Source of the DNA: an uncultured Gammaproteobacteria bacterium
GTDB lineage: Bacteria > Pseudomonadota > Gammaproteobacteria > Pseudomonadales > Pseudohongiellaceae
Assembly (NCBI GenBank): GCA_913060695.1
Contig: CAJXUA010000007.1
Location: 1 to 64,000, forward strand
Direction of reading: 5' to 3'
Length of the DNA stretch: 64,000 bases
Of the stretch, positions 1 through 64,000 are shown piece after piece (the stretch's first letter is position 1; every line of letters begins with the position of its first letter). Made by a program: the position numbers and the translations under genes. The notes beneath the pieces are model-generated. The model was not told the DNA's origin. It worked only from the letters and a program-made list of their open reading frames with translations, and searched no databases.

Positions 1-10
1 ACTTCGCCAT

Positions 11-49
11 GAAAAAACCCCAAAAGTCGATGTCCAACTTTTGGGGTTC
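11..49 (-). terminator. Rho-independent terminator downstream of tRNA-Arg
   Basis: Minus strand reads AACCCCAAAAGTT-N-ACTTTTGGGGTTTTTTC: inverted repeat followed by a T-run, located 3' of the minus-strand tRNA. Confidence 0.8.
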
Positions 50-75
50 AGTTCACAAGAGTGGGCTTTTTAATT

Positions 76-152
76 TGGTGCACCCGGAGAGATTCGAACT
101 CCCGACCAAGTGGTTCGAAGCCACCTACTCTATCCAGCTGAGCTACGGATGC
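76..152 (-). tRNA. tRNA-Arg (anticodon TCG), CCA encoded
   Basis: Reverse complement GCATCCGTAGCTCAGCTGGATAGAGTAGGTGGCTTCGAACCACTTGGTCGGGAGTTCGAATCTCTCCGGGTGCACCA folds as a cloverleaf; anticodon loop CTTCGAA. Confidence 0.93.
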
Positions 153-164
153 GTGCGGGGCGTG

Positions 165-192
165 ATTATATAGAATACTCGACCAACGGTCA
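165..192 (-). promoter_or_regulatory. Promoter of tRNA-Arg with GC-rich discriminator
   Basis: Minus strand TGACCG-16 nt-TATAAT followed by CACGCCCCGCAC before the tRNA 5' end; spacing is conserved in the degenerate copy at 403..430. Confidence 0.6.
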
Positions 193-277
193 CTTCTTTA
201 TGTGTCTTTAGCTTTGCTGATGAGAAGGAAAACCGGGGTACATTGGGAACTGAACGCTATTCTGAGGCGGGGTAGTT

Positions 278-390
278 GATTCGGTTTTTGGCTAAGCCAA
301 AAACCTCACCCTACGGGCAGCACTACGGCTGTCCTGAGTGCTGCGCACTCAGTCGAAGCCACCTACTCTATCCAGCTGAGCTACGGATGC
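278..390 (-). repeat. Repeat unit copy 1: palindromic element (278..358) fused to a 5'-half tRNA-Arg copy (353..390)
   Basis: 353..390 repeats the 38 nt TCGAAGCCACCTACTCTATCCAGCTGAGCTACGGATGC of the tRNA 5' half. The adjoining element has IRs TTTTTGGCTAAGCCAAAAA and GAGTGCTGCGCACTC. Confidence 0.85.
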
Positions 391-402
391 ATACGGGGCG
401 TG

Positions 403-430
403 ATTATATAAAAGACTGCCTCTACGGTCA
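403..430 (-). promoter_or_regulatory. Duplicated tRNA-type promoter in front of the truncated tRNA copy 1
   Basis: TGACCG-16 nt-TATAAT with CACGCCCCG discriminator, same spacing as 165..192. Confidence 0.5.
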
Positions 431-598
431 CTCGTTTCTATGGCCTTTGGAGTAGTTTGGGGTGTTATCGATAAAGGTTCATTGGGAGCTGAACGCCAAT
501 CTGAGACGGGGAAGTTGATTCGGGTTTTGGCTGAGTTCTGGGAGGGAGTCGAAATGTGGTTGCAAGGAGCATAACGCCATCTTTGAACCGGGGGAGGT

Positions 599-710
599 GA
601 TTCGAATTTTGGCTTAGCCAAAATCCTCACCCTGCGGGCAGCCTGCGGCTGTCCTGAGTGCTGCGCACTCAGTCGAAGCGCACCTACTCTATCCAGCTGA
701 GCTACGGATA
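599..710 (-). repeat. Repeat unit copy 2: palindromic element (599..678) fused to a 5'-half tRNA-Arg copy (673..710)
   Basis: ATTTTGGCTTAGCCAAAAT and GAGTGCTGCGCACTC palindromes, followed by TCGAAGCGCACCTACTCTATCCAGCTGAGCTACGGATAC. Confidence 0.82.
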
Positions 711-804
711 CACAAGGCCCGTTATATTTGAATATGGAACCTCGCGCCTACTCGCGCTAATCTACCCGTCATTCTCCACACGCTGCTAATGCCAAAGGCC
801 ATCA

Positions 805-2010
805 ATGATCTTCGATACCGAGCGCCACCTTCCTATCGGTCAAACCACCTGGAGTGCAGATGCCGCCGAGCAGGCCTTGCGCGATGTACTGCACGGGGCT
901 ATTCGGGATTATTCCGAGGAAACATTTTGGCAGTCGGCTGAAGTCGCCAAAAAGGACTCTGAGGTCGCGAGTACGATTTACCTCGGCGGCATGGGTGTCC
1001 TCTGGGCATTGGACCATCTTCAGGACTATATCCAGGTCGATCTGCCATTTGAGAAAGAAGCGCTTGCTACACGGCTGCACGAGCGTTTCATCGACAAGGA
1101 TATACAGGCCTTCACTAAGTATAGTATCGATGGCAAAAGTTGTCCGTCCTACTTCCTGGGCGAGACGGGTATGTTGCTGGTGATGAGCAGGCTGCAGGCT
1201 AGCGCGGCAGCGGCGCACTGGAACACATTACTGCCAATGATTCGGCAGAATATGAAGAACCCCACCATGGAGGCGCTATGGGGCGGCACGGGGACTATCA
1301 TTCCTGCTGTCTTTAAACTGGAGCAGGAAAATTCTCAAGCTTGGCGCGAGGTTTTCGTTGAGCACTGCCAGTTCATGAAGGACACGGTATCGCGAGACAA
1401 CCCCTTCAACAGTCCCATCTGGACACAGGATCTCTATGGGCTAAAGCGCACACTCCTGGGGGCGGGCCATGGCTTCGTTGGCAATCTATTCCCCTTCATC
1501 AAGGGGCGTCAGTTTCTCCCTAAGAGTCTGGCGGATTGGGCGCTAAACGACGCGGTAGAAACTATTATCCGTTCAGCTGTCGTTGAAGGCGATTGCTGCA
1601 ATTGGCCAGCAGAGTTGGTGACGCTGCCGGATAAAAGCCCTAAGTTCTTGATGCAATGGTGTCATGGGGCGCCGGGGGTCATTACCTCCCTGAACGGAAT
1701 ACCGGTGGGCTACTCGCAGGAGTTTGATGCATTGTTGCTCAAGGCAGGCGAGGCAGTATGGCAGGCGGGCCCACTCACCAAGGGCGTGGGGATTTGTCAT
1801 GGTACTGATGGCAATGGTTATGCACTGCTAAAACTATACACTCGCACTGGCGACCCAAAATGGCTGGAGCGTGCTCGGGCATTCGCGATGTATGCGATAG
1901 GGCAAAATATCAATGGGCATTCACTGTGGGAGGGCGATCTTGGTCTTGCCTGCTACTTACACTCCTGTCTAGTGGCCGACGATCGCTTTCCTTTGTTGGA
2001 TGTTTGCTAA
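805..2010 (+). CDS. Lanthionine synthetase C-like (LanC/LANCL-like) protein
   Basis: Repeated GxxG motifs (LGETGML, WGGTGTI, GAGHGFVG, CHGAPG, EGDLGLA) and Zn-ligand motifs WCHGAPG and GICHGT. Confidence 0.85.
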   Translation: MIFDTERHLPIGQTTWSADAAEQALRDVLHGAIRDYSEETFWQSAEVAKKDSEVASTIYLGGMGVLWALDHLQDYIQVDLPFEKEALATRLHERFIDKDIQAFTKYSIDGKSCPSYFLGETGMLLVMSRLQASAAAAHWNTLLPMIRQNMKNPTMEALWGGTGTIIPAVFKLEQENSQAWREVFVEHCQFMKDTVSRDNPFNSPIWTQDLYGLKRTLLGAGHGFVGNLFPFIKGRQFLPKSLADWALNDAVETIIRSAVVEGDCCNWPAELVTLPDKSPKFLMQWCHGAPGVITSLNGIPVGYSQEFDALLLKAGEAVWQAGPLTKGVGICHGTDGNGYALLKLYTRTGDPKWLERARAFAMYAIGQNINGHSLWEGDLGLACYLHSCLVADDRFPLLDVC

Positions 2011-2163
2011 CATAGAATTGCCTTCAATTAGCCCTAGCCAAGCTCTAGCACTGCAAGTAGACTGCGTAGCCTAATTAAAAAAAGCAGGCTAGTGAGCTTG
2101 GCCCTGCGCCGCGTACCCCTTCTAGCAAAAACTCCTACAACACCCTAACGGAACATCAATATT

Positions 2164-4023
2164 GTGATTATTCGTCGAATTCCTGTCGCCAAAATTTTAG
2201 TCATCTCCACCGCCATTGCAGGCAGTGGCACAGCCTATGCGGCCGATGCCAGCAGCGCTGCACTGTCCGAGATCATCGTTAACCCTACCCGCGTTGCGAA
2301 TACAGAGCCTGCTGGCACCTTCGCCTCGGCCATCACCGTGCTGCGTTTCGATCCGCAGACAGAGATCCAGTCCCGCGGCATGCCAGAGGGCCAAGGTGAT
2401 GTCACCGTGCGTGGTGGTCTGTTCGAGAACACCGGCTTTAAACTCGGTGCGGCCACGATTGTGGACCCACAGACTGGGCACTATGTAGCGGAGCTCCCTA
2501 TAGACCCAGCGCTGCTTAGCGCCCCCCTAATCCTCACAGGTGTAGACAACGCGTTGGCAGGCTTTAACTCCAATGTCGCCACTATCGTCTACGGGATTCC
2601 AGCGCTGCGTCAGAGTGCTGAGGTCAATCTGGGCGTAGGCACTGATTCTCTACTGTTCTCCTCCGCGCGCTACGCCGACGTCACCCGCTATAACGACGCA
2701 CAGTATGGCCTACAAGTCTCTGGCGCGGTCTCCGAGGGCGAAGGCACGGTGAGCAACGGCGACCACGAGTTCGCGCGCTTCAATCTGCAGGCTCAGCGCA
2801 TTGCGGGCAACACGCAAACTGACTTGATCATTGCTTACCAAGACAAGTTCTTCGCGTGGCCTGGCGCCTATACGGGCTTTGCATCTCTGCCAGAAACCGA
2901 CGACACACAGACTACGCTAGTACTCGCTAACCATCGCACAACGCTAGAGCGTGGTTGGCTGCAGATGTCTGGTTTCTACCGGTCCTTAGATGATAATTAC
3001 GATTTCGATCGTCGCAACAAAGAATCAGGGGGAGCTGGCGCCTTCGAACACAGGACGCGCAATTACGGCGCAGCCTTCGAGGGTAATGTCGATTTTGCCA
3101 ATCTCAACTGGGAGTTTAATGGGCAGGTCTCTAGAGACTCTTTAGTGAGTTCAACGGACTTGAATACTGCACTATTGGATGGGCGCTACTACGGCAGCTT
3201 TCGCCTAGCCCCGTCCTATGATTTCGCAGTCCCTTACGATCAAACAGTGACAGTGCGTTTCGGTGCGGTAGTAGACACCTCTAGCCAAGACAGCAATGCG
3301 GTGTCGCCAGTTTTCGACATCACTTTGAAGACCCCAACTAGGTCTGGCCAGCGCACCCTCAAAGCGGAGTTCGCGGGCACCAGCCAAGTGCCGGGTTATA
3401 CCGCGCTCAACTCTAAGCCCAATGGCTTGTTCGGTGGCAATGCCAATCTCAGCCGAGAGAAAGCGCGACAGTTCATCGTGACTTTGGCCCAAGAGGGCCG
3501 GGACTGGTTCGCATCTGCAGCTGCGTTTCACCGCGAGGACGAGAATCTCGTAGACTGGACCTATGCCAGCGGCTCACCCTCTGCGCGTCAGGCCAACCCC
3601 GTGTATATGGAGGTCAATGGCCTAGAGTTATTGCTGCGCAAGCAATGGCAGCGCTTGGATCTCAGCCTAGGCTATACCTACCTCGACAAGAAATCGGACT
3701 ATGGCACTGCCACAGTCGATGGCAGCTTCTATGCGCTTAACTACGCCCGCGACAGAGCCACGGTTTCTGTGAGTTATCAGTTGAATGAGACCTATGCACT
3801 GCGTCTCGATAGTGAGTACCGCAATCAGCTCGCTAACCCACTGCGGACTAGCGACAATAACGCGCTACTAAGTGCGGCATCGCTGGACTGGACGTCACCG
3901 CAGTTCGACGAGATCACCGCGCAGCTGCGCATTGATAATCTGACGGACGATGACTACCAGCCCTTCCCCGGCACACCCGCTGTAGGTCGCCAAATTAGCC
4001 TGAACGTGCGCTACAACTTCTAA
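2164..4023 (+). CDS. TonB-dependent receptor
   Basis: Signal peptide; plug-like region (GDVTVRGGLFENTGFKLG); C-terminal beta-barrel ending in NVRYNF; GTG start. Confidence 0.82.
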   Translation: MIIRRIPVAKILVISTAIAGSGTAYAADASSAALSEIIVNPTRVANTEPAGTFASAITVLRFDPQTEIQSRGMPEGQGDVTVRGGLFENTGFKLGAATIVDPQTGHYVAELPIDPALLSAPLILTGVDNALAGFNSNVATIVYGIPALRQSAEVNLGVGTDSLLFSSARYADVTRYNDAQYGLQVSGAVSEGEGTVSNGDHEFARFNLQAQRIAGNTQTDLIIAYQDKFFAWPGAYTGFASLPETDDTQTTLVLANHRTTLERGWLQMSGFYRSLDDNYDFDRRNKESGGAGAFEHRTRNYGAAFEGNVDFANLNWEFNGQVSRDSLVSSTDLNTALLDGRYYGSFRLAPSYDFAVPYDQTVTVRFGAVVDTSSQDSNAVSPVFDITLKTPTRSGQRTLKAEFAGTSQVPGYTALNSKPNGLFGGNANLSREKARQFIVTLAQEGRDWFASAAAFHREDENLVDWTYASGSPSARQANPVYMEVNGLELLLRKQWQRLDLSLGYTYLDKKSDYGTATVDGSFYALNYARDRATVSVSYQLNETYALRLDSEYRNQLANPLRTSDNNALLSAASLDWTSPQFDEITAQLRIDNLTDDDYQPFPGTPAVGRQISLNVRYNF

Positions 4024-4025
4024 GC

Positions 4026-5600
4026 TTAATCGACGCTGGCGCCGGTTACCTGCACACTAACTTGCCCCGCAGTTGGGGCAGTGCCTGCGGGATAGTTCAG
4101 TCCAGAGTCGATGTCGCCGGTTTGCCCTGGATTTAGCAATGGCAAGACGGCGGCTCGGCTCACGCCCTGACCATTGATCAATGCACGAAACTCCACGCGT
4201 ACATTGCGCACAGGTATAGCCGTAACATTCTGCGCACGGGCCACTAGTCGGCCCTGCGCTGTCACGAAGGCTTGCACATTGATGTACTGACCGGGGTTGT
4301 CGGCGATATCTAGCTGCATGAACGCCGCGCGTGACCGTGCGCCAATAGAGCCTTGAGCCTCTGCGGCAATCTGGTAATACTGCTTAGCCACGGCCCTGTC
4401 ATTGCTCTGCAGTGACAGGTCGCCCAGCTCTGTCATCGCGAGTGCGGTTGGCAATAACTTGATGCTTGCCTGAAGGTCCCGCGTGGCACGCTCATTCTGA
4501 CCTTGGCGAGAATAGGCGACACCGCGGCCTAAGTAATAGTCGAAATAGTCAGGGTCTTTGGCGATGGCGCGGCCGTATTGGCTTACGGCCGCCTCATAGC
4601 GCCGCTGATATACAAGAATGTCCGCCTGCAGACCGAGAAAACGCGCCTCGTCGGGCACCATGCTCAAGGCCGTATCGAGTTTGCGCGAGGCCTCCTCTAG
4701 TCGGTCCTTCGCGATTAAGGCCTCGGCCTCGTCGAATGCATCATAGGCAGGCTTGGTATCACGCAGGAATTGTGTGGCCTGCTGATAGCGTTCGCGGCCC
4801 AACTCGCCACCGCTTATGCCCTCTGCGCGTAGCTCCGCCACCAAAGCACGGTTGTTACGTACGCGCTCTTGTGAGGGAGGGTGACTAGCGAACAAGCCGT
4901 CCAACCAGTTGGCATTACCCCGCCCCTCAGAAAGACGCACAAAGGTCTCTTGCAGGCTAATCGCCGCGGCTGGGTCATAGCCCGCTTTGGCCATATAACG
5001 AATGCCATAGGCATCGGACTCGCGCTCTGCGTCGCGGCCATAGCGCGTGGTAAGCAATTGCGCGCCAAGCTGCGCACCCCCTACCGCATAATCGGCATAC
5101 TCTGTACCCTGCGCGGCGATTGCGCCCACCACCATCGCGCCTTGTAATAGCATGCCTCGCTCCATGGCTTGGGCACCATGGCGAGCGGCAGCATGCACAA
5201 TCTCGTGACCAAGTACTGCCGCCAATTCCGCCTCGCTATTAAGCTCTACCAGCAATCCGCGGTTCACGGCGATCTTGCCGCCAGGCAGCGCCCAAGCATT
5301 GGGGACGCCATTATTGAGCACTACGAACTCATAGGGTAGTTGGCGGTCACTTACCGCGGCTAGTCTATTACCTACTTGTTGTACGTAGTCGGTCAACTCT
5401 TGGTCTACTGCAAACTGACCACCCTGCCCTTGCTGGGAGGGGACGTATTGCTGCTGACCGATGGTGAGCTCGCGCTGTTCTGAGATGAAGCTCAACTCCC
5501 GCTCGCCAGTCACTGGGTTCACGGCGCAGCCGCTGACGGCGACCAGAGACGCAAGGACAGTAGCAGAAGTGAAATGTTTAACAATGCGTTGAGAAATCAT
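4026..5600 (-). CDS. M48 family metalloprotease lipoprotein with TPR-like repeats (BepA-like)
   Basis: Lipobox VSGC, HEIVHAAARHG zinc motif, TPR-like region; start chosen at MISQRI with upstream AGAGAG. Confidence 0.88.
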   Translation of the reverse strand: MISQRIVKHFTSATVLASLVAVSGCAVNPVTGERELSFISEQRELTIGQQQYVPSQQGQGGQFAVDQELTDYVQQVGNRLAAVSDRQLPYEFVVLNNGVPNAWALPGGKIAVNRGLLVELNSEAELAAVLGHEIVHAAARHGAQAMERGMLLQGAMVVGAIAAQGTEYADYAVGGAQLGAQLLTTRYGRDAERESDAYGIRYMAKAGYDPAAAISLQETFVRLSEGRGNANWLDGLFASHPPSQERVRNNRALVAELRAEGISGGELGRERYQQATQFLRDTKPAYDAFDEAEALIAKDRLEEASRKLDTALSMVPDEARFLGLQADILVYQRRYEAAVSQYGRAIAKDPDYFDYYLGRGVAYSRQGQNERATRDLQASIKLLPTALAMTELGDLSLQSNDRAVAKQYYQIAAEAQGSIGARSRAAFMQLDIADNPGQYINVQAFVTAQGRLVARAQNVTAIPVRNVRVEFRALINGQGVSRAAVLPLLNPGQTGDIDSGLNYPAGTAPTAGQVSVQVTGASVD

Positions 5601-5739
5601 AGAGCTCTCTTTGTTAGAAAACATGAACAGTTAGGAAACATGAACAAAAGTTTAGAACTTCGAAGCCTACTTTGCCTAGTCGGTAAAATCGCTGATTTGG
5701 GCTATGCTTGTGACAGGATTAACAAAAGGGACTAGAACA

Positions 5740-6318
5740 ATGACTACACGATGCGCCTGGGCAGGCTCAGATCCGCTCTACGTTGCCTATCATGACACCG
5801 AATGGGGTGTTCCACTGCACAATGATCAGGCTTTATTCGAATTTCTCACACTAGAGTGTCAGCAGGCGGGTCTTAGCTGGATCACAGTTCTGCGCAAGCG
5901 CGAGAATTACCGCAAAGCCTTTCACAAGTTCGACCCGAAGAAAGTCGCAAAGATGAGCGATGAAGACATAGAACAGCGCCTGCTAGACACGGGGCTAATT
6001 CGCAATCGCCTCAAACTCTACTCCATTCGCAGCAACGCCATCGCCTTCTTGGCAATTCAGAAGGAGTTCGGCAGCTTCGACAGCTACATCTGGTCCTTCG
6101 TAGGCGCTAAGGTACTCGACGGTAAACGGCAAGCTATGGCAGATGTGCCGGCCACCTCAGACATTAGCGATACACTCTCCAAAGACCTCAAGAAGCGTGG
6201 CTTCAAGTTCGTGGGTTCCACCATCGTGTACGCCCACATGCAGGCCACTGGCATGGTCAACGATCATGTACACAGCTGCTTCCGCTACAAAGAGGTAAAA
6301 AAGCTAGCTAAAGCCTGA
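5740..6318 (+). CDS. tag: DNA-3-methyladenine glycosylase I
   Basis: RCAWAGSDPLYVAYHDTEWGVPLHND ... FEFLTLECQQAGLSWITVLRKRE and C-terminal NDHVHSCFRY are Tag hallmarks. Confidence 0.93.
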   Translation: MTTRCAWAGSDPLYVAYHDTEWGVPLHNDQALFEFLTLECQQAGLSWITVLRKRENYRKAFHKFDPKKVAKMSDEDIEQRLLDTGLIRNRLKLYSIRSNAIAFLAIQKEFGSFDSYIWSFVGAKVLDGKRQAMADVPATSDISDTLSKDLKKRGFKFVGSTIVYAHMQATGMVNDHVHSCFRYKEVKKLAKA

Positions 6319-6325
6319 GCGCTTG

Positions 6326-6889
6326 CTAGCGAGGCCGGTCCAGCTGACCAACATCCAATAGCGGCGAGGCATCGATATTGCCGGCGTTCATCATCTCTGC
6401 AACGCGCTGCAACGACGCTTGAATCATGCTGCGCTCCCAGTCTTTGAGGGCGCTGAACTGACGGATAAACGTTTCCTGCAACGGCTCCGGCGCCATTTTA
6501 AGCACCTCGCGACCAGCCTCTGTGATGCGTACCTGCACCTTGCGTTTGTCTTGCGTAGAACGCTCGCGCTGCACAAAACCGGTTGCCTCCAAGCGATCAA
6601 GTATCGATGTCAGAGTCGCCTGGCTTAGGCTAATGGTGCTCGCCAACTCGCTGATCGTCGACAGCGCATGGTCTCGCACTACCTTCAACAGAATAAGCTG
6701 CGAAGAAGTTAGGCCTGCCAATTTCGTTACATGACGCGAATGCAGATCAGTGGCACGAATCACCTGACGAATGGACTTCAGAACCTTCTCTATCTCCCCA
6801 TTGTTACCATTTGTTACAGCTCCCCCAAAACCCGCCTCAAGTCCCGCACCGCCTTGCTCTACTGCACTTCCAACCTCAATTTTAGACAT
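6326..6889 (-). CDS. ectR: MarR family regulator, divergent to ectABC (EctR-like)
   Basis: MarR wHTH (SQLILLKVVRDHALSTISELASTISLSQATLTSILDRLEATGFVQRERSTQDKRKVQVRIT) next to ectA. Confidence 0.82.
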   Translation of the reverse strand: MSKIEVGSAVEQGGAGLEAGFGGAVTNGNNGEIEKVLKSIRQVIRATDLHSRHVTKLAGLTSSQLILLKVVRDHALSTISELASTISLSQATLTSILDRLEATGFVQRERSTQDKRKVQVRITEAGREVLKMAPEPLQETFIRQFSALKDWERSMIQASLQRVAEMMNAGNIDASPLLDVGQLDRPR

Positions 6890-6975
6890 GCTACCTGGCC
6901 TCTCACCCTTATTAATATTTAGACATCGAAGTATTTTTTATGCTAGTATCCGCTCCCATATTCGAGGCGTATCAC

Positions 6976-7007
6976 CTTAATATTCCTAATTTTTTGTAAT
7001 ATTTAAG
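6976..7007. promoter_or_regulatory. Imperfect AT-rich inverted repeat between ectR and ectA, candidate regulator operator
   Basis: CTTAATATT-N-AATATTTAAG in the divergent intergenic region. Confidence 0.35.
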
Positions 7008-7073
7008 TAATACGGCAGTTCAAATTAATCCCCCCAAGGAGATGGCGAGATAATTAGACAGCCAAATATAATT

Positions 7074-7715
7074 ATGAGCACTTTTCAAGAGAGCAATGCA
7101 TCTCAAGAAAGACCCCGCAAGAAACTGACAATACGTAATCCCAAACCCACTGATGCTATTTCAGTGCACAATTTAATCCGTGCTAGCGCGTTTGTGGATG
7201 ATAACTCTCCCTATCTTTATTTACTGGTGTGCTCGCATTTTGCGCAGACCAGTGTTGTTGCCGAACGCAACGGTGAAACCGTGGGCGTAATTACAGGCTA
7301 CATACCCCCTGCGCAACCGGACACCTTGTTTGTCTGGCAGGTTGCTGTAGACCCGATGATGCGTCGTCGGGGTCTCGCCCGTGCCATGCTCAAGTCCATG
7401 CTGTTAGGTGAAGCTTGTAAAGATGTCGATTACATCGATACCACCGTCACCGCTGACAACGGCGCCTCGCGCAAGCTGTTCACCAGCTTTGCCGCCAAGC
7501 TCGACTGCCCGCTCAAGGAATCTGTGTTGTTCGATCGTCGTGAACACTTCCTCAACCTACACGATTCCGAGCACCTGCTACGTTTAGGACCGTTTTCAAC
7601 GACGGAACTTCGCAAAGAAAAAGATGAAAAATTAGACACCTCGCTGCAGCCGGATGCCCCTCAAATAAAGGTCGCCGCGCAGAATGAATCCCACAAGATA
7701 CAGGAGACTTCATAA
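7074..7715 (+). CDS. ectA: L-2,4-diaminobutyrate acetyltransferase
   Basis: GNAT fold; IRNPKPTDAISVHNLIRASAFVDDNSPYLYLLVCSHFAQTSVVAE; directly precedes ectB. Confidence 0.95.
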   Translation: MSTFQESNASQERPRKKLTIRNPKPTDAISVHNLIRASAFVDDNSPYLYLLVCSHFAQTSVVAERNGETVGVITGYIPPAQPDTLFVWQVAVDPMMRRRGLARAMLKSMLLGEACKDVDYIDTTVTADNGASRKLFTSFAAKLDCPLKESVLFDRREHFLNLHDSEHLLRLGPFSTTELRKEKDEKLDTSLQPDAPQIKVAAQNESHKIQETS

Positions 7716-8989
7716 TGAGCACCATATTTGATGACATTGAGTCAGAAGTACAGAGTTACGCACGTGCATTTCCAATTGTATTTAATCGCGCTAAAGGCAG
7801 CTGGTTGTATGACGAGCAAGGCAAAGACTACCTAGACTTTCTAGCAGGTGCCGGCACGCTCAATTACGGCCACAACAACGAGCATCTTAAGGCAGCCTTG
7901 CTCGAGTATATTCAGGAAGATGGTATTACCCACGGACTGGATCTACACACCACTGCGAAGCAGAAATTTCTGCATGCATTTAACGACAAGGTGCTGAAGC
8001 CGCGCAACCTCAATTACATGGTCCAGTTTACTGGCCCTACCGGCACTAATGCCGTTGAGGCAGCTTTGAAAATCGCACGTAACGTGAAGGGACGCTCTAA
8101 CATCATCGCCTTTACTAACGGCTTCCACGGTGTATCTCTTGGCGCGATGGCGGCGACGGGCAATTCCCATCACCGTGACGCGGCAGGCATTGCCCTGACT
8201 GGCGTTACTCATGTGCCCTTTGACGGCTATATGAATCAAGACATCGACTCCATTGTTCTATTGAAAGCGATGATCGAAGATACTTCCAGCGGCCTAGATA
8301 AACCTGCCGGCGTTATCGTAGAGACCATTCAGGGCGAAGGCGGCTTGAATGTCGCGCGTAAGGAATGGCTGCAGGAGCTCGAGAAGCTGTGTCGCAAGCA
8401 CGACATGCTATTGATCGTCGACGACATTCAAGCCGGCTGTGGCCGCTCAGGTCGTTTCTTCAGCTTCGAAGAGTCCGGCATCAAGCCCGACATCGTAACG
8501 CTCTCAAAGTCACTCAGTGGTTACGGCCTGCCTTTCGCGGTCACACTGATCAAGCCTGAGTACGATACGTGGAAGCCGGGCGAGCACAATGGCACATTCC
8601 GTGGCAACAACCACGCGTTCATCACTGCAGCGAAGGCGCTCGAGCACTATTGGTCTGACGATAAGTTTCAGAATGAAGTGCAGATGAAGATCCGCCAGCT
8701 ATCCACACGCCTGCAACGCATCGCGAAGAACTATGACGCCAAGCTTATGACAGCGAAAGGCCGAGGCTTTATGCAGGGCATCGAGTTCAAGAGCGGCGAG
8801 CTGGCTAACCGTATCTGTCGCGAGGCATTCACACGCGGTCTAATCATCGAGACTAGTGGTTCCGAGGGGCAAGTGGTGAAGTGCCTGTGTCCGCTGACCA
8901 TTACTCCAGAGGAGCTGGACCAAGGCCTGACCATTCTCGAGCAATCGATCGCCGCCGTGCTCTTGGTTGAACTGAGTGTCGCGTCTTAA
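7715..8989 (+). CDS. ectB: Diaminobutyrate--2-oxoglutarate aminotransferase
   Basis: Class III aminotransferase, VDDIQAGCGRSGRFFSFE, SKSLSGYGLPFA; between ectA and ectC. Confidence 0.96.
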   Translation: MSTIFDDIESEVQSYARAFPIVFNRAKGSWLYDEQGKDYLDFLAGAGTLNYGHNNEHLKAALLEYIQEDGITHGLDLHTTAKQKFLHAFNDKVLKPRNLNYMVQFTGPTGTNAVEAALKIARNVKGRSNIIAFTNGFHGVSLGAMAATGNSHHRDAAGIALTGVTHVPFDGYMNQDIDSIVLLKAMIEDTSSGLDKPAGVIVETIQGEGGLNVARKEWLQELEKLCRKHDMLLIVDDIQAGCGRSGRFFSFEESGIKPDIVTLSKSLSGYGLPFAVTLIKPEYDTWKPGEHNGTFRGNNHAFITAAKALEHYWSDDKFQNEVQMKIRQLSTRLQRIAKNYDAKLMTAKGRGFMQGIEFKSGELANRICREAFTRGLIIETSGSEGQVVKCLCPLTITPEELDQGLTILEQSIAAVLLVELSVAS

Positions 8990-9013
8990 ACCCGCTATTT
9001 AAAGGATGGATTC

Positions 9014-9400
9014 ATGATTGTTAGAACTTTGCAGGAATGCGAAAACTCCGAGCGCCGTGTGCGCTCGGAGACTTGGCAGAGCGTGCGCATGTTGTTGGCG
9101 AACGACAAGATGGGTTTCTCGTTTCACATCACGACGATCTACGCGGGCACCGAAACACCGATGCATTATCAGCAGCATCTGGAGTCGGTCTACTGCATGT
9201 CGGGCAAGGGCAGATTGGTTAACCGAGACGATGGCAAAGAGTTCGAGATCGTCCCCGGCACGCTCTACATCCTCGACAAGCACGATCGTCACACGCTATT
9301 CGCCGAAGAAGAGCTAAGTTTGGCCTGTGTCTTTAATCCGCCAATTACAGGCAAAGAAGTACACAACTCCGAAGGTTCATATCCACTCGTCTCGGAATAG
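9014..9400 (+). CDS. ectC: L-ectoine synthase
   Basis: MIVRTLQE..., cupin fold, HYQQHLESVYCMSGKG. Confidence 0.96.
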   Translation: MIVRTLQECENSERRVRSETWQSVRMLLANDKMGFSFHITTIYAGTETPMHYQQHLESVYCMSGKGRLVNRDDGKEFEIVPGTLYILDKHDRHTLFAEEELSLACVFNPPITGKEVHNSEGSYPLVSE

Positions 9401-9443
9401 ATCCTTTCGAGCGCGAACTCACAGGTCCACCTAAGGAGATCGC

Positions 9444-10877
9444 ATGCTAATCAGTTTTATCGCCTGTCTTGCAGCCTTTGTACTGATTGGCATTAGTGCG
9501 GCCAGAAAAAGTCGCGGCACCAGCCGCGACTACTATCTCGCCGACCAAAGTGTCCCCCCCTCCCTCGTCGGACTCTCCGCAGTTGCGACAAATAACAGTG
9601 GCTACATGTTTATTGGCGCCATTGGCTATACCTATGCCACTGGCCTAGCCTCTATCTGGCTGATGGTCGGCTGGATTACCGGCGATTATCTAGCATCTCT
9701 TTACGTTCACCGACGCCTGCGGGAATCCGCTGCAAAGTCCAAAGAGTCCAGCTACGCCGGCATGTTGAGCAACTGGAATGGCGCCGGCCGAGGCCAATCG
9801 ACACTGCGCCGCACCGCCGCCTTGATCACCCTGATGTTCCTGCTCACTTATGCCAGCGCGCAATTGATCGCCGGCAGTAAGGCTCTGAGTGTATTGCTAG
9901 ATTGGCCACTATGGGCTGGCGCGGTTTTAGGCGCTGTCATCGTGGTGGCTTACTGTTTCTCCGGGGGCATTCGCGCCTCCATCTGGACCGATGCGGCGCA
10001 GTCCGTGGTCATGATTTTCGCCATGGCCTTATTGCTAGTGGTGGCTGTTGGCGCCAGTGGCGGCTTCTCCGGCGCGATCGCGCAGATGGGGGAGATAGAG
10101 TATTTCCTCGACTGGTATCCGCAAGACTTGCCCTTCCCAGGCATTGGCGGCGGCATACTGTTCGCGGCTAGCTGGATGTTCGCGGGCTTGTCCGTGATCG
10201 GGCAGCCACACATCATGATCCGTTTCGCCGCTCTGAGTAACGCCTCGCAGATGCGCCGCGCACGACTGTACTATTACGTCTGGTTCACGGCCTTCTATTG
10301 TATGGCTATCGGCGTTGGTTTACTGGCTCGCATACTTCTAGATAACCCAGCAGAGTTCGACGCAGAGTTGGCACTACCGACGATGGCTTTAGAGTTACTA
10401 CCTCCGGTACTGGTCGGCGTAGTGCTTGCCGGCATCTTTGCCGCTACCATCTCAACGGCAGACTCATTGGTTCTCGCTTGCTCTTCAGCGCTCTCTAATG
10501 ACCTGCTGAAGAACAAGATCGAATCACCCATGTTGATTCGCTTCTCTACCCTTGCCATTACAGCGATAGCCTTAGCGCTCACCTTCAGCGAGAACCAAAG
10601 CGTGTTTGCCATCGTCATAATGGCCTGGTCGGGTTTGGCGAGCGCCTTCGCACCACTGCTATTGGTACTATGCCTTGGACAGCGGCCAAGCGAAAAACTA
10701 GCAATGGTGATGATGATCGCTGGTTTGCTCACGGCAAGTCTATGGCGCTGGGCAGGACTCGCGGATGCTGTCTATGAAGGGATGCCAGGCATACTGGTCG
10801 GCCTGGCTATCTTCTTGGTAGGCCATCGACTTGCTAGCAAGACTGAGTCTGTAGCGCAGGTGCGCACAGACTCTTAG
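9444..10877 (+). CDS. Sodium:solute symporter (SSS/PutP-like)
   Basis: Multi-TM protein, TSRDYYLADQSVPPSLVGLSAVATNNSGYMFIGAIG; 44 bp after ectC. Confidence 0.85.
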   Translation: MLISFIACLAAFVLIGISAARKSRGTSRDYYLADQSVPPSLVGLSAVATNNSGYMFIGAIGYTYATGLASIWLMVGWITGDYLASLYVHRRLRESAAKSKESSYAGMLSNWNGAGRGQSTLRRTAALITLMFLLTYASAQLIAGSKALSVLLDWPLWAGAVLGAVIVVAYCFSGGIRASIWTDAAQSVVMIFAMALLLVVAVGASGGFSGAIAQMGEIEYFLDWYPQDLPFPGIGGGILFAASWMFAGLSVIGQPHIMIRFAALSNASQMRRARLYYYVWFTAFYCMAIGVGLLARILLDNPAEFDAELALPTMALELLPPVLVGVVLAGIFAATISTADSLVLACSSALSNDLLKNKIESPMLIRFSTLAITAIALALTFSENQSVFAIVIMAWSGLASAFAPLLLVLCLGQRPSEKLAMVMMIAGLLTASLWRWAGLADAVYEGMPGILVGLAIFLVGHRLASKTESVAQVRTDS

Positions 10878-11359
10878 TCAGCAGTCTCTTTCTCTAAGTC
10901 TTCACGCGCCTGCCGATTAAGTTCGGCAGCGCCCTTCTGAAACACTACTTTGTGCAACAAGTCGGTCAGTGCCTCCCTGAAGTTATCGGGGTGCAGATAG
11001 GCGCAGGCAGCGCCGTCTGCTGGGTCCAAGGCGCGCTTCTTCAGGTCTGCTCGATGATCCTCTGATACTAGAATCACCGGCGTGCTGCTGCGTAGTGGGC
11101 TGCTCTTCTCAACGGCACGTAAGCGGTATAGGAACTGGTCCCGCGGCTTCTTGTAGTTATTCCAGCCTGTAATCACACACGACAGCTTATTGGTAAGGAA
11201 ACCGAAGCCACGGTCGTATTGACGAATTGCATCCATGGCATTGGATTCATTGTAGGTGTTGATGCTGGTGTATAGGCCCGTAGCCCCAATCTCAGCGGCA
11301 ATCTCATCGACCAGTTTATTGTCCAGATCGTAAATCAGAATTACGGGCTTAAAACTCAT
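10874..11359 (-). CDS. Receiver-like (pseudo-receiver) domain protein
   Basis: CheY-like pattern (ILIYDLDN ... CVITGWNN ... PVILVSEDH ... GAACAYLHPDNFREAL), but the phospho-acceptor and Lys positions look substituted. Confidence 0.5.
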   Translation of the reverse strand: MSFKPVILIYDLDNKLVDEIAAEIGATGLYTSINTYNESNAMDAIRQYDRGFGFLTNKLSCVITGWNNYKKPRDQFLYRLRAVEKSSPLRSSTPVILVSEDHRADLKKRALDPADGAACAYLHPDNFREALTDLLHKVVFQKGAAELNRQAREDLEKETAD

Positions 11360-11376
11360 TGCTCAACCTCTTGTTA

Positions 11377-12111
11377 TTAACGCAGCAACTGCCCGCCATC
11401 GACATCCACTGTAGTGCCGGTAGCATAGCCATTATTCATCAAATAAATCAACGCGCTGGCCACCTCTTCTGGACGCCCTACTCGCTCTATTAATTGTCCC
11501 TTCACCATGCCTGCTACTGCGGCGTCGCGTTTATCACCCAAGCCATCGAACAGCGCCGTGTCGATAATGCCGGGAGAGACTACATTGACGCGAATCGGGG
11601 CTAATTCAATGGCCAAGCAGCGCACCAGGTTCTCAACGGCAGCACCCACGCAGCTAAGCGCAGAGGCGTTGGCCTTGAGCTTGCGAGCCGGCGCGCCACT
11701 GACGAGTGTGATCGACCCGTCTTGGGCGAGAAAAGGCACACCAGTCCTTACCACATTTGAGTAGCCCCATAGCTTTCCGAAGGCCGCCTGGAACTGCTCA
11801 TCGGTCTGCTCTACAAAAGGCTTCATTGTGCGGCTTCCGCCCGTAGCGGCGGAGACCAGATGATGAATAACACCTGCCTCTTTGAATACCGCTTGCAGAG
11901 AGGCCGAATCGTGGGTGTCGGCGCTCATGATTGTCACCCGACTCCCTACCGTCGCACGGGCCTTCTCGATATGAGCGGCGGAACGGCCGGCGGCCCATAC
12001 GTTGGCACCCAGCTCACTCGCGGCAATAGCTGTGGCCAAACCAATTCCAGAGGTACCGCCAATCACAACTACATTCTTACCGCTCAAACTCATCGCTGTT
12101 GTATTGCTCAT
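11377..12111 (-). CDS. SDR family oxidoreductase
   Basis: GGTSGIGLATA Rossmann motif, NVVSPGIIDT, C-terminal TTVDVDGGQLL. Confidence 0.9.
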   Translation of the reverse strand: MSNTTAMSLSGKNVVVIGGTSGIGLATAIAASELGANVWAAGRSAAHIEKARATVGSRVTIMSADTHDSASLQAVFKEAGVIHHLVSAATGGSRTMKPFVEQTDEQFQAAFGKLWGYSNVVRTGVPFLAQDGSITLVSGAPARKLKANASALSCVGAAVENLVRCLAIELAPIRVNVVSPGIIDTALFDGLGDKRDAAVAGMVKGQLIERVGRPEEVASALIYLMNNGYATGTTVDVDGGQLLR

Positions 12112-12333
12112 CGAGTCTTTCTCCTACTTAAGTTGTTTGTTGCTCGCCTGTGCTGCGCTTTTATCTAAAAGCAAATAAAGCCCTAGCGCGAGCTGCGCGG
12201 GCGGATGTTATCATACAACGCTTAGACTCCTCGTCGACTCCGTCGAATTAAGGGGATAATTCACCGCCAAAGCTTTACCGCGAGCAACAATGCTGGCATG
12301 GTAAGCGGGCATTCGTTCTATGTGGAGATCAGC

Positions 12334-12645
12334 ATGTTGAAACCAGTTTTGCTCGTCGGACTTTGTGCAGCGTTTAGTGCCTGTGGCACATGGGTAAACG
12401 TCACCTCCGCAGGAATGCTCGTAGAGGTGGCAACACCCGAACAAGTCAGCTCTTGTACACGCCTGGGCAGCAGCACCACCAATGCCCTGAGTGAGATCGC
12501 CTTTGTTGATCGCGGCACTAGAAAGCTGCAGCAGGAGCTTATCGATCTTGCTCGCAATGAGGCCGGCGATATGGGCGGCAACCGCATTGTGGTCGAAACA
12601 CCGATCAACAATGGTCGCCAAACGTTCGGGGTGTACCGCTGCTGA
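12334..12645 (+). CDS. Small lipoprotein, DUF4156-like
   Basis: Lipobox FSACG; ...CTRLGSSTTNALSEIAFVDRGTRKLQQELIDLARNEAGDMGGNRIVVE. Confidence 0.55.
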   Translation: MLKPVLLVGLCAAFSACGTWVNVTSAGMLVEVATPEQVSSCTRLGSSTTNALSEIAFVDRGTRKLQQELIDLARNEAGDMGGNRIVVETPINNGRQTFGVYRC

Positions 12646-12749
12646 TAGCTTAGAGTCGTTTTCGCTGCCACAAGGTAGTTAAAAACTTAACAATAAAAAT
12701 TAGATAGCCTGTTGCAAGCGGCCGCAGGACCTTAGGAAGTATCCAATCG

Positions 12750-15500
12750 ATGGAAAGTAAACTTCTGGCACTAAGCCGTGTGTTCGCTAGCATCCCGCTC
12801 CTAGTATTAAAGGTCCGCTGGCTGGTTCTAGCCCTACTATTGGGCTCGACCGCGTTCATGATCTATGGCGCTTACACCCGCACTACGCTCGACATGACCA
12901 TAGACAGCTTCATCGATCAAGATGACCCCGCCATTGGCGCACTGAACGAGTTCCGCAAACAGTTTGGCAGTGATGACTCGGTCTTCCTAGTCTACCGGGC
13001 GCGCGACGGCGATGTCTTCTCTAGGGAGTCTCTTAGCGCCATTGCCGGGCTCACCCGCGACTTAGAAAACTGGCAAGACTTAGACCCCGGTAGCCTACCC
13101 CAGCAAATCAACGGCGGCACCGTAGACCTGAGCGAACTCGCGAATATTCGCAGGGTGCAATCCCTCACTAATGTACGCGTGCAACGCAGCGATGCCGACA
13201 CATTACGCTCAGAACGCCTTATCCCAAACCCCTTGCCAGAGTCTGTCGCCGCCATGGCGCAGGTGCGCGAACGCGCCCTGCAAGAGGATGACTTTAAACT
13301 CCTATTCTTCTCCGAAGATGGCCTATACGCCGGCCTGATGATTCAGACTTTTTTCGGGGCGGAACCAGTGGAAGGGTTTACCCCTCAAATCGATAACGCC
13401 AGCATTTCGCTGGACAGCAGTTTCAGCGCTTTCGACGACCCCGACAGCTTCACCCTGAGCTTCGACGAGGAAGCACAGGTACAGGACATTCCCTTCCAAA
13501 CAGTCGATATGTTCGCCTACAGCAATTTCTTCAACGCACTGCAGGCCGCGTACTCGCCCTACGAGCAAGCACTGGATTTCTACCCGGTTGGCAATCCTCC
13601 CATGATGGAGTTCGTTTACCGCACCTTGCAGCAGATGATGTTGCTGGCCGTGGCGATGATTGCGATATTCGTCGGCTTGCTTTGGGCGCTGTTTCGCTCC
13701 TTCAGCGCGGTACTTTGGCCCATTCTCACGATCGCCTTGAGCCTTGCTTGGACCTGGGGTTTGACCTCTTGGTTCGGCGTTGCCCTCTCGACCATGATTT
13801 CCCTAACTTGTTTGCTGATTTTCGCTGTTGGCATCGCGGACTGTGTGCATGTGATGAGCGCCTACTTCGCCTATCGCCGCGAGGGGCAGAGCCACGACGA
13901 CGCGCTCTATCATGCCTATGACAAAACGGGTCTCGCCATCTTCATTACCACTATCACGACCATGGCCGGAGTGTTGGCCTTGAGTTATTCAGACTTACTC
14001 CCAATTCGCGTCTTCGGAGTCATGTCCGCACTCGGCGTCTTTATGGCCCTATTCTTCACAATGGTGCTTCTGCCCATTCTGTTGAGCATTTGGCATCCCG
14101 GCAGCGAGCAGAAAAAAAGCAATGTACTTGGGGCCCTTTCGGCACGGTGGACGACACTGTCGCCACTGGCAAAACTTTGCTTATGGGCAGTATATGCTGC
14201 AGTGATATTCTCCATATTTGGCCCTTTGATTGGCACCTATATCGCCGTGGTATCAATCCTTACCAGCGTGGTTATTACGTGGCAGCAAGTCATGCTCGAG
14301 CGTATTCCCCTCATCGTGGCCAAACGCCCCGGCACGGTTCTTGGTGCGTTCGGCGTCTTGTTATTACTGTGCCTGTACGGCACCTCGCAAGTGCAGATCG
14401 ATAGCAATATCTCCGAGCTGACGAGGGAAGGCAGCGACATGCGTATCGCTTATGCCGTGGTCGACGAGAACATGGCCGGCGCGCAGAGCATGGAGATCAT
14501 GATCGACACGGGTGTCACCGACGGCCTTCTAGACCCAGTCGTATTGCAGGCAGTGGATTCCCTCCAGGAACGCATCGAGACCCTTTACCCCGACCAGGTA
14601 TCTCGTACCCACTCCTTGGCCAACATCGTCAAGGACACCAACCAGATAATGAACAACGATGACCCGGCGTTCTACCGCGTGCCCGACAGTGAGGCGTTGG
14701 TCTCGCAGTTGCTCTACCTGTTCAATAGCGCCAACCCCGATGATCGCCGCGCCTTGGTCTCGGATGACTATAGCCGCTCCCATATCACCATCAATGCCTA
14801 TAATGCGGGCTCCTATCAGTATCAGCGCTTCTTCGATGAGCTAGCAGTCGAGATTGACCAGACTTTCGTCGGTCTCGAAGCGCAGTATCCAGATATGCGA
14901 GTATTGGTTACGGGTTCAATTCCGTTGATGATGCGCGCCACCGATGAGATCGCCCAGTCTCAGTACAGCAGCTTCATACTTGCCTTAGTTGTGATCTGCG
15001 TAATCATGATGCTAACCCTAGGCTCGGTGCAGGGGGGCTTGCTGTCGATCATTCCAAACATCATACCGGCATTGCTTAGTTTCGGCTTAATGGGCCTTTT
15101 AGGCATCCCACTAGACACCGATACCTTGATGATAGCGCCTGTGATCATCGGCATTGCCGTGGATGATACGATTCACTTCATGACCCATTATCGACTCGAA
15201 CTGGTGCGCACTCGCAGCATGGCAATAGCGCTGAAGAGCACGATAGACAACGTGGGCAAGGCGGTAATGTACACCACGATGGTGCTAGGACTTGGCTTCG
15301 CCATATTAAGCTTCTCAGATTATTTAGGCATGGCGAAGATCGGTTTTTTTGGCTCTCTCGCTATTTTCGTGGCATTGTTAAGCGACTTATTCTTAATACC
15401 GGCTATGCTACAAATATTCAAACCCGACTTCGGGGTCAAAGACGCAGATAGATCGTTCGCGCAGATCACCGCACCGAGCGCCACTGCGCATCAACAATAG
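12750..15500 (+). CDS. RND superfamily (MMPL-type) exporter
   Basis: Two repeats of a large periplasmic loop plus TM bundle; GIADCVHVMSAYF and GIAVDDTIHFMTHYR motifs. Confidence 0.88.
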   Translation: MESKLLALSRVFASIPLLVLKVRWLVLALLLGSTAFMIYGAYTRTTLDMTIDSFIDQDDPAIGALNEFRKQFGSDDSVFLVYRARDGDVFSRESLSAIAGLTRDLENWQDLDPGSLPQQINGGTVDLSELANIRRVQSLTNVRVQRSDADTLRSERLIPNPLPESVAAMAQVRERALQEDDFKLLFFSEDGLYAGLMIQTFFGAEPVEGFTPQIDNASISLDSSFSAFDDPDSFTLSFDEEAQVQDIPFQTVDMFAYSNFFNALQAAYSPYEQALDFYPVGNPPMMEFVYRTLQQMMLLAVAMIAIFVGLLWALFRSFSAVLWPILTIALSLAWTWGLTSWFGVALSTMISLTCLLIFAVGIADCVHVMSAYFAYRREGQSHDDALYHAYDKTGLAIFITTITTMAGVLALSYSDLLPIRVFGVMSALGVFMALFFTMVLLPILLSIWHPGSEQKKSNVLGALSARWTTLSPLAKLCLWAVYAAVIFSIFGPLIGTYIAVVSILTSVVITWQQVMLERIPLIVAKRPGTVLGAFGVLLLLCLYGTSQVQIDSNISELTREGSDMRIAYAVVDENMAGAQSMEIMIDTGVTDGLLDPVVLQAVDSLQERIETLYPDQVSRTHSLANIVKDTNQIMNNDDPAFYRVPDSEALVSQLLYLFNSANPDDRRALVSDDYSRSHITINAYNAGSYQYQRFFDELAVEIDQTFVGLEAQYPDMRVLVTGSIPLMMRATDEIAQSQYSSFILALVVICVIMMLTLGSVQGGLLSIIPNIIPALLSFGLMGLLGIPLDTDTLMIAPVIIGIAVDDTIHFMTHYRLELVRTRSMAIALKSTIDNVGKAVMYTTMVLGLGFAILSFSDYLGMAKIGFFGSLAIFVALLSDLFLIPAMLQIFKPDFGVKDADRSFAQITAPSATAHQQ

Positions 15501-15520
15501 ACACGTAGGGGTGCTACAAG

Positions 15521-16417
15521 ATGAAGCAGTTTTACCAGTGCCTAAGAAGCGGTGCATTACTCTGCGCACTGCTCACGGTTACCAATAGCGCGCTCGCACA
15601 GATGAGCGCCCGCGAGATACTCGAGAAGGTAGAAGACGCACAGCGTACTACCACTGATTCCGCATTCAACCGCATCCAACTCTCTAGCTGCCAATTCGGC
15701 GTGCGCGATAATCAGATCACCTGTGCCGAACGCCCTCGCGTCAAGGCTCTGGAATCGGTGGGCATTAACTTTGGCCCAGAAAACAAAGACACCCGCTCCG
15801 TCTCGGTGGTAACAGAGCCTCCTGCAGAGAAAGGCATCGGCATGCTGAGCGTGACCTATGACGACTCTGACCAAGACAATGAGACCTGGCTCTATCTCTC
15901 GGCCCTTGGCACCGTGAAGCGAATCGCCAGTGGCAACTCCGATGACGACACCGAACCAGCCTCGATCTTCGGCTCCGAATTTACGACAGAGGATCAAGAC
16001 ACCGGCAAACTAGACGAGTATGCACTAACAATCCTCGAGGAGACCATCGAGTCAGGTCGTGAAGTGTGGAAGATCGAGTCGATTCCGAACGAAGAGCGCG
16101 CCCGCAAGACCCGCTACGCACGCACAGTGCAGTACATCGACAAGGAACGCTTCGTCTTACTGAGAGCAGATATGTACGACCAGCATGATCGCGAGGTGAA
16201 ACGCCTCATCGCCTCACGCGTAGAGCTTGTCAATGATGTCTGGGTGGCACGCTCGCTGACGATGATGAATCTTGTGAGCAATCGGCTCTCGAACATGGCG
16301 ATTCTCGAAATTAATACCGGTATAGAAGTACCCGAAGATTTTCTAACACAGCGCACACTAACCGATGTAGCGTTTAGAGAGACGGAGCTGCAGAAGCTGC
16401 GGGAGCAGATTGACTGA
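15521..16417 (+). CDS. Outer membrane lipoprotein-sorting (LolA-like) protein
   Basis: SAREILEKVEDAQ..., typical LolA-like partner of MMPL exporters; co-oriented. Confidence 0.75.
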   Translation: MKQFYQCLRSGALLCALLTVTNSALAQMSAREILEKVEDAQRTTTDSAFNRIQLSSCQFGVRDNQITCAERPRVKALESVGINFGPENKDTRSVSVVTEPPAEKGIGMLSVTYDDSDQDNETWLYLSALGTVKRIASGNSDDDTEPASIFGSEFTTEDQDTGKLDEYALTILEETIESGREVWKIESIPNEERARKTRYARTVQYIDKERFVLLRADMYDQHDREVKRLIASRVELVNDVWVARSLTMMNLVSNRLSNMAILEINTGIEVPEDFLTQRTLTDVAFRETELQKLREQID

Positions 16418-17825
16418 CGTGAGCCGTGCACCCCGTTCCAGCCTCTTCTTGGCCGTGCTCGCCCTAAGCCCTGTTGGCTTTGTGCACGCACAAGACATCC
16501 CCGACAACATCGATGGCTTCGATTTCGATAGCATCAATTTTGGGGATGACCTATTCGCGCAGCCCCAGAGCAATACGCCCGCATGGCTCGAACCCTTTAC
16601 CTTCAAACTCAGTCAGCAGCTCTTCGCACAGGTCAATGAGCACTCTATATCGCGCGTCGACGGCAGCAGCGACCGAAAGAACGCGGCTATCGAGAATAGT
16701 CGCTTTAGTCTATTAGCCCGTTATCAGAACCCGTTCGCGGCTGGCTGGCTGCTGCAGGCGAGCGCGCAGGCAAAAGTGTATTGGCCGGGCGATTACGAGT
16801 ACCGCGCTAACGATGATCGTATCGATACCGAATTTCGCCTGAACGAGTTATTTGTGCAACGCAGCACGGGTGAGAACAGTGTGAAGCTGGGCGCCCAGAC
16901 AGTGGTGTGGGGCGAGAACATCGGCAACTCCGTACTCGATGTCATCAACACCAGCGAGTTTCGTGACCTCACCATCATCGACATCGAGGATGCCCGGCTC
17001 AATCAATGGCTACTTGTGTGGGACCGCTATATCGGCAACCACCAGATATCCTCCTTCGTAAACCTCTACCCCGAATTCAATCCGCCGCCAGTGCGGGGCA
17101 GTCCGTTCTTCTTCGAATCCGCATTCAACCTCACGGATTATCGGCGCGATAAAGCCTTGTTTGAGATTGGCTCGCAGATGCGTTGGAGTCTAGCGGGCAG
17201 CGATATCTCCATCATGGGCGCGTACCTATATGAGAATCAGCTCTCCTATTCGGCCCCCGCCTCAGGTGTCGGCGATGCACAGTCCACGGCGAATGACTAT
17301 CTATTGCTAGGTGCCTCAGCCAACCGCGCGATCGGCAAGCTACTACTGAATTTCGATATCGCTTACAGCCACGACATCTTGGTCAACGTCCTAGTCACGC
17401 CAACAAATCCTGCTGACGCGCCCTATCTTGCGACGGAGACGATGAACAAATTAGGCGCAACACTAGGCTTCGAATATGCCATCGACAACGATCAGAGCAT
17501 CATGTTCGGCGTTGCCGCAGAGGGAAAACTAGCGCCGGATGCACAGCTTGCTAGCAATGCCGCGCTATTGGAGGACGAGGTCACTGGCAATGCGTTGCTG
17601 CGATATTCAAACAATATGCGTAACGGGGATTTGCAGCTGGCGGTGACACTGCAGAGCGCCCTAGATGCTGGTTCCGTGCTGGGCAGCGTGTCGCTTAACT
17701 ACACGCTCAGCAATAATCTCGCGGTGATGGGTCAGGTCATAGCCACCAGCGCGAAGAAAGATTCCGCGCTAGCGGCACTAGATGAAGACCTGCGCATGGG
17801 CATGACCCTGTCTTGGACCTTCTAG
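16410..17825 (+). CDS. Outer membrane beta-barrel protein (DUF1302-like)
   Basis: Signal peptide, aromatic alternating strands, terminal MTLSWTF; overlaps the preceding gene by 8 bp. Confidence 0.6.
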   Translation: MTDVSRAPRSSLFLAVLALSPVGFVHAQDIPDNIDGFDFDSINFGDDLFAQPQSNTPAWLEPFTFKLSQQLFAQVNEHSISRVDGSSDRKNAAIENSRFSLLARYQNPFAAGWLLQASAQAKVYWPGDYEYRANDDRIDTEFRLNELFVQRSTGENSVKLGAQTVVWGENIGNSVLDVINTSEFRDLTIIDIEDARLNQWLLVWDRYIGNHQISSFVNLYPEFNPPPVRGSPFFFESAFNLTDYRRDKALFEIGSQMRWSLAGSDISIMGAYLYENQLSYSAPASGVGDAQSTANDYLLLGASANRAIGKLLLNFDIAYSHDILVNVLVTPTNPADAPYLATETMNKLGATLGFEYAIDNDQSIMFGVAAEGKLAPDAQLASNAALLEDEVTGNALLRYSNNMRNGDLQLAVTLQSALDAGSVLGSVSLNYTLSNNLAVMGQVIATSAKKDSALAALDEDLRMGMTLSWTF

Positions 17826-17828
17826 ATT

Positions 17829-19073
17829 TTAGTAACGATTCGGGCCATCGAACACGTCTTTATCAAACTCCTTCTCCCAGTTTGCCACCACTGTAGCCAC
17901 CGATAGATCGCCTGCTACGTTTACTGCGGTGCGCGCCATGTCCAGCGGCCTATCGAAGGGAATGATAAAACCAACAACTACCGCGATCTGCTCGGGACTC
18001 ATACCAATAGCACCCATCACTGCCGCCATTAGAAAAACCGACGCGCCAGGCACCGCCGCTGTCCCGATGGACACCAAAGTAGTGGCTCCCATGACGATGA
18101 GATAGTCGGCAAAGGCGAGATCGATGCCGAAGGCCTGTGCGGCGAATACCGAAACGATGCCCACATACAGCGCAGTGCCATCCATATTGATCGTGGCGCC
18201 CAGGGGCAGCACAGTGGTCGCTACCACAGGTTGAATGCCGAGGTTACGCTCGGCCACTGACATGCTCACAGGGAGCGTAGCGGAGCTTGAGGAGGTCGAG
18301 AAGGCCACCAGCATCGCATCGCTGGCGCCTTTGAAGAACTTATAGGGCCGCAACTTGAGCACGAAGCGCATGATGCCGCCATGAACCAGGAACACATGCA
18401 AGAAACAGCCTAGGAACACCGCAGCGGCTAGGCGCACAACATCGAGCAGCGCGAGCACGCCCTGGGTACCAGAGACCCATGCGATGAGAGCGAACACACC
18501 AAAAGGCGCAACTTCCATCACCCACCCGGTGATCTTCAACATGATCTCCGAGGCGGCGTTCACGAGATCCGTGATCGGCTTGGCCTTCTCACCAATAATG
18601 AGTCCCGCTATTCCCACGAGCAGTGCGAAGAAGATGATCGCGAGGATATTGCCTTCCGCCAAAGCGGCTATTGGGTTACTAGGCACTATGCTCATCAGCC
18701 GCGCAGATAAGGGAATCGCCTCCTGCACCACCCCCGGAACAGTCGCGGAGAGATCGACACCCGCACCGGGTTGCAGAATAACGGCCAAAACTAGGCCGAT
18801 AGTAATCGCGAAGAGCGTAGTCAACATGTACAGACCGAGCGTCATCACGCCCAGAGAGCCGAGTTTCTTGGGATCTCCCATCGCAATTACACCGGAAACG
18901 AGCGTGAAGAAGACCAACGGGACCACGACCATGCTGATCAAACGCACAAAGAGATCCCCGATCCATTTGATCGAGACCGCACCCTCGCCCCACAGACTAC
19001 CTACGATGACACCCAGCACCAGGGCCAATACAATTCGTTTCCATAGGGCAATCTTGAACCAGGCGCGCAACAT
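17829..19073 (-). CDS. Dicarboxylate/amino acid:cation symporter (DAACS)
   Basis: AFSTSSSSATLPVSM serine-rich motif, GATINMDGTALY motif. Confidence 0.92.
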   Translation of the reverse strand: MLRAWFKIALWKRIVLALVLGVIVGSLWGEGAVSIKWIGDLFVRLISMVVVPLVFFTLVSGVIAMGDPKKLGSLGVMTLGLYMLTTLFAITIGLVLAVILQPGAGVDLSATVPGVVQEAIPLSARLMSIVPSNPIAALAEGNILAIIFFALLVGIAGLIIGEKAKPITDLVNAASEIMLKITGWVMEVAPFGVFALIAWVSGTQGVLALLDVVRLAAAVFLGCFLHVFLVHGGIMRFVLKLRPYKFFKGASDAMLVAFSTSSSSATLPVSMSVAERNLGIQPVVATTVLPLGATINMDGTALYVGIVSVFAAQAFGIDLAFADYLIVMGATTLVSIGTAAVPGASVFLMAAVMGAIGMSPEQIAVVVGFIIPFDRPLDMARTAVNVAGDLSVATVVANWEKEFDKDVFDGPNRY

Positions 19074-19255
19074 ATAAGTCTCCGAGGAATAGTGTCTTAA
19101 AGCTCGTAACGTATTGGAATTATTGGCTACTGAGCGTATAGAAAAACCCCCTTCAGTGCCATTACTTTTCTATGCCCGGATAAGGGATAAACCTTTTGGA
19201 ATATGCGACAATGCGCGCCCGAAGGACTTTCGTAAATCCCAATACAGGCACAAGC

Positions 19256-20011
19256 ATGGCAGAGTTAGAGCCAGCATGGATAGAAGGGGTAGTGGTGGCC
19301 AATAGGCACCTCACCCAGAATTTATTCTCGCTGCAAATAAAGGCCGACTTGGCTCCTTTCGAGGCAGGTCAATATACTTCCATTGGTGTCAATGTGGACG
19401 GCGAGCGCGTAGCGCAGCCCTACTCCATCCTGAGTGCCCCCCATGAACAACCATTGGAGTTCTTCTTCTACACCCAGCTCGACGGGCAGCTATCCGCACG
19501 CCTCTCACGCCTGCAAACGGGTGACTCTGTGTGGGTTCAACAGCTCGCCGAGGGCAGCTTCACCCTCAAACAAGTACCTGCTGGAGACGACCTGTGGCTT
19601 CTGGCTACCGGTACCGGCGTGGCTCCCTTCCTCTCCATCATCAAGTCTGGGCAGGTTTGGGACAAGTTCAAGAATGTAATATTGGTGTATGCCGTGCGGC
19701 AATGGTGTGATATTGCCTATAGTGAGCTGATCGAGGACACCAAGGCAAAATATGGTGATCGTTTCACCTTCGTCCCCTTTGTCAGCCGCGAGAAGGTAGA
19801 GGGCAGCATCCATGGCCATATCCCGGCTAGCATCAGCAATGGCACCATAGAGCGTGTTGCAGGTAGAGAGCTATCGCTACAACACTCGCAGTTCATGTTG
19901 TGCGGCAATCCGGGCATGGTGCAGGATGCATTGAAAGCTTTGGAACAAAAAGGCTTCGAGCGCAGCGTCGATGGCCTGTCGGGACAAATCACCCTCGAGG
20001 CCTACTGGTAA
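19256..20011 (+). CDS. fpr: Ferredoxin--NADP reductase
   Basis: AQPYSILSAP FAD motif, LLATGTGVAPFLSI NAD(P) motif; C-terminal TLEAYW. Confidence 0.88.
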   Translation: MAELEPAWIEGVVVANRHLTQNLFSLQIKADLAPFEAGQYTSIGVNVDGERVAQPYSILSAPHEQPLEFFFYTQLDGQLSARLSRLQTGDSVWVQQLAEGSFTLKQVPAGDDLWLLATGTGVAPFLSIIKSGQVWDKFKNVILVYAVRQWCDIAYSELIEDTKAKYGDRFTFVPFVSREKVEGSIHGHIPASISNGTIERVAGRELSLQHSQFMLCGNPGMVQDALKALEQKGFERSVDGLSGQITLEAYW

Positions 20012-20027
20012 AAGAATTATCGCCGAA

Positions 20028-20061
20028 CGAAAAAGAGGCTCCCTAGGGAGCCTCTTTTTTT
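20028..20061. terminator. Bidirectional rho-independent terminator
   Basis: Perfect 28-bp palindrome AAAAGAGGCTCCCTAGGGAGCCTCTTTT followed by T-run. Confidence 0.9.
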
Positions 20062-20121
20062 GTTGCTGCCCTGATCTACGTCATGATGACCGCAGATCAG
20101 GAGACATGACCAACGACTGTT

Positions 20122-23094
20122 TTAGAAGTCGTAAGTCATACGAGCGTAGAGCGAGCGACCCATCGGATCCTGCTGCTCTCCAAACACCCCGGCAAAGTTG
20201 GGGGTGCGTTGAGCTTGACGATCGAACAGGTTACGCGAACCAACACTCAATCCCATTTCACCACCGTACAGACTGATACCACGGTAGGTGTACGCTAGGT
20301 CAAAGTCGGTCCATGCACGGATCTCGCCGCCAATGATGCTAGGGTTAGGATTGGTGTTAGCAAACCGCAGAATCACTGAAGTGTAATCCGTGCCATCGTA
20401 GTCGGTGGCACCCACGTAGTGAAGCGTACCGCTTACAGAGTGACTACCTAAGTTCCAGCCCAAGCGCAGGTTGGCCTTCACTTTTGGCACAGAGGGCGCT
20501 GTACCGGTTTGCAGGTTGGTAGATCCAACGGCTTCTTGAAATGCGCCACCTACTTTGTCCTGGTACAAGAACGAGTCCATGACTGTTGCCTGCAGATTGA
20601 CGCGGAAGTCACCCCAATCACTCAGGCTTAGGCCGTAGTTGGCCTGAATATCATAGGCAGTCACCTTCACGCTCTGCGCGTTAATGTTGCCCGGTGTATA
20701 GACCGCCAGAATGTTTGAGGGATCACTTGCATCGCGAATGATCTCGGGGTTGCTCAGACCGCTGGCTAACCAAGCATTCAGTTGCGCAATCGAAGGCCGG
20801 TTGGCCGCGCTAGTACCAGCGCCCGTGAAACCTGACCACGCTTGGAAAGCCGCGTAATCCTCGTTCATAACCGTCTGCCCAGAAATGCCGACGATACGAT
20901 TTTCGAAATCGGTCTGATTCCAAGTCACGGACACGCTGAGCTCGCCCAAATTCAAATCGAAGCCTAGTTGTTTAGATGTTGAATGCTCGTTCTCTAGATT
21001 TGGGTTGCCACCTGAACAAGCGGTGGTGAACGCAGAGTAAGGAGAGAAGCGGTCAGTCACTGTGGACAGGCCGCAGCTGACTGGATCGAGCGTTTGGGTC
21101 AAAGTTGGCGCAATGAACGCGTCACCGGTTGTGGCCCTTAGCGTTAGCCAGTCGGTAGCGGCCCAAGTGAGCCCGAATTTCGGATCAGTCGAACTTGCAC
21201 CGGTACTGAAGGACTCATTGCGCACTGCTAGGCTAAGTTCGACAGTAGGGAGTACGGGGACAGACATCTCCATGAAGTAGGCGTCAATGGCGCGGCTACC
21301 AGAGGTAACTTTTTCAGGGAACGGGCTGCCGACCCAGGCAGCCCCACGAATGGCAATCTCCGAAGGCGTGTTGAGGTACGAGTCCTCACGACGCTGATAT
21401 CCCACGGCTGCGCCGATGGGGCCGCCGGGCAGTTCGAAGCCGCCCAAGCCCACCTCGCCGTTGAGCACAACGTCGATCGTCTTCAAATCAGCAAAATTGG
21501 ACTGCCTGCTACGCCCCGCAACCGCTTCCATCACTGCGACGGTGTTATTGGTCGACTGGTCTACCACGAAGAAAGGGTTATAACAGGCCTCGCGCTCGTT
21601 CACGATGTCGCAGTTGAGGCCTTGTTTCATGGCTTCAATGTCGAATTCCTGGTTCTGCATATAACGTAAATTTGATTCGCTCATGGTATAGGCTGCCATG
21701 CCTTCCCATCCTTCTACGAACGGTACCGCGAAGTCCGCTTGCAATAGCAGACGGCTGCTTCTGTCAACACTGCCGGAAAGGTTATCCATATCCGCCGAGT
21801 GGCCACCGGTTCGAGTGTGGGTCTTGTTGATTGGACGCAGGTTGCTAGCGACTACATCTTCGTGCAGAAGCACGCCGTTGGGCGTGACGCCGGAGACGAT
21901 GTAATCCATCAGGCCGTCTTTGTTGATATCCACTGTGCCGCGGTCTGGCAAGCCATCGCCATTGGCGTCGACACCGTACAACTGCTGACCCGCAGAGTTC
22001 TTAGCTAGGAATGGGTTTCCTGGCAATTCACCGCGAACAGCGCTCAGTTCGCCGACGCGTCCGGCACCAGGATTCGAGGTAGAGGTGTAGGACTGCTGGT
22101 AAAGTTTGGTCTGGAACGCCTGCGCGCGCAGGGTTAGATCTTCGCTAACCTCCCAAGTGGCGTTAGCGAACACAGAATTAGTATCCGTTGGTTCACGGTA
22201 GCTGCGGGTATCACCGTAGTCGAAGTAACAGGTGGTGCCAACCAGCATGCCGTAGGGGTTGTTTGCTACATCCTTCTGGTAGGACTGGCGCTCGGAGGCA
22301 GGGGCACAGTTTGGATCCGGCGCCCTTGCGCTAGCACCTGTGTAGTTACCTGAAGCGTCACGCTTGGGTGCTATCCAGTTACCGGGTGCCGCAGAGGAGT
22401 AGTTCAAGCCAGCTTGAGCCAAGTAAGGACGCTCGTCCCAAGCGAGGCGGCTGTTAGTCTTGAACTGGCCGGCGACTACTAGATTGACATCGCCGATATC
22501 TTTGCCCCACAGCATCTGTACAGACTCTTCGTCGTAGTCGCCACGGGAATCCTGCTCGCCGTAAACTTCCATTTTCAAGCCGTCAAAGGAAGTGTAGGGA
22601 ATGAAGTTGACCACACCTGCCACAGCTTCGTTACCGTACAGAGCAGCGGCTCCGTCAGCCACGATGTCGATGCGCTGGATGGCGATTGTGGGCAACATAG
22701 TGTTGACGTTACTGTCAGCGATACGCTTGCCGTCCAGCAGGGTCAGAGTGGAGCGTGGGCCGAGTCCGCGCAGGTCGATACTGGTGCTTCGAGAGCTCGT
22801 GCCCTGAATTGTGTTCGTGATAGAGGACGAAGGGCCGCCCACGAACGACATGTTTTGGATGACCTCACCGAGGTTCATGGTGCCTTCATCTTTCAGATCG
22901 TCGGCGCTCAGCTGAGTAATCTGAGAGGCCTGAGTAAAGCCTTCACTGCGGCGAATATAAGAGCCGGTAACAACTACTTCTTCGACATCCGGATTCGTGG
23001 ATTGCTGAGCATAACCTTGAGAGGACAGCGAGATTAATGAGAGGGATACCGCGGTGTATATCAGACTACGTTTGTGGGGAACATTGAATCGCAT
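20122..23094 (-). CDS. TonB-dependent receptor
   Basis: Signal peptide, VEEVVVTGSYIRRSEG TonB box/plug, beta-barrel, C-terminal aromatic (ARMTYDF). Confidence 0.92.
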   Translation of the reverse strand: MRFNVPHKRSLIYTAVSLSLISLSSQGYAQQSTNPDVEEVVVTGSYIRRSEGFTQASQITQLSADDLKDEGTMNLGEVIQNMSFVGGPSSSITNTIQGTSSRSTSIDLRGLGPRSTLTLLDGKRIADSNVNTMLPTIAIQRIDIVADGAAALYGNEAVAGVVNFIPYTSFDGLKMEVYGEQDSRGDYDEESVQMLWGKDIGDVNLVVAGQFKTNSRLAWDERPYLAQAGLNYSSAAPGNWIAPKRDASGNYTGASARAPDPNCAPASERQSYQKDVANNPYGMLVGTTCYFDYGDTRSYREPTDTNSVFANATWEVSEDLTLRAQAFQTKLYQQSYTSTSNPGAGRVGELSAVRGELPGNPFLAKNSAGQQLYGVDANGDGLPDRGTVDINKDGLMDYIVSGVTPNGVLLHEDVVASNLRPINKTHTRTGGHSADMDNLSGSVDRSSRLLLQADFAVPFVEGWEGMAAYTMSESNLRYMQNQEFDIEAMKQGLNCDIVNEREACYNPFFVVDQSTNNTVAVMEAVAGRSRQSNFADLKTIDVVLNGEVGLGGFELPGGPIGAAVGYQRREDSYLNTPSEIAIRGAAWVGSPFPEKVTSGSRAIDAYFMEMSVPVLPTVELSLAVRNESFSTGASSTDPKFGLTWAATDWLTLRATTGDAFIAPTLTQTLDPVSCGLSTVTDRFSPYSAFTTACSGGNPNLENEHSTSKQLGFDLNLGELSVSVTWNQTDFENRIVGISGQTVMNEDYAAFQAWSGFTGAGTSAANRPSIAQLNAWLASGLSNPEIIRDASDPSNILAVYTPGNINAQSVKVTAYDIQANYGLSLSDWGDFRVNLQATVMDSFLYQDKVGGAFQEAVGSTNLQTGTAPSVPKVKANLRLGWNLGSHSVSGTLHYVGATDYDGTDYTSVILRFANTNPNPSIIGGEIRAWTDFDLAYTYRGISLYGGEMGLSVGSRNLFDRQAQRTPNFAGVFGEQQDPMGRSLYARMTYDF

Positions 23095-23831
23095 AATACA
23101 CTCCTAGAATTGTTTTTTTTATTTGAAGCTTACCGAGACAACACATAGGGAGTGACTAGAACTGCGCAATCGACATTGCATCGACAACACCAGCTCCCGA
23201 ACCACAGCCTATTTAGAACGATCGGATATTGTCTTAGAAGAAACGAAATTTCAACAGTTTGTAACTATAATTCTAGAATTTGTAACAAGTCTAAATCTCG
23301 TCAAAAGAATGGGTTAGCGGGTAATTGTTTTGATATAGAAAGATTAAATCTGCAGCCATTTCCGAACAATAAACCCGAAGGAAACCAGACCCAGAATCTA
23401 GGCAGGCGCCTCCCAAAAACCGTGACTTCACGCCCTCACTCAAAGCTCTAACACCCCCTAACACCTCAGCTAGGCTTGCTTTTCATAAGACCAACCCTCT
23501 CACACTTACCCACTACCAAGGGTAGATCAAGATTGAAAACACAGGAATAATGGCTTTTAATTTTTAACCTAAGCAGTGAAAGAACACACAGAATTGCGAG
23601 GACCTAATGGACGTGCGAAGTTTGGCGGCAAAGATCTGAAGGACGGCATGACTAAATCTCACGACCAAGATATAAATACCACTATAGAGTTGCAGAGACT
23701 CCCTTAATCCTAGTCAATCGTCACAGGAAATACTTAGATATCAAGTTATCTTTCATTGTATCTTCCAAGAAATTTATTTTCTCAATTTCCCTGACTAGAA
23801 AAGAATAGAGATAGCAGTTCGATTTTCTGTG

Positions 23832-23862
23832 ACAAAAACCGAGCCACCGTAATGACTCGGTT
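23832..23862 (-). terminator. Terminator of the 23913..26816 receptor gene
   Basis: Minus strand AACCGAG-N12-CTCGGTTTTTG hairpin plus T-run. Confidence 0.6.
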
Positions 23863-23912
23863 CTTATCTAAAAATCCCCAGCACCCCAAGCTGAGAATAG
23901 GGTTCTATTTCC

Positions 23913-26816
23913 CTAGAAGCTAGGCGTCCAATCTAAAGACACCCAATACTGACGCCCCCAAGGCGTTGACAAGCGCGTCTCCGCGCCTCCAATGATACCC
24001 AGTCGCTGCGGGCGTTTGTCGAACAAGTTGCTGATTCCTGCACTAACTGTGATCTCACTGTCGAAGTACTGAGTGAATACATGGGCATAGCGCGCATCCA
24101 CGATGTACTCTCCATGAATCGTACTAGGAGGGTTCAGCGCGTTATTGCCATCTGCCCAGAAGAAGTCCACCACCTGATCATCGAACTCGATATCGTTCCA
24201 ATAGTTGGCAGAGATCGATGCACTCTGATTGCCACGGAACCAGTTCATCCTCATGTTGAGCTTAGTCGAGGGAATCGGCGGCACTATGCCCGTCCTGCCA
24301 TTTTGCTTACCAAGCGCCTCGGTACGCACCTCATCCAGGCCCATGTAGTCATAGGTCAAGTAGTAGGTCGTCTGCACAGTGGTGTTGAACGTCCCCCAAT
24401 CTTGAGTATCGAATCGGTATTCCGCCTTCAAGTCGATGAGATCGATCCACACAGAACTGATGTTGGCAGATTGCACGAACAACCTAGACACCGACCCATT
24501 TGGATAGCGCTGGATAGGGTAGCCCGCAATCGCGGCCTTACTTGCTAGCCATGCATCGGCACGAGCACGAGTAGCGGAGCCGGGAGTGGGGTCGTAACTG
24601 GCCCTCGCGGTGCCAGTCTCTTTCAGGAAATTTGTGAACTGAAAGCCGACAGTGTCCTGCTGGCTCAGGCTTCTGATCCTATCGACGTACTCGATCTCCT
24701 GATAGTCCATGGACACGTGCAAACCGTCCAGCGCACCCGAAGGCTCCCATGTGATGCCAAGGTTCTGGATTGTAGAAGTTTCCGGTTGCAGGTTAGGATT
24801 GCCGGAGCTACACCAGATACCTCCAATCAAAGGCGTATTGGTGAACTCGTCTATGCCGCTGAACATGTCGGCGCAGGTGTCATCGGCTACGAAAGGGCGT
24901 GCCTGATAAGGTGAAGGAGCCAAGAAGCTCTCTCCCCACGAAGCTCTCACTGCCAAGCTTGGCAGTGCTTCCCAACGCAAGGATACTTTTGGCGTGGTTG
25001 CCTTTAGTCCGAAATCCTTGAACTCCTCGTGCCGCACGGCTAACTGTGCGGCCAAGCTCTCCAGAATTGGGATTTCTAACTCCGCAAACACGGAGCGGGT
25101 CTCGGAGACATAGACGGCATCATCCTGCCGCGCGCCGAGGATCTGGCTATTGGCATAGTCTTCGCCGAGGCGGTCGAATGGGTCCTCGAAGTCATACGTG
25201 CTGAGGTCCCGCCACTGGTAACCGATGGCCATCGCCATGGCGCCCGCGGGCAAGTCATAGAGCTCACCCGTTATTACGGTCTCAAACACATCCAACTCTT
25301 CTCTCGAGTTCAACCCATTAGGATTGGACAACATTAGCCAATCGACCAATTGCTGAGAATTGCTAGTCACCCCTTCGACATAATTGGCAGACCTGGGGGA
25401 CGAAGACCCGAAGGGATTGAACCACTCATTGCCATTGGGGCCACCCAGGCCAGACATGGCCAGTTGCAGACGACTAGAGCTAATCACATTCTGATCGGTC
25501 GTCGCCTTCGAATCCTGACGGGCAAAATAGGAATAACCAGTCCACGAGCCCGCAAGATCATACTCGGCATTGAGTTTAAAGCGATTCAATGAAAAGTCCG
25601 AATCCACTTTCTTGGAGGTGTCGGAATAGAACGAGGTAGGAAGTGTGGCGCCGGTATGCCCGAAGACCCGCCAACTCCACGGAGTAAGATCCACGCCCCA
25701 AGGGTTGGCCGGATGATTGGCAGGGATCTTCATGACCGCGCGGTCATTGCCACCGTTAGGAGAGGAACCAGTTGTACGCTCATTGTTGTAGCGATAATGA
25801 TTGTTCAGAGTGGCATTCAGGCGCAGCCAGTCTGTCGCCTCGTAACTCACACTACTATAGAGATTATAGTCCACCTCATGCCGAGAATAGGCATGCTGCT
25901 GACTGTACTCATAGGTACAGGCCGACCCTCTGTAAATAGTCCCAGATGGATCGGGCATCGAACCGGTGCCGTGAGAGGGTGAGCCTTCATTGAAAGTGCC
26001 ACAGTTCGGGTCGAGCAGTGTTGGCCCAACACTTGTGCCACCATGAGGGGCGAGTATGTTGACGCCCGCATCAGCGCCCTGCAGTTCGCGGAACACGCCG
26101 ATAGGGCCAGAATTGGACGCATTGTTTGAGTGTTCCCATTCACGGGGACGCTCATACATCATCAGTGGCGTTCTCTTCTTTGCCTCAAAGGCACCAACAT
26201 AATCGATGCCGTTATTGAACGACTTGCCCCATAAGAAAGAGCCGGTCATATCTTCCATCGCGCCGTCTTCTGTGCGCTGGTAATAAGTGCGTGCACGAAA
26301 GCCTTCAAATTCCTTTATTGGGATAATATTGACCACCCCGGCTACCGCATCGGAACCATATAATGCGGAACCGCCGTCCAGCACCAATTCCATTCTGGCG
26401 ATGGCGATCTCCGGCAGAGACGCAGACAGCACGGGGCTCAGAGTCCGCGCACCGTCGATCAGTGTCAGCGTGGAGTTCTCCCCCAAACCGCGCAGATTAA
26501 AGCTACTGTTACCATTCTGCGTTCCGTCTGCGGAACCAAGAACGATGTTCACCACATTGGTATTCTGGGTATAGCTTAGGTCACGAATATAGGCTCCCAT
26601 ACTTGGTGCGCCGGACTCGAACAGATCTTCTGCAGTCACCGTATCAACAGGGGAGTTTTGCGCGAAAGCGCTATTGCGAATATACGAGCCTGTGACGACA
26701 ACCTCCTCTACTTCGGGAGAGTCTTGGGCAAGAACTAAGACAGGAATCGAACATGATATTGCGAGGCAGGATTGGATCGTGAGGCGCAGTTTCCCGCGCC
26801 GAGTAAAGTTCAGCAT
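23913..26816 (-). CDS. TonB-dependent receptor
   Basis: VEEVVVTGSYIRNSAFAQNSPVDTVTAEDL plug start; FNLRGLGENSTLTLIDGAR; beta-barrel; paralogue of 20122..23094. Confidence 0.92.
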   Translation of the reverse strand: MLNFTRRGKLRLTIQSCLAISCSIPVLVLAQDSPEVEEVVVTGSYIRNSAFAQNSPVDTVTAEDLFESGAPSMGAYIRDLSYTQNTNVVNIVLGSADGTQNGNSSFNLRGLGENSTLTLIDGARTLSPVLSASLPEIAIARMELVLDGGSALYGSDAVAGVVNIIPIKEFEGFRARTYYQRTEDGAMEDMTGSFLWGKSFNNGIDYVGAFEAKKRTPLMMYERPREWEHSNNASNSGPIGVFRELQGADAGVNILAPHGGTSVGPTLLDPNCGTFNEGSPSHGTGSMPDPSGTIYRGSACTYEYSQQHAYSRHEVDYNLYSSVSYEATDWLRLNATLNNHYRYNNERTTGSSPNGGNDRAVMKIPANHPANPWGVDLTPWSWRVFGHTGATLPTSFYSDTSKKVDSDFSLNRFKLNAEYDLAGSWTGYSYFARQDSKATTDQNVISSSRLQLAMSGLGGPNGNEWFNPFGSSSPRSANYVEGVTSNSQQLVDWLMLSNPNGLNSREELDVFETVITGELYDLPAGAMAMAIGYQWRDLSTYDFEDPFDRLGEDYANSQILGARQDDAVYVSETRSVFAELEIPILESLAAQLAVRHEEFKDFGLKATTPKVSLRWEALPSLAVRASWGESFLAPSPYQARPFVADDTCADMFSGIDEFTNTPLIGGIWCSSGNPNLQPETSTIQNLGITWEPSGALDGLHVSMDYQEIEYVDRIRSLSQQDTVGFQFTNFLKETGTARASYDPTPGSATRARADAWLASKAAIAGYPIQRYPNGSVSRLFVQSANISSVWIDLIDLKAEYRFDTQDWGTFNTTVQTTYYLTYDYMGLDEVRTEALGKQNGRTGIVPPIPSTKLNMRMNWFRGNQSASISANYWNDIEFDDQVVDFFWADGNNALNPPSTIHGEYIVDARYAHVFTQYFDSEITVSAGISNLFDKRPQRLGIIGGAETRLSTPWGRQYWVSLDWTPSF

Positions 26817-27177
26817 ATCTATCTCCAGTTGTTAGCGCTCACTGCACTACTGCAGATCGGCTTTTATTTTTTTAGATATCAATAGCTACTTACTAAAATA
26901 AGGCACTACTTGATTATCACTGGAGATTCGACTTCTAAACTACCGATTCCGGTACGCCGATATACGACCAAAACTTCCTTATGCATTCGATATAAACAGC
27001 GCATTCTCTAAAACGCAATTACTAATTGTGAGCGACACAAATCGTTACAAGTTTCGAACTAACGCTCTATTCCATAACACTTAACAATTGGTGATATCGA
27101 AATGATATTAAGCTCAAATAGCTTGACATAAAAACGGCGCCGATTAGTGCGATGCTCTTATTCATCCCTGCGTTCTT

Positions 27178-27420
27178 TTATTCGGAAGCAACACAGCACT
27201 CCTTCACTTCCTCGCGTAGCGCGAGAATTTCCTGATTGGCATCTTCGTCGAGTTGGGTAACCGCCAGCCACGCATGTGTCATCTCATCGGCAATACGACT
27301 ATCCTCAAGCACCTAGAAATCGGGGTCAAGGTTGCTGGAATTATTTTCCGTATTGTCGTGCCACTGTTTAAGCAGCAATTGGTTCAGATCAAGCTGTAAT
27401 GCGCTGCCCCCAAACAACAG
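27178..27420 (-). pseudogene. Small coding sequence interrupted by one in-frame TAG
   Basis: Minus-strand reading LLFGGSALQLDLNQLLLKQWHDNTENNSSNLDPDF*VLEDSRIADEMTHAWLAVTQLDEDANQEILALREEVKECCVASE*; same frame on both sides of the TAG at 27313..27315. Confidence 0.5.
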
Positions 27421-27499
27421 GCTACACTAGGGCCCTAAAAGCGCCTCAAAGCCTTGAAAAACCAAGATTCGAACCGATTACATTAAGAAGGATCGCAAT

Positions 27500-27832
27500 A
27501 TGAAAACAGGCATTATCGCGGCTATCTTCGTGCTCGCCGCCTCTGCAGTGGCTTTTTTGCAGTTCTCCGCGGCCATGCAGCTGCGGCAAGAGCTGGTTGA
27601 AAGTGAGGCGAAACTGCTTGAGTCAGAAGCCGAACGTGCCGAGTTAGAGCAGCAACTTGCTACTAACGTCGCGCAACAAGAGCTCTTTAGACAGCAAATC
27701 GCCAATTTACGTGAAAACTTACAAAGCTCTACCGCACAGCTAGGCTTGCTGTCGAGCTCACTACAGGAAGCACGCGAGATGGTGCAAGACAACAAGGCTG
27801 GCGGACAAGCCGAAGCACAGAATGCGCAATAG
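27500..27832 (+). CDS. Small membrane-anchored coiled-coil protein
   Basis: N-terminal TM followed by Glu/Gln-rich heptad region; RBS-like AAGAAGGA upstream. Confidence 0.6.
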   Translation: MKTGIIAAIFVLAASAVAFLQFSAAMQLRQELVESEAKLLESEAERAELEQQLATNVAQQELFRQQIANLRENLQSSTAQLGLLSSSLQEAREMVQDNKAGGQAEAQNAQ

Positions 27833-27994
27833 AGCGCTGCACCTACAGGTCTAATTGCAATGTCCCGCGTACCTATAGCGTGAATCCCATGCAATCGGAC
27901 GCGCGAGCGATGGACTTCCTGCTGAAAATCTTTACATTAGCCACAACGAAAAGTACGAGCCACATTTGATGAAGTAAACCCTCTGGAGAACACT

Positions 27995-30976
27995 ATGTCT
28001 TCTATGAACACCAGACGCTCTCGCAACGCTGCGACCGCTGTACTCACTATACTGCTTGGGCTAGGCCTCAGCGCCTGTGGCCCTCAAGAGTCTAGCAGCG
28101 CGCCAGAGACAAGCCCGGTGAGCAGCAGTGCCCCAGTGGGCTATACACAAATCCACAGCCCTAGCGCCAACGACCCGCTCAACACCCATATATATGAGCT
28201 AGATAATGGCCTGCAGGTCTACCTAACAGAGAATCACGAAGAACCACGTTTCTATGCGGAGATCGCGGTGAAGGCTGGCAGCAAGAACGACCCGGCCGAT
28301 GCCACGGGCCTAGCCCACTATCTCGAGCACCTGCTGTTCAAGGGCAATCAAGACATGGGCACGCTGGACTATGCGGCCGAGAAGCCTTACCTAGACCAGA
28401 TCACGGCACTGTATGAGCAACACTTCAATGAAACCGACCCTGAGGTACGCGCCCAGATCTATGCCCAGATCAATCAACTCTCCCAGACTGCCGCACAGTA
28501 CGCAGTGCCCAATGAGATTGATAAACTCTATAACGGCATGGGCGCCGGTGGTCTAAACGCCCACACTTCCCATGAAGAAACAGTCTATAAAGTCGGCCTA
28601 CCCTCCAATCGCCTAGAGCAATGGGCGGCTATCGAATCCAATCGCTTTATCAATCCGGTGTTTCGCCTCTTCCATACCGAATTAGAAACCGTTTACGAGG
28701 AGAAGAACCAGAGCCTAGATAACCGTGATCGAGTGTCTTATTACGCCATCAGCGAGTTGCTATACAAGAAACACCCCTACGGACAACAGTCCACCATTGG
28801 CGATGCCGAACATCTTAAGAACCCATCGCTCGTCTACATCCAGAATTACTTCGACACCTATTATGTGCCGAACAATATGGCTATCTTCATTAGCGGCGAC
28901 ATCGACATCGACTCCGCTATCGTCACCATCAGCGAAGCCTTCGGTGTGTGGGAGCCAAAGCCAGTCCCAGAGGTTGGTCCATGGATCGAAGACCCAATCC
29001 AAGGCGTGGAGCGCATGACCGTGCGCTACCGCGGCGAAGAAGAAGTCGAGATCGCTTTCCGTACTGTCCCTAATGGCCACCCGGACAAAGAAGCTCTAAT
29101 GCTCGTAGATATGATTCTCGACAACCGTACCGCAGGCTTGATCAATCTCAACTTGAATCAGGCACAGGCTGTGCAAGCGGCGGGCTCTTCTCCTGAGTTC
29201 TTGAATGACTACGGCTCACAGCGCCTGTGGGGCGTGCCCAAGCAGGGTCAAACCCTCGAAGAAGTTGAGCAGCTACTTCTGGACCAGATTGCCTTGGTTA
29301 AGGCTGGCGAGTTCGAAGACTGGATCATTCCAGCCATCGTCAATGACTTTAAGAAAACCGAGAAGCAGGCATTGGAATCGAATACAGCCCGAGTAAGTAA
29401 TATGCGCTCCTCTTTCATCCAGGGCGATGACTGGGATCATTATATAGCCGAGATCAGCCGACTCGAACAGGTCACTAAACAAGACATCGTGCGCGTTGCC
29501 AATCAGTATCTTGGCGCTAATTATGTCGCCGTGCAGCGCATCGACGAGCAGCAGGATATTCCTCAGGTTGAGAAACCCCAGATCGATCCGGTAGTCATCG
29601 ACCCCACGCGTCAGTCTCAGTTTGCGGCCTCTATCTTAGCGATGCCCTATGAAGAGATCGAACCGACCTATGTGCAACAAGGCCGGGATTATCAGGTAGT
29701 GGAATATGCACCCGGCGTGCCTCTGTACTACGCCCCTAACCCCCTCAACGACTTGTTTAGCTTCTCCATCAGCGTAGAGGCCGGCACCGAAGAGAATGAT
29801 GCACTTGGCCTTGCCACTGCACTACTGCAGAAGTCGGGCACTGGCGACATGTCCGCCGAAGAATTGCAGAAAGAGTGGTATCGGCTAGGCAGCGAGTTTG
29901 GCGTTGGCGCCGGTGCAAATGAGTCTACACTCGCAATTTCGGGCCTAGATGAACAGTTCGACGCTTCCTTAGCACTAATGCTCAATGTCGTGCGCAACCC
30001 CAGTGTCGACGAGGCCACGCTGGAAGAGCTCAAGTCCATCATCCTCAAATCACGCGAAGACCAAAAACAGGACCCTCGTGCGATCAGTCAAGCCCTGTTC
30101 CTATACAACCGCTACGGCGACGATTCGCCCATGCTCACTTCCCTGACCTCTGAGCAGATCAAAGCGGCAAGCGTTGCGGAGCTCGAGGAATTGGTAGGCG
30201 ACCTGCTCAATTATAAGCACACACTCAGCTATACAGGCTCGATGCCTTTAGAGGAGTTACTGACTCGTCTACACGCACTCTATGAAGTGCCCGAGCAGCT
30301 GATGGATACTCCGCCCTATCGCTTCCGCACTGCGCGTGAGATCGACAGCAATCAGATCTATGTCGTGGACCAAACCACCGCACAGGCACAGGTGCGCATC
30401 GAGTTCCCTGACGGCGAGTATGACGAGTCACTCACTGTGCCCTCGTCCCTCTACAACACCTATTTCGGCACTAGCATGTCGAGCGTGGTGTTCCAGGAGT
30501 TACGCGAGGCCCGAGCTCTAGCCTATTCCGCGCAGGCCCAATACGCACAAGGCGGTCGTACTGGCGCAGAGAACTTGGGCCTCGGCGCCATAAGCTCGCA
30601 GAACGACAAAACCGTAGAAGCCCTCGACGCATTCCTTGAACTGTTCGAGAATATGCCGGTCTCCGGAGAGCGTTTCGAGGAAGCTAAGAGCTCACTCGTG
30701 AACCGCTACCGCACCTCGACAATCGGCTTTCGCCAAGTCACTGGCACGGTGCGCTCATGGGAGCGTCTAGGCATCTCCGGCGACCCCCGTGCTAGCCGTT
30801 TCGTGGATCTGCAGAACTCTACCCTAGAAGACATGCTGGCCTTCCAACGCCGCAATGTCGCGGGTAAGTCTAAGTTGATCTCTATAGTGGGTGACATGTC
30901 GCGTATCGACACAGAAGCCTTGTCGAACCTAGGCGAAGTCACCGAGCTACAGGTCGATCAACTCTTTGTTAAATAA
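27995..30976 (+). CDS. M16 (insulinase) family metallopeptidase, lipoprotein
   Basis: Lipobox SACG; HYLEHLLFKG (HxxEH) with downstream ETVYEEKNQ; two M16 halves. Confidence 0.93.
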   Translation: MSSMNTRRSRNAATAVLTILLGLGLSACGPQESSSAPETSPVSSSAPVGYTQIHSPSANDPLNTHIYELDNGLQVYLTENHEEPRFYAEIAVKAGSKNDPADATGLAHYLEHLLFKGNQDMGTLDYAAEKPYLDQITALYEQHFNETDPEVRAQIYAQINQLSQTAAQYAVPNEIDKLYNGMGAGGLNAHTSHEETVYKVGLPSNRLEQWAAIESNRFINPVFRLFHTELETVYEEKNQSLDNRDRVSYYAISELLYKKHPYGQQSTIGDAEHLKNPSLVYIQNYFDTYYVPNNMAIFISGDIDIDSAIVTISEAFGVWEPKPVPEVGPWIEDPIQGVERMTVRYRGEEEVEIAFRTVPNGHPDKEALMLVDMILDNRTAGLINLNLNQAQAVQAAGSSPEFLNDYGSQRLWGVPKQGQTLEEVEQLLLDQIALVKAGEFEDWIIPAIVNDFKKTEKQALESNTARVSNMRSSFIQGDDWDHYIAEISRLEQVTKQDIVRVANQYLGANYVAVQRIDEQQDIPQVEKPQIDPVVIDPTRQSQFAASILAMPYEEIEPTYVQQGRDYQVVEYAPGVPLYYAPNPLNDLFSFSISVEAGTEENDALGLATALLQKSGTGDMSAEELQKEWYRLGSEFGVGAGANESTLAISGLDEQFDASLALMLNVVRNPSVDEATLEELKSIILKSREDQKQDPRAISQALFLYNRYGDDSPMLTSLTSEQIKAASVAELEELVGDLLNYKHTLSYTGSMPLEELLTRLHALYEVPEQLMDTPPYRFRTAREIDSNQIYVVDQTTAQAQVRIEFPDGEYDESLTVPSSLYNTYFGTSMSSVVFQELREARALAYSAQAQYAQGGRTGAENLGLGAISSQNDKTVEALDAFLELFENMPVSGERFEEAKSSLVNRYRTSTIGFRQVTGTVRSWERLGISGDPRASRFVDLQNSTLEDMLAFQRRNVAGKSKLISIVGDMSRIDTEALSNLGEVTELQVDQLFVK

Positions 30977-30989
30977 CAGGAAAAATGCA

Positions 30990-31937
30990 GTGTCGCGTGC
31001 CGATACACAAGCTGACCTCCCCCTTAGGGTGACACAGCTTAGCAAGCGTTACGGTGACTTCGAGGTTCTCAAGCAATTGAATCTCGAAGTAACACCGGGC
31101 GCGGTGCATGGGTTGGTTGGCCTCAACGGGTCAGGCAAGACTACGACCCTAGAGTGCCTGTTAGGCATGCAGGCCTTTCAGTCGGGGGAGGTGAAACTAC
31201 TCGGCCTGAACCCCGACCAATTGCATAAGAGCCACGGTGGCATTGTCAGCATCTTCGACAGCCCTAGCCTGCACCCACACCTCACGGTGCGTCAGGTCTT
31301 GGAGCATGCAAGCTTGCTATGTGATGACTTGGTCCGCAAGCCAGAAGAGGTAGAGGCCCTACTCGGCATCACCCGCTATTCGAATTTTCGTATTCGCAAT
31401 CTATCGCTCGGCAATCGCCGCCGCGCCTCCATCGCGCAGGCACTACTGGGCAGCCCGCGTTTCGTCATCTTAGATGAACCCTTTAACGGCCTAGATGCCG
31501 GCGGTGTCGACGATGTGCTAGCCCTGATCAGCAAGCTCAATCGAGAAGAGGGCACGTCTTTTCTACTGTCTAGCCATCAACTGCCCTATCTCGAGAAGAT
31601 CTGCTCCCATCTGTCCATACTCCACAAAGGGCAGATCGTGGTCAGCGATCGAGTGGAGCAACTCTTCAGCGCTCAACAAAGCCGCTTACAAGTGTATTGC
31701 GACGATGTAGTGCGGGCCTGCGCGATTGTGCAGGACATGCGTGGCGTGACGATAGAAGACAATAGCGCCACGGGTATCCTAACGCTGCAATTGGATAATA
31801 TTGCACCCGCCCTGATCAACCAGCGGCTGGTGGAGAAGGGCATCATGGTCGACGAACTAGTGCGCGAGCGCGCCTCTTTGACCAGCCTCTTCCATGACAT
31901 CACTGCGCACGAACCTGTCGCGGAGGTGGTCTCTTGA
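30990..31937 (+). CDS. ABC transporter ATP-binding protein
   Basis: Walker A GLNGSGKTT, signature LSLGNRRR, Walker B FVILDEPFNGLD; GTG start at 30990 preferred. Confidence 0.93.
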   Translation: MSRADTQADLPLRVTQLSKRYGDFEVLKQLNLEVTPGAVHGLVGLNGSGKTTTLECLLGMQAFQSGEVKLLGLNPDQLHKSHGGIVSIFDSPSLHPHLTVRQVLEHASLLCDDLVRKPEEVEALLGITRYSNFRIRNLSLGNRRRASIAQALLGSPRFVILDEPFNGLDAGGVDDVLALISKLNREEGTSFLLSSHQLPYLEKICSHLSILHKGQIVVSDRVEQLFSAQQSRLQVYCDDVVRACAIVQDMRGVTIEDNSATGILTLQLDNIAPALINQRLVEKGIMVDELVRERASLTSLFHDITAHEPVAEVVS

Positions 31938-32788
31938 ACGGTTTTGTAGCGGCACTGAAGGCAGAACTATATGTGACACTGCGCTCTACGAGCGCCCGCC
32001 TCGTCCTATTTCTACCAGCTCTGATCGTGACCATTCGCGCCATCGTGGTCAAACTCTCCGAGACAGGGCAAGAGGCACGAGATGCTCTACTTGGTCAGGG
32101 CGACACGGCAAGCTCTAGCAGCAATGCCTGGGGCCCATTGGTCGACAGCTTTAGTACCGGGCTAACCTTACTCAGCCTGGCACTGGTCGCTTATGCGGCG
32201 TGGACTTTCGCTAACGATCGCGATACTGGCGCGCTGCGTCATGTCTTGATTCGCAGAGTGAGCCGCATGGGCTTGGTCATGGCGAAACTGTTAAGCGTAT
32301 TCCTGCTCGCGCTCGCGACCCTCGGGCTGATGAGCGCGGCGATCGGCATCATCACCACGATACTATGGGATTTTGGCCCGGTGGTCGAAGACGGCTACGA
32401 ACTCATCAGTAGCGCTGAGATACGCACAGAGGTGGCCCTCGGGCTGCGCCTTGCCATTATCCCATTGCCCGCCGCCCTCGCCTTCGGCCTACTATTGTCG
32501 GTGCTGGCCCAATCTGCTACGCAGGCGGTCACTAGCGCACTTGGTATTACGCTCGCAATGGATGTCTTCAAAGGGGTATTGGGCGAGCGCGCCTACTACC
32601 TCTATGCCAGCTTCCAGCCGTCACTGATCGACCAGTCTTATCTACAGGATGTCAGTCGACTGGTGCGCGGTTATTCCGATGTCATGATCGACAATCGTGT
32701 GTTGCAGCTCAATGAATGGGTGCCCATCCCCGAGGCACTACTGTTTATCGTTTTGGCACTAGTAATAGTGCGAAGGAAAACTCTATGA
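31934..32788 (+). CDS. ABC-2 type transporter permease
   Basis: About 6 TM segments, WTFANDRDTGALRHVLIRRVSRMGLVMAKLLSV motif; TTGA stop/start overlap. Confidence 0.82.
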   Translation: MNGFVAALKAELYVTLRSTSARLVLFLPALIVTIRAIVVKLSETGQEARDALLGQGDTASSSSNAWGPLVDSFSTGLTLLSLALVAYAAWTFANDRDTGALRHVLIRRVSRMGLVMAKLLSVFLLALATLGLMSAAIGIITTILWDFGPVVEDGYELISSAEIRTEVALGLRLAIIPLPAALAFGLLLSVLAQSATQAVTSALGITLAMDVFKGVLGERAYYLYASFQPSLIDQSYLQDVSRLVRGYSDVMIDNRVLQLNEWVPIPEALLFIVLALVIVRRKTL

Positions 32789-33774
32789 GTGTACGCCTAA
32801 GCGTATTACTTGCTCGTCCGGCCGCCCTACTATGCTTAGGGCTCGCTTTGGCCTCCTGCATCAGCAGCGAGCCGCGTATGCTCGTCCCCAGCATTACGCT
32901 CTCTCCAGAGACCGTCAGCTTGAGCAACGCCGAAGCCGTCGGGGCAGGATTGAATTTCGGCATGACCACAGGCCTCAATGAGAGCGATTCCCTTACCAAT
33001 ATCGCCATACTGCCAGGCATAAGAGTGCGCAGCGTCACCCCCAACGGCGCGGCCGAGCTAGCGGGCATACAAGCAGGCGATGTGATCCTCGAGATCGATG
33101 GCCGCGAGATCAACCACCCCGACCTGCTCGAGGCATTAGCGCAGCAGACAGGCTCCGCCGCATCGTTCCTAATGCATGTGCGACGCAACACGACCGTGTT
33201 CGAAACTACTTTAAATGCGCGCATGATCAGCGATGCTCGCGCCGTGCCAGTAGAGCTGTATCGTGCCGACCCCATTGCCACGCGTGCCGGCTATAGCACA
33301 GAGGTGTTCGACACAGCAGGTGCGGCTCCTGTCTCGGGCGCTCGCATAGTAAGACTGTTCCCGCAGAGTCCTTTGAGCGCTGCCGATGTACGCGTAGGCG
33401 ATACCGTCTTAGCGATCGATGGCTTGCCCGTGCAGTCCGCGCAAGACCTGGTTAGCCGCGTGAACACCGCATACGAATTGGGAGACACCGTGCGCCTTAG
33501 CATTGCGCGTGACAATGGCATGCAGATGCAGACACTCGATAAGTCAATCGAGTTGTGGAGCCCAGGCCGACGCATTAACCGCATCGCCCTCGGGCCCTTA
33601 TTGCAGTACGAGACCAATCTCAACCCACAGCAGACCCGCCTGTCCATACTCGATCTCTGGCTATTCTCAGTCTTTAGCTATCAGCACGCAGAGGGTGAGA
33701 AGGAGTATAGTTTCTTAGGACTGTTCCGCGTGACCTCTGGCTACGGCGAGTTATTAGAGGAGACGCAGCCATGA
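32785..33774 (+). CDS. Lipoprotein with two PDZ domains
   Basis: Lipobox LASC; VTPNGAAELAGIQAGDVILEIDGREI and LFPQSPLSAADVRVGDTVLAIDGLPV; ATGA overlap with the upstream gene. Confidence 0.85.
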   Translation: MSVRLSVLLARPAALLCLGLALASCISSEPRMLVPSITLSPETVSLSNAEAVGAGLNFGMTTGLNESDSLTNIAILPGIRVRSVTPNGAAELAGIQAGDVILEIDGREINHPDLLEALAQQTGSAASFLMHVRRNTTVFETTLNARMISDARAVPVELYRADPIATRAGYSTEVFDTAGAAPVSGARIVRLFPQSPLSAADVRVGDTVLAIDGLPVQSAQDLVSRVNTAYELGDTVRLSIARDNGMQMQTLDKSIELWSPGRRINRIALGPLLQYETNLNPQQTRLSILDLWLFSVFSYQHAEGEKEYSFLGLFRVTSGYGELLEETQP

Positions 33775-35309
33775 AGCGCTGTGCTGGACTCATCGCACTT
33801 GGCATTGCCTGCACCGCTCCATTTGCATTTGCGCAGACTAATTTCGTCGCCTCGGAGATCCCACTCGGTGAATGGCCCGACGACTTGTTCTTCGAAGACA
33901 TGGACGGCAACGGGCGCAAAGACTTAATAGTCCCAAATTGGAGCGCCAATGCTGGGCGTGAACTTGCGATCTACCTGCAGCAAGACAATGGCAGTTTCCC
34001 AAGCTCGCCGTCGCGATTGATGGAGATCAAACCCGAGATCATCGCCATCACCATCGCCGATGTGAGGGACGAGCCAGGCAAAGAACTTCTACTATTCTCC
34101 TCTTCTGCAGTGTTTAGCCTCTCCAGCGCCATTCCCAGCTATAGCGGCAATTTGAAACCACTGTTCGAATGGGAACTGGTAGCCTCCGTGCCTGACCGGC
34201 GCCGCATTCTGTATTTTCCCTACCCACAGGATCTAGATGGCGACGGCTATGTCGATTTATTGCTACCGGGGCGTGAAGACTATGGCGTATTCCGCGGAGG
34301 CCCGAATGAGACCTTCACCCTCGCCCATCGCTTCAACACCGTTAACCAAGAGCTAGACCCATCGGAGGTGCCACTAGGCAGTCCGCGCCTGAGCACCGAA
34401 ATCGCCATTAACGAGCGCGACGGCATCTTGATGAACGTAACGGCACAAAGTAACTCCGCCTTCGAAGGCTTCGTGTCCGACTGGGGTTCCACGAAACAGG
34501 ATGCACTGCTCTCTACACGCCAGTGGCATCCTTCGGCCACCACTAGCCAGCTCAATGACGATAAGCGCCAAGACATTGTCTTCATGAACATCGGCAATGA
34601 CCTATACGGGCAGATCAATATCCTGCTACAAGACGCAAGTGGCAGCTTTGCCGCCAAACCCGATTGGCAGGGTCCTATCGATACTCGCGGCGACATCCGC
34701 CTGATGGATGTCAACGGCGACGGCATGACCGATGTGCTGCGCATCATTAATAGCTCCAACGAATGGGACGTGCAATTTTTCCTGAACAAAGGGGCTATGT
34801 TCAACCTACAGAAACCGGATCAAATCATGAAGTTCTCTGGTTATGACCTAGAGGTCTCAGTGCTCGACTTAGACAATAATGGCGGCGCCCAGTTGAGCGT
34901 TAGTTATTACACGATCCCCGTAGTGAACGCTGTGCGTAACGCCAGTATCGTGCGCACACAACTGCTTTACGCCCGTGGCACGGGCGGACAGTTGTTCAAT
35001 ACGCGGCCGGACTTCAAACTAGACGAGAACTTCTCTGCGGAAACCGTACGGGGGCTCTCCTCACAGATCGAGATGCAGACCGATATCAACGGTGATGGCC
35101 GCAGAGATGCAGTGTATGTGAGCAACGAGGGCACATTGGCGGCGAAGGCAATCGACCAAAGCCTGCGTTTCGCCGATACTCCGTTCTGGCAGTACGTCCC
35201 CACCCGTTCGATTCTCGATTTCGGCATCGAAGACATGAATGGCGATGGCATTGCCGATCTTTTTCTTTATCACTCCACCGCGCTCACCCTATTGGTATCT
35301 GCCCCATGA
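33771..35309 (+). CDS. Secreted FG-GAP/VCBS repeat protein A
   Basis: Signal peptide; repeated Ca-binding-like DMDGNGRKDLIVP, DLDGDGYVDLLLPG, DVNGDGMTDVL, DINGDGRRDAVY, DMNGDGIADLF; ATGA overlap. Confidence 0.88.
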   Translation: MKRCAGLIALGIACTAPFAFAQTNFVASEIPLGEWPDDLFFEDMDGNGRKDLIVPNWSANAGRELAIYLQQDNGSFPSSPSRLMEIKPEIIAITIADVRDEPGKELLLFSSSAVFSLSSAIPSYSGNLKPLFEWELVASVPDRRRILYFPYPQDLDGDGYVDLLLPGREDYGVFRGGPNETFTLAHRFNTVNQELDPSEVPLGSPRLSTEIAINERDGILMNVTAQSNSAFEGFVSDWGSTKQDALLSTRQWHPSATTSQLNDDKRQDIVFMNIGNDLYGQINILLQDASGSFAAKPDWQGPIDTRGDIRLMDVNGDGMTDVLRIINSSNEWDVQFFLNKGAMFNLQKPDQIMKFSGYDLEVSVLDLDNNGGAQLSVSYYTIPVVNAVRNASIVRTQLLYARGTGGQLFNTRPDFKLDENFSAETVRGLSSQIEMQTDINGDGRRDAVYVSNEGTLAAKAIDQSLRFADTPFWQYVPTRSILDFGIEDMNGDGIADLFLYHSTALTLLVSAP

Positions 35310-37000
35310 TGCGCCTCACTCCTAAATTCGCGTCTCTCGCCCTTAGCCTTTGCCTTTGCAATTTCGCACAGGCGCAATCTAGCGGCCCAAGTTTCGAGGG
35401 TTACACACGAATAGATTTCTCACTGCCCGCGGCGGTCGAGCGCCTACTCATCGTCGACGCCGACCGCGATGGCCTTGCAGATATCCTAAGTGTGGCGAAG
35501 GAGGAGATCAGTCTGTACTTCCAGCGCAGCACTGGAGACTTCGACTTCAGCACGCCAGATACCTCGATCATTCTTACTGGGCGCAGCGTAGGCTGGGAGT
35601 TGAGTGAAAACTATCCCGATGCCAACGGCGTGAATCGCTTCTCACTATTGGCCTTAGTGGATGGCACAAAGGTACAGCAATGGCGCATAGAGGATCGAAA
35701 ATTCAGTGCCCCTGTCGACTTGCTCAACAATTTAAGTGGATTCGCTGGCAGTGGCGTGAACCGCCTGCATTTCTCTCGCGACATCAATGACGATGGTCGC
35801 GACGATCTCATCATTCCCGGTGCGGGCACACTGCAGTTATTCATTCGCGAGGCCGACGGCGGCTATCAGCAAGCCATAAGCGTATTGTCGGATATGCGCA
35901 TCTCTTCTAATTTGTTCGTGCGTCAGAACATAGAGCGCGATGTTGGTCAGACACTGACGATCCCCCTTATCGAGCTGCGCGATGTGAACAATGACAAGCG
36001 TCCCGACCTGATCTCCGAGACCGAAGAACGCTTCGACGTTTCCCTAGCCAATGCCAGCGGCGATTATTTCCCGCAGTCGCCCACATTCTCCATCGACCGT
36101 GAGGAGATCCGCGAGCGTCTCGGCAACTTCGATGTCGATCAATTGGATTTCTCTAACCTCACCGGCATTCTCGCCCTCACCCACGAGGAGATACTCGAGG
36201 ATGTTGACGGCGATAATATCGACGACTTCGTGTTGCGCGAAGGCGGTAAGGTGTCACTCTTTACAGGCAACGCGAAGGGCATGGACTTCACGCAGCCAAA
36301 ACAAGTACTGCGCTCCGGCGGCAATGTGCTCAAGGTATTTCTGCATGACGAGGACGGCGATGGTCGCAAAGACCTCTGGCTATGGCGCATAGAGCCCATC
36401 TCCGTCGGCGACTTATTCCTTTGGCTCGCCATCTCCGGCAGCGTCAATGTCGAGGCCTTCGTGTATCGCAACGAAGGGGAGAGTTTCGCGCGGCGCCCAG
36501 CACGCCAGGTCACCGTGGCACTCAAGTTTCCCTCCGCTGTGCGCATGATTAGTTCCGTTGTCGATATTCGTGAACAGGCCCGCGCCGTAGAGAACACCTC
36601 CATTATTCCGACCGCCGTTGCCAATATCTCCGGCGTGGGCAACGCCCAGGACCTTGTGGTGCTACTCGACGAACAAGTACAGATATTCCACAACAGCATC
36701 GCACCTACGCCGCCACTGGCCGAGGATCGCTTTCTTGCCTCGTTAAATTATTCACGCACCCGTAACGATTATGAGATCGACGTGCGCCGCATCATCGACG
36801 AGTTCGAGATCGCTCAGAACAAGGACTTACGCACCGTACAAGGTCGCGCGCCCGATCAAAGCTTCGCCCTGCAGCAGGCGATGCGCAATGGCGACCTGAT
36901 AAGCGCAAAGCTCAATGCCGATGAACGCGACGATCTATTCGTATTCCTAGAGCGCGGCAAAGAGCACATCACTGGCATCGTGCTACTCTCCACCGACTAG
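35306..37000 (+). CDS. Secreted FG-GAP/VCBS repeat protein B
   Basis: Signal peptide; VDADRDGLADILS, DINDDGRDDLIIPG, DVNNDKRPDLIS, DVDGDNIDDFVL, DEDGDGRKDLWLW; ATGA overlap. Confidence 0.88.
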   Translation: MMRLTPKFASLALSLCLCNFAQAQSSGPSFEGYTRIDFSLPAAVERLLIVDADRDGLADILSVAKEEISLYFQRSTGDFDFSTPDTSIILTGRSVGWELSENYPDANGVNRFSLLALVDGTKVQQWRIEDRKFSAPVDLLNNLSGFAGSGVNRLHFSRDINDDGRDDLIIPGAGTLQLFIREADGGYQQAISVLSDMRISSNLFVRQNIERDVGQTLTIPLIELRDVNNDKRPDLISETEERFDVSLANASGDYFPQSPTFSIDREEIRERLGNFDVDQLDFSNLTGILALTHEEILEDVDGDNIDDFVLREGGKVSLFTGNAKGMDFTQPKQVLRSGGNVLKVFLHDEDGDGRKDLWLWRIEPISVGDLFLWLAISGSVNVEAFVYRNEGESFARRPARQVTVALKFPSAVRMISSVVDIREQARAVENTSIIPTAVANISGVGNAQDLVVLLDEQVQIFHNSIAPTPPLAEDRFLASLNYSRTRNDYEIDVRRIIDEFEIAQNKDLRTVQGRAPDQSFALQQAMRNGDLISAKLNADERDDLFVFLERGKEHITGIVLLSTD

Positions 37001-37060
37001 CCGCGCACCACCGGCAATCGTGCTAAGGTGGTGCTATATGTTGGCTTTATTGGAGACACA

Positions 37061-37273
37061 ATGAAAAAAATACTCCTGCGCACCTTCTTGATCGCCGTCG
37101 TTGTCGTCAATCTACTCGCCTGGCTGGTCAATTATTATAGCGATGTCACAATCGCCTATTTGTTTCGCTTCGCCCTAATCATGGGCATCATGTTCATTAG
37201 TACCATCTTCACGGGAGCTGCGCTTCTACTTGGATTTCTCGATACCGAAGAGCGCACATCACATCCCGAGTAG
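37061..37273 (+). CDS. Small membrane protein (two TM)
   Basis: MKKILLRTFLIAVVVVNLLAWLVNYYSDVTIAYLFRFALIMGIMFISTIFTGAALLLGFLDTEE; RBS GGAGA upstream. Confidence 0.65.
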   Translation: MKKILLRTFLIAVVVVNLLAWLVNYYSDVTIAYLFRFALIMGIMFISTIFTGAALLLGFLDTEERTSHPE

Positions 37274-37355
37274 TCGATCCAACTGCATCCCTGCAAGTTC
37301 GTAGCGACAGGCGTATACTCCAAGCCTTCCCTCTCCGAATGAGTCGAGCAGTTCT

Positions 37356-39107
37356 ATGCCTCATCGCAACTATTTGTTTTCATTACGCTTCGCCCATGCG
37401 CTTCGCACAACACTAGGCGCAGAGTCCTACACTCGCCAACGTTTTTTCCAGGACCTTCTTGCCGGCACCACAGTCGGAATCATCGCGATCCCCCTCGCCA
37501 TGGCACTGGCGGTAGCGAGTGGCGTAGAACCACAATACGGCCTGTATACGGCAATCATCGCCGGTTTTATCATCGCCCTCAGTGGCGGTTCTCGCTATAG
37601 CGTCTCCGGCCCGACTGCTGCCTTCGTCGTCATCCTCTACCCCATTGCACAGAATTACGGGCTCTCTGGGCTGCTAGTCGCAACCGTAATGTCGGGCGTA
37701 ATTCTAATTGTGATGGCATTGCTTCGCCTTGGTCGTTACATTCAGTACATTCCAGAATCCGTGGTGCTTGGTTTCACCGGCGGCATCGCCGTCGTCATTG
37801 TGATTCTACAGATCAAGGATCTATTCGGCCTGCCCGTGGCAGCATTGCCAGAGTCCTTCTTCGAGAAGATGGAGCTACTCATCGAGATGGCGCCACAGGT
37901 CCATTGGCCGAGCCTTGCAATCTCATCTTTGACCCTTGGCATCATGATCGTGTGGTCACTGAGCAAGTCGCGCATTCCCGCGCAACTGCCTGCCATGGTC
38001 ATCGCGAGCTTCGCCGGCATAGCTCTGACGTACTACGACATGCCGGTAGATACCATCGGCTCGCGCTTCTCCTATATGTTGCCCGATGGCGGGGTGGGTG
38101 AAGGCATAGCGCCGGTACTCCCCCATTTCGAGTGGCCTTGGCAACGCGTAGGAGTCGACGGCAATGCGCCCGTCTGGGGCTGGAGCACCATTCAAGCGCT
38201 ACTACCATCCGCCCTCGCAATTGCTATGCTCGGCGCCATCGAGTCACTACTCTGCGCGGTCGTACTCGATGGCATGAGTGGCAAGCGCCACAGCGCCAAT
38301 AGCGAATTACTCGGCCAAGGCATCGGCAATATCGTTGCCCCCTTCTTCGGAGGCATCACCGCCACCGCCGCCCTCGCCCGCTCGGCCACCAATTTTCGCG
38401 CAGGAGCATATTCTCCCATCGCGGCGATGATCCATTCAGTGATGGTATTGCTCGGTCTCGTGGCACTAAGCCGCCTGCTCAGTTATTTGCCCATGCCCGC
38501 GATGGCCTCGCTATTATTGTTTGTAGCCTGGCGCATGAGTGAAGCACCCAAGGCGCTGCATCTATTGAAGACGGCACCACCCAGCGATATCGCCATCTTC
38601 CTTACCTGCTTCGTACTAACGGTAATGTTCGACATGGTGGTGGCCATAGGCACAGGTATGGTTCTGGCGTCCCTACTATTCATGAAAGAGATTGCGGATA
38701 TGACACGGGTGTCCGATGTCAGCTCTAGCAAGCGGTTCGTTCCCGAGGGAGCTCCGGAGGGTTGGAGCGTCATTAAGATAAGCGGGCCACTGTTCTTCGC
38801 TGCGGCGGACCGAGTCTTTGGAGAAATAGCCGCAGAGCACCTTGGCGAGCGCGGCACGATTCTATACCTAGATGGGGTGCCGGTATTGGATGCTGGGGGA
38901 CTCTCCGCGCTAGAGCGCTTGATGCAAAAATGCGCAGAACGCAAGAGTTTCCTGATGTTGGCAGACCTGCAGTTTCAACCTCTGAAGACTCTAGCCCATG
39001 CTGGCATAGAACCGCGCGCAGGCGAGTTTGCGGTCTACTCAACCCTCGCCGATGCTCTCGAGGCTGCAGGACAATCGGCAGTAAATGACGAGAGCGCGCT
39101 AGCTTAA
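37356..39107 (+). CDS. SulP family anion transporter with C-terminal STAS domain
   Basis: SRYSVSGPTAAFVVIL, LLCAVVLDGMSGKRHSANSELLGQGIGN, STAS domain with LDGVPVLDAGGLSAL. Confidence 0.94.
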   Translation: MPHRNYLFSLRFAHALRTTLGAESYTRQRFFQDLLAGTTVGIIAIPLAMALAVASGVEPQYGLYTAIIAGFIIALSGGSRYSVSGPTAAFVVILYPIAQNYGLSGLLVATVMSGVILIVMALLRLGRYIQYIPESVVLGFTGGIAVVIVILQIKDLFGLPVAALPESFFEKMELLIEMAPQVHWPSLAISSLTLGIMIVWSLSKSRIPAQLPAMVIASFAGIALTYYDMPVDTIGSRFSYMLPDGGVGEGIAPVLPHFEWPWQRVGVDGNAPVWGWSTIQALLPSALAIAMLGAIESLLCAVVLDGMSGKRHSANSELLGQGIGNIVAPFFGGITATAALARSATNFRAGAYSPIAAMIHSVMVLLGLVALSRLLSYLPMPAMASLLLFVAWRMSEAPKALHLLKTAPPSDIAIFLTCFVLTVMFDMVVAIGTGMVLASLLFMKEIADMTRVSDVSSSKRFVPEGAPEGWSVIKISGPLFFAAADRVFGEIAAEHLGERGTILYLDGVPVLDAGGLSALERLMQKCAERKSFLMLADLQFQPLKTLAHAGIEPRAGEFAVYSTLADALEAAGQSAVNDESALA

Positions 39108-39748
39108 TCTTCTAAAGAGCTTAGCAGATAGACCTTCTCGACCGCTTCGACTTTGCCCTTTAGGCCTCCAGCCAGCGCCTTCGCCTGCAATATGTGCAGA
39201 CGATAGTACGCAGCATAATGAGCACGCACCTCATCTTCACTGACTGCGAAGGGCGGCCCAGCGAGCTGGGCTTGGTCATACTCGAAACACACCAATAGCT
39301 GCTGCGCGTTGTGAGTGAGTTTGCGCAAGTGCTGGGCATAGCGCACACGCATCGCACTGGGTAGCGCGACCATTGCCGCGCGGTCGTAGATGGCATCGAC
39401 AGTGCCTAGCACTAAGCTACTCAGCGCGAATATATCGCCTACATAGACATCGACACGCTCGGCGCTATAGTGGCTGAAATTGGCGTGTTCCTCGATCTTG
39501 GGCGCTTGCCCCATTTCCTCGAATAACTCTTTTGTAGCCACTTCACTCAGCTCAGCACCGACCACGCGAAAACCTTGTGAGAGTAGCCAAGGGATATCTT
39601 TAGTTTTGCCACACAAAGGAAGAAAGAGACGTGCGCCCTCTTCGAGTTCGAGCTTAGTCAGATTAGCTACGAGAATTGGATTGACCTTAGGCTCATGAAA
39701 GCCTATTTCTTTCTTCTCCCATTTCTCGTGCCAGAAACTCGCTTCCAT
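39104..39748 (-). CDS. tpm: Thiopurine S-methyltransferase
   Basis: FWHEKWEKKEIGFHEPKVNPIL ... FLPLCGKTKDIPWLLSQGFRVVGAELS; YDRAAMVALP. Confidence 0.93.
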   Translation of the reverse strand: MEASFWHEKWEKKEIGFHEPKVNPILVANLTKLELEEGARLFLPLCGKTKDIPWLLSQGFRVVGAELSEVATKELFEEMGQAPKIEEHANFSHYSAERVDVYVGDIFALSSLVLGTVDAIYDRAAMVALPSAMRVRYAQHLRKLTHNAQQLLVCFEYDQAQLAGPPFAVSEDEVRAHYAAYYRLHILQAKALAGGLKGKVEAVEKVYLLSSLED

Positions 39749-39799
39749 ATCGACTACTCTCTCTTATTAAGATTCAGCGCAACTGCTAAGTTGCTGCGT

Positions 39800-39994
39800 C
39801 TACTTCTTTTCTTCTTCAGGCTCAATTACTGGTTCCGCGACGCTGGTCTTGAGGCGTCCTGAGCGGCGCAGAGACTCGCGCAAGACGTACTCAATCTGCC
39901 CGTTCAAGGAACGCAAATCGTCGTCGGCCCAGCGCTGCATCGCCTCGATAACAGTTGGGTTGATCCGCAATGGATATGACTTTTTGCTACTCAT
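39800..39994 (-). CDS. Arc-like ribbon-helix-helix DNA-binding protein
   Basis: KKSYPLRINPTVIEAMQRWADDDLRSLNGQIEYVLRESLRRSGR. Confidence 0.75.
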   Translation of the reverse strand: MSSKKSYPLRINPTVIEAMQRWADDDLRSLNGQIEYVLRESLRRSGRLKTSVAEPVIEPEEEKK

Positions 39995-40025
39995 CTAAAC
40001 CTATACCGCTCGCGCTCAATGGAAA

Positions 40026-40889
40026 CTAATACAAGGACCCGGTGTTAACGACCGGTTGTGTTGCACGATCAGAACATAGCACCACCAGCATATTGCTGAC
40101 CATCTGCGCACGGCGCTCGTTGTCCAGCTCGACCACATCGTTCTCCTTGAGTTTCTCAAGCGCCATTTGCACCATGCCGACGGCACCCTCTACCAAACGC
40201 TCGCGGGCCGCGATAATTGCGCCAGCCTGCTGGCGCTGCAACATCGCACCGGCGATCTCGGGAGAATAGGCTAAGTGACTGATACGGGCATCTTGTACTG
40301 CCACGCCGGCCTCCGCTAGGCGCTCGGCCAACTGTGCCGCGAGGTCGTGAGATATCTCGGTAGCGTGGCTACGCAGCGCGACCTGACCGCTATCGCCTTG
40401 ATCGTAGGGGTAGCTAGTCGCCATGCTGCGCAGCGCTGCCTCGGCCTGAATATGTACGAAACTCTCATAGTCATCCACGTTGTAGACCGCCTCGGCGGAA
40501 TCCATCACTCGCCACACCACTACCGCAGCGATCTCGATAGGGCTGCCCTCTAACTCATTGACCTTCAGCTTGCCTGACTCGAAATTGCGAATTCGCAGCG
40601 ACACGCGACGCGATCTGTAGAAAGGATTGTTAAAGCGCAGGCCTTGATCCTTTACGGTGCCCACATATTTCCCGAACAGGCTCAACACCGCGGCCTGATT
40701 GGGCTCTACCATGTACAGACCAGCCAAACATAGCAGGCTAATCCCTCCAACGGCTACGCAGAGCAGCATTCCTGGTATGTAGAGTTCAATACCAAACTGA
40801 ATGAAGTTCCAGACTGACGCTATCACTATAAGCACTATTCCAATCGCTGTTGGAATTCCGGGCAATGATGAAATCGATTTTTCTTTCAT
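40026..40889 (-). CDS. SPFH/Band 7 domain membrane protein
   Basis: [69 protein letters not shown]. Confidence 0.9.
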
Positions 40890-40988
40890 GGGTTTCCCTC
40901 CGATTAACTGACTCCTATTAGATATCACATTGATATCTATTTGCAACAGCTACCGGTATTTTTCGTGGCTCTGCGTTCACCAAGGCTA

Positions 40989-41012
40989 ATCGCCCGCAAG
41001 GCAGGCTCCTAC
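40989..41012. repeat. REP-like short palindromic repeat
   Basis: ATCGCCCGCAAGGCAGGCTCCTAC; shares core with 55009..55034. Confidence 0.6.
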
Positions 41013-41081
41013 ACGTCAGAGCACTGTTCTAGTCTTTGCGCCGGCTGTAGACTAGAGCTAATCGAAGGAGGATTCATATTT

Positions 41082-41987
41082 ATGCAGCTCAAAAAACCCA
41101 TATTTGCTTTCTTAGCGTTATGCAGTGCTTATGGTCAAGCGCAGGCACAGTCGAATGACTTCTTCGATGTCTCAGTTGCCGCGCACCACGACGACAACAT
41201 CAGTCGCGCGCTGCTGAGCTCGGATCGCTATAGTGACGAGAACCTAGAGCTAGCCATCTCCGGCGGGCGACTACTGCAACTGCGCAGCCAGGACACCCTG
41301 ACCCTGTTCGGCAGCCTTGGCGTCAACCGCTTTCAGCAGTTCGATGGTCTCGATAGCACCTCGCTTAACTTAGGCGCCAGCCTGCAACACAAGTTCGGGC
41401 TAGGCGCCTACGCTCCAGCCGTTAGCGGCGGCCTGAGCTGGACCCATCACGACAGTGACACGGCTGTGCGCACCCACGACTCGCTTGAATTAAGCCTCGC
41501 TTATAGAAAGCGACTATCGCCAGCGTGGGACTTCTCGGCTGGAGCGGCCTATGAGTTCAACGAAGGGCTTGAGGATGGTGCCGCGTATGCCAGCAGGTAC
41601 AGCCCAGACAACGACATCTATGACTTCGAGCAAGCCTCTGTATTCGCTTCCCTTGATTATACCTTCCGCAATTTTTCATCGTTGAGCGCTAGTTATAGCT
41701 ATGTGGATGGCAACACGGTATCAAGTGCTCTTGCACCCAACCCCGCGCTGCTCGCAATTGCCGATGCGCTAGCTCCAGATGCAGCTTTTACAGCGCCGCC
41801 TGGGCGCATGATCGTCGCCTACACGCTCGCAACTAAGGCACATCTATTCGCGCTCAACTGGAGTGTCCCCGTCGGGCGCGACAGCTCCCTCACCGCAGGC
41901 TATAGCCGGCAGCAAATTGAGGCACGTAGGGGGGTGGAATATACGAACGACAGGGTCAGCCTGACTTTCATGCATATCCTGAAATAA
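41082..41987 (+). CDS. Outer membrane beta-barrel protein
   Basis: Signal peptide ending AQAQ, alternating amphipathic strands, GTVDGNTVSSA-like loops; RBS GGAGG upstream. Confidence 0.6.
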   Translation: MQLKKPIFAFLALCSAYGQAQAQSNDFFDVSVAAHHDDNISRALLSSDRYSDENLELAISGGRLLQLRSQDTLTLFGSLGVNRFQQFDGLDSTSLNLGASLQHKFGLGAYAPAVSGGLSWTHHDSDTAVRTHDSLELSLAYRKRLSPAWDFSAGAAYEFNEGLEDGAAYASRYSPDNDIYDFEQASVFASLDYTFRNFSSLSASYSYVDGNTVSSALAPNPALLAIADALAPDAAFTAPPGRMIVAYTLATKAHLFALNWSVPVGRDSSLTAGYSRQQIEARRGVEYTNDRVSLTFMHILK

Positions 41988-41997
41988 TCAGGCTGAC
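41955..41997. terminator. Stem-loop spanning a stop codon between convergent genes
   Basis: GTCAGCCTGA ... TCAGGCTGAC, 10-bp perfect arms. Confidence 0.5.
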
Positions 41998-42009
41998 CAC
42001 AGTTTTGAT

Positions 42010-42813
42010 TTACTCTTTGACGAACTTCAAGGTCATGCGATCACTCTCGCCAATGGCGAGATACTTAGCACGATCGGCGTCAGAAACATTTTGCAGGGTT
42101 GGTGGCAAATTCCACACGCCGCCTGGATGGTCTTTGGTATCGGCAGGATTAGCATTGATCTCAGAGCGTGCCGCGAGGGCAAAACCGTGCTTCGCCATCA
42201 GGTCGATTAACTGCTGCTCGTGTATGTAACCCGTTCCCGGCTGAAATGCTTCATCCGCACCACGACGGTGATCGACGATGCCCACGATACCGCCAGTCTT
42301 CAACGCATTGTGCCAAGCCAATACGATGTTATCCGGACCCGCTGTAATCCAATTATGGGCATTGCGGAAGTCTAGAATCGCATCGACCGTGCCAGCTGGC
42401 GCAATCTCTGAGACTCGCTCCGAAACTTGCTCACTAATTACCACTTCGGAATAGACAGGATCGCTAGCCAGAAGCTTATCTAGCGCCGTTACTCGGTTGG
42501 CCATATAGGCAGCAGGAGGGTTGTCGGAACGGTCGAAAGTCGCTGCTATCAATGTGCCTTCGGCTTTAAGATAGGGAGCGAGAATCTCTGTATACCAACC
42601 AGTACCAGGCCACATCTCTACTACGGTTGAAGTCTTCTTAATGCCGAAAAAATCGAGTGTCTCATAGGGATGACGGTACACGTCTCGAGCCTTATTGTCG
42701 GCGTTACGAGTCGGCGCCTCAACAGCCAGCATGAGGTCGTGATTATGCTGTGCAAGTGCAGGCGTCCCTACACAACTTAGAATAATCGCAGCGAGTGCGA
42801 ACATTTTTTTCAT
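42010..42813 (-). CDS. Exported class I SAM methyltransferase-like protein
   Basis: Signal peptide MKKMFALAAIILSCVGTPALAQ; VVEMWPGTGWYTEILAPYLKAEGTLIAATFD. Confidence 0.8.
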   Translation of the reverse strand: MKKMFALAAIILSCVGTPALAQHNHDLMLAVEAPTRNADNKARDVYRHPYETLDFFGIKKTSTVVEMWPGTGWYTEILAPYLKAEGTLIAATFDRSDNPPAAYMANRVTALDKLLASDPVYSEVVISEQVSERVSEIAPAGTVDAILDFRNAHNWITAGPDNIVLAWHNALKTGGIVGIVDHRRGADEAFQPGTGYIHEQQLIDLMAKHGFALAARSEINANPADTKDHPGGVWNLPPTLQNVSDADRAKYLAIGESDRMTLKFVKE

Positions 42814-42974
42814 AAATCCAGCTCCTATAGAGAGTTGTTCTCTCAATATTATGTAAATCGAAACACTAAAGCAGCTAACCAGACATAGTCCTTAGCCGAC
42901 AAGCCAGTGGTAAGCCCGCATTGTATCTGCTAAAAGTAATCAACAACTACCAAGACAGGCAAACAACTCAAAAG

Positions 42975-43757
42975 ATGTCGAAAATCCCGAAATTATTTCA
43001 CCAGACCCGATTCTTACTCACCACCCTCGCCTTCCTGATCAGCGCCCCTTCCTACGGACACGATGTCTCGGCCGTGGCGCGCGAGCGCATGCAAAATGGC
43101 GGTGTCCTGGACTATATCTGGACTGGCGCGGAGCATATGCTTACCGGCTACGACCATTTACTGTTCCTACTAGGGGTGATGTTCTTCCTCACCCGCTTTC
43201 GAGACATCCTTAAATTCGTCACAGCTTTCACCCTGGGCCATACCATCACACTGGTTTTTGCGACCTATGCCGGCATCACTGCGGACCATTATTTGATCGA
43301 TGCCGTTATCGCTGTCACCGTCATGTATAAGGGCTTTGAAAACCTCGATGGCTTTCGCCGTTGGCTAGCTTGCTCGGCCCCGCCACTTCTAATAATGGTG
43401 TTCAGCTTCGGCTTGATACATGGCTTCGGTCTGTCTGCGCGCTTGCAAGACCTCACCCTTGGCAGTGAGGACGGCCTACTAGCCAAGATCCTGTATTTCA
43501 ATCTCGGCGTAGAGCTCGGTCAGATTGCAGCCCTTCTCGTGATGGCCGTGGCCATCCGCGCGTGGCAGAAGACCACCGTGTGGGTGCCCATCACTCGCAT
43601 CACTAATGGCTTACTAGTGTTCTTCGGCTTCCTGCTCCTTCTGTTCCAACTCCATGGCTATATTCATGAGAGCGGCCTCATTCATGGGCCAGAGGAAGGT
43701 GCGGCATTGCCGGGCGAGATGCATAGCCATGACGGAGGCGAACCCCATGCGCACTAG
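42975..43757 (+). CDS. HupE/UreJ family protein
   Basis: Multi-TM, GYDHLLFLLGVMFFLTRFRDILKFVTAFTLGHTITL, HGFGLSARLQD. Confidence 0.85.
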   Translation: MSKIPKLFHQTRFLLTTLAFLISAPSYGHDVSAVARERMQNGGVLDYIWTGAEHMLTGYDHLLFLLGVMFFLTRFRDILKFVTAFTLGHTITLVFATYAGITADHYLIDAVIAVTVMYKGFENLDGFRRWLACSAPPLLIMVFSFGLIHGFGLSARLQDLTLGSEDGLLAKILYFNLGVELGQIAALLVMAVAIRAWQKTTVWVPITRITNGLLVFFGFLLLLFQLHGYIHESGLIHGPEEGAALPGEMHSHDGGEPHAH

Positions 43758-44169
43758 ATTATTCGCTGTCCTTGCCAGCCTAGCGATATTGTTATCCCTA
43801 CCAGGGAGCTACGCGCAGGAGCCAACGCTGCAACTGCTCGTGGATGACACAGTAATTATCGGCATTGTGACTAAAACTGACGGGAGCCCCGCGGCAGATC
43901 TGTCCCTACTTCTACAAGACAGCTCGCACCCACAAAGTGCTGCCACTATCCTCAAGACCGATGCGGCTGGGGTGTTTATGTATACGGGGGAGGCACTGAC
44001 AGAATACCGTGCTAGCGCCGTAGTCGATGGGCGCACCATCAGCGCCACGGCGAGCACCGGAGAGGGACCACCGGCGCCTTTTCAGTGGCCACCGATCTAT
44101 TTGACCCTTGGCGCGTTGCTATTGCTGTCTTTGATACCCGCGCATTTCCTGAAACGCGAAGACGCCTAG
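43747..44169 (+). CDS. Exported single-TM protein with beta-sandwich-like ectodomain
   Basis: Signal peptide, ...DTVIIGIVTKTDGSPAADLSLLLQD..., C-terminal TM; overlaps the HupE-like gene. Confidence 0.6.
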   Translation: MRTRLFAVLASLAILLSLPGSYAQEPTLQLLVDDTVIIGIVTKTDGSPAADLSLLLQDSSHPQSAATILKTDAAGVFMYTGEALTEYRASAVVDGRTISATASTGEGPPAPFQWPPIYLTLGALLLLSLIPAHFLKREDA

Positions 44170-44187
44170 TCTTCGCGCATCCGCTAC

Positions 44188-46452
44188 CTAGGGCTGCCAC
44201 GCATAGCTAAATTTCGCGAACACCGTGCGCGAGTTAGTCTCTATCGAATTCAAGCTATCGTTCTGATATCCGGCGTCCGAGTAGCCCACAAAGAACAGGG
44301 TTTGCGCACTAAGCTTATAGCTATATAACAGCTGTGTGGTCAGGTCCTTGTAGCGCGATTGCACCGGCCGAATATACAAAGACTGATCGCGTTCCGTATC
44401 GCCATATTGCAGTATCAAACGCAGAAAGCTGCGCGTACTGAACTGATAGGTGCTGCGCAACTCGGTGAGATTCGCGGTGAACAAGCGCCCACCATCGACG
44501 TCGAAGGTCTGATAGGTGTGCTCTAGATCCAGCTGTAGATGCCGGCCAAATTGATAGTTGATATTGGGCGTATAACGCTTTGACTGCCCAAGCCGTGTGT
44601 TGGCAAAGTCCACAATATCTTCTACACGTACCGTCATCCTTGCATAGAGGTCTCTTACTGGACGAATCGAAAGTGACAGCTGATTGAATTGCTCGTCAAA
44701 GTAAACGCCGTTGTAATAGGTCTTGCTGCCACCGACCAATCCGTCGAGTCGCGACTGGTAAGGCCCTCGCATCTCTAGAAACATCTCGAACTCTTCTTCT
44801 AACTCCAAACCGTCCTGATCATGCGTATTGTCCCAGTCCAAGGCCACGCGGATATTGTCGAAGAAGCTGCCCGTGGCGTAGCGCCATGTATGCCCCACGC
44901 GCAGCGTGTTGCGGTCGTAGTCGACGCGATTGATAAAGCCCATGTCCGCGCGAAAGTCCTTGCCATAATCGACGCGTTCCGCCCACACATCCCAGCGCCC
45001 ATCGTTACGACGATACTCCAGCAACATGGTGTTATCGCTGAGGCTGTCGTCCTGTCCATAACGGGTCTGTATGGCGAGTGGGTACTCAGACTGCGAGCGC
45101 AGGAACTGCGCATTGATAACGTCGCTGTCACTCAGGCGCAACTTGCCGTCCACACCCGTTACCGTATTCGAATAGTCGCCGCCCTCGCGATGGGTAATCA
45201 CTGCCCCAATGCTAGAGCGGTCTAACACGTCTTGACGATAACGCAGGACAGAGACATCACTCTCGGTATTAAACAGGTTGGCGACAGAGGAGCTCTCATT
45301 ATTGGGAATTAGGAAACTGGTAGAAGTATCGTTCGCCTGCATAAAACCGTAGGAGTGATTGCCGGTCTTGCCCGTGAGCTTTACACCATATTCCGGGTCA
45401 GCGATGTTGCGGGTATGCACGATATTCATATTCGTGTTGAAGTAGTCTGCGCCGTCTAGGAAGAAGGTGCGCTTCTCTGGAAAATAGAGTGAGAAGGTAT
45501 TGTTGATATCCAGCTGCGCGCTATCGGCCTCGACCTGCGAGAAGTCAGGGTTCAATGTGGCATTAAGGTAGTTGTCCTGATTAATGCCCCAGCGAATATC
45601 CACGCCGGCCTCGGTGTCTTGCTGCGTATCGCCCCAGGAGTCGAGCGCTGGATTCGGCCGCACACGCTGCCCGGTGGAGGTGACAGTTGGGATTACTTCG
45701 ATATTGCGGCCCGGCTCGACATTGGCGAAACCACTGGCTCTTTCGAACTGGCACACGAAGCAGGAGACATTCTCCGAGATATTGGAATTCGAGAATCTAT
45801 AGCGGCGATCACGTGGATAATCGCGAATGAAGCTGATGCCCCACACCTTCTCTTGATCGCCACTTGGAAAGCGCAGCTGCTTAAACGGGATCGCGATCTC
45901 TACCATATAACCGGTGTCGGTAATCTGCCCCTCGCTTTCCCACAGAGCGTTCCAGGAGGAGTCTTCATTGCCTGTTAAGTCATCGTTGATCGCGTCATAT
46001 TGCACACCTAGAGGACTAACGAGGAATATGAAGGCACGCGCCTTATCGTCGAAAGTATCGAGTGCGATGCCAGAGAAATCCGTGCCACCGATGCCATCGC
46101 GGTCGCGGTAGAACGCGCGAATAGCCTCTGGATTGGGGTCTTGCGCGATGAAGGCGACATAGAGTGCCTCGCCGTCCTCCATGATGAAGGCCTCGGTCTG
46201 CACACGTGCCGGGGTGCCCTCGGTAGGGGAAAATTCTGTATCGAGCATCACGCGAGTAGCCTGCGCCCACTCGGCGGAATTCACCTCGCCATCGATATCG
46301 GGAGCACTATCAACATGAGGAATACTAAACGCGGGAGGCTCCTGCGCGAGCGCAGCATTCTGAACAAACAATAGTCCACAACAAATCAGCCCAATCTGGA
46401 GACCACGGCGGAAATGCATTGGAGTTAATAGAATCGACATGCTACCTCTCAA
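44188..46452 (-). CDS. DUF5916 protein with N-terminal CBM9-like domain
   Basis: DSAPDIDGEVNSAEWAQA ... DGEALYVAFIAQDPNPEAIRAFYRDRDGIGGTDFSGIALDTFDD; C-terminal outer-membrane barrel. Confidence 0.85.
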   Translation of the reverse strand: MRGSMSILLTPMHFRRGLQIGLICCGLLFVQNAALAQEPPAFSIPHVDSAPDIDGEVNSAEWAQATRVMLDTEFSPTEGTPARVQTEAFIMEDGEALYVAFIAQDPNPEAIRAFYRDRDGIGGTDFSGIALDTFDDKARAFIFLVSPLGVQYDAINDDLTGNEDSSWNALWESEGQITDTGYMVEIAIPFKQLRFPSGDQEKVWGISFIRDYPRDRRYRFSNSNISENVSCFVCQFERASGFANVEPGRNIEVIPTVTSTGQRVRPNPALDSWGDTQQDTEAGVDIRWGINQDNYLNATLNPDFSQVEADSAQLDINNTFSLYFPEKRTFFLDGADYFNTNMNIVHTRNIADPEYGVKLTGKTGNHSYGFMQANDTSTSFLIPNNESSSVANLFNTESDVSVLRYRQDVLDRSSIGAVITHREGGDYSNTVTGVDGKLRLSDSDVINAQFLRSQSEYPLAIQTRYGQDDSLSDNTMLLEYRRNDGRWDVWAERVDYGKDFRADMGFINRVDYDRNTLRVGHTWRYATGSFFDNIRVALDWDNTHDQDGLELEEEFEMFLEMRGPYQSRLDGLVGGSKTYYNGVYFDEQFNQLSLSIRPVRDLYARMTVRVEDIVDFANTRLGQSKRYTPNINYQFGRHLQLDLEHTYQTFDVDGGRLFTANLTELRSTYQFSTRSFLRLILQYGDTERDQSLYIRPVQSRYKDLTTQLLYSYKLSAQTLFFVGYSDAGYQNDSLNSIETNSRTVFAKFSYAWQP

Positions 46453-46744
46453 GTTTCTTCACGACTTTTTGGATTTCCCAGCGAACATTGAATAGACGAT
46501 ATTAATGTAAGCAGGGTTTAGGCCAATTTATTTTTCTTTTTAAAACAGCACCCTAGAATTTAGAGGCTGGCGGATTTTGCCAATAAGAAGGCATTTTTGC
46601 CACCTAAAATTACTCACAGCCTGTGTCACATCGCGAATGCAGCACGGAAAGTGGGCTATCCAATACCGATATTTAGTTCGCCGCTGCATCTAATAAGGGG
46701 TCGACATGCATCTCCTTATAAACAGCCCATCGGAGACCGAGCAA

Positions 46745-47104
46745 ATGGAAACCCTAATACCAATATCACTATTTCTTATGATCGCAGTAATCATCGTTAC
46801 CCCCGTGTACCTCTCCTATCTTTCCCGAGTGAAAGAGCTGGAGACCTTGAGCAAGCTTGCCGAGAGTAGTGTTGAGAACCGTGAAGAATTACTCAAACTC
46901 ATTCAGCGCCCTTCGCTGCCAAGGAACGATCTTCGCAAGGGCTTAGTTCTGCTGGCTATCGCAATCCCCATTATCATAGGCGGTTTGGTGGATGGCTCTG
47001 TCATGGTATCAATTGTCCTAGGCGGTATACCCTTATTAATTGGACTGGCCTATGTGTATATGGCTAAATCGGCTGAACCAACGCAAAGAGAAATGCCAAA
47101 CTGA
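46745..47104 (+). CDS. Membrane protein (DUF6249-like)
   Basis: N-terminal TM, coiled region, two C-terminal TMs; upstream of an ECF sigma gene. Confidence 0.6.
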   Translation: METLIPISLFLMIAVIIVTPVYLSYLSRVKELETLSKLAESSVENREELLKLIQRPSLPRNDLRKGLVLLAIAIPIIIGGLVDGSVMVSIVLGGIPLLIGLAYVYMAKSAEPTQREMPN

Positions 47105-47163
47105 GCTGCGAGCAAGACGATCTAATCAGCAGGGCGCGCGAGCAACGCGAAGCGGCCCTGTTA

Positions 47164-47685
47164 TTGCGTGCGACTAAAGGTGGCGACACGCAAGCCTTCA
47201 GTGAGCTGGTAGCCATGCACCAGAGCGCAGTGCGGGCCTTCCTAATGCGCCTTTGTCGAAATGGCGCACTCGCCGATGACTTAGCGCAGGAGACTTTCCT
47301 GAGCGCCTTTCGCAAGCTCGCCACTTATCGGCAGTCAGGTGGTTTCTCTAGCTGGCTGTTCGGCATCGCCTACCGCTGCTTTTTGCAGCATCGGCGCAGT
47401 GAAAAGCGTGCGATGGAAGTGCACAATCAACACCACCTACTCGTCGACGCGGACGAGCAGTTTTACGAAACTTTGGCACCGGTGCAGCGAGACTTGGAGC
47501 GAGCACTCATGCAGTTAGAGGCAAAGCAAGCTGCGGCGATCTCACTTAATATGAGCATTGGTTTTTCCCACGCCGAGGTCGCGGACATCATGGACATGCC
47601 ACTAGGCACCGTGAAGAGTCACATCAATCGTGGCCTGGCAAAACTGCGCGAGCTATTACAACACCCATATGAGAGCGAGATATGA
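47164..47685 (+). CDS. ECF-type RNA polymerase sigma factor
   Basis: LADDLAQETFLSAFRKLATYRQSGGFSSWLFGIAYR and MPLGTVKSHINRGLAKLREL; start uncertain (frame open to CTG at 47101). Confidence 0.9.
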   Translation: MRATKGGDTQAFSELVAMHQSAVRAFLMRLCRNGALADDLAQETFLSAFRKLATYRQSGGFSSWLFGIAYRCFLQHRRSEKRAMEVHNQHHLLVDADEQFYETLAPVQRDLERALMQLEAKQAAAISLNMSIGFSHAEVADIMDMPLGTVKSHINRGLAKLRELLQHPYESEI

Positions 47686-48056
47686 GCATGGACGAGCCCA
47701 AGGACCCATTAAATAGTCTGCTGGCAGAATTGCCAAAGGTCCGAGACGACGGCTTCACTAAGCGCGTCCTGTATCGAGTGCAGCTGCGGGAGTTGCGCCG
47801 CCGCACCTTCTATTTCACCGCATCTTGCTGCGGGATCGTCGCTTTAGCTTTAGGCTTGGCATATGGGCGTTTCGGTGCATCATGGGGCAGGCGGCTGCAA
47901 GACTCGAGTTCGATCTGGACAGATTCTGCAAACCTCGATCAACTAATACAGCCTCTGATGGCGCAACTGCAATTGAATAATTTCAACACCATAATAGGAT
48001 TGAGTGCAGGAGCAATCGTCTTAGTGCTAGGGATTAACTCACTGCTTCGCGATTAG
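47682..48056 (+). CDS. Small membrane protein, putative anti-sigma partner
   Basis: ATGA overlap with sigma gene; two TM segments with a short cytoplasmic N-terminus. Confidence 0.55.
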   Translation: MSMDEPKDPLNSLLAELPKVRDDGFTKRVLYRVQLRELRRRTFYFTASCCGIVALALGLAYGRFGASWGRRLQDSSSIWTDSANLDQLIQPLMAQLQLNNFNTIIGLSAGAIVLVLGINSLLRD

Positions 48057-48069
48057 AGATTTGCAGTGT

Positions 48070-49278
48070 TCACTGCTGTCGAAACACTGGGCTGCGCACC
48101 CACAAAACGAAGACCACTATCTGCACCAATCCGCACACTATGAAGACCGCACGCGCGCCAGAGAAATCGGCGAGCCAGCCCGATGCGATAAGCGCGAAGG
48201 GAACGCCGATCTTGAAGATAGAGCCAGTCATACCCCCTATTCTCCCCATCAGTGGTGCCGACGTCGTCTCATGCCGGAAAGACCAGATACAAATATTTTG
48301 CATGGTTGTAGCAAAACCGTAGAAAAACAGCGCTAAGCCGACTGCTATGGAGTTGCCGTACAGGCCTGTGAGGGAATAGGTGAGGGCCAAGCCAATCAGA
48401 CTAAGGGCAAGACAGGCACCAAGGCCGATTCTGCGCCGCAGAGTCTCCGTCACTAAACTCCCAAGCAGTCCGCCAATGCCAGCGCAGGACAGCACTATGC
48501 CCACCCTTGCGGCGCTCCAGTGCAGCTCATCCTTCACGAAGAAGATCACCATCAACTCGAAACTAAGGGCCGTGGCATTGAAGAAAGACACAAACCAGGA
48601 CAGCTCCCATAGTGAACGGTTCTCGCGCAGGGTATGCCACCCGGCCTTGAACTCGCCCCAGAAGTGCCGGGCCTGTAAAGCCTGAGAGGGTTCCTTCAAG
48701 TCGATTCGCGCGAGCACGATGAGCGCGAAAAGATAGACACATGCAGTAATCAGTAGGCCGTAGTAGAGGCTCGAGAGAAACAGAATGGCGCCAGAGATCG
48801 CCGGGCCCATGACCTGCATAAATGTTTGAGTGAACGTGAATTTGGCGTTGGCCGAGGTCATCATATGGGTAGGCAGCGCGAGTTTTATACTGCTGATGCG
48901 GGCATTGATATACGAATAGCTAAACACCATCAACAGAAAGCCGGCACCATAAAAGACTACTTCGTTCGGCTCTTGGGTCTGCGAATAAATAAACAAACTG
49001 AACAGTAGGATCATCTGCAGGCCCACCGACATGAGCATCCAGCGTTTCTTGTCCGCGCGATCCACAAACACGCCAATAAACAATCCGAACAGGAGTATAG
49101 GCAGGAACTGCAGTGCGCGCATGGTGCCCATGGCGGTTGAGGATTGAGTGAGCTCGTAGATGATCAATGGCAGCGCGAGTTCGTACACGCGGCTGCCGAA
49201 ACTTAGCAGAAACCCGGTAAAGATCAGCACCACGAAGTTACGGTGTTGCCAGATACTTTCTCTGGGGTGTACTTGCAT
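48070..49278 (-). CDS. MFS transporter
   Basis: 12-TM pattern, GLFIGVFVDRADKKRWM motif. Confidence 0.88.
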   Translation of the reverse strand: MQVHPRESIWQHRNFVVLIFTGFLLSFGSRVYELALPLIIYELTQSSTAMGTMRALQFLPILLFGLFIGVFVDRADKKRWMLMSVGLQMILLFSLFIYSQTQEPNEVVFYGAGFLLMVFSYSYINARISSIKLALPTHMMTSANAKFTFTQTFMQVMGPAISGAILFLSSLYYGLLITACVYLFALIVLARIDLKEPSQALQARHFWGEFKAGWHTLRENRSLWELSWFVSFFNATALSFELMVIFFVKDELHWSAARVGIVLSCAGIGGLLGSLVTETLRRRIGLGACLALSLIGLALTYSLTGLYGNSIAVGLALFFYGFATTMQNICIWSFRHETTSAPLMGRIGGMTGSIFKIGVPFALIASGWLADFSGARAVFIVCGLVQIVVFVLWVRSPVFRQQ

Positions 49279-49372
49279 TAGCTTGGGGACCTCTGATGCC
49301 TTGAAGCGCAGGCTTAGATAATGTCGGCGCTAAAACTACTCTTGCGCGTTCACAAAGGCAACCGCAAAGCCC

Positions 49373-49969
49373 TCAGACCATCATAGGATACATGGATAGA
49401 AGCAATAAGAGCGCCATGGCCCGGTTAAAACGCACGAGCCTTTGCCCTACATGCAACCAACTCTTCAAGGCGACGCCACCGATATTCCACGCGGAAATTA
49501 GCGGTATACCCATAAAGAAAAAGATCACGGCGATAGTTAACACACTAATGAAGAAATGTTCGCGGTCGCCAAATGTCGAGACCACAGTGACTAGCATCAG
49601 CCAAGCCTTCGGGTTCACCCACTGAAACAGCGCTGCCTGCAGGAAGGTGAGCGGCTTAATCTCTTTATCAACTTCCAGCTTCGACTTGCGTGGACGAGCA
49701 AGTTGATAGGCCATATAGAGTAGGAACAAACCGCCGCAGGCCTTAAGTATTAGCGCGGCCTGTGGATACGCCTCCAACAGCTGCCCAAGACCGAGCGCGA
49801 TAGCCCACAGCAGTATCTGACAGCCTACAGTGATGCCGAGGATATGCGGTATCGAGCGTCGAAAACCGAAGTTCGCGCCGGCACTCATCAGCATCAAATT
49901 ATTGGGCCCAGGCGTGCCGACCATCACCATAGTGAAGGCAACTAAGGGCAAATACTGATCGGGGTTCAT
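49373..49969 (-). CDS. LysE family translocator
   Basis: MVGTPGPNNLMLMSAGANFGFRRSIPHILGITVG; start at MNPDQY. Confidence 0.9.
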   Translation of the reverse strand: MNPDQYLPLVAFTMVMVGTPGPNNLMLMSAGANFGFRRSIPHILGITVGCQILLWAIALGLGQLLEAYPQAALILKACGGLFLLYMAYQLARPRKSKLEVDKEIKPLTFLQAALFQWVNPKAWLMLVTVVSTFGDREHFFISVLTIAVIFFFMGIPLISAWNIGGVALKSWLHVGQRLVRFNRAMALLLLLSMYPMMV

Positions 49970-50168
49970 GGGGCTCTCCTTGATGAGCGCGCAGTTTAGG
50001 CCGACAATGCCAATCGGTACAGGGTTAGTTTTTTGAAATTGGAACGGTACAGATGGCATTGATGCGAATCTGTGCTGCTTGCAAAGCGACAGTCTGTGTC
50101 GCGGCAATACAGCCAGTGAACGCTATGCTTGTCTCATCATCGACACGCCCTCAGGCAGAGGCACTGAT

Positions 50169-51563
50169 ATGTTATACCAAGATTTGGCAGACCGACTGCA
50201 GGGCTTAATCCGCCAGCAGGTCTATCCCGTTGGCACCTCCTTGCCCGGCGTGCGCAGGCTGAGCGAGCAACATAGCGTCAGTGTATCTACCGCGGTCAAC
50301 GCCTGCCAAGAGTTGGAAAGGCGCGGTTTGCTCGAGGCGAAACCGCGCTCCGGTTTCTTCGTCTTGCAAGCACCCGTGCGCAGAGAGCCTCCGCGCCTGA
50401 GCCTCGTCAGCAAGACCCCGCGCCCCGTCACTGGGCAGGAGCGAGTGTTGCATCTAGCCCAAGCGGTGCGCGACACCAGCATCGTCAACCTTGGGGCAGC
50501 GGTGCCCAATCCCGACCTAATGCCAGTGGCGGCCCTAGAGCGATCTTTCCGCACGGTGCTGCGCGAACAGCGTCGACGCTGTGTCGGCTATGAGTTCCCG
50601 CCCGGGGCACCGGAGCTACGCACGCAGATCGCGCGTCGCCTTGCCGCCGTACAGTGCCATGTCACACCAGATCAGATTCTCGTCACGAATAGCTGTCATG
50701 AATCCCTCAGCATCGCGTTGAAGCTCATCACCAAGCCCGGAGATACCGTTGTCTTGGACTCGCCGACCTACTACGGACTGCTGCAGGTCATCGAGTCCCT
50801 CGGGCTCAAGGCACTCGAGATTCCGACCGACCCGGTTACCGGCATTTCCATCGAGGCCCTTAGCCTAGCGTTAGAGCGTTGGGACATTGCCGCCTGCGTG
50901 TTGATACCCAACTTCTCTAATCCGCTAGGCGTATTGCTATCGGATGAGCGTAAACAAGCGCTGCTAAAGCTGATGTCGAAACACAGGGTGCCACTAGTGG
51001 AGGATGACATCTATGGCGACCTACCCTTCTCTGGCAAACGCCCGCGGCCCATCAAGAGCTGGGACACCGAGGGCATCGTCTATTACTGCTCGTCCTCCTC
51101 GAAGACTCTCTCGGCAGGCCTAAGGGTTGGCTGGCTGGTGCCGGGCAAAGACAATAAGCGCGCCGAAGCCTTGCAGTATATGAACACCGTGGCGGTCTCT
51201 ACCCCCTCCCAACTGGCCATGGCTCACTACTTAGAACATGGTCACTATGACCGTTTCCTGCGCAGCGTATGCAGCGAACACGCACGGTCTGTGGCGCGGA
51301 TGACGGACAGGGTAACGCAGTTGTTTCCGGCCCAAACTCGAGTGAGCCGCCCCGCAGGTGGTTTCGTCCTCTGGGTGGAGCTACCGGGAGACGTGGACAC
51401 ATTGGAGCTAATGGAGAAAAGCTTCGCCGCGGGGGTGAGCTTTGCCCCCGGCGCTCTGTTCTCCGCCTCTGGCAAGTTCGGCAATTGCCTGCGTTTGAAC
51501 TGCGCCGTGCGCTGGGATGCTCGGGTGGAGCGCGCGCTGCTTGCACTCGCACGCTTGATATAA
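50169..51563 (+). CDS. MocR-type GntR regulator with PLP aminotransferase domain
   Basis: GntR wHTH (GTSLPGVRRLSEQHSVSVSTAVNACQELERRGLLEAKPRSGFFV) fused to a fold-type I aminotransferase with SSSSKTLSAGLRVGW. Confidence 0.93.
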   Translation: MLYQDLADRLQGLIRQQVYPVGTSLPGVRRLSEQHSVSVSTAVNACQELERRGLLEAKPRSGFFVLQAPVRREPPRLSLVSKTPRPVTGQERVLHLAQAVRDTSIVNLGAAVPNPDLMPVAALERSFRTVLREQRRRCVGYEFPPGAPELRTQIARRLAAVQCHVTPDQILVTNSCHESLSIALKLITKPGDTVVLDSPTYYGLLQVIESLGLKALEIPTDPVTGISIEALSLALERWDIAACVLIPNFSNPLGVLLSDERKQALLKLMSKHRVPLVEDDIYGDLPFSGKRPRPIKSWDTEGIVYYCSSSSKTLSAGLRVGWLVPGKDNKRAEALQYMNTVAVSTPSQLAMAHYLEHGHYDRFLRSVCSEHARSVARMTDRVTQLFPAQTRVSRPAGGFVLWVELPGDVDTLELMEKSFAAGVSFAPGALFSASGKFGNCLRLNCAVRWDARVERALLALARLI

Positions 51564-51646
51564 CTGAACACAACGTGGTGGCGCGCTCATTTGCACATTA
51601 TGTCCTAGCAGAGTAAAAAGCCCCTTTAGTGAATTGAGAGTAAACT

Positions 51647-51994
51647 ATGACGAAGTATCGAGGCACATGTCACTGCGGTGGCGTGCAGTTTGAGATCGAA
51701 GGCGAATTCGAGGAGATCACCGTCTGCGACTGCTCCATCTGTCAACGTAAAAACGCCAGAATGCTCAAAGTGCATGAATCGGGTTTCAAGCTACTCGCAG
51801 GTGAAGAACTGCTTACGGACTATCAGTTCAACACCCACACGGCGCATCACTACTTCTGCAAGGTCTGCGGCATCTATCCTTTCCACCGTAAGCGCACCGC
51901 GCCCGATAGCTACGGCATCAACGTGTTCTGCCTTGAGGGCTTCGACCAAAGTGGAATCCCCGTCCGCAACTCGAAGGGTTCCACCCTGTCATGA
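51647..51994 (+). CDS. GFA family protein
   Basis: GTCHCGGVQFEIEG ... CDCSICQRKNA; zinc ligands. Confidence 0.9.
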   Translation: MTKYRGTCHCGGVQFEIEGEFEEITVCDCSICQRKNARMLKVHESGFKLLAGEELLTDYQFNTHTAHHYFCKVCGIYPFHRKRTAPDSYGINVFCLEGFDQSGIPVRNSKGSTLS

Positions 51995-52647
51995 GCGACA
52001 CAGCCCTGCCTATTCTGTATTCATTCCGGCGCTGTCCCTACGCCATGCGTGCACGTCTGGCCATCGCCTATGCGCACCAGCAAGTGGAGCTACGGGAGAT
52101 AATCCTTAAGAACAAGCCAGCGCAGATGCTCGCGATCAGCCCCAAGGGTACTGTGCCTGTTGTGCAATTGCCCGATGGTACCGTGCTCGAGGAGAGCCGC
52201 GACGTAATGCTCTGGGCCTTGCACCTCAATGACCCCGACGGGCTATTGGAAGGCGAACCATCCGAGGCGACTGCAGCGCTGCTCGACGAGAACGACGGCG
52301 AATTCAAGCACTGGCTGGACCGCTATAAGTACGCGGATCGTTATCCGGAACGCAGTGCGCAGGACTATCGATCACAGGGCTGCGAGTTTTTAAAGAAACT
52401 CGAGAAACGCTTAGAGCACAGTGCCTTTCTATGTGGTGAGCAGATTCGTATCGCCGACATCGCCATCTTGCCCTTCGTACGGCAGTTCGCGATGGTGGAT
52501 AAGAATTGGTTCGATGGTGCTCCCTACCCCGCTTTGCAAGCTTGGCTGAGCGAATTGATAGCGGGAGAGATGTTTACGAAGATGATGATCAAACACGCGC
52601 CGTGGCAGCAAGGGCAGGCGCGTGTACTTCTATTTGAAGAGTACTAA
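51991..52647 (+). CDS. Glutathione S-transferase family protein
   Basis: YSFRRCPYAMRARLAIAYA, SPKGTVPVVQLPDGTVLEES; ATGA overlap with the GFA gene. Confidence 0.92.
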   Translation: MSDTALPILYSFRRCPYAMRARLAIAYAHQQVELREIILKNKPAQMLAISPKGTVPVVQLPDGTVLEESRDVMLWALHLNDPDGLLEGEPSEATAALLDENDGEFKHWLDRYKYADRYPERSAQDYRSQGCEFLKKLEKRLEHSAFLCGEQIRIADIAILPFVRQFAMVDKNWFDGAPYPALQAWLSELIAGEMFTKMMIKHAPWQQGQARVLLFEEY

Positions 52648-53972
52648 TCTGCACTCAACTGATACCTAAACACATACTGCACATTAGGGATCATGACAGG
52701 GAAACCATCTGGAGCATATTGTGTAAAGCGGAATTGTTTTGCGGCAGCTATGGCACTTCTATTGAAAACAACTGCTGGCTCCGCTTCTACTACCTCCACC
52801 GAGTCCGCGACCACTAAACCATCAATACCAACGGTAAATTTCACCTGTACCCAGCCTTCAATTCCTTCCGCCGCAGCGACAGTGGGGTACATCGGCACGA
52901 CATTTTCTATAGGGTAAAACTCCCCTCTATTCTCCACACCATCTCCCGACGGCTGAGCAGACACGATCTGCGTATTGGCCAGTGCTAGGATCAACATTGA
53001 TGACAGCAATGCGAGTGTGTATAGCACATTCCGACGCTCTTTCTTAAGCTCTTTCGTTTGCATTATTTTTCCCTCAAGTAAGTGAACGATTCTAGTTTCT
53101 AGCGTACTGCTCTCTAACATTGTTTGCGCAAACAATAGTGGTGGTGTCCCGTGTTGCTGGCAGCAGCGCGCGACCTCTAATAGGGTTGAAGCGTAATTCA
53201 TATTGTCATCTTCGAGTGCCGCGGCCTGCATATCGCAAGCGGACTCTGCGCTAGCATCGAGACGTTTTAGCAAGCGCCAGCACAGCGGGTTCAACCACAG
53301 CACACTGGCTAGGGCATAGCAGAATACTTTGCTCAACCAGTCGCCTCGTTGAACATGGCTGAGTTCGTGAGCGAGCACATGGCGTAAAGTGTGTTTGGGC
53401 CAATGCAGCGCCTCTGTCGGCAATAGCACCAATGGCCGCAGTGCGCCAAAGGAAACGGGCGACTGGATCAGCGCGCTTGTGTGTACAGACACCTTGCGCG
53501 CTATCTGCAGCTTGCGTTGCAGGCTTGCGACTTCGTCCAGAATCTTGTCATCCTCAACCGATGTGCTAAACGCACGCACACGATGCAGTTGCCATAGACC
53601 CATTAGTAGCCGCGACAGTAATAAGAACACCGGCACAAGATAGAGAACGAGCAACAGTACGCTCCAATCGAGGCCCGCCGCCTCAATTGCGCCAGGGCGT
53701 ACAATCAGCGTGACCAGTGCGGGAGCGCCCCCGGCACCACCCGTCGATGACAGCTGTGTTTGGGACATCACCAAGCCGAGGAGTACGCTGACGAAGCCGC
53801 CGAGAATCACGAGGTGCTGGCTTTGCGTGGATAGTTGGGCTCGAAGTAAGCGGTCGAACAAGAAGAAGACAGCGAGAACGAAAGCAGAGATCAGCAAGCC
53901 ATCGCCAAACACTCGAATCGCCCCATTGGCGTACCAGGCAGTAGCGAACACGTTCAATATAGAGTCCAGCAT
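52644..53972 (-). CDS. BlaR1-like M56 metallopeptidase with C-terminal TonB domain
   Basis: VLAHELSHVQRGDW (HExxH); C-terminal VPMYPTVAAAEGIEGWVQVKFTVGIDGLVVADSVEVVEAEP. Confidence 0.9.
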   Translation of the reverse strand: MLDSILNVFATAWYANGAIRVFGDGLLISAFVLAVFFLFDRLLRAQLSTQSQHLVILGGFVSVLLGLVMSQTQLSSTGGAGGAPALVTLIVRPGAIEAAGLDWSVLLLVLYLVPVFLLLSRLLMGLWQLHRVRAFSTSVEDDKILDEVASLQRKLQIARKVSVHTSALIQSPVSFGALRPLVLLPTEALHWPKHTLRHVLAHELSHVQRGDWLSKVFCYALASVLWLNPLCWRLLKRLDASAESACDMQAAALEDDNMNYASTLLEVARCCQQHGTPPLLFAQTMLESSTLETRIVHLLEGKIMQTKELKKERRNVLYTLALLSSMLILALANTQIVSAQPSGDGVENRGEFYPIENVVPMYPTVAAAEGIEGWVQVKFTVGIDGLVVADSVEVVEAEPAVVFNRSAIAAAKQFRFTQYAPDGFPVMIPNVQYVFRYQLSAD

Positions 53973-53982
53973 GGCAAGCCCC

Positions 53983-54375
53983 TTATTCTTTCTCAGTTAG
54001 AGTTTTTTTCTTGGCTTTTATCAACTGCTCGAGACGGCTGAGTTCCTCGGAAGAGAGTGCGTTTACTGATTGATCCAGCAAGGAGTTGACGGCAAGAAAA
54101 GGCGAGTCCTCGAAGAAGGTCTTCACTACATTGCGAAGCGCAGAGCGCGAGGCCACCTGCCGTTTCACCAGAGGGAAGTAGAGATACTTCGGGCCACTCT
54201 CGCGGTGGTCGATATGGCCTTTCTCTTTGAGCTTGCCTAGCAGTGTGCGCACCGACGAATAGCTTGGCGCATCCTCGATACTGTCTTGCACATCCTTCGC
54301 GCTTGCCTCACCGAGGCGATAGAGCACGTCCATTATTTGCCGTTCCCGGCGACTGAGTTGATCTGCATTCGACAT
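53983..54375 (-). CDS. BlaI/MecI/CopY family repressor
   Basis: LSRRERQIMDVLYRLGEASAKDVQDSIEDAPSYSSVRTLLGKLKEKGHIDHRE. Confidence 0.93.
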   Translation of the reverse strand: MSNADQLSRRERQIMDVLYRLGEASAKDVQDSIEDAPSYSSVRTLLGKLKEKGHIDHRESGPKYLYFPLVKRQVASRSALRNVVKTFFEDSPFLAVNSLLDQSVNALSSEELSRLEQLIKAKKKTLTEKE

Positions 54376-54389
54376 AGCAAAGATCCTAT

Positions 54390-54426
54390 GTGTTAATTTA
54401 TTAACATAGTGCTAATAAATTAACAC
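54390..54426. promoter_or_regulatory. Operator-like perfect inverted repeat upstream of the BlaI-type gene
   Basis: GTGTTAATTTATTA-ACATAGTGC-TAATAAATTAACAC, 14-bp perfect arms, with nested palindrome TGTTAATTTATTAACA. Confidence 0.8.
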
Positions 54427-54581
54427 TTGAATGGGATATGTCAACAAAAGATTCAAAAAAACTGCGCAGAAGTGATGAACTGTCTGCCACTAACCCCCGA
54501 TGCCAAGTTTATGGAACGCTACTTCATTGCCCTGCAACTCCGTATAATGCAGCTCTTTGAGAAACACAGCGCGAGGCAGAA

Positions 54582-54920
54582 ATGGACTTAATCGAGTGGG
54601 CAGACTTCCAGAAGGTTGAGCTGCGAGTTGGCACTATCATCGCGGTGGACCCCTTTCCAGAGGCCCGCAAGCCAGCCCACAAACTCACCGTGGACTTCGG
54701 CGAAGAGATTGGGGTGCGCCGCTCCAGCGCGCAGATCACCGACATCTACAGCGCCGCGGACCTTGTCGGCAAACAGGTCGTGGCCGTGGTGAACTTTCCG
54801 CGTAAACAGATCGGGCCCTTCATGTCCGAATGCCTAGTCACGGGCTTTCATCGCGACGATGGCGCGGTGGTGCTGGCCGTTCCGGACAGTGCTGTGCCAA
54901 ATGGGGCGAAGCTTGCTTAG
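54582..54920 (+). CDS. csaA: tRNA-binding domain protein (CsaA-like)
   Basis: DFQKVELRVGTIIAVDPFPEARKPAHKLTVDFGEEIGVRRSSAQIT ... NFPRKQIGPFMSECLVTG. Confidence 0.92.
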   Translation: MDLIEWADFQKVELRVGTIIAVDPFPEARKPAHKLTVDFGEEIGVRRSSAQITDIYSAADLVGKQVVAVVNFPRKQIGPFMSECLVTGFHRDDGAVVLAVPDSAVPNGAKLA

Positions 54921-54928
54921 ACCGAAAG

Positions 54929-55034
54929 GTAGGAGCGCTTGCCCTCGTAAGGAGGTGCCCTGCAAGCGATTGGGTGCGATTGAAATAGAGTTAAGATAAA
55001 TTTTGGCCGATCGCCTGCAGGGCAGGCTCCTACA
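54929..55034. repeat. Inverted pair of REP-like elements
   Basis: GTAGGAGCGCTTGCC...GCAAGCGATTG and GATCGCCTGCAGGGCAGGCTCCTACAAC in opposite orientation. Confidence 0.65.
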
Positions 55035-55153
55035 ACAACAAAAAACCCCTCTTCGCCTACCCTTTAACCCAGTTTCCTCCTACACTCCCTGTCATCTAGT
55101 GCAGTTCCTAGCCCAAACATCCAAAACCTCATTCCATCAGGAGAAGCAACACA

Positions 55154-56029
55154 ATGTGCGACAACCATACCGCTGAAGAAGATGCCTACATGCTCAAGAT
55201 GTCCAAACTGAGTCGCCGCCAGTTCGCCAAGCTAGGCGTTACTGCCGCAATCGCGGCATTGCTGCCACCACTAGCGAACGCGCAGGACGTGATGGAGATG
55301 GAAGTCACCATTAGCACTCCAGACGGCATGGCGGACTGCTACTTCGTACACCCTAGCAGTGGCAAACACCCTGCGGTTTTGATGTGGCCTGATATTCTTG
55401 GCCTGCGTCCCGCATCTCGCGCCATGGGCAAACGCCTCGCGCAATCCGGTTACTCCGTGCTAGTCGTCAATCCCTTCTACCGCATTCAACATGCGCCAGT
55501 TATTCCAGACAGCGCCTCCTTCGCAGACCCAGAGATCTCCGGCATCGTGCGCCCCATGATGGCCTCGCTGACCGAAGCGTCCGACATTACGGATGCGGGC
55601 GCTTTCTTAGCCTGGATCGACCAGCAGGCGGCAGTGGATACTAGTCGTAAGATCGGCACCGTGGGTCACTGCATGGGCGGGCCACAGGTCATGCGTACCG
55701 TGTCGCATTTCCCTGAGAGAGTCGGCGCAGGCGCAACCTTCCATGGCGTAAACCTTGCCACCGCGAATGCTGACAGCCCGCACTTGAATATCCCCAATAT
55801 GGATGCGCGCATGTTGATCGCGATTGCAGAGAACGATGACGCTCGCGATCTTGAGGTAAAGACCACGCTGCGCAATGCGTTCGCCGCCGCCAATATTCCC
55901 GCCGAGATCGAGGTCTATGCCGGCTCGATGCATGGCTGGACCATGCCCGACTTCCCAGTCTATGACCAAGCGCTAGCCGAACGGGCATGGGCTCGCCTGC
56001 TGGACACTTATGCAAAGGCACTGGTGTGA
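55154..56029 (+). CDS. Dienelactone hydrolase family protein, Tat-type signal (copy 1)
   Basis: MCDNHTAEE N-terminus, SRRQFAKLG twin-Arg, GTVGHCMGG nucleophile region, GSMHGW. Confidence 0.9.
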   Translation: MCDNHTAEEDAYMLKMSKLSRRQFAKLGVTAAIAALLPPLANAQDVMEMEVTISTPDGMADCYFVHPSSGKHPAVLMWPDILGLRPASRAMGKRLAQSGYSVLVVNPFYRIQHAPVIPDSASFADPEISGIVRPMMASLTEASDITDAGAFLAWIDQQAAVDTSRKIGTVGHCMGGPQVMRTVSHFPERVGAGATFHGVNLATANADSPHLNIPNMDARMLIAIAENDDARDLEVKTTLRNAFAAANIPAEIEVYAGSMHGWTMPDFPVYDQALAERAWARLLDTYAKALV

Positions 56030-56105
56030 ACTAGTAACTAATCAAGTCTGGAGAAATACAGAAGACGCTTCGAAGGTCTACAAAATAAAACAGGAGATCG
56101 ATGCT

Positions 56106-56984
56106 ATGTGTGATAACCATACGGTAGAAGAGAACGAGCTTTATCTTGCTATGCAAAAGAAGATGAATCGTCGCCAGTTCGGCAAGCTAGGGGCTGGCGC
56201 TGCACTCACCATGATGTTGCCCGCCGTGGCGAACGCCCAGGACGTGATGGAGATGGATGTGAACATCCAAACCCCAGACGGCATGGCGGATTGCTATTTC
56301 GTCCATCCTACTTCGGGTCAACACGCGGCAGTCATCATATGGCCGGACATCCTTGGCCTGCGCCCAGCCTTCCGAGCTATGGGCAAACGCCTCGCGCAAT
56401 CCGGTTACTCCGTTTTGGTGGTGAACCCCTTCTACCGTAGCGCTAAATCTCCGGTGGTGGGCCCCGGGGCCAGCTTCGCTGACCCAGCGATCTCGGCGAT
56501 CGTGCGTCCCATGGCCGGGCAGCTCAATGCCACCACTCACGTGACTGACGCCAATGCCTTCATTAATTGGGTAGACCAGCAGCCTTCCGTCGATACCAGC
56601 CGCAAGATTGGCACTACGGGTTACTGCATGGGCGGCCCAATCGTGATGCGCACGATGTCAAATTTCCCTGAGCGCATGGGTGCCGGCGGCAGCTTCCATG
56701 GTGGCGGTTTGAATACGGCCAACCCAGACAGTCCCCATCTTGGCATTCCGAATATGGACGGCCGCATGTTGATCGCGATTGCCACCAACGATGATGAGCG
56801 CGACCCGGAATCCAAGTACGTGTTGCGTCGCTCCTTCGCTGCCGCGCAAGTGCCTGCCGAAGTGCTAGTGTATGACGATGCCAATCATGGCTGGTGTATA
56901 CCGGACTCTGCGGTGTACAACGAGGCACAGGCCGAGCGCGCATGGAGCCGCCTGCTGCGGACTTTCGAGATTGCGCTCGCCTAA
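56106..56984 (+). CDS. Dienelactone hydrolase family protein, Tat-type signal (copy 2)
   Basis: MCDNHTVEE, NRRQFGKLG, GTTGYCMGG, DANHGW; tandem paralogue of the preceding gene. Confidence 0.9.
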   Translation: MCDNHTVEENELYLAMQKKMNRRQFGKLGAGAALTMMLPAVANAQDVMEMDVNIQTPDGMADCYFVHPTSGQHAAVIIWPDILGLRPAFRAMGKRLAQSGYSVLVVNPFYRSAKSPVVGPGASFADPAISAIVRPMAGQLNATTHVTDANAFINWVDQQPSVDTSRKIGTTGYCMGGPIVMRTMSNFPERMGAGGSFHGGGLNTANPDSPHLGIPNMDGRMLIAIATNDDERDPESKYVLRRSFAAAQVPAEVLVYDDANHGWCIPDSAVYNEAQAERAWSRLLRTFEIALA

Positions 56985-57032
56985 GTGCAAGGCATGAGGA
57001 AGAGGCGGGTCAAAACGCCTCTTCCTGCTTTA

Positions 57033-58253
57033 CTAGCTTGTTAGAGTTTCATCGATCAGATCCTGATTCATCTCCACCCCAAGACCGGGCCCCTGCGGCA
57101 TATTCATAAAACCTTCCGAATCGACCAATGGCGCATTCTCTAGCACTGCGAAGGCATCGGTGTATTCCGCGATGGGCGGATCATTCAATATCTCAATCCA
57201 CGGGCAATGGGGCCATGTGCCAATCATATGTAGCTGAGCGATGGTGCCAAGCTGGCCGCCACCGTGATGCGGAATAATGTCTTTGTGGTGAGCCAAGGCC
57301 AATGCCGCCACGGCGCGCAGGCCCTGCACGCCTTCGGTCACTAGGATTTCGGGCTGTAGGATGTCGTAAACGCCCTTGTCGATTATGTCTAAGAATTCAT
57401 TCACGCCGCGATTGTTCTCGCCGCCTGCCAAGGGGATATCGACCATGCGATTCAGCTCTGCTAGCCCCTCGTAGTCATAGCGACGCAGTGGCTCCTCCAT
57501 CCAATACACGTTCAAGCGCTTGAGCTCCCGCGCGGTATCTAGTGCACGCGTGAAGTCCCATTGCACGCCTGGCTGCCAGATGCCGCTGGACTGCGCCTGA
57601 TTGCAGTCGGTCATGATGGTGTAGTCCTCGCCCACCGCGTCTCGCACCAACTCGATAGTGCGGATGTCCTCACTCATCTTCTCGTGGTGCAGTCGAATCT
57701 TAATGCCCTGCCAGCCCTCTTCCTTCATGCGTAGCGCCTGCTCGGCGCGCTCCTCGGGGGAAGAGAGTTGAATCATGCTGGCATAGGCGGGTACGCGAAC
57801 TTTGTGGGCACCCCACAGCTTGTACAGAGGCTGGCCAGTGGCCTTGCCGATGATGTCCCACAGCGCGATCTCCGCCACAGCCACCTCGCGCCAGTTATTC
57901 TGTACGCCATTGGTATAGCGCATCTGGTGACCCAAACGCTCGGTGTCGAAGGGGTCTTGCCCCACCAGCAGACGCTTCATCTGTGCTATCGAACTCGGGC
58001 TCATGCCAGGGGCGATACCACTGATGCCTTGATCTGTAAGAATCTCCGTCACGGTGCCGCCGCCCTCCACTCGCGTAAAGGAGGTGCCAGGCGCCCAAGC
58101 GGCTTCCATGCGGCCCTTCTCGCGCAGAACTTTCATGCGGTGCACGCGAATATCGGTGATGCGCATACGCCCGGTTTGAGCCATGAGGAGATGAGGGAAG
58201 GCTACGGGTGCCAGCGCGACGCCAAGCCCGGCAAGGAAGTGTCTGCGTTTCAT
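57033..58253 (-). CDS. Enolase superfamily (mandelate racemase/muconate lactonizing-like) enzyme with signal peptide
   Basis: MKRRHFLAGLG signal; EGWQGIKIRLHH, MTDCNQAQ, WMEEPLRRYDYEGLAELNRMVDIPLAGGEN. Confidence 0.9.
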   Translation of the reverse strand: MKRRHFLAGLGVALAPVAFPHLLMAQTGRMRITDIRVHRMKVLREKGRMEAAWAPGTSFTRVEGGGTVTEILTDQGISGIAPGMSPSSIAQMKRLLVGQDPFDTERLGHQMRYTNGVQNNWREVAVAEIALWDIIGKATGQPLYKLWGAHKVRVPAYASMIQLSSPEERAEQALRMKEEGWQGIKIRLHHEKMSEDIRTIELVRDAVGEDYTIMTDCNQAQSSGIWQPGVQWDFTRALDTARELKRLNVYWMEEPLRRYDYEGLAELNRMVDIPLAGGENNRGVNEFLDIIDKGVYDILQPEILVTEGVQGLRAVAALALAHHKDIIPHHGGGQLGTIAQLHMIGTWPHCPWIEILNDPPIAEYTDAFAVLENAPLVDSEGFMNMPQGPGLGVEMNQDLIDETLTS

Positions 58254-58414
58254 AGGTCTTTCTCCGTCTTTGTGCAGAGTAATAAAGTTGAAGGATTCAG
58301 CATAACACTGGCAACGCAGTACTCGCCAAGTGGTGATGCAAGCGGCGATATTAGCGCGGCGGAGTTTGATGTTACTATCCCAAGCTGAAGCCAGAATAAA
58401 AACAAGAGGACAAT

Positions 58415-58981
58415 ATGACGACTAAGAAAACCCTTAGCCGGCGCGAGCTGTGCAAGATGGGCCTGATTGCCACAGTGGCACTGCCCCTAAATGCACACGC
58501 ACAGCCAGCAAATCGTATGCGCCCACAGCGCGGCGATCAGATCGTATTCGATGGCGGCGACAAGGCCGGGCAATTGATTAGCCCCGAACAGCTCGTGTTG
58601 AATGCTCAGCCTGTCGCAGCCCTAGCGCGCGACCCGAATAGCAATGAAGTACGCGATGGCTCACGCCTCAATCGCATCATGGTGATGCGCGTAGACCCCG
58701 AGACCCTTTCCACCCCCACCCGCAATAACGCAGCAGAGGGCATCATCGCCTACTCCGCCATCTGCACTCATACCGGTTGCGACATCACTAATTGGAAGGC
58801 TGACGAATTACACATGGCCTGCCCCTGTCACGAGTCCGAGTTCGATATACGCGACAATGGCAATGTGGTGGGTGGCCCTGCCCCAAGGCCCTTGGCGATG
58901 CTACCCCTCGCGATAGAAGATGGCGAGCTGCGCGTCGCCGGCGCTTTCAAGGGCCGCGTCGGGTTTCAACAACAATTCTAA
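58415..58981 (+). CDS. Rieske [2Fe-2S] protein with Tat-type signal
   Basis: SRRELCKMG; CTHTGCDITNW ... CPCHESEFD. Confidence 0.92.
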   Translation: MTTKKTLSRRELCKMGLIATVALPLNAHAQPANRMRPQRGDQIVFDGGDKAGQLISPEQLVLNAQPVAALARDPNSNEVRDGSRLNRIMVMRVDPETLSTPTRNNAAEGIIAYSAICTHTGCDITNWKADELHMACPCHESEFDIRDNGNVVGGPAPRPLAMLPLAIEDGELRVAGAFKGRVGFQQQF

Positions 58982-59018
58982 TCACGCTGTGTTCAAAATA
59001 ATAACTCTAGGTGAAGCC

Positions 59019-60740
59019 ATGAACAGATTCGCGTACACCCTCGCCCTACTCGCCACATCGTTATTTGTCTCGAACTCTCTTAGCGCTCAGCCGCTGCCTC
59101 CTTATGAGCCCGTGACTGCCGAGCGTCTGCAGTCTCCCGAGGAAGATAACTGGTTGATGTATCGCGGCACCTATGACGCGCAGGGCTATAGCACCCTCGA
59201 CCAGATCAACACCGAGAATGTGGACAAACTTGAGATGGTGTGGAGTTTCTCCACCGGACTTAGAGAGGGGCACCAGGCACCTCCAATTGTTAACAACGAA
59301 TTCATGTACATCACTACGCCGCAGAATCACCTGCTGGCCTTGAACGCGAAAACAGGCGACTTGCTGTGGCGCTATCAACGTTACTTGCCCGACGATCTAC
59401 AACAATTCCACCCCACCAACCGTGGCGTTGCGCTGTATGAAAACCTCGTCTTCATGGCCACTGTCGATGCCTATCTTGTCGCACTCGATGCGGTGACCGG
59501 TGAGCTCGTCTGGGAAGTGCCAGTCGAGGACTACTATGCAGGCTATTACATGACACTCGCGCCCTTAGTTGCCGATGGCAAGGTCATGGTGGGAGTATCT
59601 GGCGGCGAGATGGGCATCAGGGGCTTCGTGGCCGCCTACGATCCTATGAATGGCGAAGAACTGTGGAAGCGCTACACCATTCCTGCACCGGGCGAGCCAG
59701 GCTCGGAGTCTTGGCCCGGCGACACTTGGAAGACCGGCGGCGTGCCCGTGTGGATTACGGGTTCCTATGACCCCGAGCTGAATATGACCTATTGGGGTAC
59801 CGGCAATGGCGGCCCTTGGATGGGCGACGTGCGCCCTGGCGACAATCTCTATTCCACTTCTGTGATTGCAATCGATGCCGGCAATGGCGAGATCATGGCC
59901 CATCATCAGTATCACTGGAACGACTCCTGGGACTGGGACGAGGTCTCCACGCCCATGTTGATCGACTATCAGCGCGAGGGAGAGACGGTCAAGGGCATCG
60001 TGCATGCGGGCCGTAACGGCTATCTGTGGTTCCTCAATCGCACCGCGGACAGCATCGGCTTCGAGGATGCCACGCCCTATGTGTATCAAGAGGTCTTCAC
60101 CAGCATCGACCCCGTGACGGGTCGGCCGGAATACGACATGAGCAAGAAACCCGGCACCGGCAAATCTGCCGACTTCTGCCCCTCCCTGTGGGGCGGGAAG
60201 GACTGGCCACCTGAGGCCTTCAATCCCGAGCTGCGCCTACTCTTCATTCCCGCCAACGAGAATCTTTGCTCCACCATGGAGGGCGAGGAAGCCCAGTACA
60301 GCCCCGGTCGCTCCTATATGGGACGAGCGGAGTCGGACAACGGCGGCTTCTTCATCCGCGATGGCGCGGAACATATTGGCGAGCTACAAGCGTGGAACGT
60401 AGACACTGGTGAGCGCGTCTGGACTACTACCTTCGAGAGCCAGAACTGGGGCCCCGTGCTTGCAACGGCCGGCAATCTAGTGTTCATGGGCGGCACCAAT
60501 GATCGTAAGTTCCGCGCCTTCGACGCGCGCACCGGCGAGATACTGTGGGAGCAGCCCACAAACTCCGGCGTGATAGGAGTGCCCGTGACTTATAGGATCG
60601 ATGGTGTGCAGTATGTGGCGGTGCTATCCGGCTGGGGCGTCGATGCCCAGCGCGAACAGAACCTCATCAATATGGTGCGGGAGAAGCAGACCTATGTACC
60701 CCAGGGCGGGGTGCTGTGGGTATTCGCGCTAGAGGAATAG
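59019..60740 (+). CDS. PQQ-dependent alcohol dehydrogenase-like quinoprotein
   Basis: Signal peptide; WLMYRGTYDAQGYSTLDQINTENV, LNAKTGDLLWRY and related W-motifs, RPGDNLYSTSVIAID, CPSLWGGKDWPPEAFNP. Confidence 0.92.
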   Translation: MNRFAYTLALLATSLFVSNSLSAQPLPPYEPVTAERLQSPEEDNWLMYRGTYDAQGYSTLDQINTENVDKLEMVWSFSTGLREGHQAPPIVNNEFMYITTPQNHLLALNAKTGDLLWRYQRYLPDDLQQFHPTNRGVALYENLVFMATVDAYLVALDAVTGELVWEVPVEDYYAGYYMTLAPLVADGKVMVGVSGGEMGIRGFVAAYDPMNGEELWKRYTIPAPGEPGSESWPGDTWKTGGVPVWITGSYDPELNMTYWGTGNGGPWMGDVRPGDNLYSTSVIAIDAGNGEIMAHHQYHWNDSWDWDEVSTPMLIDYQREGETVKGIVHAGRNGYLWFLNRTADSIGFEDATPYVYQEVFTSIDPVTGRPEYDMSKKPGTGKSADFCPSLWGGKDWPPEAFNPELRLLFIPANENLCSTMEGEEAQYSPGRSYMGRAESDNGGFFIRDGAEHIGELQAWNVDTGERVWTTTFESQNWGPVLATAGNLVFMGGTNDRKFRAFDARTGEILWEQPTNSGVIGVPVTYRIDGVQYVAVLSGWGVDAQREQNLINMVREKQTYVPQGGVLWVFALEE

Positions 60741-60752
60741 CACGAGGCATGC

Positions 60753-61436
60753 CTAGTCGATGATATGACGATCGCGCAGTGCAATTTGCTTGTACTGCGC
60801 TTTTTCCGTGACACCCGCAACCTTGCTCAGAAAGCTGTCGATGTCATCGAAGGGCAATTGACGCAGCGCCTGATGATCTAAGTCCCACCACTGGCTCGCC
60901 AGAAGCGCCGCGCGGGTTGATTCGCTGAAACGATAGCGAATCGCGCGGGCCGGGTTGCCGCCCACGATCTGATAAGGTTCAACATCCTTGGTGACTACCG
61001 CGTTGCGCGCGATAACAGCGCCATGTCCCACGTTTACCCCTGCCATAACTACTGCCCCATGGCCTATCCACACATCGTTGCCGATCTGCGTGAGACTAAT
61101 AAGACCCTTATATTGATGGCTTACGGAAAGGCTAGTGGACACCCAGTCTAGAGGATGATTGCGCGGCGTTTCACCCAAGGTGACGTCGCGCCCGATACTG
61201 CAGTAACGCCCGATAGAAGCGACATTGAGGATGCGGCTATCCGAGCGTACATAGCTGTGCGCTCCCATGGTCATCGGCTTGTCCGACTTGGGTAGCTCCA
61301 CATGCACATGGCGAAGCTTGGCGTATTCTTCGAAGAGAATATGGGAGTCATGAGAGACAAGGTCGATGCCCTTAATAATGACATTGCGCCGCGCCGCTTT
61401 GCGCTGCTGGAAGAAATAGCGAATTCTGCTAATCAA
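60753..61436 (-). CDS. CatB-related hexapeptide-repeat O-acetyltransferase
   Basis: IGNDVWIGHGAVVMAGVNVGHGAVIARNAVVTKDVEPYQIVGGNPARAIRYRF. Confidence 0.92.
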   Translation of the reverse strand: MISRIRYFFQQRKAARRNVIIKGIDLVSHDSHILFEEYAKLRHVHVELPKSDKPMTMGAHSYVRSDSRILNVASIGRYCSIGRDVTLGETPRNHPLDWVSTSLSVSHQYKGLISLTQIGNDVWIGHGAVVMAGVNVGHGAVIARNAVVTKDVEPYQIVGGNPARAIRYRFSESTRAALLASQWWDLDHQALRQLPFDDIDSFLSKVAGVTEKAQYKQIALRDRHIID

Positions 61437-61592
61437 AAGAACTATCCTTATTCAACTTATAAAAAAACGTCGCTACGAGAACCGCAACGACGCTGCCTAT
61501 TATAGACTTAGAGCGGCAGGAAGGACTTACTCTTCCCTACAATAAGAGAAAATTTCTCCTCGGAGCTCATTTCAGACTATGATGCCCGCACT

Positions 61593-62822
61593 ATGCTCAA
61601 CATCCTGTGGCTCAGTTTCTTCTTTCTCGCCTTCATCTCCGCCCTGTGGCAATGGTTGACGGGCAGCAACCCCGAGGTCTTTAGCGAACTAGTCGCCGCC
61701 AGCTTCGAGATGGCCAACCTAGCTGTTGAGATCGCCATCGGCTTGATCGGCGTGATGGCACTTTGGCTCGGTCTATTCCGCATTGCAGAACACGGCGGCC
61801 TAATCGCCATCATCTCCCGCGGCATGGCCCCACTATTCAAACGCCTGATGCCGGAGGTCCCGGCCAATCACCCCGCGCTCGGCTCCGTGACGATGAATTT
61901 GGCCGCCAACTTCTTGGGCCTCGATAACGCCGCTACTCCCATGGGCCTGAAGGCCATGAACGATCTACAGACGCTGAACCCAGACCCAGACACTGCCACT
62001 AATGCGCAGATATTGTTCCTAGTACTCAACACTTCTTCCGTTACACTGCTGCCCGTGACCATCTTCCTCTACCGCGCGCAGCAAGGCTCACTCGAACCCG
62101 CCGCCGTGTTCCTGCCCATCCTCATGGCGACATCTGCCTCTACCCTCGTCGGCTTGATGAGCGTGGCCTGGGTGCAGAAACTCAAACTGCGCGACCCGGT
62201 GCTGATGGCCTGGTTCGCCGGTTTTGCCCTTTTCCTCGCCGCGGCGCTAAGCTGGATCGTCTCTCAGCCAGCGGATCTTCTCGCCACCCGCTCGGCCCTG
62301 ATCGGCAACCTGCTGCTATTCAGCATCATCGTGCTGTTCCTCGTCTCCGGCGTGCAGCGCAAGCTCGACTGTTACTCGCTGTTCATAGAAGGCGCCAAAG
62401 AAGGCTTCACCGTCGCCATCAAGATCATCCCCTTCCTGCTCGCCATGCTCGTCGGCATCGGCGTATTCCGCGCCAGTGGCTGCCTAGACATCATCCTCGA
62501 TGGCGTGCGCTGGACCGTCTCTATGCTCGGCTTCAACACCGACTTCGTCGAGGCACTACCGACCGCGTTCATGAAACCACTCAGTGGCAGCGGCGCGCGC
62601 GCCATGATGCTAGAGACCATGAACACCTACGGCGTAGACTCCTTCCCCGCCCGCGTTGCCGCCACCTTACAAGGCAGCACCGAGACCACCTTCTACGTGC
62701 TAGCCGTATACTTCGGCAGCGTCGGCATCCGCAAGACCCGCCACGCGATCGCCTGCGGCCTGGCCGCCGATTGCGCCGGCATCGTCACCGCCATAGCCGC
62801 CTGTTACTGGTTCTTCGCTTGA
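61593..62822 (+). CDS. Nucleoside recognition (SpmA-SpmB-like fusion) membrane protein
   Basis: MTLGVMALWLGLFRIAEHGGLI-type motif, LAANFLGLDNAATPMGLKAM, ALPTAFMKPLSGSGARAMM, GSTETTFYVLAVYFGSVGIRKTRHA. Confidence 0.9.
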   Translation: MLNILWLSFFFLAFISALWQWLTGSNPEVFSELVAASFEMANLAVEIAIGLIGVMALWLGLFRIAEHGGLIAIISRGMAPLFKRLMPEVPANHPALGSVTMNLAANFLGLDNAATPMGLKAMNDLQTLNPDPDTATNAQILFLVLNTSSVTLLPVTIFLYRAQQGSLEPAAVFLPILMATSASTLVGLMSVAWVQKLKLRDPVLMAWFAGFALFLAAALSWIVSQPADLLATRSALIGNLLLFSIIVLFLVSGVQRKLDCYSLFIEGAKEGFTVAIKIIPFLLAMLVGIGVFRASGCLDIILDGVRWTVSMLGFNTDFVEALPTAFMKPLSGSGARAMMLETMNTYGVDSFPARVAATLQGSTETTFYVLAVYFGSVGIRKTRHAIACGLAADCAGIVTAIAACYWFFA

Positions 62823-62845
62823 GTGGGAACGCGAGCTCTATTATT

Positions 62846-62923
62846 GTGAGCGGGAACTGGCGGCTTACTTTCGAATTTCGCGATAGCAATGTGCACATCT
62901 TAGATTACGAGGATTATCACTAA
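62846..62923 (+). pseudogene. higB: 3' remnant of a HigB-type (RelE superfamily) toxin gene
   Basis: In-frame VSGNWRLTFEFRDSNVHILDYEDYH*, the characteristic HigB C-terminus, with TAATG overlap into higA. Confidence 0.8.
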
Positions 62924-63216
62924 TGGCGATGCACCAACCTCCTCACCCCGGTGAATTTATCTGGGCAACGTACATGGCTCCATATGGCCTAAGCTGCCGA
63001 TTCCTCGCCGAGAAACTTTGCGTTGCCCCTTCGACTCTCAACCGAATATTGAAATTCAAAAGTGGCGTGAGCCCTGAGATGGCAATACGCCTATCAATAT
63101 CATTGGGCCGCAGTCCCAAGAGTTGGCTCGCAATGCAAGGAAACTATGATTTGTGGCAAGTAGAGCAACATTTTGAACAGGGCAAAATTCAGAAGATAGA
63201 ATTGAGCATGGTTTAA
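62923..63216 (+). CDS. higA: HigA family antitoxin
   Basis: HPGEFIWATYMAPYGLSCRFLAEKLCVAPSTLNRILKFKSGVSPEMAIRLSISLGRSPKSWLAMQGNYDLW. Confidence 0.93.
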   Translation: MAMHQPPHPGEFIWATYMAPYGLSCRFLAEKLCVAPSTLNRILKFKSGVSPEMAIRLSISLGRSPKSWLAMQGNYDLWQVEQHFEQGKIQKIELSMV

Positions 63217-63281
63217 ACCCACAGCATGCATATACTGCCTGCTATCTTTCACAACTGACCACTTCAGTTGGCTGAGGAAAA

Positions 63282-63479
63282 GTGATGAAATTGACGCTCA
63301 TGATTCTAACTCTTCTACTAATCAGCGCCTGCTCGAATCGTGGCATATACGAAGGCCTCCAAGCTAACCAACGCTATGAATGCACGAAACTCCCACCGGT
63401 CCAATATCAGCAATGCATGAAGGACGCCAATAAGTCCTTCGACCAGTATGAGCTCGAGCGCCAAGAGGCAACGCGCTAA
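63282..63479 (+). CDS. Small lipoprotein
   Basis: Lipobox LISAC; short Q/E/R-rich mature part. Confidence 0.65.
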   Translation: MMKLTLMILTLLLISACSNRGIYEGLQANQRYECTKLPPVQYQQCMKDANKSFDQYELERQEATR

Positions 63480-63752
63480 CGCCTCTCTCCCTAGCCGATT
63501 ATTCGAACGAGTTATCCCACCCTCGTTTGATCAACAGCTCATCGGGTTGATCCCACATCAAAAGCGGGTATATTAGAGCCCGTTTTGACCACTTTCGCGA
63601 CCCATCACTGTGGCAACCCTCCATCTGCTGTTTTCTTTGCAGGGGGCAACGCCAGCATCCAGACACGGACAGCGATTGCCTCAAGGAGGTCGGCCCCATT
63701 TCTTTGCGCGGCCTGCTTTCACCTAACAAAAACGATAGGAGGCTATATTGTG

Positions 63753-64000
63753 ATGATCGCACTTCCCCGATTGACCGCACCGCTTCTACTGAGCACTTTG
63801 CTATGCGCAAGCACCATAGCGAGCCAAGCTAGCGCGCAGGACTGCGCGGCGCCTGCACTGCCCGATATTAGCGCTGTACCGATCCTCCACCTCAATCCAA
63901 GCGACCCAAGCCAATCCACTGTCGGTCGGCTGAAATTTAGGGGCGCCATCCATCTGCAACACTATGCCCCCAAGTTTGGTGCTTACTCTGGTCTGCACAT
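63753..64000 (+). CDS. Partial exported protein, possibly 'esterase-like activity of phytase' family
   Basis: Signal peptide, then VGRLKFRGAIHLQHYAPKFGAYSGLH, resembling the FRGGLxLxSxDPRFGGxSGL start of that family; runs off the window. Confidence 0.5.
   Translation, partial: MIALPRLTAPLLLSTLLCASTIASQASAQDCAAPALPDISAVPILHLNPSDPSQSTVGRLKFRGAIHLQHYAPKFGAYSGLH

Follow-up and report, generated by a model that had tools for sequence, protein, structure and literature searches.

Five genes on the forward strand of the window, the 64,000-nucleotide stretch of DNA analysed here, form a precise block encoding an ABC ATPase, an ABC-2 permease, a lipoprotein with two PDZ stretches and two FG-GAP proteins (FG1 and FG2). 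In the host's family this core block is set between a gene for an M16 metallopeptidase and a gene for a small membrane protein. We propose, with somewhat less than even confidence, that the core genes specify an envelope machine in which a motor is coupled to periplasmic partners and which the peptidase would serve as an accessory. The initial annotation of this DNA knew of no named system with the six-gene composition (peptidase plus core); a literature search likewise found no paper joining the components, and no described transporter system matching the five-gene core and its framing genes was found. It is possible, and we suggest it only tentatively, that motor, PDZ lipoprotein and FG-GAP pair, with the M16 and small-protein accessories, constitute a trans-envelope system new to the literature and a new partner set for NosFY-like motors.

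The six open reading frames reported at positions 27995–37000 were borne out on the + strand, and so were their families by comparison with Pfam. The first (27995–30976) encodes an M16 metallopeptidase lipoprotein of 993 aa (Peptidase_M16/M16_C; PF00675/PF05193). It is followed by the ATPase, 315 aa when read from GTG (30990–31937; ABC_tran, PF00005), the permease, 284 aa with six predicted transmembrane helices (31934–32788; ABC2_membrane_2, PF12679), and the double-PDZ lipoprotein, 329 aa with its lipobox cysteine at C25 (32785–33774; PF13180, two stretches). The predicted secreted proteins FG1 (512 aa; 33771–35309) and FG2 (564 aa; 35306–37000) match FG-GAP_3 (PF13517) in five and three stretches, respectively. 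A seventh conserved gene, absent from the list of the initial annotation, starts 60 bp after FG2 (37061–37273, +); its product of 70 aa, conserved in alignment, contains two hydrophobic segments and gave no match to a Pfam family, and the gene stands downstream of FG2 in most loci of the family. The 4-bp overlaps said to join the last five genes are real: TTGA between ATPase and permease (31934–31937), and ATGA between permease and PDZ (32785–32788), PDZ and FG1 (33771–33774), and FG1 and FG2 (35306–35309). Such overlaps are possible in 30, 17, 24 and 31 of 33 loci, respectively. The M16 stop is separated from the preferred ATPase start by 13 bp (30977–30989), as had also been noted, and this junction, in which no terminator-like site was found, is the boundary of the core. 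The GTG at 30990 is the start nearest to those of the homologues; an alternative in-frame TTG at 30966 would make the ATPase gene overlap M16. A 4-bp overlap at this junction occurs in none of 31 loci, where the gaps are mostly tens of bp with a median of 33 bp.

The arrangement is conserved within the host's family. FG1 was detected in 22 of 57 relatives and, where no contig end truncates the locus, those bearing it have the six genes in the same order. This order is kept down to 39–50% identity in the FG proteins and the flanking genes change between genera; together, these features place the conservation of gene order far beyond chance. Among 137 genomes of the family, the permease is present in 109, M16 in 112, and both in 108. 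The permease is near-universal in five of the eight genera, the absences of M16 and permease are concentrated in whole genera, and the sampled genera have both or neither with few exceptions (Fisher p 1e-21, kinship ignored). In the only genome with permease alone (G1214) the cluster is located at the end of a contig; of the four with M16 alone, two (G009 and G1182) are located at or close to contig ends and the other two (G023 and G1204) are genuine. The initial annotation had staked its proposal on conservation of the six-gene order, which is upheld within the family: in 105 of 105 genomes with both genes on one contig, M16 is found upstream of the permease and on its strand, with a spacing that leaves room for the ATPase gene (928–1400 bp) in 104 of them.

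The ATPase contains an intact Walker A (GLNGSGKTTT), signature (LSLGN) and Walker B in the 17 cassette copies compared. The glutamine of the Q-loop is replaced by an invariant acidic residue (D), and NosF is likewise acidic at this position. Among PDB entries the ATPase is matched best by human ABCA proteins, and among bacterial entries by NosF (153 bits over nearly the whole length); in a phylogenetic tree the cassette ATPases group outside NosF, as a separate clade with a long branch. The permease sequence has no match among PDB sequences, and against a NosY profile built from nos operons of the same order the hhalign probability is a weak 24%. Its AlphaFold2 model (pLDDT 84) has six transmembrane segments, with helices at residues 2–17, 236–244 and 254–262. 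In Foldseek searches with this model, NosY chains ranked first (TM 0.53–0.60, E ~4e-3 at best), followed by PmtCD, with ABCG also among the top matches. The model includes the N-terminal elbow helix and the re-entrant helices between TM5 and TM6 that are features of the type V (ABC-2) fold (PMC8386196). On this basis the motor is filed as a type V ABC-2 motor that is NosFY-like in its predicted build, not a member of the Nos system. The most conserved segments of the permease are the cytoplasmic coupling loop and the two predicted periplasmic loops, loop 3-4 (residues 145–159, WDFGPVVEDGYELIS; 32366–32410, +), which is the highest, and loop 5-6 (residues 223–263; 32600–32722, +). With topology taken from the model, and among cassette permeases alone, conservation is stronger in loops 3-4 and 5-6 than in the transmembrane segments (mean column entropies of 0.82 and 1.43, respectively; p 4e-6). 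This is expected if the periplasmic face of the permease docks partners, and it suggests such docking, with the reservation that the conservation of loop 5-6 could reflect an exporter gate alone.

The lipobox cysteines of the PDZ and M16 proteins are invariant in their respective alignments, and the N-termini of FG1 and FG2 resemble signal peptides. The C-terminal ~70 aa of the PDZ lipoprotein (33561–33771) are conserved, have no Pfam match, and are characterized by the pattern DLWLFSLFxY...LLGLFR...GYGEL. A segment resembling this tail, SVGDLFLWLA, was noticed in FG2 (residues ~366–375), where a conserved insertion is located around residue 365 in addition to an extended C-terminal part. That FG1 and FG2 are paralogous, as had been supposed, is confirmed by their homology (hhalign 99.6%). 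Both score above the gathering threshold for PF13517, their DxDxDG repeats are conserved across homologues (six recurrent DxDxDG-like repeats in FG1, among 21 homologues), and neither matches a metal-cofactor family. The AlphaFold2 model of FG2 (pLDDT 78.5, pTM 0.67) has a beta-blade structure, and its best matches in the PDB include propellers, at TM ≤0.27 and without global superposition; FG2 is propeller-like in this model, and a closed propeller is putative. In one locus (L021 of G012, 11291–13076) FG2 is split into two overlapping reading frames by a frameshift or an assembly error. Elsewhere in the window, a PQQ-type dehydrogenase beta-propeller protein is encoded at 58920–60740 (+).

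The M16 protein consists of two M16 halves and includes the zinc motif HxxEH (HYLEH, residues 108–112). The lipobox cysteine C28 and the motif residues H108, E111 and H112 are invariant among 13 aligned homologues, and an R/Y pair is conserved in the C-terminal half. A search for a PDZ ligand among the C-termini of the partners gave no clear candidate at the end of M16, where FV followed by a polar residue is conserved. In two genomes of genus g5 the small two-helix protein is extended to ~160 aa by an additional domain at its C-terminus (L142, 10226–10717; L146, 2406–2900). Just 5' of M16, a reading frame of 110 aa (27500–27832, +) with an N-terminal hydrophobic segment and a coiled-coil-like part has counterparts in several members of the window's genus. 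Two TonB-dependent receptors are encoded further upstream (23913–26816 and 20122–23094, both −), the nearer of which stands beside the cluster in only some genomes of this genus. As parts of the cluster, a TonB receptor and a SulP transporter were rejected: among the compared loci, they adjoin it only in the window's genus. Another peptidase in the window is of the BlaR1-type M56 class and has a TonB C-terminal domain (52644–53972, −).

Beyond the family the system is rare. Among 392 genomes of the order, the permease was detected in 15, comprising 13 from the host family and two from family f41 (genus g84), and full-length FG2 marks the same 15 genomes. In samples of 369 genomes of the class and 399 of the phylum, no further permease match came up outside the order, and a scan of genome contigs returned three close MAGs only. 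The system appears to be lineage-restricted. In a tree lacking a close root, the ATPase copies of f41 fall among those of f1 with moderate support (87/95); this position, together with the rarity of the system, suggests that the f41 copies were acquired by lateral transfer. Spread on plasmids was considered and rejected, as 72,556 plasmids yielded no permease match and just two FG-GAP matches, both partial. The one with annotation, from Pseudoalteromonas, has no ABC neighbours; this distant homologue, on a plasmid of Pseudoalteromonas sp. THAF3 (L139, 5569–7062), adjoins a gene of the O-antigen ligase family. A candidate divergent cassette in G342 was also set aside, the FG2-like match there being solitary.

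The initial annotation had assigned all six genes to a single envelope machine, and this part of its proposal stands for some of the genes better than for others. The five core genes are held together by shared presence and absence, order, recurrent overlaps and their joint presence as a block in a second family: both f41 loci have ABC, permease, PDZ, FG1 and FG2 in order and without M16, and a search of both f41 genomes with the M16 profile (E 1e-60) gave no match. The M16 gene is linked to the core in all 105 informative genomes and is nevertheless separable from it. G023 (genus g4) and G1204 (genus g5) have none of the five core genes, and the small gene there comes straight after M16; the core either entered between these two genes or was lost on two occasions. 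In G1150 a 3.4-kb insertion parts M16 from an intact core; the inserted segment (L140, 3582–6687) holds several small unrelated genes. M16 and the small gene travel together: among 25 genomes checked, the small gene is present wherever M16 is, except in the fragmented MAG G009, and it is found neither in 16 sampled genomes of the family that lack M16 nor in f41. One might argue from these separations, and from the consistent lack of an M16/ABC overlap, that M16 and the small protein belong together as a native pair, between which the core lies without shared function. We regard this as doubtful, if still a serious contender, in view of the same-strand adjacency of M16 and core in all informative genomes, the gaps of mostly tens of bp, and the tendency of genera to have or lack M16 and permease jointly. 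It concerns M16 and the small gene only and partly overlaps with the other readings. On our preferred reading of a core machine with an accessory peptidase, M16 and the small gene would be accessories that frame the core in the home family and lie outside it.

In the proposed machine, dimers of the ATPase and permease would make up an inner-membrane motor of type V (ABC-2, NosFY-like), whose conserved periplasmic loops may act on a periplasmic module composed of the lipid-anchored double-PDZ protein, probably in the outer membrane, and the two putatively Ca-binding FG-GAP proteins. We infer that these proteins associate physically and that ATP would drive one substrate, most likely a peptide, a lipopeptide or a lipid-linked molecule, out of the inner membrane for hand-over to the PDZ/FG-GAP module. 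The proposed task of M16 would be to trim or destroy peptides belonging to that pathway, with the small membrane protein as a further accessory. Substrate hand-over is not alone in fitting the data, as a NosDFY-like assembly and peptide self-protection each fit as well. Type V transporters have very varied functions. The motor might transport nothing and instead drive, by mechanotransmission, a periplasmic complex responsible for maturation, loading or folding of the FG-GAP proteins. This is suggested by NosFY being the solved bacterial structure closest to the motor, by the high conservation of the periplasmic permease loops, and by the Nos operons, which also hold a lipoprotein and in which NosDFY serves maturation of the CuZ centre of a periplasmic enzyme (PMC7660919). 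We nonetheless consider it unlikely: the genes show no match to the NosD, NosL or NosZ families (no NosD beta-helix in the six proteins, and no TIGR04247 match in the window's own genome), and, as noted above, neither FG1 nor FG2 matches a metal-cofactor family. Quite improbable, in our estimate, is a LanFEG/PmtCD-like pump that expels membrane-active peptides, with the FG-GAP and PDZ proteins binding and M16 degrading them. M16 enzymes do act on peptides (PMC12731061), PmtCD is the second structural family matched by the permease, and among NCBIfam models the ATPase scores highest with the lantibiotic-protection family TIGR03740. The 130.1 bits reached, however, fall far short of the cut-off of 309.75; NosF has the acidic Q-loop residue as well, which makes it unspecific; and an almost universal distribution in five of eight genera would be unusual for a resistance module. 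PADLOC returned generic ATPase matches only, which also led us to reject a role in anti-phage defence. To our knowledge, few ABC-2 motors work through periplasmic partner proteins. If the preferred machine is real, a conserved operon that puts PDZ and integrin-like FG-GAP proteins together with such a motor would broaden the view of what ABC-2 motors do. The module has sharp borders, its five genes being found either with M16 and the small protein or without them, and this makes it testable.

Among known systems, FusC/PqqL resembles the M16 component in being a single-chain, two-half enzyme with HxxEH that is predicted to lie outside the cytoplasm, and in the window's genus a TonB-dependent receptor is found upstream, a neighbourhood not conserved beyond it; here, by contrast, M16 is a lipoprotein encoded in front of an ABC operon. 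The FG-GAP/VCBS propellers, e.g., integrin alpha and PVL-type lectins, share with FG1 and FG2 the repeated DxDxDG FG-GAP units (PF13517), and differ from them in the insertion and C-terminal extension of FG2, in the low global TM of its model to solved propellers, and in the ABC and PDZ gene neighbours. PmtCD/LanFEG/BcrAB have the ABC-2 architecture, the LanF subfamily supplies the top NCBIfam model, and PmtCD comes next after NosY, whereas the cassette ATPase falls well short of that subfamily's cut-off. We know of no PDZ lipoprotein or FG-GAP partners of these exporters. NosDFY-NosL differs from the present system in that PDZ and FG-GAP proteins are found here instead of NosD, NosL and NosZ (the lipoprotein matches PDZ families only, and FG1 and FG2 match FG-GAP), the cassette ATPases form a separate clade, and similarity to the NosY sequence is marginal. 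It is nevertheless the closest parallel in predicted motor structure, NosF and NosY being the most similar among solved bacterial structures, and it too combines a type V ABC-2 motor, in one operon, with a lipoprotein and periplasmic beta-rich proteins.
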